This document shows positions 1 to 64,000 of a DNA stretch of 64,000 nt, in pieces. This DNA is from Rhodospirillaceae bacterium (GTDB lineage: Bacteria; Pseudomonadota; Alphaproteobacteria; UBA8366), in NCBI GenBank assembly GCA_002724395.1, contig PBOR01000042.1:57273-121272 (forward strand), written 5' to 3'. A program made the position numbers and the translations under genes. The notes beneath the pieces are model-generated. The model searched no databases, was not told where the DNA came from, and saw only the letters and a program-made list of their open reading frames with translations. Position 1 is the first letter of the stretch; every line of letters starts with the position of its first letter.

Positions 1-670
1 CGGAATCGTTCGAATTAGTGCCGCGTTCGTGGGTCATGAGCCCCCCGGCAAACATACCGTAAATACTAGTCATCAAGGAGGCCACCCCGTCGACCATTGC
101 GCAGTCTACAACTTGGCCTTTGCCAGATTGTTGTGCTTCGTAAATAGCGCTCATAACGCCGAAGGCCAGGTACATGGCACCGCCACCAAAATCACCGAGC
201 AAGTTCATGGGGAAGGTCGGCGGCCCATTTTTTTGCCCAGTCGCATGGAGTGCGCCAGTGAGAGCTATATAATTAAGGTCGTGGCCCGCTGCATTGGCCA
301 TGGGTCCCTCTTGGCCCCAGCCGGTCATTCGTCCGAAAACCAACTTTGGGTTGCGAGTAAAGCAATCTTCAGGGCCAAGTCCTAATCGCTCCATAACGCC
401 AGGGCGAAAGCCCTCAATGAGCGCATCGGCGCGTTCAATAAGGGTCATAGCGAACTCAATACCTTCCTGTTTTTTCAAGTTCACCTTAATTGCGGGACGG
501 CTCCGCATAGCGAGGTTAAACTCGAGTGGCCGAGGTGTGCCGAGCCCGCTTGGAACTGGGCGGTCAATGCGGAGCACGGTGGCGCCGAGATCTGCAAATA
601 GAGATGCACAGAAAGGGCCGGGACCAATTCCTGCCATTTCTACAACCTTCATACCTTTGAGGGGCCCCAT
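1..670 (-). CDS. alpha-methylacyl-CoA racemase (CaiB/BaiF superfamily), 3' end cut by window edge
   Basis: The first 223 residues are present and the C-terminus lies beyond position 1. Family members interconvert (2R)- and (2S)-2-methylacyl-CoA esters by proton exchange at the alpha carbon. The two catalytic residues known from mycobacterial Mcr are visible: His130 in [19 protein letters not shown] and Asp160 in [17 protein letters not shown]. The second motif is characteristic of racemases as opposed to CoA-transferases. The ATG at 670 has an AGAGGA ribosome-binding site and follows the upstream CoA-transferase stop by 21 nt, so it is the distal gene of the operon that begins at 3892. The third catalytic-region residue (a glutamate late in the family) cannot be checked because of the edge. 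Racemase role strongly supported by motifs; substrate unknown. Confidence 0.9.
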
Positions 671-691
671 GAATGTATTCCTCTAGTTATG

Positions 692-1903
692 CTAATCTGT
701 AAATTTCATAATATCTGCCGCGTCATCGCTACTGTAGCCGAGCTCTTCAAGTAGTTCTGCGGAATGTTCGCCTAAGCCCGGTGGCATGCGACGTACGCGA
801 GTAGATGCGTCTGAGAAGGTTATCGGGTTTGCCATCATTTTGATGGTGCCTTCGCTCGGGTGCTCGTGACTTTGAAAAAAGCCGGATGAGTTGAAGTAGG
901 GATCGTTGAATACGCCCTCGAGCGTCCGATAGGGGCCTGCGGGGATGTCGTGTTCCTCAAATAGGGAGAGCCAAGCCTTATCGGTTTTATCGCCAAGACT
1001 GTTCTCTACAAGAGAATACAGTTCGTGAATATTGGCGGACCGGGTCTGGCGTGAGTTGAATTTTTTATTGTTGATTAAGTTCGGCTGGTTGATTAGTGCG
1101 AATAGTCGTCCCCACTGTGCATCTGTCGCCGCATGGATGGTGATATACCCCTGTAAGCAGGCATAAGGTCGCCGAAATGACGTCAAAATTTGGGCATGTC
1201 CGTCCATACCTTTCTCGGGTTCGTTGAAGACACCGTGGCAAAGATGCTCAGGAATACCATACCAAACCATAGTTTCGACCATCGGTACGTGCAATTCTTG
1301 CCCGTACCCCGTCTGCTCGCGTTGGTAAAGCGCCATGCCGATAGCAGCGGCTAAAGTAAGGCCGGTGGTCTTGTCGCCGATAGCGGAGGGAAGGTATCCA
1401 GGCTTGCCGCTATAACGCTCGACTAAATGGGCGAGGCCACTGCCGGACTGGGCAGTATCATCGAAAGCTGCTAAGTGGCCGTTTGGTCCATCTTTATGAT
1501 ATCCACAGGCGGAGGCATGAATGAGACGTGGAAATCGTTCCTTGAGCGATTCATAGTCCAGGCCCAAGCGCTTTGCTGCTGGTGGCCGCATGTTGTAGAC
1601 CAGGACATCAGCGGTTTCTAAAAGTTTCATCAGTGCGTCGAATGCCCGAGGTCGTTTGAGGTTGAGAGAAATACTTCGTTTGTTACGGTTAAAAACCATG
1701 AAGTAGGCCGCCATATTATCGTTTTTCCTGATGCCGGTGTTGCGGCTGGCATCTCCGGTCTCAGTTTCCACCTTGATTACGTCGGCCCCCATATCGCCCA
1801 GGAATTGCGAAGCAAAAGGTCCCAGAATGAAAGTGGTGATGTCTATGACGCGGACCCCTTCCAGAGGACCCGGTTTATCGCTGTTAGTCGAATTGTACGG
1901 CAT
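692..1903 (-). CDS. CaiB/BaiF family CoA-transferase (class III)
   Basis: 403 residues, full length for the family. Class III enzymes move CoA between acyl-CoA and free carboxylic acids through an aspartyl-CoA intermediate. The N-terminal Rossmann region PLEGVRVIDITTFILGPF, the GADVIKVE turn and the NRNKRSISLNL strand are typical. The likely catalytic aspartate is Asp177 in SAIGDKTTGLTLAAAIGMAL. The ATG at 1903 lies 2 nt after the upstream CoA-transferase stop, so the two are translationally coupled. The two neighbours share only moderate similarity and may form a heteromeric pair or act on different acids. Substrate cannot be inferred; carnitine-, oxalate- or succinyl-type donors are all possible. 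Confidence 0.92.
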   Translation of the reverse strand: MPYNSTNSDKPGPLEGVRVIDITTFILGPFASQFLGDMGADVIKVETETGDASRNTGIRKNDNMAAYFMVFNRNKRSISLNLKRPRAFDALMKLLETADVLVYNMRPPAAKRLGLDYESLKERFPRLIHASACGYHKDGPNGHLAAFDDTAQSGSGLAHLVERYSGKPGYLPSAIGDKTTGLTLAAAIGMALYQREQTGYGQELHVPMVETMVWYGIPEHLCHGVFNEPEKGMDGHAQILTSFRRPYACLQGYITIHAATDAQWGRLFALINQPNLINNKKFNSRQTRSANIHELYSLVENSLGDKTDKAWLSLFEEHDIPAGPYRTLEGVFNDPYFNSSGFFQSHEHPSEGTIKMMANPITFSDASTRVRRMPPGLGEHSAELLEELGYSSDDAADIMKFTD

Positions 1904-1905
1904 GG

Positions 1906-3105
1906 TCAGATGGCTCCGTCTTTCCGTAAAGTTTTGATTTCTGCCAATGAGTAGCCGAACTCCATCAGAATTTCATCGGTGTGTTGGCCGAGCAATGGCG
2001 GGGGGCGCTGTGGTTTCGTTTTTTTGCCGTCATGGCTGAATGGCAGGCCCACTAGTTTTAAATTGCCATAGGGATGGTCTGTCGAGACGATCAAATCATT
2101 TGCCTCTACCTGCGGGTGACCCAGCGATTGGGACAGGGAATTGATGGGAGCAATTACAACTTTTTCCGCTTCAAACCTCTCGATCCATTCGGCTGAGGTT
2201 TTTTGAAGAAAAGATTCACTGAGGATATCGTCCAATTGTTTCTTGTTTTCGAGCCGTTGCGGTAAATCCGCAAAGCAGGCCTCCCTCGTTAAGTCATCAC
2301 GCCCCAGCGCACGGCAGAATCGAATCCACGCATCTTGGCTCAGTGCTCCAGCGGAAATATATCCATCCTTTGTTTTATAAGCACCATAGGGTGACAGATG
2401 GCTGAGACCGCCACCAGCCCGTTTGGGTTGATGGCCAGTATTCAAGAATACTGCAGCATGAGAGCCCATTACGGAAAGTGCAGTTTGAAGAAGTGAGACC
2501 ATCACACGCTGGCCTCTGCCAGATTTTTCGCGTGCCCAAAGTGCGGTCATGATAGCACTATAAGCGGTAAAGCCGGTGCTCATATCAATAACAGATGCGC
2601 CGGTGCGCACTGGCCCACCGTCTGCCTCACCGGTTATCAGCATATGACCGGAAAAGGCTTGCAGCGTGCCATCATATCCGGGTTTACTTCGCAGTTCGCC
2701 TTTATCACCAAAAGCGGATAGTGAGCAATAAACTAGCCGCTTATTCACCTCTTTTAGGTTTGGATAATCGAGCCCAAATTTTTCTACTTTACCGGGTGGA
2801 AAACTTTCGACCAGCACGTCTGCCCAGCCTGCGAGTTTCCGAATAATCTCTTGGCCCATATCGCTTTTAAGGTCCACGGTGATACCGCGTTTGTTGCGGT
2901 TCACATTCATGAAGTCGATACTCTCTCCATGCCACAAGTCACCCCAACGGCGGTTCTCATCACCAGTGACAGGGCGTTCAACTTTTATAACGTCAGCCCC
3001 TTGTTCGCCCATTAATGCACAGCAAAAAGGACCGGCTAGGACTCTACTCAAGTCGAGGATTTTTAATCCCTCTAGTGGTAGTGTAATTTCGCTCTCTGTC
3101 GTCAT
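1906..3105 (-). CDS. CaiB/BaiF family CoA-transferase (class III)
   Basis: About 399 residues from the ATG at 3105. A longer in-frame start at 3174 lies inside the upstream crotonase gene and adds a non-conserved N-terminus, so it is rejected; 3105 lies 4 nt after the crotonase stop with AGGACGA just upstream. Family signatures are LEGLKILDLSRVLAGPFCCA, GADVIKVERP, NRNKRGITVDL and the presumed catalytic Asp in ASVIDMSTGFTAYSAIM. The C-terminus has the usual PPPLLGQHTDEIL element. It belongs to the crotonase/transferase/transferase/racemase operon, which suggests activation of an acid as its CoA ester before hydration and epimerisation. Substrate unknown. Confidence 0.92.
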   Translation of the reverse strand: MTTESEITLPLEGLKILDLSRVLAGPFCCALMGEQGADVIKVERPVTGDENRRWGDLWHGESIDFMNVNRNKRGITVDLKSDMGQEIIRKLAGWADVLVESFPPGKVEKFGLDYPNLKEVNKRLVYCSLSAFGDKGELRSKPGYDGTLQAFSGHMLITGEADGGPVRTGASVIDMSTGFTAYSAIMTALWAREKSGRGQRVMVSLLQTALSVMGSHAAVFLNTGHQPKRAGGGLSHLSPYGAYKTKDGYISAGALSQDAWIRFCRALGRDDLTREACFADLPQRLENKKQLDDILSESFLQKTSAEWIERFEAEKVVIAPINSLSQSLGHPQVEANDLIVSTDHPYGNLKLVGLPFSHDGKKTKPQRPPPLLGQHTDEILMEFGYSLAEIKTLRKDGAI

Positions 3106-3109
3106 AGAG

Positions 3110-3892
3110 CTATTCGTCCTTCCAGTCTGGGTCGCGTTTTTCAAGGAATGCGCCGATACCCTCCTTTGCGTCATCCAAACCCGCTACGATGGCGACCACG
3201 TCGCCTACCATGCGAATAGACTTTTCGAATTCCATATCTTGGCCACGATAGAATGCCTCTTTGCCCAGTTTCATTACTGCGCGAGATTTATGCGCAAATC
3301 GTTCAACCCAAAATTCAGTTTCTTCTGCGAGATCTGTATCTGGTACCACCTTGTTGAAGATCATAAGCTGTTCGGCCTCTCGCGCTTCAATGGGCGTTCC
3401 AGAGAAGCATATTTCAAAGGCTTTGAGGCGGCCAATAATACGCGGTAAATGCATGAGGTGGTAGGCCGGTAAAATTGCCCGATCGATGGCAGGTAGTCCA
3501 ATTGAGGCACTTTCGGCGGCAAGGATCATATCGCACATGAAGGCAATAGTGCATCCGGCCTCGCGCGCCGGGCCATTCAGAACAGCTAGTGTCGGCTTGT
3601 CGAGACTGCGGTGGGTTTTGTGAAAGCCCCAATAAAAACTTTCAAAGTGCGCTCGAGTTTCAACTGGCGTACGTTTATGATGAACGCGCAAATCAATACC
3701 AGAGCAAAATGCGGGCGGGGCACCGGTGACAATAATCATGCCAGCTTCATCGTCATCATTACCACGAAGTAAAGCGTTTTTGAATTCTACTTCCATGTCG
3801 TGATTAATAGCGTTACGCACTTCCGGTCGGTTTAGCGTTATGCGGGCGGCATTATTTTTGACTTCATAAAGAAGTGTTTTGTAACTAGTCAT
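3110..3892 (-). CDS. enoyl-CoA hydratase/isomerase family protein (crotonase fold)
   Basis: 260 residues, the usual crotonase length, and first gene of the operon running to the left edge. The first oxyanion-hole segment is clear (TGAPPAFCSGIDL). The second, normally a GGG-type turn, reads NGPAREAGCTIAFMCDM and is less canonical. The catalytic-glutamate region of classical hydratases (an E-x-x-x-G-x-x-P pattern) is replaced by SIGLPAIDRAILPAYHLMHL. The protein may therefore be an isomerase, hydrolase or lyase of the superfamily and not a true hydratase. The C-terminal helix RDPDWKDE matches the family. Promoter signals would lie in 3893-4018, shared divergently with the dioxygenase gene at 4019. 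Confidence 0.88.
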   Translation of the reverse strand: MTSYKTLLYEVKNNAARITLNRPEVRNAINHDMEVEFKNALLRGNDDDEAGMIIVTGAPPAFCSGIDLRVHHKRTPVETRAHFESFYWGFHKTHRSLDKPTLAVLNGPAREAGCTIAFMCDMILAAESASIGLPAIDRAILPAYHLMHLPRIIGRLKAFEICFSGTPIEAREAEQLMIFNKVVPDTDLAEETEFWVERFAHKSRAVMKLGKEAFYRGQDMEFEKSIRMVGDVVAIVAGLDDAKEGIGAFLEKRDPDWKDE

Positions 3893-4018
3893 AATTTATT
3901 TAGTCCTACCGTTTATCGTGAGAGGAAGATAGCAATGGCTAGAGGCCCTGCCAACGGGGCTGCCCCGTGCGTAAAATTTGGCTAAAGTGCGACTGATAAA
4001 ATGTAGGGAGTACTTATA

Positions 4019-4873
4019 TTGCTGAGAGTTACGCCTTTGGCAAAGGATTTTTGTGCGGAGATCGGAGGTGTCGACTTCAACGCGCCGTTGAACCGGTCTG
4101 TTGTAATTGACTTGCGGGATGCGTTAGATACTTATTCGGTTCTGGTCATCCGAGACCAGCCGATGGATGATGATCAACAGGTGGTCTTTAGCAAATATTT
4201 CGGCCGCCCTGAGGTAGGAAAGGGAGCAAATCCAGCGGCGGGCTCGCCTTTTTCACGTCAGTCTAATCTCGATATCAAGACCGGTGAGATTATCCAGGCC
4301 AATGATCGGCGTATGCTTTATCAAAAGGGCAATATGCTTTGGCATATGGACAGTTCCTTCAAGGTGCATTCATCGCTTTGTTCGATACTGACTGCACGGG
4401 AAGTGCCGCCGGAAGGGGGTAACACTGAATTTGCATCAACAAGGTTCGCCTATGAGAGTCTATCGAAATTGCAGCGAACAGCTATCGCGGAGCTGGAGGT
4501 AGAGCATGACATTCGGCGGTCACGTGAGTTAACCGGATATATTTACGAACCCGAAACCGCGAAGAATTTTATCGTCGCACGACATAAATTAGTCCGAACT
4601 AACCCCAGCACAGGACGCAAGTCTCTGCTGATTGGCGTGCATGCATGTGGCATCGTCGGTTGGTCTAATGAGAAAAGCCGTGAATTATTAAATGATTTGC
4701 TGGCAAGAGCGGAGCAAAGCGTTTTCAGCCATCAATGGCGGAATAACGATATTGTTATTTGGGATAACCAAGCTGTAGTTCATCGGGCGACGCCGTATGA
4801 TGCGAGCCGATACCGCAGGCTTATGCAACGTACGACTATTTCACTAGACGGTATTTGGCCATCGCTCAGTTAG
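4019..4873 (+). CDS. TauD/TfdA family Fe(II)/2-oxoglutarate-dependent dioxygenase
   Basis: 284 residues. The facial triad is visible: His109 and Asp111 in LWHMDSSFK and His255 in VVHRATPYD, with the 2-oxoglutarate-binding arginine in YRRLMQRTT (Arg267 or Arg271). The family hydroxylates compounds such as taurine, 2,4-D or alkyl sulfates, releasing the leaving group. The start is a TTG at 4019 preceded by AGGGAG at good spacing; no ATG or GTG fits the conserved N-terminus LRVTPLAKDFCAEIGGVDF. It is transcribed divergently from the crotonase operon. A second, related dioxygenase is at 56167. TfdA-like enzymes acting on aryloxyacids or other carboxylates are the nearest guess; substrate uncertain. 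Confidence 0.9.
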   Translation: MLRVTPLAKDFCAEIGGVDFNAPLNRSVVIDLRDALDTYSVLVIRDQPMDDDQQVVFSKYFGRPEVGKGANPAAGSPFSRQSNLDIKTGEIIQANDRRMLYQKGNMLWHMDSSFKVHSSLCSILTAREVPPEGGNTEFASTRFAYESLSKLQRTAIAELEVEHDIRRSRELTGYIYEPETAKNFIVARHKLVRTNPSTGRKSLLIGVHACGIVGWSNEKSRELLNDLLARAEQSVFSHQWRNNDIVIWDNQAVVHRATPYDASRYRRLMQRTTISLDGIWPSLS

Positions 4874-5165
4874 TAGTGAGTTATCTAATTATTGAAGACA
4901 TGATTGATATCGGAATTTCAGGCAGTAGAATGGAGATATTTTCTAGCCATATCGTCCACATGGCAGCCTCATCGAGACCCGGCCGTTCCTGAATTTTTAG
5001 CGAGATGAGAGCCGCTATCCTAACTAGCGGTATAGATAGCTTTGCCTAATAAGAACCTGGTATTTTTGGATGTTATCGTCTTGGTAACAAATACTGGTTT
5101 CAAGATTCCTGAGAAATAATGGCGAAAGAACAGTTTGTTGTTACGTCCTATTACTCAGCCGAATT
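4874..5165. other. intergenic stretch between convergent genes
   Basis: This 292-nt stretch separates the dioxygenase and the convergent cupin-like gene. It holds a short inverted repeat at 5012-5030 (CCGCTA / TAGCGG, 7-nt loop) without a clear T-run on either side. Only very short open frames are present, such as 30 codons from 4900. I see no convincing gene or RNA. Confidence 0.4.
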
Positions 5166-5516
5166 TCACTCTATTGGTATAAAGAGCGAATGCCGTTCCT
5201 TGCCGTCGACAGAAGCAGAAAGATGTCCCTTGCCGTGTGTGTCCTCGACTAAGAAGACTTCCCCAGCTTTAATGATGCGAACTTCGCCATCGCTGGCGGT
5301 GATTTGAACTGCTGCATCTAGATTTACAATATATTGCCTCCGTGGCGCGGGATGCCAGTCTAGGTCGTAATCACCAACCGTTCGGCGAAAAATCATACCA
5401 TTGGTCGGCATTCTTTCGGATAATTGGCCATAGCCTTTGTCTTCGACCCACTCTATTTCGATATCACGGAAATGAGATTCGCCGTTTTCATCAGCGTAAA
5501 GATTGTGAATACGCAT
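5166..5516 (-). CDS. small cupin-like protein
   Basis: 116 residues. The pattern of short beta strands, with DYDLDWHPAPRRQYIVNLDAAVQI, an AGEVFLVEDTHGKGH segment and a final HSLFIPIE strand, resembles a single cupin barrel. Metal ligands are only partly visible (His in DWHPAPRRQ, His in DTHGKGH), so it may bind a metal weakly or not at all. The ATG at 5516 is preceded by AAGGGGTG. It lies 37 nt downstream of the DUF938 methyltransferase on the same strand, so co-transcription is likely. Function unknown. Confidence 0.75.
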   Translation of the reverse strand: MRIHNLYADENGESHFRDIEIEWVEDKGYGQLSERMPTNGMIFRRTVGDYDLDWHPAPRRQYIVNLDAAVQITASDGEVRIIKAGEVFLVEDTHGKGHLSASVDGKERHSLFIPIE

Positions 5517-5553
5517 GTTTGATCACCCCTTATTATTGTATTCCTGCACTTTA

Positions 5554-6180
5554 TCATCGTGTGAGTACCAGAGAGAAGTTATTGGCTGGCATTTCGATTA
5601 TATGGCGAAGTAATAGGCCATTCTCCGCCGCTATCTTCTCTACTTCTTCAATATCTCGCACACCCCAAGCTGGGTCTTTTGCCTTTAAGGACAAATCAAA
5701 ACGAGCATTGCTCTCAGTTGTATGTTTCCCGCCTCGTTTATAGGGGCCGTAGAAATACAAAAATCCGTCTGCTCCGAGATGATGTGCTGCACGCTGCAGC
5801 AATTGCTCTGCTAAAGCCCAGGGTGAGATATGAATTACGTTAATACATATTATTGCTGCAAGTCCGGTCTCCGGCGCCATGCCTTTCAAACCGAGCCCCC
5901 AATGAGCTCGTAAGGCATCGAGCGACTTTGCCGGGCGCAAGTTTGTAAGGCCTATCTCCGTTTGCCATGCGTCAATACTTGCAAGGTGGTGTGGTTCTAT
6001 ATCTGTGGGCCAGAATGTCAGTAATGGAAAGTTGTTAGCAAAATACAATGCATGTTGACCAGAGCCTGAGCCAATTTCGAGCACATCTCCGGTCTTTCCG
6101 GTCAGATAGGATGAAAGTACGTCGCAGATTGCTTGGCTGTTACGGCCGGTTGCCGGAAAATCGAGGCGTAGATCATTCAT
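5554..6180 (-). CDS. DUF938 family SAM-dependent methyltransferase-like protein
   Basis: 208 residues, typical for DUF938. The SAM-binding motif I is VLEIGSGSGQHALYFA, followed by FWPTDIEPHH and INVIHISPWALAEQLLQ, both characteristic of the family; the C-terminal half carries FYGPYKRGGKHTTESN. DUF938 proteins have a class I methyltransferase fold but no settled substrate. The gene is divergent from the ThDP decarboxylase operon at 6295; the 114-nt interval must contain both promoters. Confidence 0.9.
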   Translation of the reverse strand: MNDLRLDFPATGRNSQAICDVLSSYLTGKTGDVLEIGSGSGQHALYFANNFPLLTFWPTDIEPHHLASIDAWQTEIGLTNLRPAKSLDALRAHWGLGLKGMAPETGLAAIICINVIHISPWALAEQLLQRAAHHLGADGFLYFYGPYKRGGKHTTESNARFDLSLKAKDPAWGVRDIEEVEKIAAENGLLLRHIIEMPANNFSLVLTR

Positions 6181-6294
6181 AGTGCTCTCAATATAGGCGA
6201 TTGTCGCTACACTATCTTGACAAAAACTAGCATCCGGTGAGACTGCAGGCTGACGGCGCTTAAAGGCGTTGAAATTTATGTAAAGGGGAGGCTC

Positions 6295-6810
6295 ATGGCC
6301 GAATCAACGGACGTACTTAGTCCAGAAACTGTGCACGGAAAATTCAAGGAGCATGGTATCAGTCATATTGTCTGGCTGCCGGATAGCGAAACTAATTTTC
6401 TGTTTACGTTGTTGGATACGGATCCGGACTTAAACATGGTCGGTGTAGGGCGCGAGGGGAATGCTTGTGCTATTGCGTCGGGATTATCGGCAGGCGGTGC
6501 GACGCCCGTTATTCTGATTCAGAATACAGGCTTGATGGAATCTGGTGATTCTATTAGGGGTTGGCTCAAGAGCTTAGAGATACCAGTCGTGCTCGTGGTT
6601 GGTTATCGGGGTTACACGCGTCACGGCGTTAATAAAGATACAGCGGCTGATTTCACCGAGCCATTCCTGAATGCGTTTCAGATTAAGTACTATCTTGTTG
6701 AGAGCGATAAGGATGCTGATCGTATCAGTGTTGCCTTTGAGGAAAGTAAAAAGATTAATGGGCCTGTCGTGGTGCTTGTCGCCGACGAATTCCATGGCTT
6801 CAATCGGTAG
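6295..6810 (+). CDS. ThDP-dependent decarboxylase, alpha (Pyr-domain) subunit, ComD / phosphonopyruvate decarboxylase-like
   Basis: 171 residues, corresponding only to the pyrimidine-binding domain of a ThDP enzyme. The activating glutamate is Glu54 in VGVGREGNACAIASGLS, followed by TPVILIQNTGLMESGDSI, the hallmark of the sulfopyruvate/phosphonopyruvate decarboxylase branch. Together with the next gene (PP domain, 15 nt away) it should form a heteromeric enzyme that decarboxylates a 3-substituted pyruvate to the matching aldehyde. Start ATG at 6295 is preceded by AGGGGAGG. Context with three 2-hydroxyacid dehydrogenases suggests the chain 2-hydroxy acid to 2-keto acid to aldehyde. Substrate is inference: sulfopyruvate, phosphonopyruvate or another 2-keto acid. 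Confidence 0.88.
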   Translation: MAESTDVLSPETVHGKFKEHGISHIVWLPDSETNFLFTLLDTDPDLNMVGVGREGNACAIASGLSAGGATPVILIQNTGLMESGDSIRGWLKSLEIPVVLVVGYRGYTRHGVNKDTAADFTEPFLNAFQIKYYLVESDKDADRISVAFEESKKINGPVVVLVADEFHGFNR

Positions 6811-6825
6811 AGGAGACTTCGAATC

Positions 6826-7416
6826 ATGATGGATACAGCGGAACTCCTTAAGGAGTTTAAGAAACATCGTGGCGACGCGATTGTTATTCCGGGTCGTGGT
6901 GGCAAACATTGGGTGCCAATCACGGACAACGAGAAGATGGATGCGACGTTGGGTGACCCGGCTATGGGAGGTCACTCAGGCTTTGGTCTCGGTGTCGCGT
7001 TGGCACAGCCAGAAAAAAAAGTGGTGCTGTTTGATTCAGATGGTGACATTCATATGAGCATGGGTATGTTCGCGACTATTGCTGAACAAGCACCGAAGAA
7101 TTTTTTCCACTTCATGCTGGATAATGAAATCTATGCGACGACTGGCGGCCAGCCTGTGCCAAACGCCAAGGTCGTTGATTATGCTGCGGTTGCTAAGGCT
7201 AATGGCTATCCGAAAGTAGCTTCCTATTCGGACCTTGAAGACCTAAAAGCGGATCTGCCTGATCTGTTGGCGTCGGAGGGTCCCATATTCGTACATATGA
7301 AGGTTTCTCCGACAGTGGAGAATACGCCGATAGGGCAGCGCAAGCCATGGAATAATCGTGACCGGGTTCAAGTGGTCGATGATCTGCGGGAATCGTTAAC
7401 CGGAAGTAGAAAATAG
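6826..7416 (+). CDS. ThDP-dependent decarboxylase, beta (PP-domain) subunit, ComE-like
   Basis: 196 residues, the pyrophosphate-binding half of the split enzyme. The ThDP/Mg motif starts at FDSDGDIHMSMG (about residues 69-80) and ends at MLDN (Asn100), with GDPAMGGHSGFGLGVALA before it as in ComE and phosphonopyruvate decarboxylase C-terminal halves. After the motif it reads EIYATTGGQPVPNA, where the family commonly has a Y-x-(S/T)-TGGQ pattern. Two adjacent ATGs (6826 and 6829) could start it; AGAGGAG lies upstream. The 64-nt interval before the next start leaves room for a weak internal signal, but the operon probably continues. Confidence 0.88.
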   Translation: MMDTAELLKEFKKHRGDAIVIPGRGGKHWVPITDNEKMDATLGDPAMGGHSGFGLGVALAQPEKKVVLFDSDGDIHMSMGMFATIAEQAPKNFFHFMLDNEIYATTGGQPVPNAKVVDYAAVAKANGYPKVASYSDLEDLKADLPDLLASEGPIFVHMKVSPTVENTPIGQRKPWNNRDRVQVVDDLRESLTGSRK

Positions 7417-7498
7417 GTTCTGCTGCACGAATACTTGAAGCAATGGTGCCTGCGTTATTAATTTGTGCAACATATAACGCGTGGCTAGGGGGGCTATG

Positions 7499-8713
7499 AT
7501 GGCGGTTGGAGATTTCGGCGCTTATAATATTGAGGATCTGCGACAGATCGCAAAAAAGCGGGTTCCGCGCGGTGTTTTTGGTTATGTGGACGGTGGGTCT
7601 GAAGATGGCATCGCTGTGAAAAATAACCGCGATGCCTACACCTCTCTTAAGATAAAAAACCGGGTCCTTGTTGACGTATCTGGGCGTTCTACAGAAACTA
7701 CTATCTTCGGCAGAAAGGCAACGATGCCATATGGGGTCTCGCCGACCGGTACTGCTGGGCTCATGTGGTATGGCGGCGAAGCCGGCGTCGCTATAGCAGC
7801 AACCAAGATGGGCGTGCCGTGCACGGTTGCTCTCAACGCTCAGACTTCGATGGAGGAAATTTGGGAGGCCGCAGGCGAGGGAGGCAACCTCTGGTTCCAG
7901 GTCTATATGTGGCCCGACAAAGACCTAAGCCTAAAGCAGATCGACCGGATCAAATCGGTTGGTTATGAAACCCTGATCATCACAGTTGACGGGCCAGTGG
8001 GCTCTAATCGCGAATACAACAAGAAAAATGGCTTTTCAATGCCACTCAAATATTCGGCGACGCTGTTTGCGCAATTGCTAGCTAAGCCGGGCTGGTTGAT
8101 CCGGGTATTGGGGCAGCACTACCTCAGACGCGGTGCGCCGACCATGGTCAACTACCCCGATGAATTAATCAGTCGGATCACCGATCCGATGCTCAAGCAT
8201 ATGCATACCAAAACTGATAATCTCACATGGGAGCATGTGCAGCGTATTCGTGACGCCTGGCCTGGAAATCTGCTGATCAAGGGACTTCAAAGTGCTGAGG
8301 ATGCCGTGATTGCTAAGGAGCGTGGGCTTGAAGGCGTAGTTCTATCTAACCACGGCGGTCGCTATGTAGACTCGGCGCCCGCGCCGCTACAGGTGGTGGC
8401 CGAAACGCGTAAAGCGGTCGGCAATAATTTCACCGTGATCATTGATAGCGGTGCACGGCGTGGATCCGATCTCGTCAAGGCGATCGCCTGTGGGGCAGAT
8501 CTCATTATGTCCGGGCGGCCAACTCTTTGGGGGGCTGCGGTGGCAGGTACCGATGGTTCCTATCAGGCTTTAGAAATATTTCAGACTGAGATGGACCGCG
8601 TCATGGCGCAGCTAGGTCTCAACAATGTCGATGAGATTGGGCCGCATATATTTTGGAACCCGCCCAACTGGGTACCGCAGGCGCCGCCGATGTTAAAGGC
8701 TGTAGCGGAGTAG
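7499..8713 (+). CDS. FMN-dependent alpha-hydroxyacid dehydrogenase/oxidase, paralogue 1 of 3
   Basis: 404 residues from the ATG at 7499. GTG 7481 and ATG 7496 are in frame, but alignment with paralogue 2 (M-x-x-GD-x-G-x-YNIEDLRQ) and the TAGGGGGG ribosome-binding site favour 7499. The enzymes oxidise 2-hydroxy acids to 2-keto acids with FMN. All active-site residues known from glycolate oxidase and flavocytochrome b2 are present: Tyr29, Tyr136 (WFQVYMW), Asp164 and Arg171 (TVDGPVGSNRE), Lys261 (LLIKG), His285 and Arg288 (SNHGGRYVD). The TVDGPVG motif departs from the common TVDTP-x-LG-x-R form but keeps the D-x6-R spacing. No heme domain or membrane segment. Electron acceptor unknown. Confidence 0.93.
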   Translation: MAVGDFGAYNIEDLRQIAKKRVPRGVFGYVDGGSEDGIAVKNNRDAYTSLKIKNRVLVDVSGRSTETTIFGRKATMPYGVSPTGTAGLMWYGGEAGVAIAATKMGVPCTVALNAQTSMEEIWEAAGEGGNLWFQVYMWPDKDLSLKQIDRIKSVGYETLIITVDGPVGSNREYNKKNGFSMPLKYSATLFAQLLAKPGWLIRVLGQHYLRRGAPTMVNYPDELISRITDPMLKHMHTKTDNLTWEHVQRIRDAWPGNLLIKGLQSAEDAVIAKERGLEGVVLSNHGGRYVDSAPAPLQVVAETRKAVGNNFTVIIDSGARRGSDLVKAIACGADLIMSGRPTLWGAAVAGTDGSYQALEIFQTEMDRVMAQLGLNNVDEIGPHIFWNPPNWVPQAPPMLKAVAE

Positions 8714-8717
8714 TGTA

Positions 8718-9935
8718 ATGACGATCGGCGATATGGGTTTCTATAATATCGAAGATTTACGCCAAAAGGCGAAAAAGCGGCTGCCCAAAGGTGTATTCGA
8801 GTATATTGATCTCGGGGCAGAAGATTACATCGCTCTTCGTAATAACCGTACTGCTTATGAGGAGCTTAAGACAAAGAATCGCGTTCTCATTGATGTTTCA
8901 AAACGCTCGACCGAAACGCAAATTTTTAACAACAAGATTAAGATGCCCTATGGGATTTCGCCGACGGCGTCTGCAGGTCTCACTAATTATGGTGGGGAGA
9001 TAGACCTGGCTAGGGCCGCCCAGCGCATGGGCGTCGTGTGTACTGCGGCTACTAGTGCGCTAACGCCAATGGAAGAGATCTGGGATGCAGCCGGTGGCGA
9101 AAATCTTTGGTTTCAGCTATATATGTGGGTCGATAAAGAGCTTCGTATGAAGTTTGTAGAAAATATTCAAGCGGTCGGTTACAAGACGCTGATAGTCACG
9201 GTAGACGGGCCGGTCGGCGCCAATCGTGAGCATAATAACCGAAATGGCTACTCCATGCCGCTCCGCTATTCGCCGCAGCTCGTGAGTGGAATTCTAGCCA
9301 AGCCCGGCTGGTGTTTTCGGGTATTGCTCAAACAATATCTGAAACGGGGATCGTTTCAGAAGGAAAATTATCCTGAGGAGTTAAACAAAAAACTCACCCA
9401 GTTGGACCTGGCTTCAGGCACCAAGCAGATCAAGCCGGATATGCAATGTTGGGATGATATCAAACGCATCCAGGAAATATGGAAGGGCAATTTGTTGATC
9501 AAAGGACTGCAAAGCGCAGAGGATGCGGTATTGGCTGCCGAGATGGGGCTAGATGGTGTCGTGCTTTCTAACCACGGCGGACGATATGTTGATAATGCGC
9601 CATCACCCTTGCAGGTGACAGCGGAAACGCGCGCTGCGGTAGGTAAGGATTTTAGAATTATCATTGATAGTGGGCCGCGGCGAGGGTCAGATATTGTAAA
9701 GGCGCTTGCCTGTGGAGCCAATATGGTAATGTCAGGCCGACCAACTCTTTACGGTGTGGCTGCTGCTGGCGAGGCAGGCGCCTATCGTGCGCTTGAAATT
9801 TTCTATACCGAGATGGATCGCATAATGGCCCAGCTCGGTTTGAACTCGGTCGATGAAATCGGTCCGCAGATTTTTTGGAACCCACCCGATTGGGTGCCGC
9901 AACCGAAGCTTGGCCTCAAGGTTGCAGCAGAATAA
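8718..9935 (+). CDS. FMN-dependent alpha-hydroxyacid dehydrogenase/oxidase, paralogue 2 of 3
   Basis: 405 residues, starting 4 nt after paralogue 1. The full catalytic set is kept: Tyr29 (VFEYIDLGAED), Tyr135, Asp163 and Arg170 (TVDGPVGANRE), Lys262, His286 and Arg289 (SNHGGRYVD). Compared with paralogue 1, the region around residues 225-240 carries an extra insert (TQLDLASGTKQIKPDMQCWDD). This lies in the segment corresponding to the mobile loop 4 of the family, which shapes substrate and acceptor access, so the copies may differ in specificity. Tandem placement and strong similarity point to local duplication, but DNA divergence shows it is not recent. Confidence 0.93.
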   Translation: MTIGDMGFYNIEDLRQKAKKRLPKGVFEYIDLGAEDYIALRNNRTAYEELKTKNRVLIDVSKRSTETQIFNNKIKMPYGISPTASAGLTNYGGEIDLARAAQRMGVVCTAATSALTPMEEIWDAAGGENLWFQLYMWVDKELRMKFVENIQAVGYKTLIVTVDGPVGANREHNNRNGYSMPLRYSPQLVSGILAKPGWCFRVLLKQYLKRGSFQKENYPEELNKKLTQLDLASGTKQIKPDMQCWDDIKRIQEIWKGNLLIKGLQSAEDAVLAAEMGLDGVVLSNHGGRYVDNAPSPLQVTAETRAAVGKDFRIIIDSGPRRGSDIVKALACGANMVMSGRPTLYGVAAAGEAGAYRALEIFYTEMDRIMAQLGLNSVDEIGPQIFWNPPDWVPQPKLGLKVAAE

Positions 9936-9947
9936 GGAGGATTAGCA

Positions 9948-11156
9948 ATGCCGAAGGACACTTCGAAATTCTACAACATTGAGGATTTGCGACAGCAAGC
10001 GAAGAGGAACCTGCCGCATGGGATTTTCGACTTTATCAATGGCGGCGCAGAAGATGGGATTGCGGTTGAAACCAATCGTGCTGCTTATACTAATCTCAAA
10101 ATTAAGAATAGGGTGTTGATCGACGTCTCGAAGCGGAGCACCGAAACGGAAATTTTTGGCAAAAAGATAGCCATGCCTTACGGCATCTCGCCGACCGGCG
10201 CCGCGGGCTTGGTTTATTACGGTGGTGAAATCGGACTGGCTAAGGCAGCGGCAAAAATGGGCGTGCCGTGCACGGTGGCGACCAATGCGCTATTGCCGAT
10301 GGAAGAAATCGCCGAAGCGGCGGGGGGTAATCTTTGGTTCCAGCTCTATATGTGGGCGGATAAAGAGATGAGCATGAAATTTCTAGAGCGTGTAAAGGCG
10401 GCTGGTTTCGATACCCTTATCGTCACCGTCGACGGGCCGGTAGGTCCTAACCGTGAATACAATAAAAAAAATGGTTTTGCGACGCCGCTCAAATACACAC
10501 CGAAACTCCTAGCCCAACTGTTGGTCAAACCCAATTGGTGTTATCAGGTGCTGCTTAAGCAGTATGTCAATCGCGGCGAATTTAAGAAGGAGAACTATCC
10601 GGAAGAGCTCGAACGCAGTGTTTTGTCGGCCAAAGAGGAGATGTCGGTAGTCAAGACTGATAGCCAGTGCTGGGAGGATTTGCGCAAAATTCGGGATATG
10701 TGGAAAGGGAATCTGTTGATTAAAGGTCTGCAGAGTGCGGAAGATGCGGTGCTCGCCGCCGATGAAGGGCTCGAGGGTGTTGTACTATCGAATCACGGCG
10801 GTAGATATGTCGACTGCGCACCGGCCCCGTTGCAGGTGCTTGCCGAGACTAAGGCCGCGGTTGGTGACCGCCTCAAGGTTATAATTGATTCTGGTGCTCG
10901 CCGGGGTTCCGATCTTGTAAAAGCTATGGCACTAGGAGCGGACATGGTAATGTCCGGTCGACCGACGCTGTTCGGTGCTGCCGCAGCCTACGAGGCGGGG
11001 GCATATCGGGCACTCGAAATCTTTCATACCGAAATGGATCGGGTTATGGCTCAGTTGGGGCTAAATAGTATTGATGAGATTGGGCCGCAAATATTCTGGA
11101 ATCCGCCGGAGTGGGTGCCACAGCCGGCGCCACTTTTGAGGGCGGCGGCGGAGTAA
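9948..11156 (+). CDS. FMN-dependent alpha-hydroxyacid dehydrogenase/oxidase, paralogue 3 of 3, with Phe at the first substrate tyrosine
   Basis: 402 residues; AAGGAGG lies 6 nt before the ATG at 9948 and the previous stop is 12 nt upstream. Tyr134, Asp162, Arg169, Lys259, His283 and Arg286 are all present, so it should bind FMN and abstract the substrate hydrogen. The residue equivalent to Tyr24 of glycolate oxidase (Tyr29 in the two sister copies) is Phe29 in GIFDFINGGAED, read directly as TTT. That tyrosine contacts the substrate carboxylate, so this copy may have changed affinity or substrate. It shares the loop-4-region insert with paralogue 2. It is the closest neighbour of the aminotransferase gene. 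Confidence 0.93.
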   Translation: MPKDTSKFYNIEDLRQQAKRNLPHGIFDFINGGAEDGIAVETNRAAYTNLKIKNRVLIDVSKRSTETEIFGKKIAMPYGISPTGAAGLVYYGGEIGLAKAAAKMGVPCTVATNALLPMEEIAEAAGGNLWFQLYMWADKEMSMKFLERVKAAGFDTLIVTVDGPVGPNREYNKKNGFATPLKYTPKLLAQLLVKPNWCYQVLLKQYVNRGEFKKENYPEELERSVLSAKEEMSVVKTDSQCWEDLRKIRDMWKGNLLIKGLQSAEDAVLAADEGLEGVVLSNHGGRYVDCAPAPLQVLAETKAAVGDRLKVIIDSGARRGSDLVKAMALGADMVMSGRPTLFGAAAAYEAGAYRALEIFHTEMDRVMAQLGLNSIDEIGPQIFWNPPEWVPQPAPLLRAAAE

Positions 11157-11193
11157 GCTGCTGACGAGTGTCACTAACGATTTTTATTCGGCG

Positions 11194-12510
11194 TTGAAGG
11201 CGCGAAAGGCGGAGATCGAGGTTCGCCACGCGGAGCTCACGCAAGGCTCGGCCGAACGCTTCGCAGTGGCGAGAAAGGTGTTGCCTGGCGGCTACACGCG
11301 CGACGCAATCATCCGAGACCCTTATCCGATCTTTATTGAGCGTGGCGAGGGCTCCACGGTAACCGATGTTGATGGGCGCTTACTCGATGATTGGTGTTTG
11401 AACGCAACGTCACTTGCAATTGGCCATGCCGATCCGCGCGTCGTGAAGGTCGCCATCGAGCAGACTACACGCGGCAGCGCCTTCCACACGATGACTGGCG
11501 ACGAAACTGCCTTGGCCGAGCTCCTAATCGAACGAATTCCATCGGCTGAAATGGTGCGCTTTACTAATTCCGGTAGTGAGGCAGTGATGATCGCCATACG
11601 TATTGCGCGTGGTGTGACCGGCCGCAAGCTAATCGTTAAATTCGAAGGTAGCTATCACGGTACCTACGACGAAGTGCAATGGTCTGTTGGACCACCGCTG
11701 GATAAGTTCGGTCCAGCAGATGATCCCAATGTTGTTGCTGATGGCGGCGGTTTAACCGGCAGTGACGGTAGGGTCTCCGTATTGCCTTATAACGATGCTG
11801 CAGTGTTGGAGGCGTTCATGACCGCATACGGCGAAGGTGTTGCGGCTGTTATCGTCGAGCCGATGGCAAACCGGATGGGCTCGGTGGTACCGGCGGCTGA
11901 TTTCCTTCAAAAAGCGCGTAATAGCTGTTCGTCGGCGGGTGCATTATTGATCTTTGACGAGGTGATTGCCTATCGCCTTGGTTATGGTGGTGCGCAGACG
12001 GTCTTTGGTATTAAGCCGGATATTACCACTCTCGGTAAAAGCATAGGCGGTGGGTTTCCTATCGGTGGTATTGTTGGGCGAAAAGACATCATGATGATAA
12101 CCGAGCCGGGTCGGAAAGGTCGCGTCACCCATGCCGGGACATATAACGGCAATCCGGTTACTATGTCCGCGGGACGTGTGACGCAGGAAGTGCTGACGCT
12201 CAATGTCCATCGCGAAATTGATGCGATGGGTGAATACATCCGCAGTGAGCTCCGCCATTTGACCGAGGGTCTGCCCATCACTGTCAGCGGTGGCGGTCCG
12301 TTCTTTAAGTTGAATGCGAGCGGGCGTAAAATTTTCAATTATCGTGATACTGTAAGCTGCGACAAAGAATGGCAGCGGCTAGCTTCTTTGGCGCTATTAA
12401 ATCGAGATATAGTGATTTCAGGATCCTTGGCGGGGTGCACCGCGTTGACAACAACCGACAAGCAGGTATCGTCGTTGTTAGAGGGTATAAAAGAGATATT
12501 GAACGTCTAG
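11194..12510 (+). CDS. class III PLP-dependent aminotransferase, glutamate-1-semialdehyde aminomutase-like
   Basis: About 438 residues from TTG 11194. Fold-type I features: the phosphate-binding TNSGSEAVMIAIRIARG, GSYHGTYDEVQWSV, the Asp of LLIFDEVIAYRLGYGGAQ, and the PLP lysine in TTLGKSIGGGFPIGG. Coproporphyrin-type GSA aminomutases share this layout, but genomic context among keto-acid enzymes suggests an aminotransferase for an aldehyde or keto acid. No ATG or GTG is available: the frame is open upstream to 11155 and the sequence just before 11194 (TNDFYSAL) looks coding, so a CTG start at 11161 with GGAG at 11150-11153, coupled to the preceding stop, is an alternative. It overlaps the convergent dehydrogenase gene by 4 nt. 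Confidence 0.88.
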   Translation: MKARKAEIEVRHAELTQGSAERFAVARKVLPGGYTRDAIIRDPYPIFIERGEGSTVTDVDGRLLDDWCLNATSLAIGHADPRVVKVAIEQTTRGSAFHTMTGDETALAELLIERIPSAEMVRFTNSGSEAVMIAIRIARGVTGRKLIVKFEGSYHGTYDEVQWSVGPPLDKFGPADDPNVVADGGGLTGSDGRVSVLPYNDAAVLEAFMTAYGEGVAAVIVEPMANRMGSVVPAADFLQKARNSCSSAGALLIFDEVIAYRLGYGGAQTVFGIKPDITTLGKSIGGGFPIGGIVGRKDIMMITEPGRKGRVTHAGTYNGNPVTMSAGRVTQEVLTLNVHREIDAMGEYIRSELRHLTEGLPITVSGGGPFFKLNASGRKIFNYRDTVSCDKEWQRLASLALLNRDIVISGSLAGCTALTTTDKQVSSLLEGIKEILNV

Positions 12511-13478
12511 TACCCTCGTGCCGGATCGACGATATTCGCCAGCGTCTCTCCTTTGATCCAGCGTTCGAGATTGTTGCAAAAAAGGTCGGTTACGTCATCT
12601 TCCCAATTTACCATATCGCCGGCAGTGTGCGGCGTGATGACCACGTTCTCTAATGTCCAGAGCGGGCTCTCGGGAGGCAGTGGCTCGGTAGCAAAAACGT
12701 CGAGTACAGCACCGCCGAGACGGCCACTTTCGATTGCGGCTACCAAAGCGTTTTCCTCGACGATATGGCCGCGGCCGGTATTGATCAGACAGGCACCGGG
12801 TTTCATTGTCGCAATGACCTCCGCGTTAAATAGGCCGCGTGTTTCCTCGGTTAGCGGTAATACATTAAGTACAAAGTCCGCCTTGCCGAGAGCGTCGTGA
12901 AGCCGGTCGGTGCCGACCACCTCGTCTGCATGTTCGGATGGTTTGGGGTGGGTGCGAACGCCGATGACTTTGAGCCCAACGGCTTTAGCGAGCCGCCCAA
13001 CCTCTGCACCGATCCTCCCGAAACCGATCACGGCGAGTGTCGCACCAGCGGCAGAGACTAGTAGTTTCTTATCCCAGAGGCTTTTCGATTGATTACGCGC
13101 CATACGCGGGAAGCCGAGCCCGTGATTGAGGATTGCCCATAGAGTGTATTGTGCCATCACTTCAGCATGTATACCTGACGCATTGGTGATTATGACCTTG
13201 TTGGTGTCCCAAGGCGTCCAGTGATCCACTCCGGCGCCCGAAGCCTGAATCCATTTCACGCTATCACAGCAGAGGATGGCTTCGCGAGGAAAGGGTTCAC
13301 TCTTGCCGATCTTGAAGGCGAAAACTATTTCTGGTTTTTGCGCATCGAGTGCATCTGGTACTGCGTCATGACTATCAACGGTAACAAGTGGCAATTCCGG
13401 CATTCTGGTGAGAATTTGACGGGCAAGCGGCTCCGGTTCAGCCTGAAACAGAAGGGTCTTTGGCAAGGCCTTATTCAT
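12507..13478 (-). CDS. D-2-hydroxyacid dehydrogenase (NAD(P)-dependent)
   Basis: 323 residues. The Rossmann motif is AVIGFGRIGAEVGRLAKAVG, followed by LPLTEETRGLFN, the arginine region LINTGRGHIVEE, the E of FATEPLPPESPLW and the catalytic-histidine strand ITPHTAGDM. Such enzymes interconvert 2-keto acids and D-2-hydroxy acids; several glyoxylate/hydroxypyruvate reductases belong here. The gene converges with the aminotransferase and lies 31 nt downstream of the MFS carrier gene on the same strand, so it may be the last gene of the acid-sugar operon. Substrate unknown. Confidence 0.92.
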   Translation of the reverse strand: MNKALPKTLLFQAEPEPLARQILTRMPELPLVTVDSHDAVPDALDAQKPEIVFAFKIGKSEPFPREAILCCDSVKWIQASGAGVDHWTPWDTNKVIITNASGIHAEVMAQYTLWAILNHGLGFPRMARNQSKSLWDKKLLVSAAGATLAVIGFGRIGAEVGRLAKAVGLKVIGVRTHPKPSEHADEVVGTDRLHDALGKADFVLNVLPLTEETRGLFNAEVIATMKPGACLINTGRGHIVEENALVAAIESGRLGGAVLDVFATEPLPPESPLWTLENVVITPHTAGDMVNWEDDVTDLFCNNLERWIKGETLANIVDPARGY

Positions 13479-13509
13479 ATACTAGTTTATAGCATTAAGG
13501 ACGTTATTA

Positions 13510-14736
13510 TTATAGCCGGCGGTTTAGTGTGAGAATGAGCGCCAAACCTGCGGTTGCCATTGTTGCCAAGAAAGCAAAGAAATATCGGAATCCTTCGGCC
13601 CCAGCATGGGTGTCGAGAAACCAGCCCGCGATCAGGTGCGAGAAAATATCTGGTGTATAGGCGATCATAGAAACTAGTCCAATTGAAATGCCGGTCAACG
13701 CATGCGGGATCCGGCATTCTTCCATCAATGCGAAATATATACCGCGTAATGCGAACAGCATTACGGAGATTACTGCAACCTGTGCGAATAATAATTGGTA
13801 AGAGCTGGCTGACGATGGGACCGCCCAGAGCGAACCGTATAGCAACGCGAGAGTGGAAAAACCTATGGCGATGCCACGGTTGACGCCAATTCTGTCTGCG
13901 ATCAAGCCGGCGAAGATTGCAGCGATAGGGCGCAGCCAATCGCGGAATGTGCCAAGTTGGGCCCCGAAAAGTTTGCTTTCACCAAGGCCGCGTTCTGCGT
14001 ATGCCGGGAAGTAATAGGAACCAGTGAAAATCAGATAAGCAAAAAATATGATGCCGGCCATAAACCATACTTTCGGTGTCGTCAGGGCACGCCGCAGTAA
14101 GCCCTCGGCAGAACTTTTTGCTGTGCCTTGCATCGGGGTGTCCTCGGCGAGCAGAAACCAGACAATGATGCCACTCAGCAAAGGAGCGCCAGAATAAACC
14201 CATATCACAGCGACCAGCCCTGCGCGCGGATTTGCATCTCCGCCAGCGAAGGCGAAGGCAGTGGTTGCAACTGTCGCCATAACGGCAGCGGTGGCACCGC
14301 GCCCGCCCTCGAGTAGTCCGAAACTCGTACCTTGAGTTTCTGACGTGCCCCAGAGCCGCGTTGCCTTAAGTAGCGCGGCCCAAAAGGTGAGGATCGAGGT
14401 CACGCCCCAAAACGCGTGCAGCGCAAGCATTTGTGGATAGGTCGGTATCGCCAGCATCACAAGCCCTCCGGCACCGGTGGCTATAAGCGAGAAGGATAGT
14501 AAGCGACGCACGGATATCCGATCCGCGAGCCAGCCGCCGGGCAGGTAACAGGCAAGCGCCAAGAGGCCGAACATAGAGCTCAGAAAACCCAGCTCGAAAC
14601 TTGAAATGCGAAAGACTTCTTCCAGGGACGTTTGAAAGGTTTTTCGCATATAAGGCAAGAGGAAGATTGTTTCCCCCGCCAGCATAAGACTAGCCATGGT
14701 CAGCCAACGGTGAAGGTTAGATGTGTGGGAGAGCAT
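13510..14736 (-). CDS. MFS transporter
   Basis: 408 residues with about 12 hydrophobic segments. The loop after TM2 reads GGWLADRISVRRLLSFS, the usual MFS A-motif, and the repeat in the second half is AGLIADRIGVNRG. Overall it resembles organic-anion/sugar-acid carriers. It sits between the aldolase/kinase pair of the tetronate type and the D-2-hydroxyacid dehydrogenase, so uptake of a four-carbon sugar acid is a reasonable inference. A 171-nt gap with a dispersed-repeat-like hairpin separates it from the upstream otnC-like gene. Confidence 0.88.
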   Translation of the reverse strand: MLSHTSNLHRWLTMASLMLAGETIFLLPYMRKTFQTSLEEVFRISSFELGFLSSMFGLLALACYLPGGWLADRISVRRLLSFSLIATGAGGLVMLAIPTYPQMLALHAFWGVTSILTFWAALLKATRLWGTSETQGTSFGLLEGGRGATAAVMATVATTAFAFAGGDANPRAGLVAVIWVYSGAPLLSGIIVWFLLAEDTPMQGTAKSSAEGLLRRALTTPKVWFMAGIIFFAYLIFTGSYYFPAYAERGLGESKLFGAQLGTFRDWLRPIAAIFAGLIADRIGVNRGIAIGFSTLALLYGSLWAVPSSASSYQLLFAQVAVISVMLFALRGIYFALMEECRIPHALTGISIGLVSMIAYTPDIFSHLIAGWFLDTHAGAEGFRYFFAFLATMATAGLALILTLNRRL

Positions 14737-14860
14737 AGCTTTACCGTCTTAGGGCCGGAACTTCCGGTAGTGTGGGGGGCCAGATGAGTTCAAATGAAAG
14801 TGAAGGCGGGTAGAATGCCTTAATTAATTTTACATGCATTGAATGAACTTAAACAACATT

Positions 14861-14887
14861 CTGGATACCCGTCTTTGCGGAAATGAC
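14861..14887. repeat. single copy of a REP-like imperfect palindrome
   Basis: The 27-nt segment begins CTGGATACCCG and ends GCGGAAATGAC. It matches the general form of the small dispersed hairpin repeat (TGGAT-x-CCCG ... CGGG-x-ATGAC) found between genes in many proteobacteria. Here one arm has decayed. It lies in the otnC-MFS intergenic gap. Only one copy was noticed in the window. Confidence 0.4.
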
Positions 14888-14907
14888 TTTGATGCCTGGG
14901 CGCTGGC

Positions 14908-15543
14908 TCAATTAGCAAAATTTTTCTGCAGTGCCGCTACTTGTTCGTCGGTCAGGAATCTTGTTTTTACGTCTTTCAGCATCAGGAACAGCTTAGCGGT
15001 TTCCTCTAGTTCCTCTGTAGCATAAACCGCGTCTTCCAGTGATTTACCAGCGACGACAGGTCCGTGATTGGCGAGTAGTACCGCGTGATGGTCAGACGCC
15101 ATTTCCCGAACCGCTCGGGCAAGGTTTAAATCGCCGGGTGGAAAATAGGGCACCAGCGGTAGCGAACCGATTTTCATAACGTAATAGGCGGTGATTGGCG
15201 GCAGCACGTTCTTTGGGTTGATGTCGTGTAGGCAACTAACCGCAACCGAATGAGTCGAATGTAGGTGGACAACAGCGCCGGTCTGCGGCCGTTCCTCGTA
15301 CATTGCGATATGTAGAAAGGATTCCTTAGTCGGGGGGTCGCCGGAAATAAGATTTCCGTCATTGCCAAGTTTGGAGATTTTCGCCGGATTGAGGTTGCCC
15401 ATGGTGGAGCCGGTCGGCGTCATCAGCCAGCCATCCTCGATACGCGCGCTGATATTGCCCGATGAGCCGAATGTTAGGCCTCTGTCATACATAGATTTGG
15501 CTAGGCGTGTGATGTCGTCTCGCATTTTGGTTTCCTGGCTCAT
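14908..15543 (-). CDS. otnC: class II aldolase/adducin family protein, 3-oxo-tetronate 4-phosphate decarboxylase-like
   Basis: 211 residues, standard length. Class II aldolase signatures are FGSSGNISARIEDGWLMTPTG, the metal-binding VVHLHSTHSVAVSC, and HHAVLLANHGPVVAGKSLEDA. Its start codon abuts the stop of the OtnK-like kinase gene (TAAATG), matching the known OtnK-OtnC partnership in which a kinase makes 3-oxo-tetronate 4-phosphate and OtnC decarboxylates it to dihydroxyacetone phosphate. The pairing makes OtnC more likely than fuculose-phosphate or ribulose-phosphate aldolase, but the assignment rests on context. Confidence 0.86.
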   Translation of the reverse strand: MSQETKMRDDITRLAKSMYDRGLTFGSSGNISARIEDGWLMTPTGSTMGNLNPAKISKLGNDGNLISGDPPTKESFLHIAMYEERPQTGAVVHLHSTHSVAVSCLHDINPKNVLPPITAYYVMKIGSLPLVPYFPPGDLNLARAVREMASDHHAVLLANHGPVVAGKSLEDAVYATEELEETAKLFLMLKDVKTRFLTDEQVAALQKNFAN

Positions 15544-16821
15544 TTATGCGTCTCCTCTTTGGAGAATATCGAATGCGTTTTCAAAAAAATTATCTTCGCC
15601 AAAATTGCCCGATTTTAGGGCCAGAGCAATTTCAACTGCACCTATGGATTCCGTCCACGGAACACCAGGCGATATTTCCGTTCCAATACGAAGAGCTTCG
15701 ATATCAAGCGCCTTCACCACAGCGCCAGAGGTTTCGCCGCCTGCAGCGATCAATCGATCCACACCATTATTTACTAAAGAGTTGGCAATCGTTCCTAACA
15801 CGCGCTCAATCTTTTCTCCCACTTCCTTGCTGCCGTACTTGGCTTGAACTTTAGCAACCTTTTCAGGTTCGTCAGATGCATAAATCAATATGGGCCCGGT
15901 ATCGAGTAAGGGTACTGCCCAAGCAATAGCCTTCTTGGCGACCTCTTCGCCTTCCATTACCGCACTAGGGTTAATCTTGAAGGCCGGCCGGTTATTTTGC
16001 CATACGGTGACTTGTTTGCGGGTACGTATCGAGCAACTTCCCGCTAGGATGGCTTGGTGGCCTTTTTGATTGGGTAACCGGGCAGCTACAGTGTCTTTTA
16101 GTAAACCGCCAATACGATAGTTTTCTGGCAAGCCAAGAGCGACTCCGGAGCCGCCGGTTATGAGTTTTAGGTCCGCGGAAGCGGCCCCGATTGTCATCAG
16201 GTCTGGATCGCCAATAGCGTCTACGATAGCATAGCGCACGCCGGCTTGGTGAAGGTCATCATATGCAGCCCGCACAGCTTTCTCTCCGTTTATGACACTA
16301 GCGTATTCAATCAGTCCGACTTTTTGCGATGTTTGACGTCCCAAAACTCGCACCAAATTAGAATCGGTCATCGGCGTGAGAGGATGATTACGCATACCGG
16401 AATCTGATAAAAGCTCATCTCCGACGAAGAGATGGCCCTTATAGATGGTCCGTCCATTGGTAGGAAATGCGGGGCAGACAATAGTGAAGTCCTCGCCTAA
16501 GGATTCCATAAGTGCATCTGTAACGGGACCGATATTACCACTATCGGTAGAGTCGAAGGTGGAGCAATACTTGAAAAAGAATTGCTGCGCACTGTGGTCC
16601 TGTAGCCAGGCCAGCGCCGCCAGTGATTGGTCGATGGCCTCTTTGGCTGGAATGGTCCGAGATTTGAGTGCAATCACTACGGCTTGCGCATCGCCAAGAT
16701 CGATGTTGACCTTTGGCACGCCGATCAGCTGAATCGTGGGCATGCCTTGTTTTACGAGTGTATTCGCCAAATCGGTGGCGCCGGTAAAGTCGTCTGCAAT
16801 ACATCCCAGTATAATGGTCAT
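15544..16821 (-). CDS. otnK: four-carbon acid sugar kinase family protein (3-oxo-tetronate kinase-like)
   Basis: 425 residues, typical of the DUF1537 kinases. The N-terminal substrate domain carries GCIADDFTGATDLANTLV and ALKSRTIPAKEA, then FKYCSTFDSTDSGNIGPVTD and CPAFPTNGRTIYKG. The C-terminal nucleotide-binding domain has LIAAGGETSGAVVKAL and the terminal GIEI-like element as SIGAVEIALALKSGNFG. The enzyme phosphorylates C4 acid sugars such as 3-oxo-tetronate with ATP. AAGGATCC precedes the ATG at 16821. An upstream tetronate dehydrogenase (LtnD/DenD type) and an OtnI isomerase are not in the immediate neighbourhood, so the source of the oxo acid is open. Confidence 0.9.
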   Translation of the reverse strand: MTIILGCIADDFTGATDLANTLVKQGMPTIQLIGVPKVNIDLGDAQAVVIALKSRTIPAKEAIDQSLAALAWLQDHSAQQFFFKYCSTFDSTDSGNIGPVTDALMESLGEDFTIVCPAFPTNGRTIYKGHLFVGDELLSDSGMRNHPLTPMTDSNLVRVLGRQTSQKVGLIEYASVINGEKAVRAAYDDLHQAGVRYAIVDAIGDPDLMTIGAASADLKLITGGSGVALGLPENYRIGGLLKDTVAARLPNQKGHQAILAGSCSIRTRKQVTVWQNNRPAFKINPSAVMEGEEVAKKAIAWAVPLLDTGPILIYASDEPEKVAKVQAKYGSKEVGEKIERVLGTIANSLVNNGVDRLIAAGGETSGAVVKALDIEALRIGTEISPGVPWTESIGAVEIALALKSGNFGEDNFFENAFDILQRGDA

Positions 16822-16901
16822 GAGGATCCTTCGATTTACAGCGTCTTTTGACGGTGTGGATTAACATGTAATGGCAAATAGCGCGAGTAAGAGTGAAGAA
16901 T

Positions 16902-18311
16902 TTAACTGGGTTGGAGCGCTTTCATAAGTTGGGATACCTTTTCCAGTGTTTCTAGATCAGCGATCATTTCTATTGCATCATCGCGTTGATCAGCTGAAAT
17001 AACCCCATCTGAGCAATCAACGAACTTTCCGACGATATCGTCCCATGTGGCTGGCTCTTCCGACCAACCACGCGCATAGGATCGTGCATGGTTGATCGTC
17101 CGACCGTCTTTCAGGTGGAAGGCGATCCGCATTTCCGCCCAATTGACGCCATCTACCCCCCATTGGCCGCGATGATGGGCGAAGTCTTCTGGCACGTCGA
17201 CGTCGACCTTTTTCATGAGGGGCTGGACGTCACCTTTATCTACGCGGGATTGATCGTACTGGGCGAGGCCGTTTTTGCCATCTATTAAACTGACGGCGAT
17301 GGACCATTTGAGACTGTAGCGTGCCTTATAGGAATCCTCGACCTCGTCATAGCAGGCGATGGCGCGGGCCTGTGGCGTCACTTCCGCATGTACACGCTCG
17401 ATATCATCTGCGTTAATCCCGTGTTCGGAAATAACGTCGAGTACAGCATCAATTGTCGAGGCGGGAGCGGTGGAGCCGGGGTGAAAACAGACGATTGTGG
17501 TGTTTTCCGCCAATTCCCAGCGTTTACCTAATTTGTCAGTCATAAGCGATAGATCAAATCCGTCTTCACCAGCGAAACATACCGCGAGGCCAAATTTTTC
17601 ATGGCCACCCACGTCAGTCTCTGACGGCTCGATAATATCTGGGTCCATCTGGTATCCTCGCTCGGCCAGCAAAGTCGCGAAGACACCGCATTTTGCCCCG
17701 TGACCGACATGGAAAGCTTTTCCCATTGACCCAACATTTTTGCGCAGGCCGGAACCTTCAGATGCCGCGACGGCAATCGCCATCCGTGTTTGAGCTACAT
17801 TAAGCCCGCCCATCCGAGCGCCAGCGACGGCTACCCCAATGGAACCCAAGATCGCATTTGGATGCCATCCTCGGTCTAACAAGGCTGGTCGTATCCCTCG
17901 CGCGACACGGCTTTCTACTTCGAAGCCAGTTATAAAACCCGCCATCAGGTCGCGGCCCGATAGGTCTCGATCTTCTGCATAGGCCAATGAGCCTGGTACC
18001 ATAACAACACTCGCATGAGTCACCCCCTTCGTATAGTCGTCATATTCCTGTGCGTGAGCAGCCGTGGCGTTTACATAGGCGGCCAAGGGAGATGAGGTGC
18101 GGTCCTTTTGGCCGATGATACTTGCACGTTCGGTGCCCCCCATATGCCGGGCGGTATCAAGGGCAATGAGCGTCGATTTCTGGTTGGCACCCGCCAGCGC
18201 AATGCCCGTCATATCGAGAATACGTAGTTTCGCTGACTCAGCTGCCGCATCGGGAATATCTTCCCAACGCGTTTCTATTGCCAACTTCGCCAATACTTCA
18301 GTAACGCCCAT
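16902..18311 (-). CDS. MmgE/PrpD family protein, copy 2
   Basis: 469 residues from ATG 18311, chosen because GGAGGC lies 7 nt upstream; an in-frame TTG at 18326 includes that ribosome-binding site and is rejected. MmgE/PrpD proteins include 2-methylcitrate dehydratase, aconitate decarboxylase and aconitate isomerase relatives. Visible signatures are the N-terminal helical domain (ILDMTGIALAGANQKST), VNATAAHAQEYDDYTKGVTHAS, GWHPNAILGSIGVAVAGARM and MGKAFHVGHGAKCGVFATLL. It follows copy 1 by 26 nt and precedes otnK by 80 nt. The two copies are clearly diverged. Reaction unknown; dehydration or decarboxylation of a hydroxy diacid is the family theme. Confidence 0.9.
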   Translation of the reverse strand: MGVTEVLAKLAIETRWEDIPDAAAESAKLRILDMTGIALAGANQKSTLIALDTARHMGGTERASIIGQKDRTSSPLAAYVNATAAHAQEYDDYTKGVTHASVVMVPGSLAYAEDRDLSGRDLMAGFITGFEVESRVARGIRPALLDRGWHPNAILGSIGVAVAGARMGGLNVAQTRMAIAVAASEGSGLRKNVGSMGKAFHVGHGAKCGVFATLLAERGYQMDPDIIEPSETDVGGHEKFGLAVCFAGEDGFDLSLMTDKLGKRWELAENTTIVCFHPGSTAPASTIDAVLDVISEHGINADDIERVHAEVTPQARAIACYDEVEDSYKARYSLKWSIAVSLIDGKNGLAQYDQSRVDKGDVQPLMKKVDVDVPEDFAHHRGQWGVDGVNWAEMRIAFHLKDGRTINHARSYARGWSEEPATWDDIVGKFVDCSDGVISADQRDDAIEMIADLETLEKVSQLMKALQPS

Positions 18312-18337
18312 GATACTGCCTCCCAATATTTTTAGTT

Positions 18338-19687
18338 TTAAGGTGTTGCCACTGTTGCGATATCAGCAGCATTCGCTAGGTTTGCCGCATTACGGCAAGT
18401 TTCGATAAGCCTTTCCGTGCCCGCATCACCGAGCATCGGTCTACAGAGATCGCGAGTTTTGTCATCCATCTGTGCGTCGCTAATGGGGTTCTCTAGGCTA
18501 CCGAGGGCTTTTTTGATATATTTTTTGAAAGTACGCCCATCTTTGGTGTTGATGGTGATACCCATGGCGTCTGCGGGGACAGTCGGGTCGATTTCTGGCT
18601 TTACCCTTTGGCGGAGCGAAACGGCAATAGGATCATTCACCGCTGCATCTGAGAATTCATTTTCGCCGCCTTTGCCATGTTGAATGGCAATGGCGCAGGC
18701 ATGGTAAATACTAAACTTTCCCTCGAGCCCGGTGCTCGGGCTTTCTTTGCCGGTAAGTTCCATCACCAGCGGATTAACTTTAAGGTTAATACTTTCAACA
18801 TCATTCGGTTTGAAACCATACTCGTCGCGCAATTGGCTGCAGCCATCGATCGCAGGATGCACCACCACGCCGCTTGCGAATGGTTTATAAGAGTTCTCGG
18901 AAATTAAGAATTTCTCGCCAAGTCCTTCAGTAATGAATGAATAGTCTTGCTTGGTAGAGGTAACATTCGCCCAGCCGCGTTTTGCTTCTATACCTTGTTC
19001 TGAGCTAGTGAAGCCATTGCTCGCAAGCATTGCTGACATCAATCCATTCTTGGCGGCATTGCCTACATGGAAACTTTTACACATGGAGCCAAACATTTCC
19101 CGCATGCCAGAAGATTGGGTTGCAGCAAGACCCATCGCCCAACGAGTTTGCTGCGGGTTATTACCCAGTAATCGGCTGGCGGCGGCGGCCGCACCAAAAA
19201 TACCGGCTGTACCGGATATATGCCAGCCCACACTATAATGATCGGGGGATACGGATTGCCCGAGACGACAGGTCACATCAATACCGAGGATTATGGCGTG
19301 GAGGAATTCGGCACCGGAGATCTGTCTCTTTTCTGCAATTGGGAGGATAGCGGCTGCTATGGGGCCTGCAGGGTGGATAGCGGTAGCCAAATGCGTATCA
19401 TCGAAATCGAAGACGTGGCTTGAAATTCCATTGATGAGAGCGGCATTTAGTCCGTCGGTTTGCTCCTTACGACCCAGAATGGAAGCCCTGCCGACCTCGG
19501 TTCTGAGCCCCATAGTCTTTAAAACAATCTCTACAGATTCATGTTTGCACCCCCCGATAGCAACGCCCATCCAATTCAATAAGGTGCGTGCGGATTCCAA
19601 TTTTACATCCTCAGGAATATTCTCAAAACGAGAATTGAGAACAAAGTCGGCAAGAATAGCGGTCACATTAGTAGAGGTATCAGTCAT
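18338..19687 (-). CDS. MmgE/PrpD family protein, copy 1
   Basis: 449 residues. Family motifs: LLNWMGVAIGGCKHESVE, INGISSHVFDFDDTHLATAIHP with the conserved acidic D-D-T-H signature, SVGWHISGTAGIFGAAAAAS, and MCKSFHVGNAAKNGLMSAML. The gene lies 5 nt downstream of a small cupin and 26 nt upstream of the second MmgE/PrpD gene, in one operon with the OtnK/OtnC pair. Copy 1 retains the FDFDDTH motif more completely than copy 2 (EYDDYTK), so the two may catalyse different steps or form a heteromer. Annotation as a 2-methylcitrate dehydratase would go beyond the evidence. Confidence 0.9.
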   Translation of the reverse strand: MTDTSTNVTAILADFVLNSRFENIPEDVKLESARTLLNWMGVAIGGCKHESVEIVLKTMGLRTEVGRASILGRKEQTDGLNAALINGISSHVFDFDDTHLATAIHPAGPIAAAILPIAEKRQISGAEFLHAIILGIDVTCRLGQSVSPDHYSVGWHISGTAGIFGAAAAASRLLGNNPQQTRWAMGLAATQSSGMREMFGSMCKSFHVGNAAKNGLMSAMLASNGFTSSEQGIEAKRGWANVTSTKQDYSFITEGLGEKFLISENSYKPFASGVVVHPAIDGCSQLRDEYGFKPNDVESINLKVNPLVMELTGKESPSTGLEGKFSIYHACAIAIQHGKGGENEFSDAAVNDPIAVSLRQRVKPEIDPTVPADAMGITINTKDGRTFKKYIKKALGSLENPISDAQMDDKTRDLCRPMLGDAGTERLIETCRNAANLANAADIATVATP

Positions 19688-19692
19688 TTGAC

Positions 19693-20070
19693 TTACCCAT
19701 CCCCCGTGCCGAAGCCGCTGCCGGCTTTGCGGTACTCATCCCTCGGTGGACTGAATATATCGAGGACGGTAGCGCCGTCGGGTCCTGCCTTTACCGTGTG
19801 GGGCACATTGGGCGGTGTGCGCCAAAAATCACCTTTTTTGACAGGAAATGCCTTGTCACCCTGATATCGAGTGAGGGAACCATCCAAGAGAACACCCCAC
19901 TGTTCTTCAGGATGATGGTGTATTTTACCTTCCGCATTGGCATCAATAGTCACAACAGAAAGCATGGCATGATCGCCCGGGAATATCCGTGTGTTTATAC
20001 CTGGTCCGAGTTCTCTTGCGATGCCAAGTGCTGTATTGTGAAGATTAAAAAGCGTATCATTGTCGCTCAT
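19693..20070 (-). CDS. cupin domain protein
   Basis: 125 residues from ATG 20070, selected over ATG 20085 because GGAGGA lies 6-8 nt upstream of it. Single-domain cupin: IHHHPEEQWGVLLDGSLTRY gives the first motif with three histidines and a glutamate, and GDFWRTPPNVPHTV gives the second motif with its histidine, a full metal site. The C-terminus is SPPRDEYRKAGSGFGTGDG. Small cupins of this type are often isomerases or lyases of sugar acids or sensors. First gene of the MmgE/PrpD-otnKC operon, divergent from the M81 gene at 20218. Confidence 0.88.
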   Translation of the reverse strand: MSDNDTLFNLHNTALGIARELGPGINTRIFPGDHAMLSVVTIDANAEGKIHHHPEEQWGVLLDGSLTRYQGDKAFPVKKGDFWRTPPNVPHTVKAGPDGATVLDIFSPPRDEYRKAGSGFGTGDG

Positions 20071-20217
20071 TGTATCCTCCTCCATGTGAAATTATTACTA
20101 TTTGGTCTAAAAGAGCGAAGCGTAAGAGAACCGTCAAGAGTACTTCTATTTTTTGACACTCTGTTTCTCAGCGCCTCGGAGCCTTATAAAGAAGTAGTAA
20201 AAATAGGGGAGGTTCTC

Positions 20218-21747
20218 ATGGCGCGTATTACAATCGTATCTATCATGTTAGAAGTAAATTCCTTTTGTCCGGTTACGACAGAGGAGGATTTCCTAAAGTC
20301 TTGCTACATGGTGGGTAATGAAATCCTTGTTGAAGCGAAGAAAGATGCACCTTTACTGGCACGCGAGATAAAGCCCTTTATAAAGGCAATGGATGAGAGC
20401 GGTGATTGGACACCGATCCCCACGATCTGTACGTACTACGAGCCTTGGGGTCCAATAGATGAAGGCTTCTTCAAGAGATATCTTGCAGATGTTCGAAAAA
20501 TGCTGGAGGACGCGGATAAGGAAGCACCACTGGATGGCGTGTATATCTGTAATCATGGTGCTATGGCCGCAACTCACGGCGAAGACCCCGACGGTGAACT
20601 GTACGAAATGGTGCGAGATGTTGTCGGACAGGATATTCCGGTGGTTGTAACGGTAGATCTCCACGCTAATATTTCCGAGCTTATGATGGAGAAGGCCGAT
20701 ATTATTATTTCCTATAAAACCAATCCTCATGTAGATCAGCCGGAACGTGCCATTGAAGCAGCCCATGTACTGCGGCGTATGTTGAAAGGTGAACGGTTTG
20801 CTAATAGTCGTATTCGGCTGCCTATCACTCCGCCATCGGTGCGTTTGTTGACTGCGCCAAAAGGTACTTATGCGGATGCATTAAGGGCTGCAACTAAGGC
20901 GGAAGAGGATAATGATGCACTGGTTAGTGTTTCGGTCGTGGGATCATTTTCATTTGCGGATCTATCAAAATGCGGCATCACCGTTATGGCCTATGGTGAG
21001 CAAGCGGCAGCGAATGAAATAACTAACCGCCTTGCTCAGGAGATTTGGGCTGGCAGGGAAGACTTCCTAGTCCGTCTTACCTCGGTAGAGGATGCGGTTG
21101 CGCTAGCAGTTGAGGCAGGAGAGTCTGGTGGGCGAAAGAAAGTGTGTCTGGCAGACGTTGCGGATAACCCTGGCGGTGGCGGGTGTGGCAATTCAACGGG
21201 GCTTTTTCTACCGCTCCTCGATGCTTCCCCCAAAAACATACTTTGTGGGTTATTCTCGGCCCCAGCGGTAGCTGCTGAAGCGCACGAGAAGGGTGTTGGC
21301 GCCAAATTCGAGGCAACTTTTAACGACCCAGCCGCTTATGACTTTACTGAAACCTTCACCCGCGAGGTGGAAGTGCTTGCGCTGACGGATGGCTTCGTCA
21401 AAGGGCGTCGTGGTTGCCGTAAAGGCCGTACGATGAAGCTAGGGCTCAGTGCTGCTCTTAAAATTGGGGATATGATACTGCTTGTGATCAGTCGTCGAAT
21501 GCAAATGTATGACCCGGCCCTAATCGAACAATTCGGTTTAGATATTTCGAGCTTTTCGACCATAGCTCTTAAATCTCGTGGCCATTTCCGAGCGGGTTTC
21601 GATATTTTCTTCGAGAATGATGAAATCTTCGAAGTGGATGCACCGGGTTTAACGACACCTATACTTACTCGCTTTGATTGGAAGGCCCTACCGAGACCAT
21701 GTTACCCGATTGATAAGGATGCGGTTTGGGAAGGGGCTGAATCTTAG
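20218..21747 (+). CDS. M81 family metallopeptidase-like protein (MlrC / microcystinase C family)
   Basis: 509 residues from ATG 20218, supported by AGGGGAGG 5 nt upstream; an open extension to 19798 overlaps the divergent cupin gene and is spurious. M81 signatures include a metal-binding HGAMAATHGEDPDGELYE, the VTVDLHANISELM segment, the YKTNPHVDQPERA stretch and the C-terminal MlrC domain with DVADNPGGGGCGNSTGL. MlrC completes microcystin breakdown in some sphingomonads, but most family members sit in small-molecule catabolic clusters and have unknown substrates, perhaps amide or lactone bonds. Here it is divergent from the tetronate-type operon. Confidence 0.92.
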   Translation: MARITIVSIMLEVNSFCPVTTEEDFLKSCYMVGNEILVEAKKDAPLLAREIKPFIKAMDESGDWTPIPTICTYYEPWGPIDEGFFKRYLADVRKMLEDADKEAPLDGVYICNHGAMAATHGEDPDGELYEMVRDVVGQDIPVVVTVDLHANISELMMEKADIIISYKTNPHVDQPERAIEAAHVLRRMLKGERFANSRIRLPITPPSVRLLTAPKGTYADALRAATKAEEDNDALVSVSVVGSFSFADLSKCGITVMAYGEQAAANEITNRLAQEIWAGREDFLVRLTSVEDAVALAVEAGESGGRKKVCLADVADNPGGGGCGNSTGLFLPLLDASPKNILCGLFSAPAVAAEAHEKGVGAKFEATFNDPAAYDFTETFTREVEVLALTDGFVKGRRGCRKGRTMKLGLSAALKIGDMILLVISRRMQMYDPALIEQFGLDISSFSTIALKSRGHFRAGFDIFFENDEIFEVDAPGLTTPILTRFDWKALPRPCYPIDKDAVWEGAES

Positions 21748-21815
21748 TTCGCTCCGGAAACCTATCTGGCCGTTGATACCTAGAGGTAGGTTTGGAACCA
21801 TTCTATTTCATAGGC

Positions 21816-22769
21816 TCAGTCCATCTCTGGTACGGGCGTTTTCACGGGCTTGCCACTGAAAAAAAGCTGGAGATTTTCCACCATTAAATCCGCCATTGCT
21901 TGGCGGGTTTCGTTTGTCGCGCTGGCATGATGGGGTTGGACAATGACGTTCTTGAGGCCGATCAAGTCTTCTGGCGCGCTCGGTTCATTTTCAAAAACGT
22001 CGAGCGCTGCACCGGCGATGACATTATTTTTCAAAGCGCTTGCCAACGCTCGCTCGTCGACTACAGAGCCGCGGGCTATATTGATTAGCATGCCAGAAGG
22101 GCCGAGCGCCTCAAGAACCTTGGCATTGACTAGTTTTTCTGTACCGGGGCCGCCTGGGCACGTGAGCATAAGAAAATCAACATTGGAGGCTAATTCTGTC
22201 GGCTCTGCATAGTAATCGTTTGGAATATCCTTGTGATTGGGGCCTTGGTAGCTGACCTTCATATCGAAGGCTTCGGCACGTTTGCCAACTGCTTGTCCTA
22301 TCCGCCCGAAACCGATGATACCGAGACGTTTGCCGCTCACCTTGGTGGTGTAGGCCATAGTCCCGTTTTTTACCCAGCCGCCTGAGCGGGTGTAATCGTC
22401 GCCGATCACCACACCCCGAGAAATAGCCAACATCAAAGCCATGCCGATATCGGCCACACAGTCGGTCAATACCCCGGGTGTATTGGACACCATAATGCCG
22501 CGTTTCTTGGCGGCGGCTACATCTACCGTATTATAGCCGACCCCCATGACCGAAATTATTTTGAGGTTGGGCAACCGGTCCATCAAGTCGCAATCAAGCG
22601 TGCCACTAGAGCCTGAGCAAAAGACACCTGTGGTCTTTTCTCCGAACTTCGCCAACAGTTTTTCTTTATCATCGCAACGGTTGAAATCGTGGATATCAAA
22701 ATCATCGACTGGCAGCGTTTCGTCACCTGGCGGTTGCAATCTTGACGTGACGAGAACGGTTTCGACCAT
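21816..22769 (-). CDS. 2-hydroxyacid dehydrogenase (D-isomer specific, glyoxylate reductase-like)
   Basis: 317 residues. NAD-binding motif RLGIIGFGRIGQAVGKRAEA, then LTCPGGPGTEKLVNAKVLE, the arginine region INIARGSVVDERALASAL, VFENEPSAPEDLIGL and catalytic-histidine region IVQPHHASATNETRQ. Sequence style resembles GhrB/hydroxyphenylpyruvate reductases. It is the last gene of the operon dehydratase-aldolase-dehydrogenase, 12 nt after the aldolase. The aldolase would give pyruvate or tartronate semialdehyde/glyoxylate-like products that this enzyme could reduce; this is inference. Confidence 0.92.
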   Translation of the reverse strand: MVETVLVTSRLQPPGDETLPVDDFDIHDFNRCDDKEKLLAKFGEKTTGVFCSGSSGTLDCDLMDRLPNLKIISVMGVGYNTVDVAAAKKRGIMVSNTPGVLTDCVADIGMALMLAISRGVVIGDDYTRSGGWVKNGTMAYTTKVSGKRLGIIGFGRIGQAVGKRAEAFDMKVSYQGPNHKDIPNDYYAEPTELASNVDFLMLTCPGGPGTEKLVNAKVLEALGPSGMLINIARGSVVDERALASALKNNVIAGAALDVFENEPSAPEDLIGLKNVIVQPHHASATNETRQAMADLMVENLQLFFSGKPVKTPVPEMD

Positions 22770-22781
22770 AATGTTGTTTCC

Positions 22782-23606
22782 TTACTTTTTTTTCTTCTTC
22801 GCGTTTGCTTTCTTTCGAGCCATTTTTTTGCCCACATATTCTTGAAAGCGATTGGCTAAGGCTCGAGAGCTATTGGTAAGTACAGCCATATCCGAGCCAA
22901 CAGCCACATAAGTGTAACCCCAATCGATCATTTGCTTGGCCTGAACTTCATCGCCTGTGAGATAGCCTGCAGGCTTACCAGCTTTTTTGCAGTAACCGAC
23001 TGCTTTCTTGATCATCTTCTGCACGCTAGCGTGGTACGGGTTACCGATATGACCCATGGAGGCGGAAAGATCACTCGGGCCAACGAAGATACCATCTACG
23101 CCAGGCACTTTTGCAATTTCCGGAATGTTCTCGACGGCTTCCTCTGTTTCGCATTGAACGATGACGCACATTTCCTTGTGCGCATTTAAATAGTAATCCG
23201 TTGTGGCGCCGTAATTATTCATACGTGCCAGGCTCATCACGCCGCGAACGCCTCCATTCTGGGGGTACCGCACGGCGGCTACAGCTGCCGCCGCCTCTTC
23301 AGCGTTTTGGATCATCGGGAAGAGGATAGTTTGTGCGCCAATATCAAGTACACGCTTAACCATTACCGGATCGTTCCAGGGCACACGCACCATAGGTTCC
23401 GCATGGCCTTGCTGAGCGACCTGGAGTTGGAGCAATACGTCGACCAATTCGTTGGGAGAATGCTCCATGTCGATGACCGTCCAATCGAAGGCCGCGACTT
23501 GGGTTAGCATTTCAGCGACGAGCGTGGAGCGCAGGCCACTCCACAAACCGATTTGATAATCACCCCGTTTGATTGCGGCCTTAAATTTATTTTTGCGAAG
23601 TTTCAT
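22782..23606 (-). CDS. HpcH/HpaI family class II aldolase
   Basis: 274 residues. TIM-barrel aldolase of the 2-keto-3-deoxy-L-rhamnonate / 4-hydroxy-2-oxoheptanedioate type: WTVIDMEHSPNE, VRVPWNDPVMVKRVLDIGAQ, catalytic arginine/glutamate regions, IVQCETEEAVENI, and DGIFVGPSDLSASMG with the metal-binding pattern. Such enzymes cleave 2-keto-3-deoxy acids to pyruvate and an aldehyde, the step expected after the sugar-acid dehydratase encoded 32 nt upstream. The C-terminus carries an odd lysine-rich extension (KKMARKKANAKKKKK) encoded by an A-rich tract. Confidence 0.92.
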   Translation of the reverse strand: MKLRKNKFKAAIKRGDYQIGLWSGLRSTLVAEMLTQVAAFDWTVIDMEHSPNELVDVLLQLQVAQQGHAEPMVRVPWNDPVMVKRVLDIGAQTILFPMIQNAEEAAAAVAAVRYPQNGGVRGVMSLARMNNYGATTDYYLNAHKEMCVIVQCETEEAVENIPEIAKVPGVDGIFVGPSDLSASMGHIGNPYHASVQKMIKKAVGYCKKAGKPAGYLTGDEVQAKQMIDWGYTYVAVGSDMAVLTNSSRALANRFQEYVGKKMARKKANAKKKKK

Positions 23607-23638
23607 AGTTCTTCCAGTCGTTTAGTCGTTTAAAGGGA

Positions 23639-25375
23639 TTAATGATGAAGTTCTGGCTCTGCTATCGGATCAGTTGATTGCAGATAGTCAAAATCGCAGC
23701 CCTTGTCGGCCTGCTGAATATGTTGTGCATACATCCAACCATAGCCACGAGGGTAATGCGGCTTAGGTGGTGTCCAAGCGTCGCGGCGTTTAGCAAGTTC
23801 CTCGTCACTGACTTCCATATTAAGCGTACGGCCGAAAATATCGAGAGTGATCATATCGCCGGTCTCAATCAAGGCCAGATTGCCACCGACAAAAGATTCT
23901 GGTGCTACATGTAGAACACACGTTCCGTAGGAAGTGCCGCTCATGCGTGCATCCGAAATACGAACCATATCACGGACGCCCGCTTTCAATAGCTTTTTCG
24001 GGATTGGCAACATGCCCCATTCCGGCATACCTGGTCCGCCAACGGGCCCTGCATTTTTCATCACTATTACGGAATCCGCAGTTACGTCTAAATCTGGGTC
24101 GTCGATACGTGCCAGCAAATCTGGATGGCTTTCGAACACTACAGCTGGACCCGTGTGATTGTAGAATTTCGGGTCGGCGGCTGTATGTTTTATAACCGCA
24201 CCGTCCGGACAAATATTACCTTTGAGGACAACGAGCCCGCCTTCATCAGACATGGGATTATCACGGGTGCGAATCACATCATCGTTATAAACTTCGGCAC
24301 TTTCGATATTTTCTCCAAGCGTTTTACCGTTGGCCGTCGAGGCTTCCGTATGAAGTAGGTCACGAATACGGTTTAATAAGGCGCGCAGGCCGCCGGAATA
24401 ATAAAAGTCTTCCATCAGAAAGCGCCCTGAGGGCTGAATATCTGCCAGTACGGGGGTTTTGCGGGACAATGTATCAAACATCTCCAAGCCTACGCCCAGG
24501 TCCAGCCTGTGGCCGATGGCGAGCAAATGAATAGCGGCATTGGTTGACCCTCCAAGTGCCATCACCGTAGTGATTGCATTTTCCAGGTTTTCCCGTTTGA
24601 TAATATCGCTCGGGCGATAATCTTCCCAAACCATATCGACAATGCGTCGACCCGTTGCCGATGCCATGCGGGCGTGATTTGAATCGGCAGCTGGTATGGA
24701 GGCAGCTCCAGGGAGTGTCATTCCCAGCGCTTCCGCGGCGGATGTCATAGTGGAGGCGGTACCCATAGTCATACAGTGCCCTGGCGAGCGAGCAATCCCG
24801 CTTTCTGCTTCATACCATTCTTCTTCATCGATGGTACCAGCGCGAAGTTCGTCCCAGAAGCGCCAGCTGTCAGTGCCGGAACCTAAGAACTGGTTGCGGT
24901 AATTACCACGCAGCATGGGACCGGCTGGTACGAAAATAGCAGGGATGTCCATGCTAGCTGCACCCATCAACAATGCAGGTGTCGTCTTGTCACAACCACC
25001 CATAAGAACAACACCATCGATAGGATGACTTCGAAGGAGTTCTTCGGCTTCCATAGCCAACATGTTCCGGTAGAGCATAGTCGATGGCTTCACGAACGGC
25101 TCAGACAAGCTCATTGCTGGCAGTTCAATGGGAAATCCACCGCCTTGCCAGATACCGCGTTTAACCTCTTCTACCCGCACCTTAAAATGCGAATGGCATT
25201 GGTTTATGTCGCTCCAGGTATTTATTATCGCGATGGCGGGCTTGTCGTGAAACTCTTCGGGTCCGTAGCCCATTTGCTTAGAGCGTGAACGGTGGGTGAA
25301 AGCGCTTAACGATACACCCTTATACCAGCGCTGACTGCGCAGTTGATCTGGTTTGATTTTCTTTTTGCCTGCCAT
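23639..25375 (-). CDS. IlvD/Edd family dehydratase (sugar-acid dehydratase-like)
   Basis: 578 residues from ATG 25375, supported by AGGGAGG upstream; the extension to 25435 is not conserved. IlvD/Edd enzymes dehydrate dihydroxy acids using an Fe-S cluster. Likely cluster cysteines are in SDINQCHSHF, LMGGCDKTTPALLMG and ARSPGHCMTMGTASTM. The region GGSTNAAIHLLAIGHRLDLG and C-terminal YGTCVLHVAPESFVGG match the L-arabinonate / D-xylonate dehydratase branch better than branched-chain IlvD. With the HpaI aldolase downstream it would make a non-phosphorylated sugar-acid route: acid to 2-keto-3-deoxy acid to pyruvate plus aldehyde. Divergent from the SDR gene. Confidence 0.93.
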   Translation of the reverse strand: MAGKKKIKPDQLRSQRWYKGVSLSAFTHRSRSKQMGYGPEEFHDKPAIAIINTWSDINQCHSHFKVRVEEVKRGIWQGGGFPIELPAMSLSEPFVKPSTMLYRNMLAMEAEELLRSHPIDGVVLMGGCDKTTPALLMGAASMDIPAIFVPAGPMLRGNYRNQFLGSGTDSWRFWDELRAGTIDEEEWYEAESGIARSPGHCMTMGTASTMTSAAEALGMTLPGAASIPAADSNHARMASATGRRIVDMVWEDYRPSDIIKRENLENAITTVMALGGSTNAAIHLLAIGHRLDLGVGLEMFDTLSRKTPVLADIQPSGRFLMEDFYYSGGLRALLNRIRDLLHTEASTANGKTLGENIESAEVYNDDVIRTRDNPMSDEGGLVVLKGNICPDGAVIKHTAADPKFYNHTGPAVVFESHPDLLARIDDPDLDVTADSVIVMKNAGPVGGPGMPEWGMLPIPKKLLKAGVRDMVRISDARMSGTSYGTCVLHVAPESFVGGNLALIETGDMITLDIFGRTLNMEVSDEELAKRRDAWTPPKPHYPRGYGWMYAQHIQQADKGCDFDYLQSTDPIAEPELHH

Positions 25376-25552
25376 GCCGGCCTCCCTATCTGCGGATTTA
25401 TGATGCCGCAAGTTGGCGCTACGGTAAGCGGGCACGCGCGGTTTTGCAATGTCTCTCTAATATGCTTGACCCTTCTTGGTAAGGGGAATTGCGCATTGCT
25501 GGAGCGATAGTTACAAATCAGCAAAGGTAACGATTTAATAAGGGAGAGTGTG

Positions 25553-26479
25553 ATGGCAGATAGTGGCATGGTCCAAGATAAAGTGGTGGTGGTCACCGGT
25601 GCGGGGCGCGGTATAGGACGCGGTTTTGCCATGATGATGGGAGCCCATGGCGCAAAGGTCGTGGTGAATGATATCGGCGCTAGTGTAGACGGCGAAGGTG
25701 CAGATAATGCACCCGCCGACGAAGTGGTAAGTTTGATTCGTGAAGCCGGTGGTGAGGCAGTGGTCTGCCGTGAGAGTGTTGCGGACGCAAAGGGTGGTGG
25801 AAAGATCATTGAAGCCGCTCTGGATAGTTTCGGGCAAATCGATGCGGTCGTGAACAATGCTGGTATTTTGCGCGATACGATTTTTCATAAGATGACTGAT
25901 GAGGAATGGCATGCGGTCATTGGCGTTCATTTAAACGGTAGCTTTTTTGTAAGCCGAGCAGCAGCACCTCATTTTCGTAAGCAAAGCTCCGGCTGTTTTG
26001 TTCATATGACGTCAACCTCCGGTTTAATTGGTAATGTGGGCCAAGCAAATTATTCGGCCGCGAAAATGGGTATCCTCGGCCTTTCCAAGTCCATCGCACT
26101 AGATATGGCGCGATTTCGGGTACGGTCTAATTGCATCTCGCCGTTTGCGTGGAGCCGGATGATCGGTTCAATTCCCACAAATACGCCGGAGCAAGCCGAG
26201 CGAGTGGATAAGCTTAAACAGATGACGCCGGAAAAAATCGCTCCCATGGCTGTCTATCTTTGTAGTCATGCGGCGGATGAGGCGAATGTGACTGGTCAGA
26301 TTTTTGGGGTTCGTAATAATGAAATCTTCTTATTCAGCCAGAATAGGCCTTTGCGTTCAGTGCAACGAACTGACGGATGGACACCGGAGGGGATTGCAAA
26401 TCACGCCATACCTACCTTCGATGCGCATTTTTATGATTTGTCCGTATCGGCTGAAGTGTTCAGTTGGGATCCCGTATGA
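25553..26479 (+). CDS. short-chain dehydrogenase/reductase (SDR)
   Basis: 309 residues from ATG 25553 (AGGGAGAG 4 nt upstream; an in-frame GTG lies immediately before). NAD(P)-binding VVVTGAGRGIGRGFAMMMG and NNAGILRD, catalytic Ser in HMTSTSGLIGNVGQ, Tyr/Lys in NYSAAKMGILGLSK. The N-terminal layout, including VVNDIGASVDGEGA and the Asp after the second strand, resembles the SDR domain of peroxisomal multifunctional enzyme 2, suggesting NAD and a 3-hydroxyacyl-CoA-like substrate. Its C-terminus extends about 40 residues beyond the standard fold. It overlaps the next gene by 4 nt (ATGA). Confidence 0.92.
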   Translation: MADSGMVQDKVVVVTGAGRGIGRGFAMMMGAHGAKVVVNDIGASVDGEGADNAPADEVVSLIREAGGEAVVCRESVADAKGGGKIIEAALDSFGQIDAVVNNAGILRDTIFHKMTDEEWHAVIGVHLNGSFFVSRAAAPHFRKQSSGCFVHMTSTSGLIGNVGQANYSAAKMGILGLSKSIALDMARFRVRSNCISPFAWSRMIGSIPTNTPEQAERVDKLKQMTPEKIAPMAVYLCSHAADEANVTGQIFGVRNNEIFLFSQNRPLRSVQRTDGWTPEGIANHAIPTFDAHFYDLSVSAEVFSWDPV

Positions 26480-27081
26480 CCAAAACTATCCACTATTATT
26501 ATAACCATTCCTCTCCCTGGACCTACTTTGGCCATGATCGGTTTTTGGCGTTAGCAGAAAAGTATGATGCGCAGATTGTTTTTCGGCCTTGTGAATCCGC
26601 TGTTATTTTTGCTCAATCTGGCGGTTTACCGGTTGCCAAGCGTGCGCCTCAAAGGTTAGCAAACCGCCTTGCGGAGTTAAAACGCTGGCGAGAATTTCTT
26701 GGGATGTCGATGGTAATCGAAAGTGCTCATAAAGGCCCAGCGATGAACTGGGCCAATCGGATAGCCCTTGCCCATGGGTATTGCGGTGGTGATGTTGGGT
26801 CAATTTCCTCGGTATTTCTCAAAGCACGTTGGGCGGAAGACCGGGATATGAGTACTAAGGCCGCAATGATTGCAATTGTAAATGAGCTTGGGCTTGACGG
26901 CGCCTCTCTTTGGGACCAAAGCCGGTCGGGCGAGATTGGCAGTTTATATGACAGCTATACCGAAGAAGCGATTACTGCGAATGTATTTGGCGCACCGACA
27001 TATATATTCGGTAGCGAGTTGTTTTGGGGGCAGGATAGGCTCGATTTCTTGGAGCGCAGTCTCGCAGCATCCCAGATATGA
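26476..27081 (+). CDS. DsbA-family 2-hydroxychromene-2-carboxylate isomerase-like protein
   Basis: About 201 residues from ATG 26476, which overlaps the SDR stop as ATGA. The N-terminus HYYYNHSSPWTYFGHDRFL is the kappa-class GST / HCCA isomerase motif, with the serine of SSPWTYFG in the position used to activate glutathione. The later segment ITANVFGAPTYIFGSELFWGQDRLDFLERSL is the conserved VFGxPT cis-proline loop and the GQDRL helix of the family. Such enzymes act on aromatic ring-fission products or other glutathione-dependent isomerisations. Substrate unknown here. Confidence 0.9.
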   Translation: MTKTIHYYYNHSSPWTYFGHDRFLALAEKYDAQIVFRPCESAVIFAQSGGLPVAKRAPQRLANRLAELKRWREFLGMSMVIESAHKGPAMNWANRIALAHGYCGGDVGSISSVFLKARWAEDRDMSTKAAMIAIVNELGLDGASLWDQSRSGEIGSLYDSYTEEAITANVFGAPTYIFGSELFWGQDRLDFLERSLAASQI

Positions 27082-27791
27082 GGATCGCCTATCTTAATAT
27101 CAATAAGGCCGCCAAGGCGCGTGCGCGTCGGTTGATTGATTATTTGGCGGGACTTGATGCGGACTTGATTGGTCTCGGCGAGATGACCCGTTCTAATGCG
27201 GACGCTTTTCGTGATGGTTTTGCGGCGCTTGGGTATAGGCATAGTTGTTTCAAAGCGCCAGATGGCCCCAAAGGTAGTATTGGCGTGGTGTCGCGAAACC
27301 GGTTTAGCCAGATGCGCATTGCCTATATGCAGTCTCGGTCTGGCCATGATGGTATTCCACGAATAGCGCAAATTCACGAGAGAGGCCTGGACCTAACGTT
27401 TGTCTATTTTCCAAACCATTTAAAAAAAATACCGTATTTCAGGCGGCTGTTGCGTGATGGGCGCAAACTGGTTCGGTCCGGTTCGGCTGCCGCGTTGATC
27501 GGTGACTTCAATACCGGCGATAAAGAGGATTATGGCGGGCCGAAGGGTTTTTTTACCGGCCAGGAAGAGTTCGATGGACTAAAACGCATGGGTTTTCGTG
27601 ATCTTATGCTGGAAGGCAATCCCGGTGGACGGGAATGGACGTGGGTAAGCACATTTGGGAACGGCTTTCGGCTAGACCAATCTTTAGGAACCGAAGGTTT
27701 TGCCGAAAGGGTCAGCGCCGCACGCTACGACCACATGCCGCGCGAAACGCAAATGACGGATCATAGTGCAATGGTTGTCGATTTGGATTGA
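27078..27791 (+). CDS. endonuclease/exonuclease/phosphatase (EEP) superfamily protein
   Basis: 237 residues, coupled to the upstream gene through an ATGA overlap. EEP-fold features: RIAYLNINKAAKARARR with the N-terminal Asn, LIGLGEMTRSNADAFRDG with the metal-binding glutamate, ALIGDFNTGDKEDY with the conserved D-x-N, and the terminal DHSAMVVDLD with the catalytic His. The fold covers DNA repair nucleases, inositol and sphingolipid phosphatases and others; the placement between small-molecule enzymes makes a phosphodiesterase or phosphatase role plausible, but no substrate is indicated. Confidence 0.88.
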   Translation: MRIAYLNINKAAKARARRLIDYLAGLDADLIGLGEMTRSNADAFRDGFAALGYRHSCFKAPDGPKGSIGVVSRNRFSQMRIAYMQSRSGHDGIPRIAQIHERGLDLTFVYFPNHLKKIPYFRRLLRDGRKLVRSGSAAALIGDFNTGDKEDYGGPKGFFTGQEEFDGLKRMGFRDLMLEGNPGGREWTWVSTFGNGFRLDQSLGTEGFAERVSAARYDHMPRETQMTDHSAMVVDLD

Positions 27792-27847
27792 ATCGGAAGT
27801 CGACGCTCCGCTATGTTCCGTTACCGCTAGGAATACAGGACTAACCT

Positions 27848-29029
27848 ATGACTGACAGCCCCATTATAGAACGTATTGAATTCACCGCCTTTGAAATCCA
27901 AATTGAAAATATGTCTGCCGATCCGGCGGGCTTCGGTATTTCCTATACGCCGGGCAAGTCGGGTACCCACCTTCGTTTCGGTTTGCGCATTTATACAGAC
28001 ACGGGTGTGATTGGTGAGTATGTGCCCGGACGTAGTCGGGTCAATGTGATTATGACTGCATCCGAAGCTTTGGCGCATCGGTTGATTGGTCAGCCGGCCC
28101 TGGAGCGCGAGAAGCACTATAATGGTATGCGCCGATTGACAAAGCATGTGGGTGAAGTAGGCATTGGCGCACTTGATATTGCACTTTGGGACTTGGCCGG
28201 TAAGCATTACGGCGCGCCTGTGGGTGAGTTGATGGGGGGATATCGTAAACGGTTGCCTGCCTATGCCAGCACCACTGGGGGCGACAAAGAGCCAGATGGG
28301 TTATCGAGCCCTGAAGCTTATGCCGACTATGCGGAGCAATGCTACGAAATGGGATATCGTGCTTACAAAATGCACGGATGGAATGCTGGCGATGTAGCTG
28401 AAGAGAGTGCCATGATCGAAGCCGTTGCAAAGCGTGTCGGGGATAAAATGAAAATCATGTATGACGCGGCAAATCATCTTCATACGCTTGGGGATGCGAT
28501 TGAGGTGGGGCGGGTTTGCGATGATTGCGGACTTTACTGGTACGAAGACCCTTATGGAGATGGGGGTATTTCTATCCATGGTCACCAGATGCTGAAGAAA
28601 AGCGTTAAGACGCCGATCTTAGTTACTGAACACATTAGAAACCTTGAAACTTCGACTGATATGATGGTCGCAGGTGCGACCGATTTTGCGCGGGCTGACC
28701 CGGATTATGACGGGGGGCTTTCCGGTTGCCACAAACTCGCTATTGCTGCTGAAGGACTAGGTATGGATGTAGAAATTCATTCCTGTGGGCCTGCCATGCG
28801 CCAATTAATGGCGGCGTGCCGTAACGCTAATTTTTACGAAGTTAACCTTGTTCATCCGGAATGTCCCAATGCTTGGTCTTTGCCGTTCTATAAAAATGGC
28901 TATTCTGACCAAATAGATTGTATTGGAGAAGACGGTTGTGTGGGCGTGCCAGAGCTTCCTGGCATGGGGGTTGAGTATGATTGGGAGGGCATAGAAAAGG
29001 CGGCTGTGGAAACACGGGTGATTGAATAG
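27848..29029 (+). CDS. enolase superfamily (mandelate racemase/muconate lactonizing enzyme-type) dehydratase
   Basis: 393 residues. Capping domain first, then the barrel: YKMHGW gives the K-x-H base pair on strand 2, metal ligands are Asp in MYDAANHLH, Glu in WYEDPYGD and Glu in VTEHIRN, and the strand-7 histidine is in EIHSCGPAMRQL. The catalytic K-x-H plus H/D style resembles acid-sugar dehydratases of the D-glucarate or mannonate type more than MLE. It lies 56 nt after the EEP gene, probably same operon. It could dehydrate the same class of sugar acid that feeds the IlvD/aldolase operon next door. Substrate unknown. Confidence 0.92.
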   Translation: MTDSPIIERIEFTAFEIQIENMSADPAGFGISYTPGKSGTHLRFGLRIYTDTGVIGEYVPGRSRVNVIMTASEALAHRLIGQPALEREKHYNGMRRLTKHVGEVGIGALDIALWDLAGKHYGAPVGELMGGYRKRLPAYASTTGGDKEPDGLSSPEAYADYAEQCYEMGYRAYKMHGWNAGDVAEESAMIEAVAKRVGDKMKIMYDAANHLHTLGDAIEVGRVCDDCGLYWYEDPYGDGGISIHGHQMLKKSVKTPILVTEHIRNLETSTDMMVAGATDFARADPDYDGGLSGCHKLAIAAEGLGMDVEIHSCGPAMRQLMAACRNANFYEVNLVHPECPNAWSLPFYKNGYSDQIDCIGEDGCVGVPELPGMGVEYDWEGIEKAAVETRVIE

Positions 29030-29084
29030 ACCTATTTCGCGGGTCCGTTCACCTACTGCAACCTTATGATATGATCCAGGCATC

Positions 29085-30170
29085 ATGAATACGAATCCGC
29101 TGCCACTCCAGAAATCTGAATTACCGCTAGATGCGGGTATGCTTGACGGACTTTCCGATCCTGTTTTTCTGGTCGATCCGAGCCATGTTATTGTTGATTA
29201 TAATCGTGCCGCGAAGCAATTGCTCGGTGAGGATGCATTAAGTGTGCGGCTGGATGAGTTACTCGATAGCAAAGATATCATCGGTGCCATCGACGCCACG
29301 TTAGCGGGTACGCCGGGAACACGTAGTGAAGTTTTTTTGCCCCACCCCATTGGCCGATATTACGAACTCAATATCTGGCGTTTGCCGGATTTAAAATCGC
29401 CGGGGCCTGCTTGGGCTATGTTGGTACTACGTGACATTACTGAGTCTAAGAAGGCATCCCAGATGAGAGCGGATTTTGTGGCCAATGTAAGCCATGAACT
29501 GCGTTCGCCGCTTTCCTCCTTATTAGGTTTTATTGAAACAATGCGTGGCCCCGCTCGCGATGACAGGAAGGCTAGCGATCGATTCTTGGAGATCATGGAG
29601 GCTGAGGCGAAACGGATGACGCGTCTCATTAATGAATTACTAGCACTTTCCAAAGTTGAGACTGAGGAACATATTCGACCGGAGCAATTGGTTAAGCTGG
29701 GGCCGATCTTGGTTCAGGTTGCTGATATTTTGTTGGTTGGTGCAAAAGAGCGGGAAATGGATATTGTTGTGGACGCACCAGAAGATCTTCCGCCTGTCCT
29801 GGGGGATGCGGATGAATTAATCCAGGTGTTTCAAAACCTGGTTTCCAATGCGATCAATTACGGGCGCGCAAAAACGGCTATTGATGTTCGACTAGACCAT
29901 GGTGTTCTGCCGGATGAAGGTGGAGCGGGCGTGTCGATTAGCGTGACTAATATTGGTGAGGGAATCCCAGAAGAAGATATTCAACGCCTAACGGAGCGCT
30001 TCTACCGGGTAGATAAAGGTCGCTCACGCAGTATGGGGGGGACCGGATTAGGACTCGCTATTGTAAAACATATCGTTGCTCGGCACCGAGGGGAGTTGAT
30101 GATTAAAAGTGAGCCTGGGAACGAAACTACGTTTGCCGTTTTATTGCCTGTTGCATCGGATAAAAAATAA
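29085..30170 (+). CDS. phoR: PhoR-type sensor histidine kinase without membrane segments
   Basis: 361 residues. Order: a PAS domain (residues 15-115, LDGLSDPVFLVDPSHVIVDY), dimerisation/phosphoacceptor helix with His137 in DFVANVSHELRSPLSSL, and a HATPase domain with FQNLVSNAINYG (N box), VTNIGEGIPEEDIQRL (G1) and GGTGLGLAIVKHIV (G2). It should phosphorylate PhoB when phosphate is short. Unlike E. coli PhoR, the protein has no hydrophobic N-terminus, and an in-frame TGA at 29067 excludes a longer form. Located at the head of the pst operon, as in many Alphaproteobacteria. Confidence 0.93.
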   Translation: MNTNPLPLQKSELPLDAGMLDGLSDPVFLVDPSHVIVDYNRAAKQLLGEDALSVRLDELLDSKDIIGAIDATLAGTPGTRSEVFLPHPIGRYYELNIWRLPDLKSPGPAWAMLVLRDITESKKASQMRADFVANVSHELRSPLSSLLGFIETMRGPARDDRKASDRFLEIMEAEAKRMTRLINELLALSKVETEEHIRPEQLVKLGPILVQVADILLVGAKEREMDIVVDAPEDLPPVLGDADELIQVFQNLVSNAINYGRAKTAIDVRLDHGVLPDEGGAGVSISVTNIGEGIPEEDIQRLTERFYRVDKGRSRSMGGTGLGLAIVKHIVARHRGELMIKSEPGNETTFAVLLPVASDKK

Positions 30171-30200
30171 ATAAAACAATTACTTAAGATATTTTCCAAA

Positions 30201-30218
30201 TTGTAACAAAACCTTAAT
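30201..30218 (+). promoter_or_regulatory. possible Pho box upstream of pstS
   Basis: TTGTAAC-AAAA-CCTTAAT matches the E. coli pstS Pho box (CTGTCAT-AAAA-CTGTCAT) at 12 of 18 positions, with the same AAAA spacer. It lies 95 nt before the pstS start in an AT-rich intergenic region. PhoB binding here is inference. Confidence 0.45.
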
Positions 30219-30312
30219 ATTTATTTTATATTTATGTAAACGTGCAGCTCTACTTACCGCATTGTTCGGGCTTCGTGCTCGTTAATTTATGTTGGTAGGA
30301 GATTATAGAATT

Positions 30313-31389
30313 ATGTCAAAGAGTAGTTTTGTTTTGGCGACGTTTGCAGTGTTTGTAGCAATGGGATCTGCGCAGGCTGCCGATCAGATTAAAATTGTTG
30401 GATCGTCGACAGTTTATCCATTTTCTACAACTGTAGCTGAACAATTTGGTAAAACGACTAAATTCAAAACCCCGATCGTTGAGAGCACAGGCTCTGGTGG
30501 AGGAGCAAAACTGTTTTGTGCGGGAATTGGAGAAAAATACCCAGATATCACGAATGCCTCACGACGGATCAAAAAGTCCGAGGTGAAGCGTTGTGAAAAA
30601 AATGGCATTAAGAATATCGTCGAAGTCAAAATTGGCTATGACGGTATTGCCATGGCGAACTCCAGAAAGGCACCATTATTTAAGCTGAGCCGTAAGGACA
30701 TATTTCTGGCATTGGCAAAGGATGTGCCGAATGGGGACGGTAATACGAAGCCTAACCCTTACAAGACTTGGAAAGAGATAAATCCTGCGCTTCCGGCCAC
30801 TAAAATTGAGGTGCTTGGCCCGCCGCCGACCTCGGGTACGCGCGATGCGTTTGTCGAGCTGGCGATGGAAGGTGGCTGCAAAAGCTATAAATGGATCAAA
30901 GGTATTAAAAAGGCCTCTAAAAAAGCGAAAAAGGCTGGAGATAAAGCAAAGGCAAAAGAGCTTAAAAAGAAGTATAAAGCACTTTGCCATTCGATCCGTG
31001 AGGACGGTGTCTATATTGAAGCTGGCGAAAATGATAATTTGATTGTTCAAAAGCTTGATGCGAACCCGAAAGCATTGGGTATCTTCGGTTATAGTTTCCT
31101 TGATCAAAATGCCGACAAGGTACAAGGCAGCATTATCGATGGTCAGGCGCCGACATTTGAGAACATCGCTCAAGGAAAATATAAAGTCTCTCGACCACTC
31201 TATTTTTACGTTAAGAAAGCGCATTTAGATCGTGTTCCGGGTATTCGAGAATTTGTTGCAGAATTCACGAGTGACAAGGCTTGGGGCCCAGAAGGGTACT
31301 TGGTCGATAAGGGGATGATCCCAATGTCCAAAAAAGAACGTGGTGCATGGAAGATCAAGATTGATAGCCTTGCCAACCTCACCATGTAA
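30313..31389 (+). CDS. pstS: phosphate ABC transporter substrate-binding protein PstS
   Basis: About 358 residues from ATG 30313, whose product starts with a clean signal peptide (MSKSSFVLATFAVFVAMGSAQA, cleavage before ADQIK); ATG 30289 would add eight residues before it. Periplasmic phosphate binder. The phosphate loop is KIVGSSTVYPFST, later STGSGGGAKLFCAGIG and GPPPTSGTRDAFVELAM. Cysteines in KLFCAG, KRCEKN, GGCKSY and ALCHSI could form two disulfides. Between the last two lies an unusually long lysine-rich helix (KKASKKAKKAGDKAKAKELK). First transport gene of the pst operon, AT-rich leader with a possible Pho box. Confidence 0.93.
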   Translation: MSKSSFVLATFAVFVAMGSAQAADQIKIVGSSTVYPFSTTVAEQFGKTTKFKTPIVESTGSGGGAKLFCAGIGEKYPDITNASRRIKKSEVKRCEKNGIKNIVEVKIGYDGIAMANSRKAPLFKLSRKDIFLALAKDVPNGDGNTKPNPYKTWKEINPALPATKIEVLGPPPTSGTRDAFVELAMEGGCKSYKWIKGIKKASKKAKKAGDKAKAKELKKKYKALCHSIREDGVYIEAGENDNLIVQKLDANPKALGIFGYSFLDQNADKVQGSIIDGQAPTFENIAQGKYKVSRPLYFYVKKAHLDRVPGIREFVAEFTSDKAWGPEGYLVDKGMIPMSKKERGAWKIKIDSLANLTM

Positions 31390-31440
31390 CTAAGTAACAC
31401 GTTGCAAAACAAACGAAATTATAGCGGGGACGGGGCACGG

Positions 31441-32379
31441 ATGTATATTGCATCCGTGCCTTTCTCTCGTGCGTTTGTTGAACGTGGGGTGATGTTTACA
31501 CTTGTCGCCGCATCGACGGTGGCAGTTCTAACGACCCTTGGAATTATACTTTCGTTGATCGTTGAATCGATCCAGTTTTTTCGTTTAGTTCCTATTACTG
31601 ATTTTCTCTTTGGCTTGCATTGGTCGCCACAAATGGCCATTCGTGAAGACCAAGTAGGAGCGAGTGGTGCATTTGGTGCGATCCCGTTGCTGGTTGGTAC
31701 ATTGCTGATTAGTGCAATTGCACTAACAGTTTCCGGACCTGTAGGTTTGTTCGCTGCCGTTTATTTGGCTGAGTATGCCTCTGCAAAGGTGCGGGCAATT
31801 ATTAAGCCAATGTTAGAGGTGCTGGCGGGTATTCCAACAGTTGTATACGGATTTTTTGCTGCTTTAATTGTCGCGCCAATGTTACGTCAGGGTGGCGAAA
31901 GTATCGGACTAGAGGTATCTTCTGAGAGTGCGCTCGCTGCGGGCTTGGTGATGGGGATTATGACTATCCCATTTGTATCCTCGATTTCGGATGATGCTAT
32001 TACAGCGGTTCCGAACTCGCTCCGCGAGGGCGCGTTAGGACTCGGTTCAACCCGTTCTGAGGCCATTCGGCGCGTCGTGTTGCCCGCCGCCTTGCCGGGT
32101 ATCGCAGGCGGCATGTTATTGGCCGCTTCACGTGTGATTGGTGAAACCATGATCGTTGTTATGGCAGCTGGCCTGACAGCGAAACTAACAATCAACCCAT
32201 TGGAAGCAGTAACTACTGTCACGGTGCAAATAGTGACACTGCTGACGGGCGACCAAGAGTTTGATAGCCCGAAAACGTTGTCAGCATTCGCACTCGGGCT
32301 GTTTCTTTTTACCGTGACGCTTATTCTCAATATCACGGCGTTAAAAATTGTGAAAGCATATCGTGAGCAATATGACTGA
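31441..32379 (+). CDS. pstC: phosphate ABC transporter permease PstC
   Basis: 312 residues from ATG 31441; a TTG at 31402 is an alternative start that adds 13 residues. Six or so membrane spans, with the EAA-type loop ALGLGSTRSEAIRRVVLPAALPG and the PstC-typical VGASGAFGAIPLLVGTL and LEVLAGIPTVVYGFFAAL. It forms the inner-membrane channel with PstA. The gene overlaps pstA by 17 nt, implying coupled translation. Confidence 0.92.
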   Translation: MYIASVPFSRAFVERGVMFTLVAASTVAVLTTLGIILSLIVESIQFFRLVPITDFLFGLHWSPQMAIREDQVGASGAFGAIPLLVGTLLISAIALTVSGPVGLFAAVYLAEYASAKVRAIIKPMLEVLAGIPTVVYGFFAALIVAPMLRQGGESIGLEVSSESALAAGLVMGIMTIPFVSSISDDAITAVPNSLREGALGLGSTRSEAIRRVVLPAALPGIAGGMLLAASRVIGETMIVVMAAGLTAKLTINPLEAVTTVTVQIVTLLTGDQEFDSPKTLSAFALGLFLFTVTLILNITALKIVKAYREQYD

Positions 32380-33658
32380 GGTTAACGAATTAGATACGAG
32401 ATTCGAACGCCACCTCGCGAAGCGTAATCGTGCTGAAAAGCGGTTTCGTTTGTTTGGCAAGCTAGCGATCGGCCTTGGCCTTGTCTTCCTGGGACTACTA
32501 TTTCTGACAGTTGTACAGACTGGTATAGATGCTTTCACGCAAACTCGTATCGCCTTGGAAGTAGATATTGCAAATCATCATTTCGACGCCGAGGATCCCA
32601 GTCATCCGGAAAGTCTGGCCGCTGCAAACTATCAAGTTATGATTAAAAGTTCGCTACGGAAAACATTCCCAGATGTAAAGTCACGTCGAGAAAAGCGAGA
32701 CCTTTACCGTTTAGTCAGTAATGGGGCCGCTTATGAGTTGCGAAAGGTCGTGGGTGAAAATCCGTCGCTGATCGGCCAGCGCCTTAAACTGTGGGTGATC
32801 GCGTCTGATGATGTCGATTTATTAGTAAAAGGGAAGATTTCTCGTACCGCTCCCGCAGCGGTACGACGATTGAGCGATCGCCAAATGGAGTGGCTGGTAG
32901 TCTTAGAAAATACCGGCATGATAGAGAGGCGTTTTAATAAGACTTTCTTCATTGCAGGAGATTCCCGCGAGCCTGAACTTGCCGGTATTGCAGCAGCAAT
33001 ACTGGGATCATTCTTTAGTGTTGTAGTCTGTTTGGCCCTGGCATTTCCTATTGGGGTTATGTCCGCTTTGTATTTGGAAGAATTTGCACCGAAAAATAAT
33101 TGGACAGAATTTATCGAAGTTAACATCAATAATCTTGCGGCCGTGCCGTCAATTGTGTTTGGCCTTCTAGGTTTCGCTGTGTTTCTAAATGTCTTTGAGT
33201 TGCCGCGGTCAGCTCCCTTAGTGGGTGGCATGGTCTTAGCGTTGATGACGCTGCCGACAATAATTATTGCCGGCCGGGCATCGATTGAAGCGGTTCCGTT
33301 GTCGGTAAGAGAAGCCGCCCTGGCACTTGGTGCTAGCCCATTGCAGACGGTTTTCCATCACGTCCTGCCGTTAGCAATGCCCGGTGTGCTAACTGGCACT
33401 ATTATTGCCACAGCCCGTGCATTGGGTGAAACGGCACCCTTGTTGATGATCGGCATGGTCGCCTTCGTAGTTGATCTTCCCAGGGGTATTCTCGATCCGG
33501 CGACCGCCCTGCCGGTTCAGATTTTTCTTTGGGCTGACAGTCCCGAAACCGCATTCACAGAACGAACAGCTGCGGCCATCCTAACTCTGTTGGGTTTTAC
33601 CTGTTTGATAAACCTGACTGCTGTTCTATTGCGTAAAAAATATGAAATTCGTTGGTAA
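32363..33658 (+). CDS. pstA: phosphate ABC transporter permease PstA, extended form
   Basis: 431 residues from GTG 32363 (428 from ATG 32372), longer than E. coli PstA (about 296) because of an N-terminal region with one membrane helix (about residues 28-52) and a soluble domain of about 130 residues, as in the DUF3333-containing PstA of Alphaproteobacteria. The permease core has [19 protein letters not shown] and the EAA loop [26 protein letters not shown]. It pairs with PstC. Start overlaps pstC by 17 nt. Confidence 0.92.
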
Positions 33659-33681
33659 TTAACCAGATAATGGAGAGATCA

Positions 33682-34521
33682 ATGTCTGCCGTAGCATTCC
33701 AAACTACAACACAAGCGCCAGATGATTTAACCGATAGTGACGTGGCTGCTGGGGTGAAGACCTCTTTGGTGAAAATGGAAACCAAAGACTTGAAAGTCTT
33801 TTACGGTGAGAAACCGGCTCTACAAGGTGTTGACCTGGAAATCTTACCCAACCGTGTTACAGCGCTGATTGGTCCGTCTGGTTGTGGAAAGTCGACCTAT
33901 ATTCGTAGCCTCAACCGCATGAATGACATCATCACAACCTGCCGTGTTGAGGGATCGGTGTTGTTGGATGGCGAGGATATATATGAGGCCGGTCAAGATG
34001 TTGTGCGCTTAAGGTCACGGATAGGTATGGTTTTTCAGAAGCCTAACCCTTTCCCGAAATCAATTTATGACAATGTGGCTTATGGCCCCTCGATCCACGG
34101 GATGGTGTCGTGCAAAGAAGAACTTGATCAAATTGTGCGTGATAGCCTGACAAGGGCCGGACTTTGGGATGAAATCAGCGATCGTCTAGATGCACCAGGT
34201 ACAAGTCTTTCAGGAGGGCAACAACAGCGCCTTTGTATTGCGCGCGCTATTTCAGTGAAACCAGAGGTAATCTTAATGGATGAACCGTGTTCTGCTTTAG
34301 ATCCGATTGCTACTGCTAGAATTGAGGATTTGATCTTTGAATTGAAGGCTCAATATACGATTGTTATTGTGACGCATTCGATGCAACAGGCGCGTCGATT
34401 GTCTGATAAGACGGCGTATTTTCTTTTGGGTAATATCATTGAGCATGGTGATACACAGCGTGTGTTTGAAGACCCGCAACATGAGAGTACGCGGGATTAT
34501 GTTATGGGACGAATTGGTTAA
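33682..34521 (+). CDS. pstB: phosphate ABC transporter ATP-binding protein PstB
   Basis: 279 residues from ATG 33682, preceded by GGAGAG; TTG 33652 and ATG 33670 are in frame but lack that spacing. ATPase motifs: Walker [21 protein letters not shown]-loop [21 protein letters not shown], signature [14 protein letters not shown], Walker [15 protein letters not shown]-loop [11 protein letters not shown]. It energises phosphate import through PstCA. It ends 14 nt before phoB; a phoU gene, normally here, is absent. Confidence 0.94.
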
Positions 34522-34535
34522 GGTTTACTGAAAAG

Positions 34536-35231
34536 ATGGCGGCACCTTTAATACTTATTGTGGAAGATGAGGCTCCGCTCTCGGAATTACTCCGTTACAA
34601 TCTTGAGAAAGCGGGTTATCGGGTACAGATTGCTGCCAATGGCGAAGATGCGCTTCACTGGGTAGATGTTGATGTTCCAGATTTAGCGGTGGTCGATTGG
34701 ATGCTGCCTGATTTGTCTGGTATCGAAGTTTGCCGTGCCCTTCGTTCACGAACCGAAACAAGAAAACTGCCAATCATAATGTTGACGGCGCGAGGGGAAG
34801 AAAGCGATAGAGTGCTCGGTTTTGAATCCGGTGTCGACGATTACGTGGTCAAACCCTATTCGCCTCGTGAATTGATTGCGCGCGTTCAGGCACAATTACG
34901 CCGCAACGATGTCCATAATGCGGTTCTGGTAAAGGAGTATGCCGGCGTTACTATCGACTTAGAGGCACACAGGGTGAAACGGAACGATAAGCCGGTCCAT
35001 CTTAGCCCCACATGTTTCAAGCTTTTAGAGACCTTGATGGAGCGACCTGAGTATGTTTATTCACGCGAGCGGTTGTTGAACAGGGTTTGGGGCAGGGATG
35101 TCTATGTTGAGGCACGCACAGTGGATGTTCATATTCGTCGTTTGCGTCAGGCATTAGGGGTGGGGGGTGGAAAAGATATCATCCGCACGGTCCGTGGAGC
35201 TGGTTACGCGTTAGACCAGAATAAGATATAA
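34536..35231 (+). CDS. phoB: phosphate response regulator PhoB
   Basis: 231 residues. Receiver domain with acidic pocket (VEDEAP, Asp10/Asp11 region), phosphoacceptor Asp54 in LAVVDWMLPDLSG, Thr84 and Lys106 in VVKPYSPREL. OmpR-type winged helix at the C-terminus: LSPTCFKLLETLMERPEYVY, SRERLLNRVWGRDVYVEARTVDVHIRRLRQAL. It activates the Pho regulon, including pst. The gene directly follows pstB, so phoB and pst share one transcript and expression is autoregulated if the Pho box at 30201 is real. Confidence 0.93.
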   Translation: MAAPLILIVEDEAPLSELLRYNLEKAGYRVQIAANGEDALHWVDVDVPDLAVVDWMLPDLSGIEVCRALRSRTETRKLPIIMLTARGEESDRVLGFESGVDDYVVKPYSPRELIARVQAQLRRNDVHNAVLVKEYAGVTIDLEAHRVKRNDKPVHLSPTCFKLLETLMERPEYVYSRERLLNRVWGRDVYVEARTVDVHIRRLRQALGVGGGKDIIRTVRGAGYALDQNKI

Positions 35232-35235
35232 AAGG

Positions 35236-35268
35236 TGTGCCTGCGAGGAAGGCTGGCACGTCTCTTTT
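35236..35268 (+). terminator. possible intrinsic terminator of the pst-phoB operon
   Basis: GTGCC (35237-35241) pairs with GGCAC (35255-35259), followed by TCTCTTTT. The stem is short and the inner part is imperfect. Position between convergent genes phoB and the MBOAT gene fits termination. Confidence 0.4.
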
Positions 35269-35281
35269 AAGGGTCGATGTT

Positions 35282-36643
35282 CTAGAATCGGAAATAAATA
35301 AATGTGTGCGATCGGTTGAGGAACAGTAATACGGCAACCGCGAAACCCGCATAGATAACCGCGTCTCGCCATGTAGCGTTAGATCCGGCGCGGGCAAGCG
35401 CGGTTTCCAGGCCGGGAACAAAACATACGAACGCTGCTAAAGCTAAGACGGTCCAATGTTCAATATTAGGTGTGGGTGCAAGTCCAGTTCCGAAGCCTGC
35501 AAGAGATGTAAAGAAAGTGATCGCATCTTGAAAGTCAAAGACGAACAGTGTCCAGCCGAGGCTTACCAACAGAAAGGTGAGTGAGACCTGAATGAGGTTC
35601 GGCATAGCGTCCCAAAATCGCGCCGTGACATTGTAAAGGGCGACCAGACATCCATGATACAGTCCCCACACGATGAAGGGAAAGCCAGCGCCGTGCCAAA
35701 GGCCGCATATCGCGAAGACGATTAGGATATTACGCGCATAGTATCGGTTACCGCCAAGAGGTAGGTAGAGATAGTCTCTAATCCAGAAAGACAAAGTGAT
35801 ATGCCAACGTCGCCAGAAATCCTTGATATTGCGACTCTGGTAGGGCCTAAGAAAGTTGTTAGGAAAGTCGAAACCGAATAATTTGCCAAGTCCAATAGCG
35901 ATTAAGGAGTAACCAAAAAAATCGTAATAGATTTGGAAACTGTAGGCCAGAAGCACAAAAACTGCGGTCGATGCGGTCAAGTTCTCGGAGTGATCGATCC
36001 AGACGCCGTTGTAGTTTCCGAGTGTGTCTGCCAGTAATACCTTCAAGGCGAGACCGGCGACTATATAAGCGATCGCCTGCATGGCTGCGTGATGATTCAA
36101 CGTAAAAGTTGAGAGACGCGAAATAGGTTCACTTACCTGGTGAAAACGCAGGATCGGGCCGGCGACAAGTTGTGGAAAGAAACTCACGTAAAGCGCAAAC
36201 CGGGCGAAGGCGGGCGGCTTTTGTATTTCGCCGCGAAATCGGTCTATCGCGTAGGCCACTAGCTGAAACGTAAAAAAGGATATTCCGGCGGGCAGAATTA
36301 TACTTTCGAATAACGAAAATGCTGCGACACCATTAGTTCTTCCCGCAAGAGTCTCCAACACGAAACCGAAATATTTGTAGTAGAAAAGTGCAAAAAGCGG
36401 GCCGGCGATAGCTAGGCTGAGGCGCACCCAAGACCCTTTGATCGCATCTGAGGCGGAAATTGCATATGTCCACACGATGCCGACTACTAAGATGGCGGCA
36501 TGCTCCAGGCCTGAAACTGCATAGAACATTAGGGATCCGCTCAATAAAATACCGATGCGAAAATTTTCCGATTTGCAGCTAAAGAACGCCAATAGAATGA
36601 TCGGCAAAAAGAGAAAAAGGAACGGGAGGCTATTGAATATCAA
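35282..36643 (-). CDS. MBOAT family membrane O-acyltransferase (AlgI/DltB-like)
   Basis: 453 residues with about ten membrane segments. MBOAT signatures: NFLRPYQSRNIKDFWRRWH (His281) LSFWIRDYLYLPLGGNR, then ICGLWHGAGFPFIVWGLYH with the active-site histidine His317 and a second His330. AlgI proteins move acetyl groups across the inner membrane to a periplasmic partner that transfers them to exopolysaccharide. The adjacent overlapping gene (start 36640, 4 nt overlap) encodes such a partner-like protein. No alginate biosynthesis genes are nearby, so the acetylated polymer is unknown. Confidence 0.92.
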   Translation of the reverse strand: MIFNSLPFLFLFLPIILLAFFSCKSENFRIGILLSGSLMFYAVSGLEHAAILVVGIVWTYAISASDAIKGSWVRLSLAIAGPLFALFYYKYFGFVLETLAGRTNGVAAFSLFESIILPAGISFFTFQLVAYAIDRFRGEIQKPPAFARFALYVSFFPQLVAGPILRFHQVSEPISRLSTFTLNHHAAMQAIAYIVAGLALKVLLADTLGNYNGVWIDHSENLTASTAVFVLLAYSFQIYYDFFGYSLIAIGLGKLFGFDFPNNFLRPYQSRNIKDFWRRWHITLSFWIRDYLYLPLGGNRYYARNILIVFAICGLWHGAGFPFIVWGLYHGCLVALYNVTARFWDAMPNLIQVSLTFLLVSLGWTLFVFDFQDAITFFTSLAGFGTGLAPTPNIEHWTVLALAAFVCFVPGLETALARAGSNATWRDAVIYAGFAVAVLLFLNRSHTFIYFRF

Positions 36644-37701
36644 CGCGTAATACCCGCGTCTGTATGGTTCATCAGGGACCGGATATAGGATCCGAGGAAG
36701 GTTGCTGGTGCGTGTGTTATATCAACCCAATTCGAAGGTTTGGAATACCTCGTGGGGTTGGTTGCGGGATAACATTCAAGGTTGAGTAATCGGCAGTTTC
36801 TAATAAAGGTTTTTCTGACGATGGTAGCGTGAGCCGATGGCTCCGTCGCAAAATATTTAGCATTACGGGGTTCCAGTAACGACTCGTATACGATGACGCG
36901 TATACCGTTTTGCCGTAAAGCCGCTAGGCGCCGTAGGTCATCAGCTAGATACCAAGGCAGAATCGAGGGAGGTTGCCGTGGCATTAAAGAAAATTTACTA
37001 ACTCTCTCTGTTATTTTCTGGTGGACGCTCCCGTCTTGGCGGTAGCCCTGGTTGGAATTTATTAGTAATTCGGCGTGCCAGGCGTTTTGAAGCGTGGCGC
37101 TATTGAAGCGCCAGTTTATGCCAACTAAGAATTGTTCTATGTCGAGATATCGTTCACCACCTTTATAGGCGGCATAAATATGTCGCCAGGCCATTTTCAG
37201 CCATTGGCGGAGGGGAGGTGCCTCGCTTGCGTATATTTTCCGAATATCGCGCCATGCAATGGCTAGACGAGGCCAGAGACCTCGCGTGTCGGGGTTTTGA
37301 TAATACTCGAGTTCGGCATTGTCGAAGCTGATCAAAGCAGTCTCGGGGGCTTTACCGATTGCCGCCAGCTCTTCGAGTAATAGAATGCTAGTGCGGAGTG
37401 ATTGACCGCCGATCGAGAAGTTGAAAAATGTCCTATCGCCGGCCGCGATATTCTCTGCTGTCAGCATTAGCGAACGGCTGTTGCCGAATATACCAATGTC
37501 ATAACGATCGTTGTAGCGGGCATGCGCCATCTTGGCAGCGAAAATTTCCCCTGTTGTCGTAGGGCCAAAATTGGCGAAATGCCGTTCTGGAATTTCGGCA
37601 AATAGGTCTGTTTCAGGCAGGGGACGTTGTAGCCAAATCACTGCAGCTAGAAATAGTATGGTGGCACAGAGAAAAATGATCGGCGAACTGCTTGCTTTCA
37701 C
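36640..37701 (-). CDS. SGNH-like membrane-anchored protein, partner of MBOAT transferase (AlgX/AlgJ-like)
   Basis: 353 residues. A single N-terminal membrane helix (IIFLCATILFLAAVIWL, residues 8-24) anchors a periplasmic domain. Motif YDIGIFGNSRSLML resembles SGNH block I with the serine in GNSRS, and the C-terminal DITHAPATFLG gives a D-x-x-H dyad as in family acetylesterases/transferases. It should accept acetyl groups from the MBOAT partner. The start is a GTG at 37701 with no strong ribosome-binding site. Codons upstream of the GTG remain open for about 29 more codons with no better start. Confidence 0.8.
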   Translation of the reverse strand: MKASSSPIIFLCATILFLAAVIWLQRPLPETDLFAEIPERHFANFGPTTTGEIFAAKMAHARYNDRYDIGIFGNSRSLMLTAENIAAGDRTFFNFSIGGQSLRTSILLLEELAAIGKAPETALISFDNAELEYYQNPDTRGLWPRLAIAWRDIRKIYASEAPPLRQWLKMAWRHIYAAYKGGERYLDIEQFLVGINWRFNSATLQNAWHAELLINSNQGYRQDGSVHQKITERVSKFSLMPRQPPSILPWYLADDLRRLAALRQNGIRVIVYESLLEPRNAKYFATEPSAHATIVRKTFIRNCRLLNLECYPATNPTRYSKPSNWVDITHAPATFLGSYIRSLMNHTDAGITR

Positions 37702-38004
37702 AATGACTGATGACCTAGCCCTACGTTTGAATTTAATTTTCGGATGACTGTTGATGTCATTTTCCCTCTAACTGGTCAATCGTTTCAGCTATTTCCTTTT
37801 GGGTAACGACTATTCGGATTGAGGATCTATCGAGGTCGATGACATGGCGTTGTAAATGATAGTTATATGGTTCGGATAAATTAAGATTGGCCTTTAATGT
37901 TTCTGTGCCGCTACGCCAAGGCTAGGATGCGACGCTAAGATAAGAGCAAGAGTGCACTTTTGCACTCGCGGTGTATTGACTGGAATCCCTAATAGTAAGT
38001 TGGT
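37702..38004. other. 303-nt intergenic region with a hairpin
   Basis: Between two minus-strand genes. Besides the open-frame remnant above it contains a perfect inverted repeat at 37950-37967: GAGTGCA-CTTT-TGCACTC (7-bp stem, 4-nt loop), 38 nt after the stop of the PPOX-type gene. It could terminate that gene, but the following T-run is weak. Nothing else is evident. Confidence 0.4.
37757..37921 (-). pseudogene. possible gene remnant: open frame ending in stop, no start codon
   Basis: On the minus strand an open frame of about 54 codons runs from just after a stop at 37922-37924 to a TGA at 37757-37759. It contains protein-like text such as VIDLDRSSIRIVVTQKE and ends in ETIDQLEGK, but has no ATG, GTG or TTG. 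It lies directly upstream of the SGNH-like gene. It could be a decayed gene fragment or chance; I recognise no homolog. Confidence 0.3.
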
Positions 38005-38643
38005 TCAGTAAAGCTCTTTCGGCAGCCGCGTTTCGTAATTCTTTACATAATCTCGCGCATAGGCTGCATCACCGCCATCTCGGTGAGCTGCGAAATCGCC
38101 GTGATCGGGTACACCTTCTGGGTGCCTACTAGTGTCTTGATTCCAAAGGTCAGCGCGCACAAATGCTTTTGGGCAATGACTGTAGGCCTCTTTAACCTTC
38201 ACCACCAACACGGTGCGTGGTGGCTTGCCTTTCACTAAAAAGCGCTCCAAGAGAGCTGGATTTGTACTGATGCTAGCTTTGCCATTCACTCGGTAGGTGC
38301 TATTCGAACCCGGCACGATAAAGATGATTCCCACATTTGGGTTATTGATGACGTTTGTGAGGCCATCTAAACGGTTATTGCCCGGACGGTCAGGGATAAG
38401 CAGAGTACGCTTGTCTAATAATTGGACGAAACCAGGACCGTCACCCTTTGGGGATACGTCCACCCCGTCTGCGCTTGAAGTTGCCAGCATGATCATTGGA
38501 GCGGCTTCAATAAGTGCGCGGCCCGGTTCTGTTACATATTCAGTTTGTTTGATTAGGGCCGGCTTTATCGCAGGCTTATAAACTTTACGCAGATCTTCTT
38601 CGGATACGATGGTATGTACGCTATCGTCAATGAATGCATCCAT
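38005..38643 (-). CDS. pyridoxamine 5'-phosphate oxidase-family FMN-binding protein (MSMEG_1061-like)
   Basis: 212 residues. Split-barrel flavoprotein features: TEPGRALIEAAPMIMLATSSADGVDVSPKGD, PGFVQLLDKRTLLIPDRPGNNRLDGLTNV, then a strand with VGIIFIVPGSNSTYRVNGKA. These match the family of general PPOX-type flavoproteins that use FMN or F420; PdxH-specific residues are not obvious, so a vitamin B6 role is not claimed. Appears monocistronic. Possible terminator hairpin downstream. Confidence 0.88.
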   Translation of the reverse strand: MDAFIDDSVHTIVSEEDLRKVYKPAIKPALIKQTEYVTEPGRALIEAAPMIMLATSSADGVDVSPKGDGPGFVQLLDKRTLLIPDRPGNNRLDGLTNVINNPNVGIIFIVPGSNSTYRVNGKASISTNPALLERFLVKGKPPRTVLVVKVKEAYSHCPKAFVRADLWNQDTSRHPEGVPDHGDFAAHRDGGDAAYARDYVKNYETRLPKELY

Positions 38644-38713
38644 GATGTACCTCTTAGGTGGAGTCGGGTTAATCTCAGTCTAACGTGTTCCACATTTAGA
38701 ATGAAAGCCGGAT

Positions 38714-39190
38714 TTAGCGCACAAAAGCCTTCAGATAAGAAATTATATCTTCCAAATCGTCTGGTCTAACCGGACGTCTTTTAGAGTGCACGACGTAAGG
38801 TGCACAGGCTGGATACTTTTCTATGGCTCGAGGACCGGGGCATTTTGACCCAAGGTATTTAACTCGAAAAGGTTTAAACCAGGCGTCATCACGTTTTCGA
38901 GCAAAGGCAGTTAGTAACTCCGTATCCCATTTCACTCCATGTTTCGCTAGCAGTTGTAAGTGAGGTGAATATTGAATTTCTTTAACAGAGGCTATGGGAC
39001 GCCCAATGACGGTACGTAGGTGAGGGCCTACATCTGATCGCATCTGAAGATCAACATCGTGGCAAAACGAGCATTTCTTACTGAAATACCATTTCCCCTT
39101 ATAGGGGTTGCCGGCATTGGCGCTTGCCGGGAAGAAAACAACTAATACTAACCCTAAAATTAAAGCGTAATTTTTTTTGGATTTCATCAT
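38714..39190 (-). CDS. class I-type cytochrome c without an obvious distal methionine
   Basis: 158 residues with a signal peptide (ALILGLVLVVFFPASANA). One heme-binding site CSFCH at about residues 40-44 and a GPHLRTVIGRP segment as in small cytochromes c. In the C-terminal half, where a PGTKM-type methionine normally supplies the sixth iron ligand, there is no methionine at all; instead the stretch includes LGSKCPGPRAIEKYPACAPY with two additional cysteines. His or Lys could ligate iron instead. Monocistronic, divergent from the Popeye-like gene. Confidence 0.82.
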   Translation of the reverse strand: MMKSKKNYALILGLVLVVFFPASANAGNPYKGKWYFSKKCSFCHDVDLQMRSDVGPHLRTVIGRPIASVKEIQYSPHLQLLAKHGVKWDTELLTAFARKRDDAWFKPFRVKYLGSKCPGPRAIEKYPACAPYVVHSKRRPVRPDDLEDIISYLKAFVR

Positions 39191-39353
39191 GATGCTGTTT
39201 TGTCCCGTATATTATCGCCCGATGGCACAACACTAAATTGTATAAGAACATCCATATTAACCGGCCCATTACTGAGGTGGAGAGAAAATACTTTTGTAAT
39301 GTCATAGAGTATAAGAATGGAAAATTACGAAGCGTTTGCATGGAGGCGAATTA

Positions 39354-40019
39354 ATGGCACTGAGTTTTTTGCATATAGTCGGAAATCTGTCATTTGGGCT
39401 TACGGCACTCTCGTTTTTAATGCGCGATATTTTGCTTCTACGCATCTTTGCCACTATCTCCTGTTTATTAGGCGTTGCGTATAATTATTTTATACCCGTA
39501 GGGCCTTTATGGTTGGTGATATTTTGGTTGTCGCTTTTTGCATCAATTAATTTGGTGCGTATTGTAATGCTAATTTTTGAAAATAGAGGGATTAAGTTCT
39601 CAGAAGAGGAGCAGGAGCTCTACGATACTGTTTTTAAGAATTTCGCACCCATTGAGTTTCTGAAATTATTACGCGTAGCGGAATGGCGAATGAGTGGGGA
39701 AGGCGAGTATTTGGCTTTTGAGAATCAAGCGCTTGATAGCTTGAAGCTAATCTATAATGGCGATGCAGTAGTAGAGAAGAATGGTCGTGAAATTGCGCGA
39801 TTGCATGACGGGAGATTCGTTGGGGAGCTCTCTTATCTGCAAGGGACGGACAATGCCACTGCGTCGGTTCGAACGGTGCGTAATACGCGCTACTTGTCAT
39901 GGCAAAAAGAAGAGCTGCGCAAGCTCTTGAAGCGGAACCCAACGATGAATGTGGCTATGAATACTTTGTTCCAACACGACATTATAGAAAAGCTTTCGCA
40001 TGCCGGCGATGATGTTTGA
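39354..40019 (+). CDS. Popeye-domain-like membrane protein with cyclic nucleotide-binding-type domain
   Basis: 221 residues from ATG 39354, set by GGAGGCG upstream; the in-frame TTG 39336 is rejected. Three N-terminal hydrophobic helices (about residues 5-80) are followed by a soluble domain starting FSEEEQELYDTVFKNFAPIEFLKLL. Glycine/aspartate pattern NGDAVVEKNGREIARLHDGRFVGELSYL resembles the phosphate-binding cassette of cAMP-binding domains, with the F-x-GE-x-SYL pattern seen in Popeye proteins. Such proteins bind cAMP and may couple it to membrane partners. Partner unknown. Divergent from the cytochrome gene. Confidence 0.78.
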   Translation: MALSFLHIVGNLSFGLTALSFLMRDILLLRIFATISCLLGVAYNYFIPVGPLWLVIFWLSLFASINLVRIVMLIFENRGIKFSEEEQELYDTVFKNFAPIEFLKLLRVAEWRMSGEGEYLAFENQALDSLKLIYNGDAVVEKNGREIARLHDGRFVGELSYLQGTDNATASVRTVRNTRYLSWQKEELRKLLKRNPTMNVAMNTLFQHDIIEKLSHAGDDV

Positions 40020-40022
40020 TTT

Positions 40023-42125
40023 TTATGTTTTTGTAACGATTAGTGCGTCTAGAGCAATTATGCCGGAGGTCCGAATTCTTACTGGATTGATATCGATGCT
40101 TTCGATGACATTGGCATTGACCGCTGCAAAGATGGAAAGGTGAGAGAGAGAAGTTGCTAACGCATCGAGGTCGACGGCGGGAGTGCTACGTGCACCGGCT
40201 AAAATTGGATATCCGTTGATCTCCCTAATCATTTGATGGGCGATTTCTTTATCAAAAGGTGCCAGGCGCAAAGAAACATCTCGTAAAACTTCTGCGAATA
40301 CGCCGCCCAAACCAAACAAAATCACTGGTCCAAAGTTCGGGTCATGCTGAACACCAAGAATGGCTTCTACGCCATCGGAAACCATCTCGCTAACCAATAC
40401 GCCATCAAGTGAAGCGCCCGGATGCGCCGTTCGGCTTTTTTCTATGATTCTATCAAACGCCTCTCCAATTGCTTTGTCACCAGTGAGGCTGAGTTCTACA
40501 CCTCCGATATCAGATTTATGATGAATGTCAGTAGAAACAATTTTAAGCGCAACAGGACCGTCTATGGTTTGGGCTTTCGCTATGGCATCGTCTCGGGTCT
40601 TTGCCAACGTTTCTATTGGTGAGTGAATGCCGATGTTAGCCAGTATCTTCTTTGCGTCAGTCTCATTGATAGGCCCAGGGAAGATCGTTGAGGCGCAGTC
40701 AGTACTGGGTGCCGGGCGGATGCCGTCTTTAAAACCCTGGCCGATGGCGGTTACCGCGGCAATAGCCTCTATTGCATGAGTGGGGTCTTCCAGCACAGGG
40801 ATACCGTGTTCTTCAACTAAGCTACGATTTGCAGCAGGTCCCATGGCACATAACAAAAAAAGTCGCTCGGGAAACTCCTTGCGGATCGACAATAGCGCAT
40901 CAACGATTTTCTTGGTTAAAGGTTCGGAAAAGAGAAGGGATGAGAAAAATGCAATCACGCTGTCATAACCGCCTTCTTCGAAGATCGCGCGTACATAATC
41001 CGTCACCAGAGGAAACTCATTGTAGACTTGCGCTGTAAAATCGACAGGATTTCGCGAGCTAGCAAAAGGTATCAGCTCTTTTAATCGTGCTTGAGTGTCT
41101 TCGGGCATTGGCGCCATATTTAGGCCGGCATCGACAGAAGCATCGGCCATAAGCACCCCTGCGCCACCGGATATTGTAGCAACTGCAATTTTATTATCTG
41201 TCGGCCAAATGCCGAAACTCAAAAGATAGGCTATGTCGATAAGCTCTGCAGCGGTCTGTGCACGATAGACATTGAAATGCCGAAAAACTTCGTCATAGAC
41301 CTTGTCTGATCCGGCCAAAGAGGCAGTGTGAGAAAAAGCAGCTTTTGCACCGACTTCCGTTCTCCCCACTTTTTGAATGACAACCGGTTTGCCTCGCTTG
41401 TAGGCCAACTCCAATGCGGTCATCAGTTTCTCGCCATCTTGGCAGCCTTCCATATAGGCGGCGATGACTTTCGTTTCGTCGTGATAGGCAAGATAGGCGA
41501 TACAATCAGCTACATCGACGTCTACTTCGTTGCCGGTAGTGGCGAGATATGTAAAGCCTAGACCGCGCTCTCGGCCAAGCACAAAGCAATGGCTGCCGAA
41601 GGCGCCGGATTGACTGACCATGCCCACAGTACCTAATTTCGGTTCACCATGGGTGATCGATGTAGAGAATGTTGGATAGTAGCGTGCTCTGGCATTGAAA
41701 TATCCAAGACAATTTGGCCCTAGAATCCGCATGCCGGATTTCTCTGCTATTTCTTTTAGGCGAGCCTGTAGAACGATGCCGTCTTTACCGGCTTCAGAAA
41801 AGCCAGAAGTAAACGCGCACAAAGTTTTGGCACCGGAATCGGCGCACTCTTGCGCTACTTCTACTGCGATACGTGCAGGAACTGCAAGAATTGCAGCATC
41901 TACTGACTGACCGAGGTCGCCAATCTTCGCGTATGCCTTTAACCCTTGGATTTCATCATGGTTTGGGTTTACGGGATAGATGGCGCCATTAAAGCCATAT
42001 TGGAGCATGTAACGCAAAGGCATCCCGCCGATACGGCTTGGCTCTGCTGAAGCGCCAAGAATGGCAACTGATTTCGGGTTAAACAATGGCTCCAGGCTTT
42101 GCGCCGAAACCTGGAGATCAATCAT
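40023..42125 (-). CDS. ADP-forming acyl-CoA synthetase (acetate-CoA ligase family, fused alpha-beta)
   Basis: 700 residues. N-terminal CoA-binding Rossmann domain (SVAILGASAEPSRIGGMPLRY), two ligase-CoA domains with LGPNCLGYFNARARYYPTF and MVSQSGAFGSHC, phosphohistidine candidate His266 in AAFSHTASLAGSD, and an ATP-grasp domain at the C-terminus (DGPVALKIVSTDIHHKSDIGGVELSL). It makes acyl-CoA from acid, ATP and CoA, or ATP in the reverse direction. It overlaps the upstream flavin reductase gene by 4 nt. Acyl specificity unknown. Confidence 0.92.
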   Translation of the reverse strand: MIDLQVSAQSLEPLFNPKSVAILGASAEPSRIGGMPLRYMLQYGFNGAIYPVNPNHDEIQGLKAYAKIGDLGQSVDAAILAVPARIAVEVAQECADSGAKTLCAFTSGFSEAGKDGIVLQARLKEIAEKSGMRILGPNCLGYFNARARYYPTFSTSITHGEPKLGTVGMVSQSGAFGSHCFVLGRERGLGFTYLATTGNEVDVDVADCIAYLAYHDETKVIAAYMEGCQDGEKLMTALELAYKRGKPVVIQKVGRTEVGAKAAFSHTASLAGSDKVYDEVFRHFNVYRAQTAAELIDIAYLLSFGIWPTDNKIAVATISGGAGVLMADASVDAGLNMAPMPEDTQARLKELIPFASSRNPVDFTAQVYNEFPLVTDYVRAIFEEGGYDSVIAFFSSLLFSEPLTKKIVDALLSIRKEFPERLFLLCAMGPAANRSLVEEHGIPVLEDPTHAIEAIAAVTAIGQGFKDGIRPAPSTDCASTIFPGPINETDAKKILANIGIHSPIETLAKTRDDAIAKAQTIDGPVALKIVSTDIHHKSDIGGVELSLTGDKAIGEAFDRIIEKSRTAHPGASLDGVLVSEMVSDGVEAILGVQHDPNFGPVILFGLGGVFAEVLRDVSLRLAPFDKEIAHQMIREINGYPILAGARSTPAVDLDALATSLSHLSIFAAVNANVIESIDINPVRIRTSGIIALDALIVTKT

Positions 42126-42796
42126 GTGTCGGACTTATTTTTATAGGGGGCATCACCAAGCATTTTGCGGCCCATGCTGAGGTCGTCTGGACGGTCCATG
42201 GAGAAAACTTCATCTACTTTTGTGTAATCCATGTAGCCGAGGCGGGCGACTGGGTTATAGCGAGTAACGTCGACCTTTCCGTCAACAATAATATCGTCGT
42301 TTATATGGATGCCGACTACATGGCCAAAAATGACGCCATGTTTAAATTTTGGATTATTTGTCGGCAACTCAACTGTTTTCCAGTATTCGCATTCGAGGTG
42401 GGCCGGTGCTTCCTTCACTCTAGGAGCCGTTACTTTCTCGGAAGGTTCTGGCGTCAGGCCGGCTAATGCCATCTCGTCTACACTTAGTGGCACGTGTTTC
42501 GCGGTCATGTTCATTGCGTCTGAAAGTTCGGAAGAGACAATATTGCAGACGAATTCACCGGTTTCTTCGGCGTTACGCCAGGAATGCTTCATGGGATCAT
42601 CTTTCAATCCGCTTGAAGAAAACATTACATAGCTTGGGAAATAAGAGACCGCATTAAAGAAGCTATAAGGCGCGAGATTAATAACGCCATCTATACCTAA
42701 CGTGCTGATCCAGCCGATGGGGCGCGGGGAAACCAAGGCCTTAAAAGGGTCATGGGGGAGACCGTGATCTCCTTTGACGTCGGGGTTGTAAAACAT
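42122..42796 (-). CDS. flavin reductase family protein (DIM6/NTAB type)
   Basis: 224 residues, one split-barrel FMN-binding domain. Signatures: PFKALVSPRPIGWISTLG, INLAPYSFFNAVSYFPSYVMFSSSG, and TGEFVCNIVSSEL. Members reduce FMN for monooxygenases or act as stand-alone NAD(P)H:FMN reductases. Its stop overlaps the ADP-forming synthetase start (ATGA), so both are one operon, which is divergent from the TetR/RND operon across a 317-nt gap. Confidence 0.9.
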   Translation of the reverse strand: MFYNPDVKGDHGLPHDPFKALVSPRPIGWISTLGIDGVINLAPYSFFNAVSYFPSYVMFSSSGLKDDPMKHSWRNAEETGEFVCNIVSSELSDAMNMTAKHVPLSVDEMALAGLTPEPSEKVTAPRVKEAPAHLECEYWKTVELPTNNPKFKHGVIFGHVVGIHINDDIIVDGKVDVTRYNPVARLGYMDYTKVDEVFSMDRPDDLSMGRKMLGDAPYKNKSDT

Positions 42797-43113
42797 GATT
42801 AATAAATCCTTCTAGCTAGACTGCCTCGTGTTCTATGGGTTTCTTAAAATGGGTTTCGATAATGGTGTAATCGAAATAGCCTAGGTGCGCTAGCGTGCGC
42901 GTTTTAGGAATACTTATAATCCGGGATTTTTTTTTAAAAGGCTTGAAATGGTCTAAACATCTAATTAGTTCAATAAACAAACAAACGTTTGATTAATAAA
43001 TTATAGCGGATTGATCTAAATGTAGTAATTATAGGCGCGGATTGATTTTATCGAATTGAATCAATGCCTAATGCCATGTCATTTTGACATTAAACGGTCA
43101 GGAAAAGTTGTAA
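42797..43113. promoter_or_regulatory. divergent promoter region with palindromic operator candidates
   Basis: The 317-nt interval separates the minus-strand flavin reductase operon from the plus-strand TetR gene. It contains a perfect palindrome CAAACGTTTG at 42982-42991 embedded in CAAA/TTTG-rich flanks, a typical TetR-family operator core. A second perfect inverted repeat, ATGTCA-TTT-TGACAT, lies at 43076-43090, just before the TetR start. A third, ATTGATT/AATCAAT, spans 43041-43065. Confidence 0.5.
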
Positions 43114-43830
43114 ATGATGGATTTAGCGTCGAAGGCAGATGCAAAACCAAGAGGACGTCCGGGTGGAGCGGAAAGCCGGGCCCGTATTTTGGAATGTGCG
43201 GGACAATTATTTGCGGCCCAAGGGTTCGACGGGGTAACGACCCGTGAGCTTGCCCGTGATGCCGCGGTGAATATCTCTGCCATCACATACTACTTTGACG
43301 GTAAAGAAGGCCTTTATCACGCGGTCCTTCGCCAGTTAGTGGAGGAAACGGCACCGATGTTTGATCCAATGGTGGACCGGTTGGAAACTGGCGTTATCGA
43401 GGCAGGGTCCGATCCGCAAAAGCTGGCCTCGCTCTTGGGTTGGTATATAGATACATTATTATCCGGTATCCTAATGGATCCGAAAATTCGTTGGCAGATG
43501 CCCCTAGTTATGCGCGAATTTCAACAACCATCGGCTGGTTTTGAGCTTTTATTCGCAGAACGCATCAACCCTATGCATAACGCCATTGCTAAGCTGGTTG
43601 GTGCTGCACGGGGGTTGGACCCTACATCTACGGAAGCCATTTTAATCACTGCAACCATAATTGGGCAGTGCATGGCGTTCGGGTTTGCGCGAGCGGTGAT
43701 TTTTGCACGTACCGGCTGGCAGGATTATACCGATGAAAACCGGCGCCAGGTAATCAAAACTGTTACCACAGGTATTCTTGGCATGTTGGGTTTGCCTCCC
43801 ATTGTGAAAGAGGAAGGTGGGCGGCCATGA
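43114..43830 (+). CDS. TetR/AcrR family transcriptional regulator, CecR-like C-terminal domain
   Basis: 238 residues. N-terminal helix-turn-helix: ARILECAGQLFAAQGFDGVTTRELARDAAVNISAITYYF, then the family-typical KEGLYHAVL. The C-terminal effector domain has PKIRWQMPLVMREFQQPSAGFELLFAERI and GQCMAFGFARAVIF, matching the CecR (YbiH) / DUF1956 group. CecR in E. coli controls an efflux system with an HlyD-type adaptor; here the gene overlaps an RND adaptor by 4 nt, so it likely represses its own operon. Candidate operators lie in the 317-nt upstream gap. Confidence 0.9.
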   Translation: MMDLASKADAKPRGRPGGAESRARILECAGQLFAAQGFDGVTTRELARDAAVNISAITYYFDGKEGLYHAVLRQLVEETAPMFDPMVDRLETGVIEAGSDPQKLASLLGWYIDTLLSGILMDPKIRWQMPLVMREFQQPSAGFELLFAERINPMHNAIAKLVGAARGLDPTSTEAILITATIIGQCMAFGFARAVIFARTGWQDYTDENRRQVIKTVTTGILGMLGLPPIVKEEGGRP

Positions 43831-45110
43831 GCGGGTTAAAAATGAAAAATAGACTAGGTAAAATTCGCCTCAGGCCTGGACGTGCTTGGTTTAAGTTTGG
43901 CTTACCGTTGTTGATCCTGGCTGCGGCTTTATTGGTGGTAGGGCTGCTTAAAGCGACTAAGCCTGAGGTGCAAGCGCGCAAGGTTGAAGAAAAAGTCTGG
44001 CCAGTGAGCGTACAGATAGCGAAAGTTTCTGACGAAAGTCCCCGAAGACGTTTTTACGGAGAAATCGTCGCTGGTCGCGAGGCCGAGCTGCGTGCTGAAG
44101 TTCAAGGCCGTGTCATTAAAGTTGATGATAACTTCATTGACGGCGGCATTGTGGCGAAAGGGGATCAATTGATTTCGTTTGATTCCTTTGATTACGCCTC
44201 CCAAGTTAGCGAAAAAGATGCCGAATTGACCGAAGCGAAGGCGAAGTTGACTGAGCTTCAGGCTGCCTACGATGGGGCAATTTCTCTGCTAGGCCGCGAT
44301 AAGGAGCAGGCTAAGCTGCGCGAACGAGATGTAGCGCGGCGGGCGCGACTTATTCGTAGTAAAAACGTATCAGAAAAGAATTTTGATGACGCGAAACTGG
44401 CTTTGAGTGAGGCTCGCCAGCGTATTACCGAGCGTCAGCAAAATATTAAAAAACTACGGGCGAATATCCAGAGCCAAGAGGCCACGATCAAACGTCGTAT
44501 AGTGGGTTTAGATCGTGCGAAACGGGATCTTTTGGATACACGGCTTTATGCACCTTTTGACGGGTTTTTAACGTCGGTAGGTACTACTGTTGGCCGGTAT
44601 GTGTCTGTTGGCGATACGGTTGCAAAATTGATCCAGGCTGGACGGCTAGAGGTTAAATTTCAGGTTAGCAATAATCAGTTTGGGCGGATGACCGGAGGTA
44701 GTGGGTTTATCGGCACTGCGGTTGAAATTACTTGGCGGGGCGCTGCCAAGGAAAAGTACTTAGCGAGTATAGAGCGCGTCGAAAGTGTCGTTGATGCTGC
44801 GACCGGCGGTGTAAACTTATATGCCCGCATTGATGGGTTAAGCAGCAGAACCCGGCTGCGTCCGGGTGTATTTGTCGAGGTTTATTTAGCGGACCGGCCC
44901 TATATTGGGGTCATACGTTTGCCGGAAACCGCGCTTCATGGGGATACAATCTACACAGTCATAAATAACCGTCTACATGCACATAAGGTATCTGTTGCCG
45001 CTCGGCTTGGCGATGAGGTTCTCGTACGTGGGCCTATCAAAAATGCGGATAAGATTGTTGTTACCAACTTCAATGAGATTGGTCCGGGTCTGCGAGTAGT
45101 CATACGCTAA
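43827..45110 (+). CDS. RND efflux periplasmic adaptor (membrane fusion protein)
   Basis: 427 residues. One N-terminal membrane helix (FGLPLLILAAALLVVGLL, about residues 31-50), then lipoyl domain halves around a coiled-coil hairpin (about residues 115-225, rich in A, E, K, R), with the second lipoyl half DTRLYAPFDGFLTSVGTTVGRYV. The beta-barrel domain follows. It links the inner-membrane pump to an outer-membrane channel; no TolC-like gene is present. Overlaps tetR by 4 nt and the pump by 1 nt. Confidence 0.92.
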   Translation: MSGLKMKNRLGKIRLRPGRAWFKFGLPLLILAAALLVVGLLKATKPEVQARKVEEKVWPVSVQIAKVSDESPRRRFYGEIVAGREAELRAEVQGRVIKVDDNFIDGGIVAKGDQLISFDSFDYASQVSEKDAELTEAKAKLTELQAAYDGAISLLGRDKEQAKLRERDVARRARLIRSKNVSEKNFDDAKLALSEARQRITERQQNIKKLRANIQSQEATIKRRIVGLDRAKRDLLDTRLYAPFDGFLTSVGTTVGRYVSVGDTVAKLIQAGRLEVKFQVSNNQFGRMTGGSGFIGTAVEITWRGAAKEKYLASIERVESVVDAATGGVNLYARIDGLSSRTRLRPGVFVEVYLADRPYIGVIRLPETALHGDTIYTVINNRLHAHKVSVAARLGDEVLVRGPIKNADKIVVTNFNEIGPGLRVVIR

Positions 45111-48100
45111 TGGAATCTAAAAGCGGGATCATAGGTTTATTTGTTCGTCACCCAACAGCGGCTAATCTGTTGATGGTGATTATGGTCGTTGCGGGTTTAT
45201 TTTCCTTACGCCAAACCAACACCCAATTCTTTCCTGACTTCGGGATTGATTGGGTGTCGGTGCAAATTGAATGGCCTGGCGCGAGCGCAGAAGATATTGA
45301 CGATAATATCGTCCAAGCCGTCGAACCAGAGGTTCGGTTCCTCGATGGGGTGAAACGAGTACGCTCTACATCGGTGGAAGGTGTTGCGCGTATATCGGTG
45401 GAGTTTCTGCCAGGAACCGATATGCAGGCGGCGTTGGCCGATGTGGAAACTGCTGTTGGACAGGTAAATACCTTGCCGGAAGATAGTGAGAGGCCGATAA
45501 TTCGGCGCATCGTTCGTTATGACACCATCAATCGAATAGTAGTATCCGGCCCCTATCCGGAGGCCTCGCTGAAGGCTATAGCCAAGCGAATTCGTGATGG
45601 ATTACTAAACCGCGGCATCGATAAAGTTGACATGGCAGGTGCTCGCGACGAGGAGATTTGGGTGGAAGTGCCACCCGCACGTTTGTTGGAGTTAGACCTA
45701 AAGCTTGCTGATATTGCTGATAAAATTCGCCGCACATCGCAAGACTTGCCGTCCGGTAACATGTCTGGAGTGGTAAAGAAATCTATCCGCTCCATCGGAA
45801 TAGAGAAAAATGCAGCCGGAATCGGACGTATTGAAGTAAGGTCCTTAAAAAACGGTGAAAAAATATTTCTCAAAGATGTGGCAGTGGTAAGGGAGCACTT
45901 CGATGAGAGTCAGCCTACATTACAACGTAATGGATTCCCGGCGATTGAACTCCATGTGCAACGTGCATTGTCGGGCGATGCTTTAAAGGTTGCAGATCGT
46001 GTCGATGCTTATCTCAAGGATTTGTTGCCGACACTGCCCCCCAACCTGACAATTGAAACATTTGATGTTCAGTCAGATCTGATCCGTGGGCGTATTAGCC
46101 TTTTGTTGGAGAACGGGCTTAGTGGCTTGGTACTCGTTATTTTAATTCTATTTTTATTTTTAAGTGTGCCTGTGGCCTTTTGGATCGCCATTGGTATTCC
46201 GGTCGCCATAATGGCGACTATTGCCGTGATGTTAGCGAGCGGCCAGACCATTAATATGGTTAGTTTGTTCGGTATGATTATGGCACTTGGAATTGTTGTT
46301 GATGACGCCATTGTGGTTGGCGAACATGCGGATAAGCAATTTCGGTCTGGCCTGGGACCAATGGAGGCTGCCGAGCTGGGGGCACAACGAATGGCTGCTC
46401 CCGTCTTCTCATCGTCTTTGACAACCATTGCGGCCTTTATGCCGCTTTTTATAATTTCGGATGTTATCGGAGACATCATTCGCGGCATTCCGTTGGTGGT
46501 AGTGGCGATGATTTTAGCGAGCCTTGTCGAATGTTTCCTGGCGCTTCCAGGCCATTTACGAGGCGCATTCGCGATGATGGGTAGTGAAGTAAGTGGTTTT
46601 AGACAGCGCTTTAATTTTCGCTTTGACCGATTTCGCGATACTACTTTTGATAGCGTTGTCCGTCATGCGGTATCATGGCGTTATACTACAATAGCTATCG
46701 CGTTGAGCGCATTTATCATCAGTATTGGACTTGTTCAGGGAGGGCGCATCAACTTCACGTTTTTTCCAGCACCGGAGGCCGATCGAATTTTCGCGGCCCT
46801 ACAAATGGATGCGGGTACTCCTCGATCAGAAACTACCCGGATGGTTCGAGAAATGGCGAGAGCCATGAAGGAAGCTGAACAAGAATTAGCAGGTGAGGAG
46901 GGGAAGCTTGTCCGATTTAGCATTTTGAAATTTGGTATGTCCGTAGCGCGCGGTGATATGGCGGTGAGCCGAAGTGATAATCTTGGCGGTCTCGTAGTGG
47001 AACTTGTGGAGTCCGACGAGCGTGATATTCGAACCAGCACTTTTATAGAGGCTTGGCGTAAAAAAATTGAGGCGCTTCCGGGCACGGATATTTTTACCTT
47101 AACACCAGCACAAGGTGGGCCGCCGGGTCGGGATTTGGATATTCGTCTAAAGGGTTACAAGCTCGATGACTTAAAGCAGGCGGCATTGGATATCCGAAAG
47201 AAAATCAATCAATATCCTGGTGTTAGTGATGCTAATGACAACCTTCAACAGGGTAAGCGTGAGGCGATCATGGAGCTTACACCGCAAGGCCGTGCACTTG
47301 GTTTTACGACGGAGAGCGTTGGCCGTCAGGTACGCAATGCATTCGAAGGTGCCATCGCCAAACGCTTCCCGCGTGGAGATGAGGAAGTAACAGTGCGTGT
47401 TCGCTATAATCTCGAAGATGATATGGTTCGGAGCCTGGATGGGTTTCGTTTGCGCGGGGCTGGGGGTGCGGAAGTGCCGTTGGCTGAAGTGGTCAATATA
47501 CGGGAGAAGCAGGGTTTTTCGAGGATTACCCGCGAAGATGGAAAACGTGAAGTGGCGATCACGGCGGAAACAGATAAGGCCATAACTAACAATAATAAAG
47601 TCCTCGAAGCTTTAGCCCGTGACGGTCTTTACGATCTTACTAAGAGTTATGGCTTGCGCGCCGTGTTGGCCGGGCGCGCGGAGGAACAGAAAACCACGCT
47701 TGCAGATATGAAAACCGGTACGATGATCGGGCTTGTTGGCATCTATATTATATTGGCATGGGTGTTCGCGAGTTATATACGGCCACTGGTCGTGATGTCG
47801 ATTATTCCTCTGGGGTTTGTTGGCGCTGCAATTGGCCATATGTTGTTAGGCTTTGATCTAACCGTGCTTAGCCTCATCGCGTTGGCCGGGCTTTCCGGTA
47901 TTGTGGTCAATGATTCAATAATTTTGGTTCGTACTATCGACGAGCGAATATCGGCAGGGGAGCCCGTATTTGAAGGTATTATTAGGGGTACGCGGGACCG
48001 GCTCCGGGCGGTAATCTTAACCTCGGCGACGACCATAGCAGGGCTCACGCCGCTTTTGTTTGAGACCAGTCTACAAGCGCGTTTTCTTATTCCGATGGCA

Positions 48101-48253
48101 GTGACCATCATATTCGGTTTGATGGTGACAACTTTCTTAGTTCTGTTAGTAGCACCTTCAATTATTGCCATTCAGCACGACATTGAAACCGGAATTGATA
48201 GGTTGAGGAAAACCTTTCGACAAAAGTGGGCTGCCACGGCGGAGTTAAAGTAA
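45110..48253 (+). CDS. RND efflux transporter, AcrB/MMPL-like inner-membrane pump
   Basis: 1047 residues, standard length. Twelve membrane segments with two large periplasmic loops. The TM4 acidic pair lies in MIMALGIVVDDAIVVGEHADKQF; TM10 reads ALAGLSGIVVNDSIILVRTID. N-terminus starts with a membrane helix after SGIIGLFVRHPTAANLLMV. The pump uses the proton gradient to expel drugs, detergents, lipids or metabolites. Specificity is unknown. Its start overlaps the adaptor stop by 1 nt (TAATG). Confidence 0.94.
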   Translation: MESKSGIIGLFVRHPTAANLLMVIMVVAGLFSLRQTNTQFFPDFGIDWVSVQIEWPGASAEDIDDNIVQAVEPEVRFLDGVKRVRSTSVEGVARISVEFLPGTDMQAALADVETAVGQVNTLPEDSERPIIRRIVRYDTINRIVVSGPYPEASLKAIAKRIRDGLLNRGIDKVDMAGARDEEIWVEVPPARLLELDLKLADIADKIRRTSQDLPSGNMSGVVKKSIRSIGIEKNAAGIGRIEVRSLKNGEKIFLKDVAVVREHFDESQPTLQRNGFPAIELHVQRALSGDALKVADRVDAYLKDLLPTLPPNLTIETFDVQSDLIRGRISLLLENGLSGLVLVILILFLFLSVPVAFWIAIGIPVAIMATIAVMLASGQTINMVSLFGMIMALGIVVDDAIVVGEHADKQFRSGLGPMEAAELGAQRMAAPVFSSSLTTIAAFMPLFIISDVIGDIIRGIPLVVVAMILASLVECFLALPGHLRGAFAMMGSEVSGFRQRFNFRFDRFRDTTFDSVVRHAVSWRYTTIAIALSAFIISIGLVQGGRINFTFFPAPEADRIFAALQMDAGTPRSETTRMVREMARAMKEAEQELAGEEGKLVRFSILKFGMSVARGDMAVSRSDNLGGLVVELVESDERDIRTSTFIEAWRKKIEALPGTDIFTLTPAQGGPPGRDLDIRLKGYKLDDLKQAALDIRKKINQYPGVSDANDNLQQGKREAIMELTPQGRALGFTTESVGRQVRNAFEGAIAKRFPRGDEEVTVRVRYNLEDDMVRSLDGFRLRGAGGAEVPLAEVVNIREKQGFSRITREDGKREVAITAETDKAITNNNKVLEALARDGLYDLTKSYGLRAVLAGRAEEQKTTLADMKTGTMIGLVGIYIILAWVFASYIRPLVVMSIIPLGFVGAAIGHMLLGFDLTVLSLIALAGLSGIVVNDSIILVRTIDERISAGEPVFEGIIRGTRDRLRAVILTSATTIAGLTPLLFETSLQARFLIPMAVTIIFGLMVTTFLVLLVAPSIIAIQHDIETGIDRLRKTFRQKWAATAELK

Positions 48254-48317
48254 GATGATACTGTTTTATGATTTACCAGTCGCAGCAAGTATCTGAAATT
48301 CCGGCACACCCAAACTT

Positions 48318-49559
48318 ATGACCGACCCATTAGCCCCACAATCCTCTGAGCTGCATTCCGAGCGCCGTACGATCTCCGTTCGCCTTGCTGCTTATTACAC
48401 CGCAAATTTCGCAAAAGGTGGAGTGCAGTTTCCGTGGTGGCAGGTGTTTTTAGAGGGGCGCGGCTTTAGCGCCCCAGAAATTGGTTGGCTGATGGGCATC
48501 CGTTTTTGGATTGGGCTTTTTTCGGGTCCAGTGGTTGGTCAGTTTGCCGATAAATGGGGGGAGCGGCGGCGGATTATGGTGGGGCTGTCGGTTTGTTTAT
48601 TTTTGACTTATTGGCTTTATTTACTCGTCGGTAGTTTTTGGGCATTTGCAGGAGTAGGCGTTTTGGTGGCTGTTTTTCAGGCACCAATCGGGCCATTGGG
48701 GGATTCGCTTACACTAATGAACGCACGTCGGATCGGCGTTGATTATGGACGAGTGAGGCTGTGGGGCTCGGTAAGTTTCATTGTGACCGTTTTCTTGGCC
48801 GGCGTAATGCTTGAGACGGCGCCTACCGACGCTATTCTTTGGTCAATTATGGCGTTGTCGGTGCTAGTGATAGTCGGATGCTGGCTGCTTCCTGATACAC
48901 GGGTCGAACCAAAAAAGATCCATTGGTCGGCCAGTTTTCGGTTGTTGAGTAATCCCATATTTTCGATTTTTGTTTTGACGTGTGCTTTGCTGCAAACAAG
49001 CCATGCAATCATGTACGGATTTGGAAATATTTATTGGATAGAGAACGGCATTTCACAAACCCTAACAGGCCTTCTATGGGTGGAGGGCGTCGTAGCCGAA
49101 ATAGTTCTATTTTGGTTTGGTTCGTCGCTGGTGAAACGTTATGGCCCGGTAGGGCTTATGGTGATGGGGTCGGTTGCTGGTTTTATCCGCTGGGTGGTGA
49201 CCGCAATGACCGTCGATGTTTGGGCGCTTGGGCTAGTCCAGCTTTTACACGCCTTTACTTTCGGGTCAGTATATTTGGGGGCGATGGAATTTTTGAAGCA
49301 GGCCGCGCCGGAAGATTTAGCATCGTCTGCTCAGGCCTTATTTAGTGCCATTGCTATGGGTCTTGCGATGGCATTAGCTTTGCCGCTGTCCGGCTATGCC
49401 TTCGAACAATGGGCTGGCCACAGTTATTTTCTTATGGCTGGCTTATCTTTACTCGGGGGAATAGGAGCCATAGTGTTAGGGCGCCGTTGGGATGGTGAAA
49501 GACTGGATATTACTCCGCCAAGTTCATCGTCTAATTCAAAGTCTATTTCAGCGTCTTGA
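48318..49559 (+). CDS. MFS transporter (HcaT / MFS_1-like)
   Basis: 413 residues, twelve membrane helices. N-terminus AAYYTANFAKGGVQFPWWQVFLEGRGFSAPEIGWLMG and the loop VVGQFADKWGERRRIMVG fit the LacY/HcaT branch, which includes 3-phenylpropionate carriers and nucleoside permeases. It lies 64 nt after the RND gene, possibly in the same transcript, and converges with the cytochrome c gene, overlapping it by 17 nt. Substrate unknown. Confidence 0.88.
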   Translation: MTDPLAPQSSELHSERRTISVRLAAYYTANFAKGGVQFPWWQVFLEGRGFSAPEIGWLMGIRFWIGLFSGPVVGQFADKWGERRRIMVGLSVCLFLTYWLYLLVGSFWAFAGVGVLVAVFQAPIGPLGDSLTLMNARRIGVDYGRVRLWGSVSFIVTVFLAGVMLETAPTDAILWSIMALSVLVIVGCWLLPDTRVEPKKIHWSASFRLLSNPIFSIFVLTCALLQTSHAIMYGFGNIYWIENGISQTLTGLLWVEGVVAEIVLFWFGSSLVKRYGPVGLMVMGSVAGFIRWVVTAMTVDVWALGLVQLLHAFTFGSVYLGAMEFLKQAAPEDLASSAQALFSAIAMGLAMALALPLSGYAFEQWAGHSYFLMAGLSLLGGIGAIVLGRRWDGERLDITPPSSSSNSKSISAS

Positions 49560-49923
49560 GATAAGCTATCACAGCCTTTCGTTTACTTTCTTTTTTTAAG
49601 CCTGGAAAACTCATTTTGGTGCCAGGAACTTTCTTTCTTGGGTTGGCTAAATATTCGTCTAACGATGATTCATTCCAAGTTAGGTTGGATTTTTTCATAG
49701 CACTTGAATAACGATATTTTGGCTCGGTACCGGCTTTCTTGCCTACAACAGAAAATAGGCTAGGGCCGAGTTTTCGCTTACCTTTAACTATACTGTGACA
49801 AATCCCACATTTGGATTTGAATAGTTTCTTACCTTTTTTGACATCATCAGCCGCTGCACCACCTGTCATGATAGCGAGGGCGACTGCCATTATACTAACT
49901 GGTTTGAAGACTGACATTCCCAT
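49543..49923 (-). CDS. class I cytochrome c (c2/c550-like)
   Basis: 126 residues from ATG 49923, which has GGAGG 7 nt upstream; the longer frame from 49941 is rejected. Signal peptide ends at GGAAA-DD. Heme motif CGICHS, then GPSLFSVVGKKAGTEP, and the distal methionine in VPGTKMSFPGLKK: a full canonical class I cytochrome, contrasting with the one at 38714. Role: periplasmic electron transfer. Its 3' end overlaps the MFS gene. Confidence 0.9.
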   Translation of the reverse strand: MGMSVFKPVSIMAVALAIMTGGAAADDVKKGKKLFKSKCGICHSIVKGKRKLGPSLFSVVGKKAGTEPKYRYSSAMKKSNLTWNESSLDEYLANPRKKVPGTKMSFPGLKKESKRKAVIAYLKTLK

Positions 49924-50013
49924 TTCTTGGCCTCCTATCAATCAAATGTATTCCATTGGGTGTCACAAAGCTATGTAGGGTTTCAAGCGCTTTTTTAAAG
50001 TGACAGTGTGCTA

Positions 50014-50040
50014 GAAAAAGCGAGACAAGTTGTCTCGCTT
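50014..50040 (-). terminator. intrinsic terminator of the crotonase gene
   Basis: A 10-bp perfect stem AAGCGAGACA / TGTCTCGCTT (50018-50027, 50031-50040) with a 3-nt loop, followed on the minus strand by a T-run (TTTTTC). It lies 63 nt beyond the stop of the crotonase gene, the last of its operon. Confidence 0.75.
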
Positions 50041-50102
50041 CGAAAGGTTTTAAGATAGTTTAGTGCAGGATGCTTTTACCTATTCCCCAAGTCACAAGAG
50101 AA

Positions 50103-50894
50103 TTAGCGTCCTCTAAAATCTGCCGGGCGTTTATCTAGAAAAGCTTGGACTCCCTCTGCATGGTCATCGGTGTAACCCGCTGCTCGTTGGCATTGCATCT
50201 CAAAGTCAAGTTGCTCGTCGAAAGAGTTTGTATCGGCGGCGCGGATTGCTTGTCGGATCAACGCATAAGATTTGGTGGGTCCCGCAGCGAGCTTTCTTGC
50301 AATAGTCATGGCCTCGTCCATGAGCTTATCATCTTCTACGGTTTGCCAGATCAAACCCCAATCCGCTGCTGTTTTAGCGTCAATGGGGTCGCCAAGCAGC
50401 GTCATACCCAGTGCGCGGGCTCGGCCAACCAGCCGTGTCAGTGAATAAGTGCCGCCGCAATCGGGAACCAGCCCGATACGAACAAAAGCCTGCATGAAGC
50501 TTGCTGAATTGCCCGCAATGACTATATCTCCAAGCAAGGCTAAGCTAGCCCCCGCCCCGGCGGCAATTCCATTCACCGCGACTACTAAGGGCAGACGAAG
50601 CGTATGTATCTTGCGGGCAAACCTGTTGTAACCCTGGTCTAGCGTCTGGCCAAGGTCTCTCTTTTGGCCGCCTTCGGCTTGAATACGATCATTGAGATCC
50701 TGACCGGAACAAAATCCGCGTCCAGTGCCGGTAAGCAGTATGGCCCGCACCGAGTTATCGTCGACTGCCTCGTCGATGGCGTGACTGGTCTCTGCCATCA
50801 TTTCTCCATTCATCGCGCAGAGTTTTTCCGGTCTATTGAAGGTAATGACCGAAACGCCGTCTTCGATACGGTTTAGAATGCAGTTATAGGCCAT
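50103..50894 (-). CDS. enoyl-CoA hydratase/isomerase, PaaG-like
   Basis: 263 residues. Crotonase signatures with both oxyanion segments: TGTGRGFCSGQDLNDR and NGIAAGAGASLALLGDIVIA, and the PaaG-type aspartate in IGLVPDCGGTYSLTRLVG. PaaG isomerises 1,2-epoxyphenylacetyl-CoA to the oxepin; the sequence fits this branch better than the crotonase at 3110, but other phenylacetate genes are absent from the window. It follows the NlpC/P60 gene by 24 nt and ends before the terminator at 50040. Confidence 0.9.
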   Translation of the reverse strand: MAYNCILNRIEDGVSVITFNRPEKLCAMNGEMMAETSHAIDEAVDDNSVRAILLTGTGRGFCSGQDLNDRIQAEGGQKRDLGQTLDQGYNRFARKIHTLRLPLVVAVNGIAAGAGASLALLGDIVIAGNSASFMQAFVRIGLVPDCGGTYSLTRLVGRARALGMTLLGDPIDAKTAADWGLIWQTVEDDKLMDEAMTIARKLAAGPTKSYALIRQAIRAADTNSFDEQLDFEMQCQRAAGYTDDHAEGVQAFLDKRPADFRGR

Positions 50895-50918
50895 GATCTT
50901 TTGTGTCCTCTTCTTGGG

Positions 50919-51788
50919 CTATTTACTAAAACGTGGGCGCCGTACGCTACTGACGGGCTCGCCAGTCTCTTGTTTTATATGTTCTATGGTGTCGTACAAG
51001 GGGCCGGGAGTCACTGCCATATCGGTTGAATTGGCGTGTATGAGGCGATTGTGGCCAAGCCACATTGCCACATGGCCTTTCCAGAAAATCAGGTCTCCTG
51101 ATCGCAGATCCTCCTCGCTACCTGACCAATTATTGAGTCGATCCATGGCATTTTCTTGCATATCCGTATCTCGTGGCACCTGGAGCCCACAGCTTGCGAG
51201 TGTTAACTGGACGAATGCTGAGCAATCGAGCCCAATACTGGTTCGCCCTCCCCAAAGATAGGGTGTTCCAAGAAAGGCGCAGGCCACTGCAACGATATTT
51301 GTTTCAAACTGATCAAATGCGGATAAATGTCTACACCATACCCAGCCATGACCAGTATCTCCAAAGCCATTCACTTCATTATTTATCGTAAGGGCGGTGG
51401 TGAGGCTTAGAACGTCTAGCGGTGGTGTTTTAAGATCTGGCTCTGGATAAAGATATGAACGGAGCGTGCTAACGCGGTGGGTTGGAGCCGGACCACCCTC
51501 GCCAAGTTCACCGAGCACATCTCGTGTTACATAGCCAACATATCCGTCGGTTTTATTTTGTACCCAACACCAATCGTTGCTGGTTTCAAATACATCGATT
51601 TGTTCACCGAATAAGAGTTCGCTGTCTAAAGCAGAGTCTATGGCCGGGCTGTGTCGCAGCGGCGTATGCCCTACAATGACTTTTGCTGGAATTGGTTGTG
51701 CATAAGCGGGTGCGTCGACTTGATCCTTGAGGGCTGCTGCTACCAAATCGTCTCGGATCGCGTGAATACGTCGGTCTAGTTCAGTCAT
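50919..51788 (-). CDS. NlpC/P60 family cell-wall peptidase with SH3 domains
   Basis: 289 residues. Two bacterial SH3-like segments come first (about residues 35-95 and 100-155), then the NlpC/P60 catalytic domain with Cys189 in RTSIGLDCSAFVQ, His239 in FWKGHVAMWLG and His251 in IHANSTDMAV as the triad. The family cleaves gamma-D-glutamyl-diamino acid bonds in cell wall peptides. No signal peptide is visible, so it may act on cytoplasmic muropeptides. It lies between a VOC protein and a crotonase, 18 nt after the former. Confidence 0.9.
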   Translation of the reverse strand: MTELDRRIHAIRDDLVAAALKDQVDAPAYAQPIPAKVIVGHTPLRHSPAIDSALDSELLFGEQIDVFETSNDWCWVQNKTDGYVGYVTRDVLGELGEGGPAPTHRVSTLRSYLYPEPDLKTPPLDVLSLTTALTINNEVNGFGDTGHGWVWCRHLSAFDQFETNIVAVACAFLGTPYLWGGRTSIGLDCSAFVQLTLASCGLQVPRDTDMQENAMDRLNNWSGSEEDLRSGDLIFWKGHVAMWLGHNRLIHANSTDMAVTPGPLYDTIEHIKQETGEPVSSVRRPRFSK

Positions 51789-51806
51789 TTAATAGCGCCA
51801 GTTTGG

Positions 51807-52232
51807 TTATACTTTGGATTTGCCCTTAGGGCTGTGCCATTTAAAAGGCCCGATTTCGCCTATTCCGCCGCCACCGGGCACACGAAACTTCCAAACCGGG
51901 ATATCCGGTGTGGTCGGGTCGTTGAAGACATCGGCACCCCAACTCTCCAGTGTTTTTTTGTATCCATCCACATCCGGTACATCGATGCCGAAATGGTGGA
52001 TACAAGTTTCGGTCCCGGCAATTTGGCCAATGACGCTTTCCTCGCTTTTATATTTCACTAACGCTAAGTCTAAATAGCCATCAGTCAGGTGCAAGGAAAC
52101 ATGGTCACCATCATGATGGCGGGCAATTTCTGTAAAACCAAATACGTCTTTGTAAAATCCCGCAGTTGCGTCCAAATCCGTCACTTTAAGGGCTATATGA
52201 GAAATGCGTGGTTTTTCGGTCTGTTCTGCCAT
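51807..52232 (-). CDS. VOC family (glyoxalase/dioxygenase-like) protein
   Basis: 141 residues, one vicinal-oxygen-chelate domain. Motif RISHIALKVTDLDATAGFYKDVFGF provides the first metal ligand (His), IHHFGIDVPDVDGY another, and a late acidic residue lies in IGEIGPFKWH. Many such proteins are dioxygenases, glyoxalases or epimerases such as methylmalonyl-CoA epimerase. Reaction not determinable. First gene of the VOC-NlpC/P60-crotonase row. Confidence 0.88.
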   Translation of the reverse strand: MAEQTEKPRISHIALKVTDLDATAGFYKDVFGFTEIARHHDGDHVSLHLTDGYLDLALVKYKSEESVIGQIAGTETCIHHFGIDVPDVDGYKKTLESWGADVFNDPTTPDIPVWKFRVPGGGGIGEIGPFKWHSPKGKSKV

Positions 52233-52313
52233 AGTCCGCGTCCTCGATCTTGTGGTTAGAACTATGCCGTATTGAAGCGCTACAATCTACAGCGACTTCG
52301 CCTGGGCTTATTT

Positions 52314-52550
52314 CTAGTAGTGTGGCGGAGGCGGTTCGTCTTCAGGTTTACTGACCTTGCTGGAACTCTCCACTGCGACAAGGCGATCCTTTAAACGGAA
52401 GTATTGCTGGTTGAGTTGCTCAATGGCTATCCATTGCTTCGCGACCATTTCATTGAGGTCGTCTATGGTTCTGTCTTGGTGAGCTACGCGTATTTCTAAG
52501 TTGCAGATGCGTTCGATCAATCCGCTCCGATCTATTTCTGAATTAGACAT
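52314..52550 (-). CDS. slyX: SlyX family protein
   Basis: 78 residues, typical for SlyX: a predicted coiled coil (IERICNLEIRVAHQDRTIDDL, MVAKQWIAIEQLNQQYFRLKD) and the characteristic terminal PPPPHY. Function in the family is unknown. Divergent from the ThDP enzyme at 52678. Confidence 0.92.
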   Translation of the reverse strand: MSNSEIDRSGLIERICNLEIRVAHQDRTIDDLNEMVAKQWIAIEQLNQQYFRLKDRLVAVESSSKVSKPEDEPPPPHY

Positions 52551-52677
52551 AGAAAACTCCGGTTGGCTAGCATGTGGACGCTATTTGAGGTTAAAGCAAA
52601 ATCTGCCGCAAGACATTGCTGAGAGTGCGCGGTATAAAAGTGCCGCTCGAAATCAAGATTTACGAAGGGGAAAGAGC

Positions 52678-54369
52678 ATGGGTGGGAATACTCGCAGTCT
52701 TAGCCGAACCGGTGGTCAAGTTCTAATCGATCAACTCAAAGTACATGGTGTAGACACAATATTTTGCTTGCCAGGCGAAAGCTACTTGGCAGCCATGGAT
52801 GCAATGCATGATGCTCAAAATGAGATGAAAATTATCACCTGCCGTCAGGAAGGTGGGGTGACCAATATGGCGGACGCTTATGCGAAGCTGACCGGTAAAC
52901 CCGGTATTGCCATGGTAACCCGTGCGCCCGGCGCGTGTAATGCGTCCATTGGTGTACATACTGCGATGCAAGACTCCTCGCCGATGGTTATTTTTATTGG
53001 GCAGGTGGCGCGCGACCAAGAATATCGCGAGGCCTTTCAGGAGGTGGATTATCACCAATTTTACGGGGCGTTGTGCAAATGGGTTGTTCAATTGGATGAT
53101 GCTGACCGTATTCCGGAATTAGTCAGCCAAGCCTTTCATCGCGCTATGTCCGGCCGCCCCGGTCCCGTTGCGGTGGCGATGCCCGAAGATATGTTGCGTG
53201 ATCTAACCGAGGTGGAGGACGCAGCGCCTTTTAAGATTGCCCGGCCCGGTGCTGCGCAAGATGACATGGATGCTCTGCGTGAATTGCTAGCTGGTGCCGA
53301 GAAGCCTATTGCAATTTTGGGCGGTGGCGGTTGGAGTGCGGAAGCCACAGCTAACTTTGCATCTTTTGCAGCAGCTAATGAACTTCCAGTATCGCTCTCA
53401 TTCCGTTGTCAGGATTTTATAGATAATGAGCACCCCTGTTATATTGGTGAGTTGGGCACTACGGTAAACGCTAAGTTGGCCACGCATATACAGGAAGCTG
53501 ATTTATTACTCGTAGTGGGTGCGCGTATGGGTGAAATGACCACTTCGATATACAGCTTGCTTGATATTCCAACGCCTAAACAGAAACTTGTCCACGTTTT
53601 TATGGAACCAAATGAAATAGGCCGCGTGTATACGCCTACGCTGCCTATCATTTCCAGTATGGAGAGTTTTGCCAAGGCGGCGCTTGCTATGAAACCTGTG
53701 AATAACCCAACTTGGGCGAATTGGACCAAGCAGTTGCGAGCGGAGCAATTGGACAATTGGAAACCAACGCTGCCAATGTCTGGTGATCTCGATATGCATG
53801 TGGTGATGGATCACCTTAATGAAATACTTCCTGACGATGCAATTTTGGTTAACGATGCGGGGAATTTCTCTGGTTGGCCCCAGCGGTTTTATCGTTATCG
53901 GCAATACCGCACTCAATTAGCTCCAACTAGTGGGGCCATGGGATATGGTATCCCTGCTGCTATAGCCGCGCGTGCGACACACCCAAACCGTATTGTTGTT
54001 GGCTTTGCTGGTGACGGGGGAGCTATGATGTCGGGCCAAGAATTTGGAGCTGCAATACATCATGGCATTGATCCAATCATCATCATTGTCAATAACAACC
54101 TCTATGGCACCATTCGTATGCATCAAGATCGAGATTATCCAGGTCGCGATGTCGCGACAGATCTCACTAACCCCGATTTCGCAAAATGGTCTGAGAGTTT
54201 TGGCGGCTTTGGGGAGGTGGTTGAAAAAACGGATGATTTCGTACCGGCCTTCGAGCGGGCGTTGAATGCAGGCAAGATCGCATTGTTAGAACTCCGCATC
54301 GATCCTGATATGATTTCGACACGGACTACATTGAGTGCGCTTCGCGAGGCGGCGCCGTCGAAAAAGTAA
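52678..54369 (+). CDS. thiamine pyrophosphate-dependent enzyme, acetolactate synthase large-subunit-like
   Basis: 563 residues from ATG 52678, supported by GAAGGGG upstream; the open extension to 52501 overlaps slyX and is rejected. Three-domain ThDP enzyme: Pyr domain with Glu58 in CRQEGGVTNMADAYA, central domain, and PP domain with the ThDP motif GFAGDGGAMMSGQEFG followed by NNNLYGTIRMHQDRDYPGR. No small subunit (IlvN/IlvH) is adjacent and the enzyme is monocistronic, so a catabolic keto-acid enzyme (e.g. carboligase or decarboxylase) is as likely as valine synthesis. Confidence 0.9.
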   Translation: MGGNTRSLSRTGGQVLIDQLKVHGVDTIFCLPGESYLAAMDAMHDAQNEMKIITCRQEGGVTNMADAYAKLTGKPGIAMVTRAPGACNASIGVHTAMQDSSPMVIFIGQVARDQEYREAFQEVDYHQFYGALCKWVVQLDDADRIPELVSQAFHRAMSGRPGPVAVAMPEDMLRDLTEVEDAAPFKIARPGAAQDDMDALRELLAGAEKPIAILGGGGWSAEATANFASFAAANELPVSLSFRCQDFIDNEHPCYIGELGTTVNAKLATHIQEADLLLVVGARMGEMTTSIYSLLDIPTPKQKLVHVFMEPNEIGRVYTPTLPIISSMESFAKAALAMKPVNNPTWANWTKQLRAEQLDNWKPTLPMSGDLDMHVVMDHLNEILPDDAILVNDAGNFSGWPQRFYRYRQYRTQLAPTSGAMGYGIPAAIAARATHPNRIVVGFAGDGGAMMSGQEFGAAIHHGIDPIIIIVNNNLYGTIRMHQDRDYPGRDVATDLTNPDFAKWSESFGGFGEVVEKTDDFVPAFERALNAGKIALLELRIDPDMISTRTTLSALREAAPSKK

Positions 54370-54440
54370 CGGTTTAAAGTTTTTCGAACTGATCCTTATT
54401 TGTCATTTTCTTGAAGGGTTCTGCAGGCCATGTCCACGCA

Positions 54441-54578
54441 ATGGCTTTAAACATATATATTTCGGCTCATTTTGTTGGTGTTTTGGTGGGTTTATGGACA
54501 GCGGTAACTACAAAAAGCACGAAATTGGGTGGCGCTGTCCGTTTAGCTAAACCGTTGGTGCTGCTTCAAATTTGTTAA
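54441..54578 (+). CDS. possible small membrane protein, 45 residues
   Basis: In the 254-nt gap after the ThDP gene an ATG opens a 45-codon frame with one hydrophobic segment (SAHFVGVLVGLWTAV) followed by a basic stretch. No clear ribosome-binding site and no recognised homolog. It may be real or chance. Confidence 0.2.
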   Translation: MALNIYISAHFVGVLVGLWTAVTTKSTKLGGAVRLAKPLVLLQIC

Positions 54579-54623
54579 CCAGCCGTTTACGGTGTCGCCA
54601 ACAATAGGGGTACTTACCCTCAA

Positions 54624-56186
54624 TTAGGCAGGAATCGGGAGCATTTTATCGGTCACGAAAGGAGGGCACGCCATAATACGTTTTCGGTCTTCCGGTTTAG
54701 GATCCATTTCCTGACGACATTTTTTGTCAAATACCATGGTTGGGCGAGTAACTATATTATAAGGTTCCCAATCGGCCAAACCTGCGTGATTGGGATTGCC
54801 GGCATAGGCAAAGGCAGCCCAGGCACCTTGAACGGCACAGGTTAATGCATCCTGCTCCGGACCGGTGCCGGTGAAAGCCTCGGCGATTTTGGTTGTGCCA
54901 AAGATGAATGGCAGACACATAGTATGAGGCGACCGCAACGCCCCTCCTAAAGCGGGAATTCGGTATGTAAATTCATAGAGAAAGACTGGTGCAGCACCTT
55001 GCTTAATTTTTCGTTCCGCCGCTTCGATACAATTACGACGATACATCTGATCACTGGTTAAACGGTTATAGATATCACGATGAGATTCAGTCTCCCGACC
55101 TTGTCGGTAACCGGAGATAAGTTCCCTAGCTGCCCTTGTATCAATACCCACAAAGGCTGCAGATTTGGCGAGGAGCTTTTCTTCGGTTAACGGCAAGTCC
55201 TTTGGCTCGATAATGATATCGTAAAAGGATTTTTCAGTTTCTGCTGTGCCGATCAATAAGGGTACATCAGGAGCAAGGTCGGGTGCGTTCAAATCGAAAG
55301 GATTATTTTTGATTAATTGTTCATCAATCGTGGGTCGGAAACAGTCATTACCCTTATTGTTCCTAACTGCGGTGAGATAAGCATTGAAAATCGTATTGGT
55401 TGGAATGTGTTCTAAAGTCTCCATTTTCGTAACGCCCAATTCTTTTAAGACGTACCCGGTAACTCGTTCAGTATCTTCCAAAGTGGCAAGTTGTAGGTGC
55501 GCAGAGGAACTTTGCATTATGGCTTTGTGAAACAATCCTTTTGCTGATTCCATCGTCATTAGGACGGGCACTTTACAGCCGCCGCCGGACTGGCCAAATA
55601 TGGTAACGTTATCGGCATTACCACCAAATGCTTCAATATTGTCCCGTATCCAAGTAAGTGCATCGACGATATCCATCATTCCGAGGTTAATGCTTTCGGG
55701 GAAACTATCACCATTTATCATGGAAAAATTTGCAAAGCCGAACACATTAAGTCGATGATTGAGTGTCACCACCACAACCTCACCGTTTTGCGCAAGATTA
55801 GTACCGTCTAGTCCAGCTGCAGCGCCTGAACCATATCGAAACCCTCCGCCATGGAGATACACCATAACAGGGCGTTTAGCATTGAGAGCGGCGGAATAGA
55901 TGTTGAGTCCGAGGCAGTCCTCACTCTTCGGTCCGATATCGCGAATCCAAGCATTAGCTTCGCGGCGTTCTCGATCTATTTGAGGCGCTCTGTGGCAAAA
56001 TGAGAGAGTATCACGAACGCCAGCCCAGCTATCTGGTGCTTCCGCACGCCTCCAGCGCTTGGCGCCACCGGTCGCTTTTCCATAGGGTATGCCTTTAAAG
56101 AAGTGTACATCTCCATTGGTACCGCCGCGAACTTGACCATATTTAGTTTCGACAATCGCTCCATTTTTAATTGGTTGAGTATCCAT
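54624..56186 (-). CDS. type-B carboxylesterase (esterase/lipase, alpha/beta hydrolase)
   Basis: 520 residues. Oxyanion HGGGFRYGSGAAAG, catalytic Ser200 in TIFGQSGGGCKVP (GQSGG instead of the usual GESAGG), likely acid residue in GTAETEKSFYD, and His in SPHTMCLPFIFGT. Signature EDCLGLNIYS is present. Hydrolyses esters, amides or carbamates; no signal peptide seen. It overlaps the upstream dioxygenase gene by 20 nt on the same strand, suggesting that ester cleavage and 2-oxoglutarate-dependent hydroxylation act on the same foreign compound. Confidence 0.93.
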   Translation of the reverse strand: MDTQPIKNGAIVETKYGQVRGGTNGDVHFFKGIPYGKATGGAKRWRRAEAPDSWAGVRDTLSFCHRAPQIDRERREANAWIRDIGPKSEDCLGLNIYSAALNAKRPVMVYLHGGGFRYGSGAAAGLDGTNLAQNGEVVVVTLNHRLNVFGFANFSMINGDSFPESINLGMMDIVDALTWIRDNIEAFGGNADNVTIFGQSGGGCKVPVLMTMESAKGLFHKAIMQSSSAHLQLATLEDTERVTGYVLKELGVTKMETLEHIPTNTIFNAYLTAVRNNKGNDCFRPTIDEQLIKNNPFDLNAPDLAPDVPLLIGTAETEKSFYDIIIEPKDLPLTEEKLLAKSAAFVGIDTRAARELISGYRQGRETESHRDIYNRLTSDQMYRRNCIEAAERKIKQGAAPVFLYEFTYRIPALGGALRSPHTMCLPFIFGTTKIAEAFTGTGPEQDALTCAVQGAWAAFAYAGNPNHAGLADWEPYNIVTRPTMVFDKKCRQEMDPKPEDRKRIMACPPFVTDKMLPIPA

Positions 56187-57099
56187 GTGGCTTTCCTTTA
56201 TCTAGCTCGATTATCAATCGTTTTTGAAGATCGATGGAATTAATTTCGTCTGAAACAGTGCTGCGGCGCATATCTCGGCGATGATTCATGTCGTCATGGC
56301 CCATGGCGCGATGCATAGTGTAGCGATTATCCCAAACTATTAGATCGCCGACCCGCCACTCGTGTTCATATACAAATTGTGGCTGGGTGGCATGAGCTAT
56401 AAGGGCGTCTACTAATTCCTGTGCAGCATCATCTGTCATGCCATCTATTGAGCTGATGTGGGAGGCTAGATAAAGCGACTTGCGGCCTGTTACTGGATTG
56501 GTGCGAACAAGCACCTGCTGTGCAGGAGGGACCTCATCGCGAGCGGCTTGGTTATAGTCGGTGTAGCCCATCTTTTCGCGTGAATGGAAGATACTATGCC
56601 AAGCGGTTAGCCCCTCTAATTCGACTTTCTGTTGATCTGCTAAGGCATCGTAGGCAGCCCGCATATCTGCGAAAGCGGTATTGCCGCCAAGCGGTGGGAC
56701 TTCATGTGCAGTTAGTATCGAGCAACGTGCCGGAATGTGTTTAAATGATGCATCCGTATGCCAGAGGCGGTTAGCTCGGCTATGAAGCCGGCGGCCAGAG
56801 TCCGGTGGAAGTAATTTCCCATTATGATCGAGATTGGAAACGTCCGATAAATTGTCGCTTATTCGAAGAATTTCGCCAGGCCGGTGATAGTTTGTATTCT
56901 TGATAATGGGACCGAACAGTTTGGTGAAAGCGATTTGGTTTTCATCACCGATCAGTTGATTACGAAACAGTAGAACCGCATGCTCGTCGAAGTTGACTTT
57001 TATAGCCTTGAATTGCGCATCGCTCAGCGTCTTGGTCAAATCGATGTCACTGATTTCTGCCATAAAGTGGGGGTGCAATTTTTTAACACTAATGTTCAT
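56167..57099 (-). CDS. TauD/TfdA family Fe(II)/2-oxoglutarate-dependent dioxygenase
   Basis: 310 residues. His114 and Asp116 in LWHTDASFKHIPA, His263 in TMHRAMGHDD, and Arg274/275 or 278/279 in HRRDMRRST provide the iron and 2-oxoglutarate sites. Similar to the enzyme at 4019 (shared R-C-SILTA-x-EVPP-x-GGNT signature). Together with the overlapping carboxylesterase it may break down an ester-protected aryl or alkyl compound. Upstream, 99 nt separate it from the divergent flavodoxin-like gene. Confidence 0.92.
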   Translation of the reverse strand: MNISVKKLHPHFMAEISDIDLTKTLSDAQFKAIKVNFDEHAVLLFRNQLIGDENQIAFTKLFGPIIKNTNYHRPGEILRISDNLSDVSNLDHNGKLLPPDSGRRLHSRANRLWHTDASFKHIPARCSILTAHEVPPLGGNTAFADMRAAYDALADQQKVELEGLTAWHSIFHSREKMGYTDYNQAARDEVPPAQQVLVRTNPVTGRKSLYLASHISSIDGMTDDAAQELVDALIAHATQPQFVYEHEWRVGDLIVWDNRYTMHRAMGHDDMNHRRDMRRSTVSDEINSIDLQKRLIIELDKGKPHGYSTN

Positions 57100-57198
57100 A
57101 CGGCTATCTTAGGGCAAAATTCATGGAGTGTAATCACACTGCTTCTCAAAACAATGATAGGACTTGCGCGGCCGCAGCCTGTGGGGTCAGATTGAAGC

Positions 57199-57666
57199 AT
57201 GGTGGAAAAACATCTTCTAATTGTGGCGCACGCGCCATCGGAAAATACACAACGGTTGTTAAAGGCTGTTTGTGATGGCGCTCAGTCAGGGAATACACCG
57301 AGAGTTTCGGTCGAAGCTCTGAGCCCCTTTGATGCGGGGCCTGAGCAAATCCTTAGAGCTGACGCAATCATTCTTGGGACCACTGAGAATCTTGGTTATA
57401 TGTCTGGCGCCTTAAAAGATTTCTTCGATCGCAGCTACTATTCCGTCCTTGAGGAGACACAGGGATTACCATTTTGCTTTTATATAAGAGCGGGGCATGA
57501 TGGCACTGGTACCCGTCGAGGGATTGAAACGATTACAACTGGCCTACGTTGGCGGGTGGTTCAAGAGCCACTGGTGTGCCAGGGGGCGTGGGATGAAGGC
57601 TTTGTTGTGCAATGCCGAGACTTGGGATCCGCCATGGCCGCTGGTTTGGATATGGGCATTATTTGA
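57199..57666 (+). CDS. flavodoxin/NADPH-dependent FMN reductase-like protein
   Basis: 155 residues with a flavodoxin-like alternation: LIVAHAPSENTQRLLKAV with the FMN-phosphate loop, ILGTTENLGYMSGALKDFFDRSY and IRAGHDGTGTRRG. The layout fits flavodoxin/WrbA-like NAD(P)H-linked flavoproteins. Convergent with the MORN gene, 13 nt apart. Substrate unknown. Confidence 0.82.
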   Translation: MVEKHLLIVAHAPSENTQRLLKAVCDGAQSGNTPRVSVEALSPFDAGPEQILRADAIILGTTENLGYMSGALKDFFDRSYYSVLEETQGLPFCFYIRAGHDGTGTRRGIETITTGLRWRVVQEPLVCQGAWDEGFVVQCRDLGSAMAAGLDMGII

Positions 57667-57679
57667 CGGGACTTAAACG

Positions 57680-58081
57680 TCACTGAGCAAAACCGTTTTT
57701 CCAATACCCTTTGGTTCCATCTGGATATACAGCTTCGATATTCCACATATTTCCGTTCTTCCATATTCCGGACATAGTTGTACCATCTGCTTTTGTATAG
57801 ATACCTTGACCATTCCATTTCCCGTTTCGCCACTGGCCTTCGTATTTTTCGCCGCCCGGCCATCGGTATGTGCCGTTCCCATCGTATTCGCCGTTTTTCC
57901 ACTCACCCTTATATCGACGGCCATCGGTCCAGGTCATAACACCTTTACCATGTGGAACATGATTTCGTTCTTCACCGACATAAGTCTCGCCTGCGGTTTG
58001 GTCAAATGGACCCGCTTTCGAGATATTGCTCTGTACCAGGGCAAGAACAAACATCATTTTGAGAGTTAAGCGCCAGCTCAT
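57680..58081 (-). CDS. exported MORN-repeat protein
   Basis: 133 residues. A short signal-like N-terminus (MSWRLTLKMMFVLALVQ) is followed by four MORN repeats with the pattern Y-x-G-x-W-x-x-G: YKGEWKNGEYDGNGTY, YEGQWRNGKWNGQGIY, MSGIWKNGNMWN and a partial last copy. MORN repeats mediate membrane or protein contact. Extent suggests a small periplasmic or surface protein. The start overlaps a preceding doubtful small frame (ATGA). Confidence 0.85.
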   Translation of the reverse strand: MSWRLTLKMMFVLALVQSNISKAGPFDQTAGETYVGEERNHVPHGKGVMTWTDGRRYKGEWKNGEYDGNGTYRWPGGEKYEGQWRNGKWNGQGIYTKADGTTMSGIWKNGNMWNIEAVYPDGTKGYWKNGFAQ

Positions 58082-58284
58082 TCTTTCTTATGCTCCGCTC
58101 CTTTAAGTATAAAACTTAACCATTTTATCCTCAAAATGGCGTTCTTTGCCCACAGATAGTCCTCAAGTTCGTTACCGGGTTCCATACCAGAATTGAGAAT
58201 TACGGTGCCTACAATTCCATTGTAGCTGCAAGTGCCGGGCATATCATCAACATGATTGTTGATCGAATAAAGTGAGTCTGCCAA
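58078..58284 (-). CDS. doubtful small open frame upstream of MORN gene
   Basis: 68 codons from TTG 58284 (or ATG 58242) ending in a TGA that overlaps the MORN start. No ribosome-binding site precedes it, but the end ELEDYLWAKNAILRIKWLSF reads like coding sequence and the coupling would be natural. No homolog recognised. Confidence 0.25.
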   Translation of the reverse strand: MADSLYSINNHVDDMPGTCSYNGIVGTVILNSGMEPGNELEDYLWAKNAILRIKWLSFILKGAEHKKE

Positions 58285-58374
58285 GTAAACTACTTGATAG
58301 CAATGCCGTCATTTTTGGGAGTAAAGATTCCTCAATATTTACCTGTTAACGTTTTTTTTGATATTCTTTTGCGC

Positions 58375-59211
58375 ATGGACGCTCAAATTGTATTTCTCGA
58401 CGAATTAGTGGAAGAAATTCCGGATGGCGCAGTGTTAGCGTTGGCGCCGGAGTATAATGGCTGTGGCTGCGCATTGGCAGGTGTACGTGCGTTGCTAAAT
58501 CGATCTCCAAAACATTTGCATCTACTAGGTATTCCGGCTCTTGGTCTGCAAGCAGATTTATTGATCGGGGTAGGAGCTGTCTCCACTGTGGAATGCGCCG
58601 CAGTAACGTTGGGCGAAGAAGGTTTAGCGCCGCAGTTTTCTGCTGCTGTGAAATCGGGCTCTATTAAAATAAAGGATGCAACTTGTCCCGCTATTCATGC
58701 AGGTTTGCAAGCTACTGAGAAGGGTATTCCCTTTATGCCGTTGCGTGGCATCATTGGTTCAGATCTTTTGGCTCACCGAGACGACTGGCTTGTTAGTAAT
58801 AATCCTTTTTCTTTAGTTAGAGAAGAAGACCCGATTGTATTTATCGCGGCCCTGAAGCCCGATGTCGCATTATTTCATGCGCAAGTTGTAGATCGCGAAG
58901 GTAACGTGTGGATTGGTGTGCATAAGGAACTTATGACTTTGGCACACGCTTCGACCAAGACACTGGTGACTTTTGAGACCCTCTATGATGGGGACTTGTT
59001 AGCAGACGAGAAAATGGCAGCAGGTACAATTCCGTCAATTTATGTTTCATGCCTTGCCGAGGCTAAAAAGGGCGCATGGCCCATAGCCTTGCCCGCCCAT
59101 TACGAACGAGATGCTGGGCATATTCGTCGCTATGTAGAGTTGGCATCCAGTAACGAGGGGTTCCAGCAATATCTGATGGAGTATGTTTACCCGCAGATTG
59201 CTGCTGAGTAG
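58375..59211 (+). CDS. CoA-transferase subunit A (glutaconate/3-oxoacid CoA-transferase type I)
   Basis: 278 residues from ATG 58375, which gives the family-typical MDAQIVFLDELVEEIPDGAVLALAP; the ORF upstream of it (58294) has extra non-conserved residues. Alpha-subunit of a class I CoA-transferase: GIGADLLIG-like loop as LLGIPALGLQADLLIGVGAVSTVECAAVTLGEEG, then GIPFMPLRGIIGSDLL. Partner subunit follows at 59216. Such pairs transfer CoA or, in the steroid-degrading IpdAB type, hydrolyse a ring C-C bond; residues cannot separate these. Confidence 0.86.
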   Translation: MDAQIVFLDELVEEIPDGAVLALAPEYNGCGCALAGVRALLNRSPKHLHLLGIPALGLQADLLIGVGAVSTVECAAVTLGEEGLAPQFSAAVKSGSIKIKDATCPAIHAGLQATEKGIPFMPLRGIIGSDLLAHRDDWLVSNNPFSLVREEDPIVFIAALKPDVALFHAQVVDREGNVWIGVHKELMTLAHASTKTLVTFETLYDGDLLADEKMAAGTIPSIYVSCLAEAKKGAWPIALPAHYERDAGHIRRYVELASSNEGFQQYLMEYVYPQIAAE

Positions 59212-59215
59212 TCGC

Positions 59216-59950
59216 TTGGATAGAGCCTACAAATCCGAAGAATTGCTTATTTCCGTAATTGCTCCCATGCTAGAAGGGCTCAATCATGTGGCTGTCGGAG
59301 CATCCTCACCAATACCCGCAGCAGCAGCCATGTTAACCCGACAGCGTACAGGTGGTAGATTAAGAGTCACGGTACTTGGTTCTCAAACGCATCATGTATT
59401 GACCGATGGTGGTCGTGAGCTTTTTGATTTGGCGGGACAGGGGCGTATTGATGCGTTTTTTCTCGGCGGTGGCCAGATTGATGGTAAAGGGAACGTCAAT
59501 CTGGTGGGAATTGGTGAGTATCCGCAAATGAAGGTGCGGTTCCCAGGATCGTTTGGTTCGGCTTACTTATATTATGTGGTCCCGAGGGTGATCTTAATAC
59601 GAGAAGAACACACGGCACGTGTTTTCGTAGAAAATGTAGACTTTATTAGTGCTGCGGGTAGCAATGAGGCGAATGTTCATCGGCCCGGTGGTCCATATGC
59701 ATTGGTAACCGGAAGATGTCTCATGGGTTTTAACAAAGAAAAAAAGCGGTTTACGCTGTTGAGTGTACATGCGGGCGAAACTATTGAAAGCGTATCTGAG
59801 AATACAGGGTTCAAATTTGACTGTCCGTCAGAAATTTCAGAAACGCCGGCGCCAGACGCAGACAGTCTAAAAGCACTGCGCGGTCCAATCGCTGAAGAAC
59901 TAGCTAAAACTTATCCCGTCTTTGCTGAGCGGGTATTTGGTGGCATATAA
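59216..59950 (+). CDS. CoA-transferase subunit B (glutaconate/IpdB-like)
   Basis: 244 residues from TTG 59216, or 255 from ATG 59183, which overlaps the A subunit by 29 nt. The conserved N-terminus LISVIAPMLEGLNHVAVGASSPIPAAAAML and FFLGGGQIDGKGNVNLVGIG identify the family. Classical transferases place a catalytic glutamate in the ENG loop of this subunit; the corresponding GASSPIP segment has none, as in the ring-cleaving hydrolase IpdB. Glutamates elsewhere remain possible. Followed 25 nt later by a CaiB gene. Confidence 0.86.
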   Translation: MDRAYKSEELLISVIAPMLEGLNHVAVGASSPIPAAAAMLTRQRTGGRLRVTVLGSQTHHVLTDGGRELFDLAGQGRIDAFFLGGGQIDGKGNVNLVGIGEYPQMKVRFPGSFGSAYLYYVVPRVILIREEHTARVFVENVDFISAAGSNEANVHRPGGPYALVTGRCLMGFNKEKKRFTLLSVHAGETIESVSENTGFKFDCPSEISETPAPDADSLKALRGPIAEELAKTYPVFAERVFGGI

Positions 59951-59975
59951 ACCTTTAAACATTCAGGATATATTA

Positions 59976-61184
59976 ATGCCTACACCGTTATCCGCCGGTG
60001 CACTTGCCGGTACGAAAGTTATCGATCTGACCCGCGTATTGGGTGGCCCCTACGCTACGCAAGTTTTTGCGGATCATGGGGCAGACGTGATTAAGGTAGA
60101 GCCACCTCAGGGTGATGAGGTGCGCGATTGGGGTCCACCATTTCACGAAGGCAATGCCTCCTATTTTATTGGGCTTAATCGCAACAAACGATCGGTCGGT
60201 CTTGATCTCACTCAAGAGGCAGGTCGCGATGTGTTGTTTTGTTTATTGGAAAATGCAGATGTTCTGATTGAGAACCTGAAAACTGGGACGATGGAGAAAT
60301 GGGGGCTTGGTTATCAAGAGGTTCTTAAAGATAAGTTTCCAAGGCTTATTCACTGCCGTATTTCCGGCTATGGAGCGGATGGACCACTCGGCGGGTTCCC
60401 AGGTTACGATGCCATCGTACAGGCTTATGCGGGTTGGTTCAGCGTTAATGGCGATCCAGACAGCGGGCCGACGCGGGTGGGTATACCCATGGTTGATATG
60501 GGGACCGGACTGTATGCGGCTATATCAGTGTTGATGGCGTTACAGGAACGTCACCGGTCGGGTCTTGGGCAATTTATTGATATGTCACTTTACGATTGTG
60601 CGGTCTCTCTGATGCATCCACATGTGCCAAACTACTATTTATCAGGCAAAACGCCGGATTTGACTGGAAATCATCATCCAAATATTTGTCCATATGATTG
60701 CTTCCACACAAAGACAGTGGATATTTTTGTTGGTGCAGGCAACGACCGAGCCTTCCGGAGACTTTGTGCGGTATTGGGCGCTAATAAATTGCCGGATGAT
60801 GAACGTTTTTCCACCGGTGCTAAACGCAACGAAAACCGATCCGCGCTTACCGATATACTAACCGAGTTCATGGTAAAAGTAGATGGCGAAGATTTATGTG
60901 CACGACTTATGGAAGCTGGTGTGCCTGCAGGGCCGGTGCTTGACACAGCGCAAGTCATGAACGCCGATCACACTAAACATCGAGATATGGCCGCCGTTTG
61001 TGATTGGTGGAAAGGAACCGGTACACCAATCAAGTTCACGCGAACTCCGGGGGCTATTAAAACGCCACCGCCGCAATTCGGCGTCGATGGGCGCGACGTA
61101 CTGACGGAACACGGTGTTTCTCAAGAGGATATAGAAGCCCTTGTTAAAGATGGGGTTCTCGTAGAAAAGCGCCGTCAGGCGTGA
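59976..61184 (+). CDS. CaiB/BaiF family CoA-transferase (class III)
   Basis: 402 residues from ATG 59976; the longer frame from 59922 overlaps the previous gene and is rejected. LAGTKVIDLTRVLGGPYATQ, GADVIKVEPPQGDEVRDW, NRNKRSVGLDL and the catalytic Asp region VGIPMVDMGTGLYAAI are present. Together with the two-subunit CoA-transferase it forms an acid-activation operon. It converges with the DEAD-box gene, 3 nt apart. Confidence 0.92.
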   Translation: MPTPLSAGALAGTKVIDLTRVLGGPYATQVFADHGADVIKVEPPQGDEVRDWGPPFHEGNASYFIGLNRNKRSVGLDLTQEAGRDVLFCLLENADVLIENLKTGTMEKWGLGYQEVLKDKFPRLIHCRISGYGADGPLGGFPGYDAIVQAYAGWFSVNGDPDSGPTRVGIPMVDMGTGLYAAISVLMALQERHRSGLGQFIDMSLYDCAVSLMHPHVPNYYLSGKTPDLTGNHHPNICPYDCFHTKTVDIFVGAGNDRAFRRLCAVLGANKLPDDERFSTGAKRNENRSALTDILTEFMVKVDGEDLCARLMEAGVPAGPVLDTAQVMNADHTKHRDMAAVCDWWKGTGTPIKFTRTPGAIKTPPPQFGVDGRDVLTEHGVSQEDIEALVKDGVLVEKRRQA

Positions 61185-61187
61185 AAT

Positions 61188-62564
61188 TCACACTTTTTTC
61201 GCTGGAATCAAGAAAGCCGGTATATCATCACCAAAGCCGACTACTTCCTCGTGGGATTGTTGGTGGGACATTTTTTGTTCTGACTTTTTGATGGCCCCCT
61301 GATTTGATTGTATTAATTTGGCTTCAGCCGGTGGTAGGTTTGTCTTTTCAGATCGCGTCTCTCCAGCTTCAGGTTTTGAACGGACGTGGCCTCTTCTATG
61401 CGCTTGGTGTGATTTTTCTTCCTTGGACTCTATTTCTTTGCGCTGAATAGTATCCAGTTTTATTTCCGAGATACTACCCTTCGCTAGATCTTGCACGGCA
61501 TCGAGATACTTACGTTCCTCTGAAGTGACGAAAGTAATTGCATGGCCTTGGCGACCTGCACGCCCGGTTCGCCCAATACGGTGGACATAGTCCTCCGCAT
61601 GAGTAGGAACGTCGAAATTTATCACATGGCTCATGGCTTCAATATCCAGGCCACGGGCGGCAACGTCAGAGCAGACAAGGTACTTTATTTCATCTTTCTT
61701 AAATTTTTCTAATGTAGCGGTTCGCGAGAACTGATCCATATCTCCGTGCAGCGACCCCGCCTGGAAACCGTGTCTCTCAAGCGTTTGAAGAACTTCACTC
61801 ACGTCACGTTTACGGTTACAGAAGATGAGGGCATTACGCACACTATCATCTCCAAGAATTCTACGCAGGGCGCTACGTTTCTGCCTTGTCGACAATTTGA
61901 CAAATTGCTGGGTTACCGTATCAGCGGTAGCGGAAGGAGGACTGACAGTAACTTCCTTCGGATTAGATAAAAAGCGATCGGCAAGCTTTTTAATTTCCTT
62001 TGGCATTGTGGCCGAAAACATCAACGTCTGGCGCATTGGTGGAATTTTACTGACAATTTTGTCCACATCAGGAATGAAGCCCATGTCAAGCATACGATCA
62101 GCTTCATCAATTACGAGGATCTTTACGTCATTCAAAAGCACATTGCCGCGTTCGAAATGGTCCATCAAGCGCCCTGGTGTTGCTATGAGCACGTCGACAC
62201 CGCGGTCTAACAATTTGTCTTGTTCGTTGAAGGTGACGCCGCCTATAAGCAGAGCCTTGGTTAGGTTATGGTACTTGCCATAAAGATCGAAATTCTCTGC
62301 TACTTGGGCCGCAAGCTCGCGCGTTGGTTCTAGAATTAAAGAGCGTGGCATACGCATGCGCGCACGTCCTTGTTCCAGAATATCCAACATTGGCAATACA
62401 AATGAAGCGGTTTTGCCCGTCCCGGTCTGGGCGCAGCCCAATAAATCTCGGTTCATAAGGACATAGGGAATCGCCTGTTTTTGTATAGGGGTCGGCTGCT
62501 TATAATCGCGTTCAGTTAATGCGCGCAATAGTTCTTCGCTTAGTTCAAGGTCTTTAAATGTCAT
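61188..62564 (-). CDS. DEAD-box ATP-dependent RNA helicase, RhlE-like
   Basis: 458 residues. Q motif QPTPIQKQAIP, motif I AQTGTGKTASF, Ia PTRELAAQ, Ib TPGRLMDHF, II VIDEADRMLDMG, III SATMPKEIKKL, V CSDVAARGLDIE, VI YVHRIGRTGRAGR. The C-terminal third is a basic, low-complexity tail ending VGFGDDIPAFLI, a motif I know from alphaproteobacterial RhlE proteins. Rearranges RNA in ribosome assembly or decay, often cold-induced. A long (about 296-nt) upstream region may carry such regulation. Confidence 0.94.
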   Translation of the reverse strand: MTFKDLELSEELLRALTERDYKQPTPIQKQAIPYVLMNRDLLGCAQTGTGKTASFVLPMLDILEQGRARMRMPRSLILEPTRELAAQVAENFDLYGKYHNLTKALLIGGVTFNEQDKLLDRGVDVLIATPGRLMDHFERGNVLLNDVKILVIDEADRMLDMGFIPDVDKIVSKIPPMRQTLMFSATMPKEIKKLADRFLSNPKEVTVSPPSATADTVTQQFVKLSTRQKRSALRRILGDDSVRNALIFCNRKRDVSEVLQTLERHGFQAGSLHGDMDQFSRTATLEKFKKDEIKYLVCSDVAARGLDIEAMSHVINFDVPTHAEDYVHRIGRTGRAGRQGHAITFVTSEERKYLDAVQDLAKGSISEIKLDTIQRKEIESKEEKSHQAHRRGHVRSKPEAGETRSEKTNLPPAEAKLIQSNQGAIKKSEQKMSHQQSHEEVVGFGDDIPAFLIPAKKV

Positions 62565-62860
62565 AGGTGAGTTGGTTTCTCAAATTTAGGGTGGATCAGT
62601 TGGGGTGACACGTAAGTCGGAAGTTTGTCATTCAAAAATACGGATACTGTTTCAAATCTGATAACACTTAGGTTTATGGGTTTCTTTTCCAAACCCTTTC
62701 CGCTGTTCGCCTGTCATATGATTACGGCCTTCTCGCCGCTTTTGAATTTTTCCCCGAACTGCCCTAGATAAGGGGTTATATGAATTGCTTAACAATACCT
62801 CAACGCCCTGTCCAGCAATGGTTTTTGTGGCATTCCAGTGATTTATGAAGAAAATTTAGG
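62565..62860. other. divergent promoter region of rhlE and hydrolase
   Basis: 296 nt between the divergent helicase and hydrolase genes. Apart from the small basic open frame above, it contains no repeat or RNA structure that I could support. Confidence 0.35.
62652..62795 (-). CDS. possible small basic protein upstream of the helicase gene
   Basis: 47 codons from TTG 62795 to TGA 62652-62654. It encodes a very basic product (AVRGKIQKRREGRNHMTGEQ followed by KGFGKETHKPKCYQI). GGACAGGGCG lies about 9 nt before the start. No homolog recognised; it sits 87 nt upstream of rhlE and could be a small RNA-binding protein, a leader peptide or chance. Confidence 0.3.
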   Translation of the reverse strand: MLSNSYNPLSRAVRGKIQKRREGRNHMTGEQRKGFGKETHKPKCYQI

Positions 62861-63577
62861 ATGCTCGATAGTATGCCTACCAAAGAAACTCTCATCTTAG
62901 TCCCTGGATTACTCTGTGACGAGGCGCTTTGGGCTCATCAAACTCGATATTTGGCTGACATTGCGGATATTTCCATTGCGGAAACTCAATGTGACGACAC
63001 TATTGTGGCTATGGCGGAAAGGCTGTTGAAAACGGCTCCGGAGCGTTTCGCTTTGGCGGGACTGTCCATGGGTGGTTATATCGGTTTTGAGGTGATGCGC
63101 CGTGCGCCAGAACGGGTTTCAAAACTGGCATTATTAGACACGCGCGCTGATGCCGATACACCGAAGAAGATCAAAATACGTAAAGGATTGATACGTCTTG
63201 CTGATTCGGGAAGGTTTAATGGAGTTAGTCCGCGGCTGTTGCCAATGTTGGTGCACAAATCTCGGCTCGACGATGGGGACCTGTGCACTGCGGTCATGGA
63301 CATGGCCGCTCGCGTTGGCAAAGACGCATTTGTCTCACAACAAAAAGCCATCATGTGTCGTATCGATAGTAGTGAAAGCCAGAGGGCTATCAAAGTACCG
63401 ACGATGGTACTGTGTGGTCGAGAAGACGAACTTACGCCGTTGGAAGGCCATAAGGCTATGGCGGAGGCCATTCCCGAGGCTCGACTTTGCGTTATCGAAG
63501 AGTGTGGGCACCTGGCAAGTATGGAGCGTCCACACGCTGTGACTGCCCTGATGCGCGATTGGTTGCTCAGGCGGTAG
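62861..63577 (+). CDS. alpha/beta hydrolase
   Basis: 238 residues. Nucleophile Ser69 in GLSMGGYIGFEV, acid Asp189 in CGREDELTP, His217 in ECGHLASMERP. The N-terminal strand PTKETLILVPGLLCDEALW fits the family, similar to 3-oxoadipate enol-lactonase-like or proline-iminopeptidase-like small hydrolases. A second in-frame ATG at 62873 lies closer to the conserved start and has AGGATG upstream. Substrate unknown. Confidence 0.9.
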   Translation: MLDSMPTKETLILVPGLLCDEALWAHQTRYLADIADISIAETQCDDTIVAMAERLLKTAPERFALAGLSMGGYIGFEVMRRAPERVSKLALLDTRADADTPKKIKIRKGLIRLADSGRFNGVSPRLLPMLVHKSRLDDGDLCTAVMDMAARVGKDAFVSQQKAIMCRIDSSESQRAIKVPTMVLCGREDELTPLEGHKAMAEAIPEARLCVIEECGHLASMERPHAVTALMRDWLLRR

Positions 63578-63669
63578 TCTAATTCTGTAGCGTCCGTGTT
63601 TTGGTTTTCAGAAACTACTCCCACTTAATTGTTTTTTCGGATGGCTGGTATCGTGGTCACTCCTGTCGG

Positions 63670-64000
63670 CTAGAAAATACATTTGGGGCAATCAGCAGCC
63701 GCAAGCATTTTTTCCCAATTTTCGGGGAGGTCGATCTTCTTTGCCGTAGGATATCCCAGAATGCCGTTGTGAGCGAAAACATAGGCATTGGTGCGTAATT
63801 CATCACCTGCGATCACTATCATGTAATCGTCTGGAGTGAAGGTGATGGGAACTAGCCGATTGGGGTCTTCGCTCTCGGTAAAATCTTTGGGTACTTTGCC
63901 GCGCTTGGCCTGTTTATCAATCTGCCAGATATGGTGATCAGTCCAGTCTCCCAGATAGCGCTCGAACTCGGTTGCCGTCATGCGCGTATAATCAAAAAAA
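63670..64000 (-). CDS. hypothetical protein, probably cut at its 5' end by the window edge
   Basis: 103 residues from ATG 63981, but the frame stays open to the window end with protein-like residues (FFDYTR) before that ATG and no ribosome-binding site precedes it, so the start may lie beyond position 64000. Contains DDYMIVIAGDELRTNAYVFAHNGILGYPTAKKIDLPENW. It ends with CPKCIF. I do not recognise the family. Confidence 0.6.
   Translation of the reverse strand, partial: FFDYTRMTATEFERYLGDWTDHHIWQIDKQAKRGKVPKDFTESEDPNRLVPITFTPDDYMIVIAGDELRTNAYVFAHNGILGYPTAKKIDLPENWEKMLAAADCPKCIF

Follow-up and report, generated by a model that had tools for sequence, protein, structure and literature searches.

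What does a split ThDP enzyme do beside three FMN-dependent 2-hydroxyacid dehydrogenases in an uncultured marine Rhodospirillaceae bacterium, and do the two kinds of enzyme serve one pathway? The original prediction for this DNA (the window, a stretch of 64,000 nucleotides whose gene annotation covered up to 34.5 kb) was that a 2-hydroxy acid such as sulfolactate or phosphonolactate is oxidised, decarboxylated to an aldehyde and finally aminated to a taurine- or aminoethylphosphonate-like compound. Every ORF that it named is present where it had been placed, in the following arrangement:

5554..6180, minus strand: DUF938 protein (methyltransferase-like), conserved neighbour, divergent
6295..6810, plus strand: ThDP enzyme alpha subunit, pyrimidine-binding half with REGN motif
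6826..7416, plus strand: ThDP enzyme beta subunit, pyrophosphate-binding half
7499..8713, plus strand: FMN1, FMN-dependent L-2-hydroxyacid dehydrogenase of the Tyr24/Gly79/Asn108 type
8718..9935, plus strand: FMN2, paralogue of the Tyr24/Ala79/Ser108 type
9948..11156, plus strand: FMN3, paralogue of the Phe24/Gly79/Asn108 type
11194..12510, plus strand: class III aminotransferase, HemL-like, below the HemL cut-offs
12507..13478, minus strand: D-2-hydroxyacid dehydrogenase, conserved neighbour, converging on the array
13510..14736, minus strand: MFS transporter, conserved neighbour
14908..16821, minus strand: feature probably of separate function

According to the ORF check, FMN1 starts at ATG 7499 or, alternatively, at GTG 7481. 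Pfam profiles confirm the three tandem dehydrogenases, with whole-domain matches of FMN1, FMN2 and FMN3 to FMN_dh (PF01070) at 380, 381 and 402 bits (cut-off 24.9), as well as the class III aminotransferase at 11194 (Aminotran_3, 191 bits; cut-off 30.5) and the convergent D-2-hydroxyacid dehydrogenase at 12507 (2-Hacid_dh_C, 185 bits; cut-off 25.1), for which plasmid matches gave no function. A promoter scan gave 11 promoter-like sites, not clearly more than the shuffle mean of 7.9, and terminator-like sites (15 versus 7.9 in shuffles) were not used as evidence.

Conservation of the gene set

The co-occurrence of the dehydrogenases with the ThDP pair, on which the original prediction had staked itself, is conserved: the array of three stands behind the pair in five of the 11 family genomes, with the order of the dehydrogenases permuted (two gene orders). 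In a sixth genome, a fragmented Rhodospirillales MAG, two contigs with different flanking genes together carry each of the three dehydrogenase types as well as the ThDP pair. Ka/Ks values of 0.011-0.071 in two within-genus comparisons place all five genes (ThDP alpha and beta, FMN1-3) under strong purifying selection. Since the tandem array recurs in these five genomes and Ka/Ks is this low, the gene set is neither a chance grouping nor an assembly duplication, and the two ThDP subunits with three complete FMN dehydrogenases form a real module. At the level of the order (43 genomes), a relative of FMN3 is found in 8/9 genomes with the ThDP alpha subunit versus 7/34 without it (Fisher p 0.0003, uncorrected for relatedness). 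Neighbourhoods were read for nine of the 25 loci found (L037-L044 and L046), the tree also used L045, L048, L053 and L058, and the other 12 were left out. No earlier description of the combination was found in the literature searched for it; the enzyme types themselves are known.

The association is not strict. The ThDP pair is found with no FMN gene nearby in genomes G002, G003, G137, G053, G030 and G031 and in Bradyrhizobium, and none of the nine f3 genomes with an FMN2-type gene has a ThDP pair close to it (neighbourhoods read for eight). Moreover, the two genera share a longer stretch of synteny, of which the conserved array is one part. The aminotransferase is present at the locus in both genomes of the window's genus and had no match in the three loci of the other genus (L038, L039 and L100). 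It thus does not belong to the conserved set, and the proposed amination to a taurine- or aminoethylphosphonate-like product is not supported.

Identity of the two enzymes

The beta subunit of the ThDP enzyme matches Pfam TPP_enzyme_C with 63 bits (cut-off 21.9), and the alpha subunit matches TPP_enzyme_N with 25.5 bits, slightly under the cut-off of 26.8. The pair had been called a ComDE/phosphonopyruvate-decarboxylase-type enzyme, a description that stands at the superfamily level only, since the scores fall far short of the curated cut-offs. The halves score 83 (cut-off 147.95) and 105 bits (221.5) with the sulfopyruvate decarboxylase models TIGR03845 and TIGR03846, and 46.7 (alpha) and 105.9 bits (beta) against 312.5 with the phosphonopyruvate decarboxylase (Ppd) model TIGR03297, a one-chain model to which the halves were scored apart and with which a positive control in the same genome reached 414.8 bits. 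By the curated cut-offs, the pair is neither ComDE nor a phosphonopyruvate decarboxylase. The best solved relatives of alpha and beta are RhiE and RhiF, respectively (9iz3, chains A and B). Like ComDE and RhiEF, the enzyme consists of two separate half-size subunits; unlike them, it falls below all curated cut-offs and has its own motifs, which differ from the Ppd type at the active site, and its own clade (ComDE was judged via models, not sequences). The pairs linked to dehydrogenases make up one subclade (6 rows, 94/84).

Elsewhere, relatives of the pair have other neighbours. In Bradyrhizobium the pair is flanked by an amidase and, directly after it, an aldehyde dehydrogenase; in G137, G030 and G031 it adjoins hydantoinase A/B, and in G053 a gamma-glutamyltranspeptidase-family gene. 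Hydantoinase, gamma-glutamyltranspeptidase-family and PrpD genes recur near the clade, and these genomes hold further such genes (e.g. L129); because of these further copies and a base rate that was not measured, such neighbours carry no weight as a substrate clue. Searches at order level covered no more than 2 genomes around G137 and 1 around G053 and contributed nothing further.

All three dehydrogenases keep the catalytic His/Arg/Lys/Asp/Tyr set at positions 129, 157, 164, 230, 254 and 257, and position 24 is Phe in FMN3 (Tyr in FMN1 and FMN2). Small residues at two size-controlling pocket positions mark true mandelate dehydrogenases, according to the portion of PMC10153336 consulted. These positions are small in all three enzymes, being Gly/Asn in FMN1 and FMN3 and Ala/Ser in FMN2, whose Ala at the first of them is found there in glycolate-type enzymes. 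In the search for solved relatives, the first two rows were lactate oxidase constructs with scores summed over four stretches; the best solved relative aligned over its full length is (S)-mandelate dehydrogenase (6bfg), the alignment running through its membrane segment. The corresponding candidate membrane segment is mildly hydrophobic and is modelled with a pLDDT below 50. The predicted structure of FMN3 also has 6bfg as its best fold match, which supports the fold only, the model being weak (mean pLDDT 64). With LldD, lactate oxidase and MftD the three proteins share the family PF01070, a full-length match and the catalytic residues, but all three fall below the cut-offs of the LldD, lactate oxidase and MftD models; an identity as mycofactocin MftD was rejected for that reason.

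The dehydrogenases are old, separate lineages. A recent triplication or an assembly artefact was rejected on the tandem array in 5/11 family genomes, the Ka/Ks values and the FMN tree (39/42 rows, those shorter than 250 residues being excluded). As old specialised paralogues differing at pocket positions 24, 79 and 108, FMN1-3 most likely act on substrates with different side chains or make up distinct subunits of a single enzyme.

Proposed pathway and its alternatives

On balance we lean towards a two-step oxidative module like the mandelate pathway, in which a 2-hydroxy acid would be converted to a 2-oxo acid and this to an aldehyde and CO2. In the first step, L-2-hydroxy acids would be oxidised to 2-oxo acids by as many as three FMN dehydrogenases, which are probably associated with the membrane and would feed the electrons into the respiratory chain. 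In the second, the two-subunit ThDP enzyme would remove CO2 from the 2-oxo acid, leaving an aldehyde for use by genes located elsewhere. The MFS transporter probably imports the substrate, and the D-2-hydroxyacid dehydrogenase probably handles its D-isomer. The gene content, its conservation, the selection on it, the catalytic residues and the placement in families are observed; we infer that both enzymes have a metabolite in common, the direction of the reactions and the electron acceptor, as well as the class of the substrate, which is probably bulkier than lactate and perhaps polar. Oxidation followed by decarboxylation, as originally proposed, fits what both enzyme families do and the conservation of the set.

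This reading is favoured by the persistence of the array through two gene orders and, with other flanks, in a further MAG, by the single ThDP subclade, the order-level association, the low Ka/Ks, the retained catalytic residues, 6bfg as best full-length relative and fold match, the small size-controlling residues and the Bradyrhizobium relative directly before an aldehyde dehydrogenase. It is weakened by the frequent occurrence of either enzyme without the other, by the array containing no aldehyde-consuming enzyme, by the longer syntenic block, by the mildly hydrophobic, not confidently modelled membrane segment and by the lactate oxidase constructs at the head of the search for solved relatives. 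With MdlB/MdlC the locus shares the order of the chemistry, the closest full-length solved FMN relative and small residues at the size-controlling positions. Unlike in the mandelate pathway, the ThDP enzyme is split and nearer to RhiEF than to benzoylformate decarboxylase, there are three dehydrogenases with no aldehyde dehydrogenase in the array, and position 79 of FMN2 is Ala, not Gly.

The frequent separation of the two enzymes, together with the hydantoinase A/B, gamma-glutamyltranspeptidase-family or amidase and aldehyde dehydrogenase neighbours of ThDP relatives elsewhere, would be expected if the pair and the dehydrogenases acted on different substrates and were neighbours by history; we find this rather doubtful, because the association outlasts changes of order in the family and recurs in a further lineage. 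Sulfolactate is a possible but rather unlikely substrate. Here (R)-sulfolactate, which has the L configuration, would be oxidised by the FMN enzymes and (S)-sulfolactate by the D-2-hydroxyacid dehydrogenase, and the ThDP pair would convert sulfopyruvate to sulfoacetaldehyde for cleavage by Xsc. The stereochemistry of the enantiomers fits both dehydrogenase types, the ThDP halves do match the sulfopyruvate decarboxylase models weakly, and Xsc is found in the same genome on contig 41 (927 bits; cut-off 676), adjoined by SauS (761 bits; cut-off 600), as well as above cut-off in 8/11 family genomes, among them the five that carry the array, and in 0/14 control genomes. According to the part of PMC4334477 consulted, the annotation of Ruegeria pomeroyi includes a membrane-bound sulfolactate dehydrogenase. 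However, the halves lie far under the cut-offs and differ from the Ppd type in their active-site motifs, Xsc is encoded on a different contig, where it seems to have a sulfoacetaldehyde source of its own, nothing ties Xsc or SauS to the locus, and Xsc also occurs in G004, which is without the ThDP clade. The likeness to SlcC/SlcD/ComC and Xsc, that is, dehydrogenases for both enantiomers and a ThDP decarboxylase that would yield sulfoacetaldehyde, is one of chemistry, drawn without comparison of SlcC, SlcD or ComC sequences, and none of the genes at the locus was recognised as a sulfonate gene; a protein of the TauD family at 4019 was rejected as a taurine dioxygenase, being below that cut-off.

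Phosphonolactate, also suggested originally, is unlikely, since the same genome has its own pair elsewhere, a true phosphonopyruvate decarboxylase (the 414.8-bit protein) overlapping a PEP mutase gene. The phosphonate route was rejected as the main reading on this pair and on phosphonatase, above cut-off in 0/11 family genomes and also in 0/14 control genomes, hence with no positive control. On the minus strand within 12 kb of the array lie OtnC (331 bits; cut-off 250), OtnK (632; 350), an arabinonate dehydratase (978; 882) and an aldolase. To these the dehydrogenases could supply 2-oxo sugar acids (from tetronates or aldonates), with the ThDP pair as a side branch, and the known L-threonate route does begin with a 2-dehydrogenase in the consulted part of PMC12540250. 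It requires no ThDP decarboxylase, however, and the array, the D-2-hydroxyacid dehydrogenase and the MFS gene are retained at L039, where OtnK is down to a 52-residue match, and at L100, where neither OtnK nor OtnC was found, which makes a sugar-acid role quite improbable.

If the mandelate-pathway-like module is indeed what the locus encodes, it offers a small testable set, five genes for two kinds of enzyme, in uncultured marine Rhodospirillaceae, in which the residue differences lead one to expect that the substrates of the three dehydrogenases differ. The ThDP pair belongs to a clade of split enzymes, present also on Bradyrhizobium plasmids, that superfamily likeness would misname as sulfopyruvate or phosphonopyruvate decarboxylases. 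Tentatively, the locus may represent a new catabolic route for a 2-hydroxy acid that is common in the sea. Three specialised FMN dehydrogenases, each suited to another side chain or all of them subunits of a mixed enzyme, would here feed a split ThDP decarboxylase with a new specificity, and the route would be the marine equivalent of the mandelate pathway.

Conservation of the dehydrogenase/ThDP module

All genes of the original prediction are present, Pfam agrees with them, and ThDP alpha falls slightly below the TPP_enzyme_N cut-off:

6295-6810 (+), ThDP alpha, one half of a split ThDP enzyme
6826-7416 (+), ThDP beta, the other half
7499-8713 (+), FMN1, FMN-dependent L-2-hydroxyacid dehydrogenase
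8718-9935 (+), FMN2, paralogue of FMN1
9948-11156 (+), FMN3, paralogue of FMN1
11194-12510 (+), aminotransferase
12507-13478 (-), D-2-hydroxyacid dehydrogenase

The window is part of contig 7 of a 3.41 Mb genome (75 contigs); its closest named record is the Rhodospirillaceae MAG SAT126, whose FMN3 is 99% identical. Of 43 genomes of the order, five contain three FMN3 matches each (E up to 1e-140), and all five belong to the window's family (n = 11). In each of the five, the three FMN genes stand in tandem immediately 3' of ThDP alpha and beta, ordered FMN1-FMN2-FMN3 in the window's genus (two genomes) and FMN3-FMN1-FMN2 in another genus (three genomes). A further Rhodospirillales MAG carries on one contig the C-terminal 99 residues of an FMN3-type protein (86% to FMN3, 80% to FMN2, 78% to FMN1) together with an entire FMN2-type gene and both ThDP genes, alpha and beta; its FMN1-type gene is on a second contig, the end of which falls within the gene, and we infer that the two contigs adjoin. 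Ka/Ks is 0.011-0.071 for all five genes in two within-genus comparisons, synonymous sites being saturated between the genera. A relative of FMN3 occurs in 8 of the 9 order genomes with ThDP alpha versus 7 of the 34 without it (Fisher p 0.0003, uncorrected for relatedness; n = 43), the two being on separate contigs in genomes G002, G030 and G031.

DUF938, D-2-hydroxyacid dehydrogenase and MFS transporter genes flank the array in 5/5 family genomes. OtnC and OtnK are beside it in the window's genus and at L038, an array locus of the other genus; at a second such locus, L039, OtnC is intact and OtnK is a 52-residue match (L039:16888-17043), perhaps through gene decay or an assembly gap, and the third, L100, has neither. 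The syntenic block common to both genera also includes PrpD and MlrC, therefore synteny partly explains the conservation. The changed gene order, and the different flanks in the MAG, speak for something beyond synteny, and we regard the dehydrogenase/ThDP module as real.

Elsewhere in the window, a mainly minus-strand sugar-acid region (13510-26479) holds OtnK, OtnC, arabinonate dehydratase, an aldolase and a second D-2-hydroxyacid dehydrogenase, and an ordinary set of phosphate transporter genes (PstS-like, PstC, PstA, PstB), preceded by a PhoR-type sensor kinase, spans 29085-34521. A small protein (5166-5516, -), cupin-like by eye, has no Pfam match and no counterpart at L038, L039 or L100; a 30% relative is encoded just upstream of FMN1 in the fragmented MAG (L043:9568-9915).

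The FMN paralogues

In a 39-row tree, FMN2 and FMN3 of the family form one clade each (5 rows, 100/99), as does FMN1 together with the MAG's copy (6 rows, 100/99), so the paralogues are older than the two genera. Outside the family's FMN2 clade, but within a wider FMN2 group (17 rows, 100/98), stands the FMN2-type gene of the MAG. In each of three genomes from a different family (L094, L097, L099), a lone FMN2-type dehydrogenase neighbours genes for luciferase-like monooxygenases. Catalytic residues are retained in all three paralogues. The pocket residues, in glycolate oxidase numbering, are Tyr24/Gly79/Asn108 in FMN1, Tyr24/Ala79/Ser108 in FMN2 and Phe24/Gly79/Asn108 in FMN3, their (S)-mandelate dehydrogenase counterparts, counted on the alignment, being Tyr26, Gly81 and Ala110. 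These residues suggest more room in the pockets than lactate or glycolate enzymes have.

Identity and distribution of the ThDP pair

Against cut-offs of 148 and 221.5 bits for the sulfopyruvate decarboxylase models, the ThDP halves reach 83 and 105; with the one-chain phosphonopyruvate decarboxylase model, whose cut-off is 312.5, they reach 47 and 106. The nearest solved structure is 9iz3; this is RhiEF, a phosphonopyruvate decarboxylase of two subunits that has been characterised (PMC12141560). A tree of 36 beta rows places the pair, which has motifs of its own, in an 11-row clade (98/98) separate from six Ppd-type rows. The clade is rare. At E up to 1e-45, ThDP alpha has a match in nine of the 43 order genomes and in three of 385 sampled from the class; at E up to 1e-40, the one match among 398 genomes sampled from the phylum is the window's own genome. 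Of 72,556 plasmid records, 13 match (E up to 1e-5), seven of them from Bradyrhizobium (64% identical).

At seven loci (G002, G003, G137, G053, G030, G031 and the Bradyrhizobium plasmids) the pair has no FMN gene nearby. On the Bradyrhizobium plasmids an amidase gene lies 5' of it and an aldehyde dehydrogenase gene 3'; the product of the latter misses the cut-offs of both SafD (700, score 245) and phosphonoacetaldehyde dehydrogenase (636, score 272). On a B. guangxiense plasmid (L111:10330-21023) genes for amidase, ThDP alpha, ThDP beta, aldehyde dehydrogenase, ABC transporter and aminotransferase are consecutive; the same clade is present here in a cultured organism (seven plasmid records). 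Pairs of this clade adjoin hydantoinase A/B in G137, G030 and G031 (among loci L107, L130, L131 and L108), and a gamma-glutamyltranspeptidase-family gene in G053.

Phosphonate and sulfonate genes, and the proposed pathway

Two further loci of the window's own genome concern phosphonates and sulfonates:

contig 7, ~18.8-21.6 kb (L128:6798-9603), ~36 kb before the window, PEP mutase/phosphonopyruvate decarboxylase pair
contig 41, ~40.5-46.1 kb (L121:5529-11078), Xsc/SauS/SucCD-like cluster

The genome's Ppd-type row, the one tested of the six, scores 414.8 bits and is a genuine phosphonopyruvate decarboxylase; its gene overlaps that of PEP mutase (388 bits, cut-off 319.6). With nucleotidyltransferase-like genes nearby, we note this region as a phosphonate biosynthesis locus. 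Phosphonatase was above cut-off in 0 of 11 family genomes, in a search run without a positive control.

Xsc is above cut-off in 8 of the 11 family genomes, including the window's own, where it adjoins SauS (761 bits, cut-off 600; a divergent acylating sulfoacetaldehyde dehydrogenase) and a SucCD-like pair, the beta half above and the alpha half slightly below the succinate-CoA ligase cut-off. Sulfoacetaldehyde is therefore usable by the organism. The cluster looks like a sulfoacetate-using one with a succinate-CoA-ligase-type activating enzyme, and apparently has a sulfoacetaldehyde source of its own.

The original prediction had a 2-hydroxy acid oxidised, decarboxylated to an aldehyde and aminated to a taurine- or aminoethylphosphonate-like compound. 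The amination step is not supported, the aminotransferase being present at both loci of the window's genus and without a match at the three of the other genus; the genes for the proposed part from 2-hydroxy acid to aldehyde are conserved. The prediction is thus confirmed as to the genes and partly supported as to their role, as a conserved module that would lead from a 2-hydroxy acid to an aldehyde, without the amination step.
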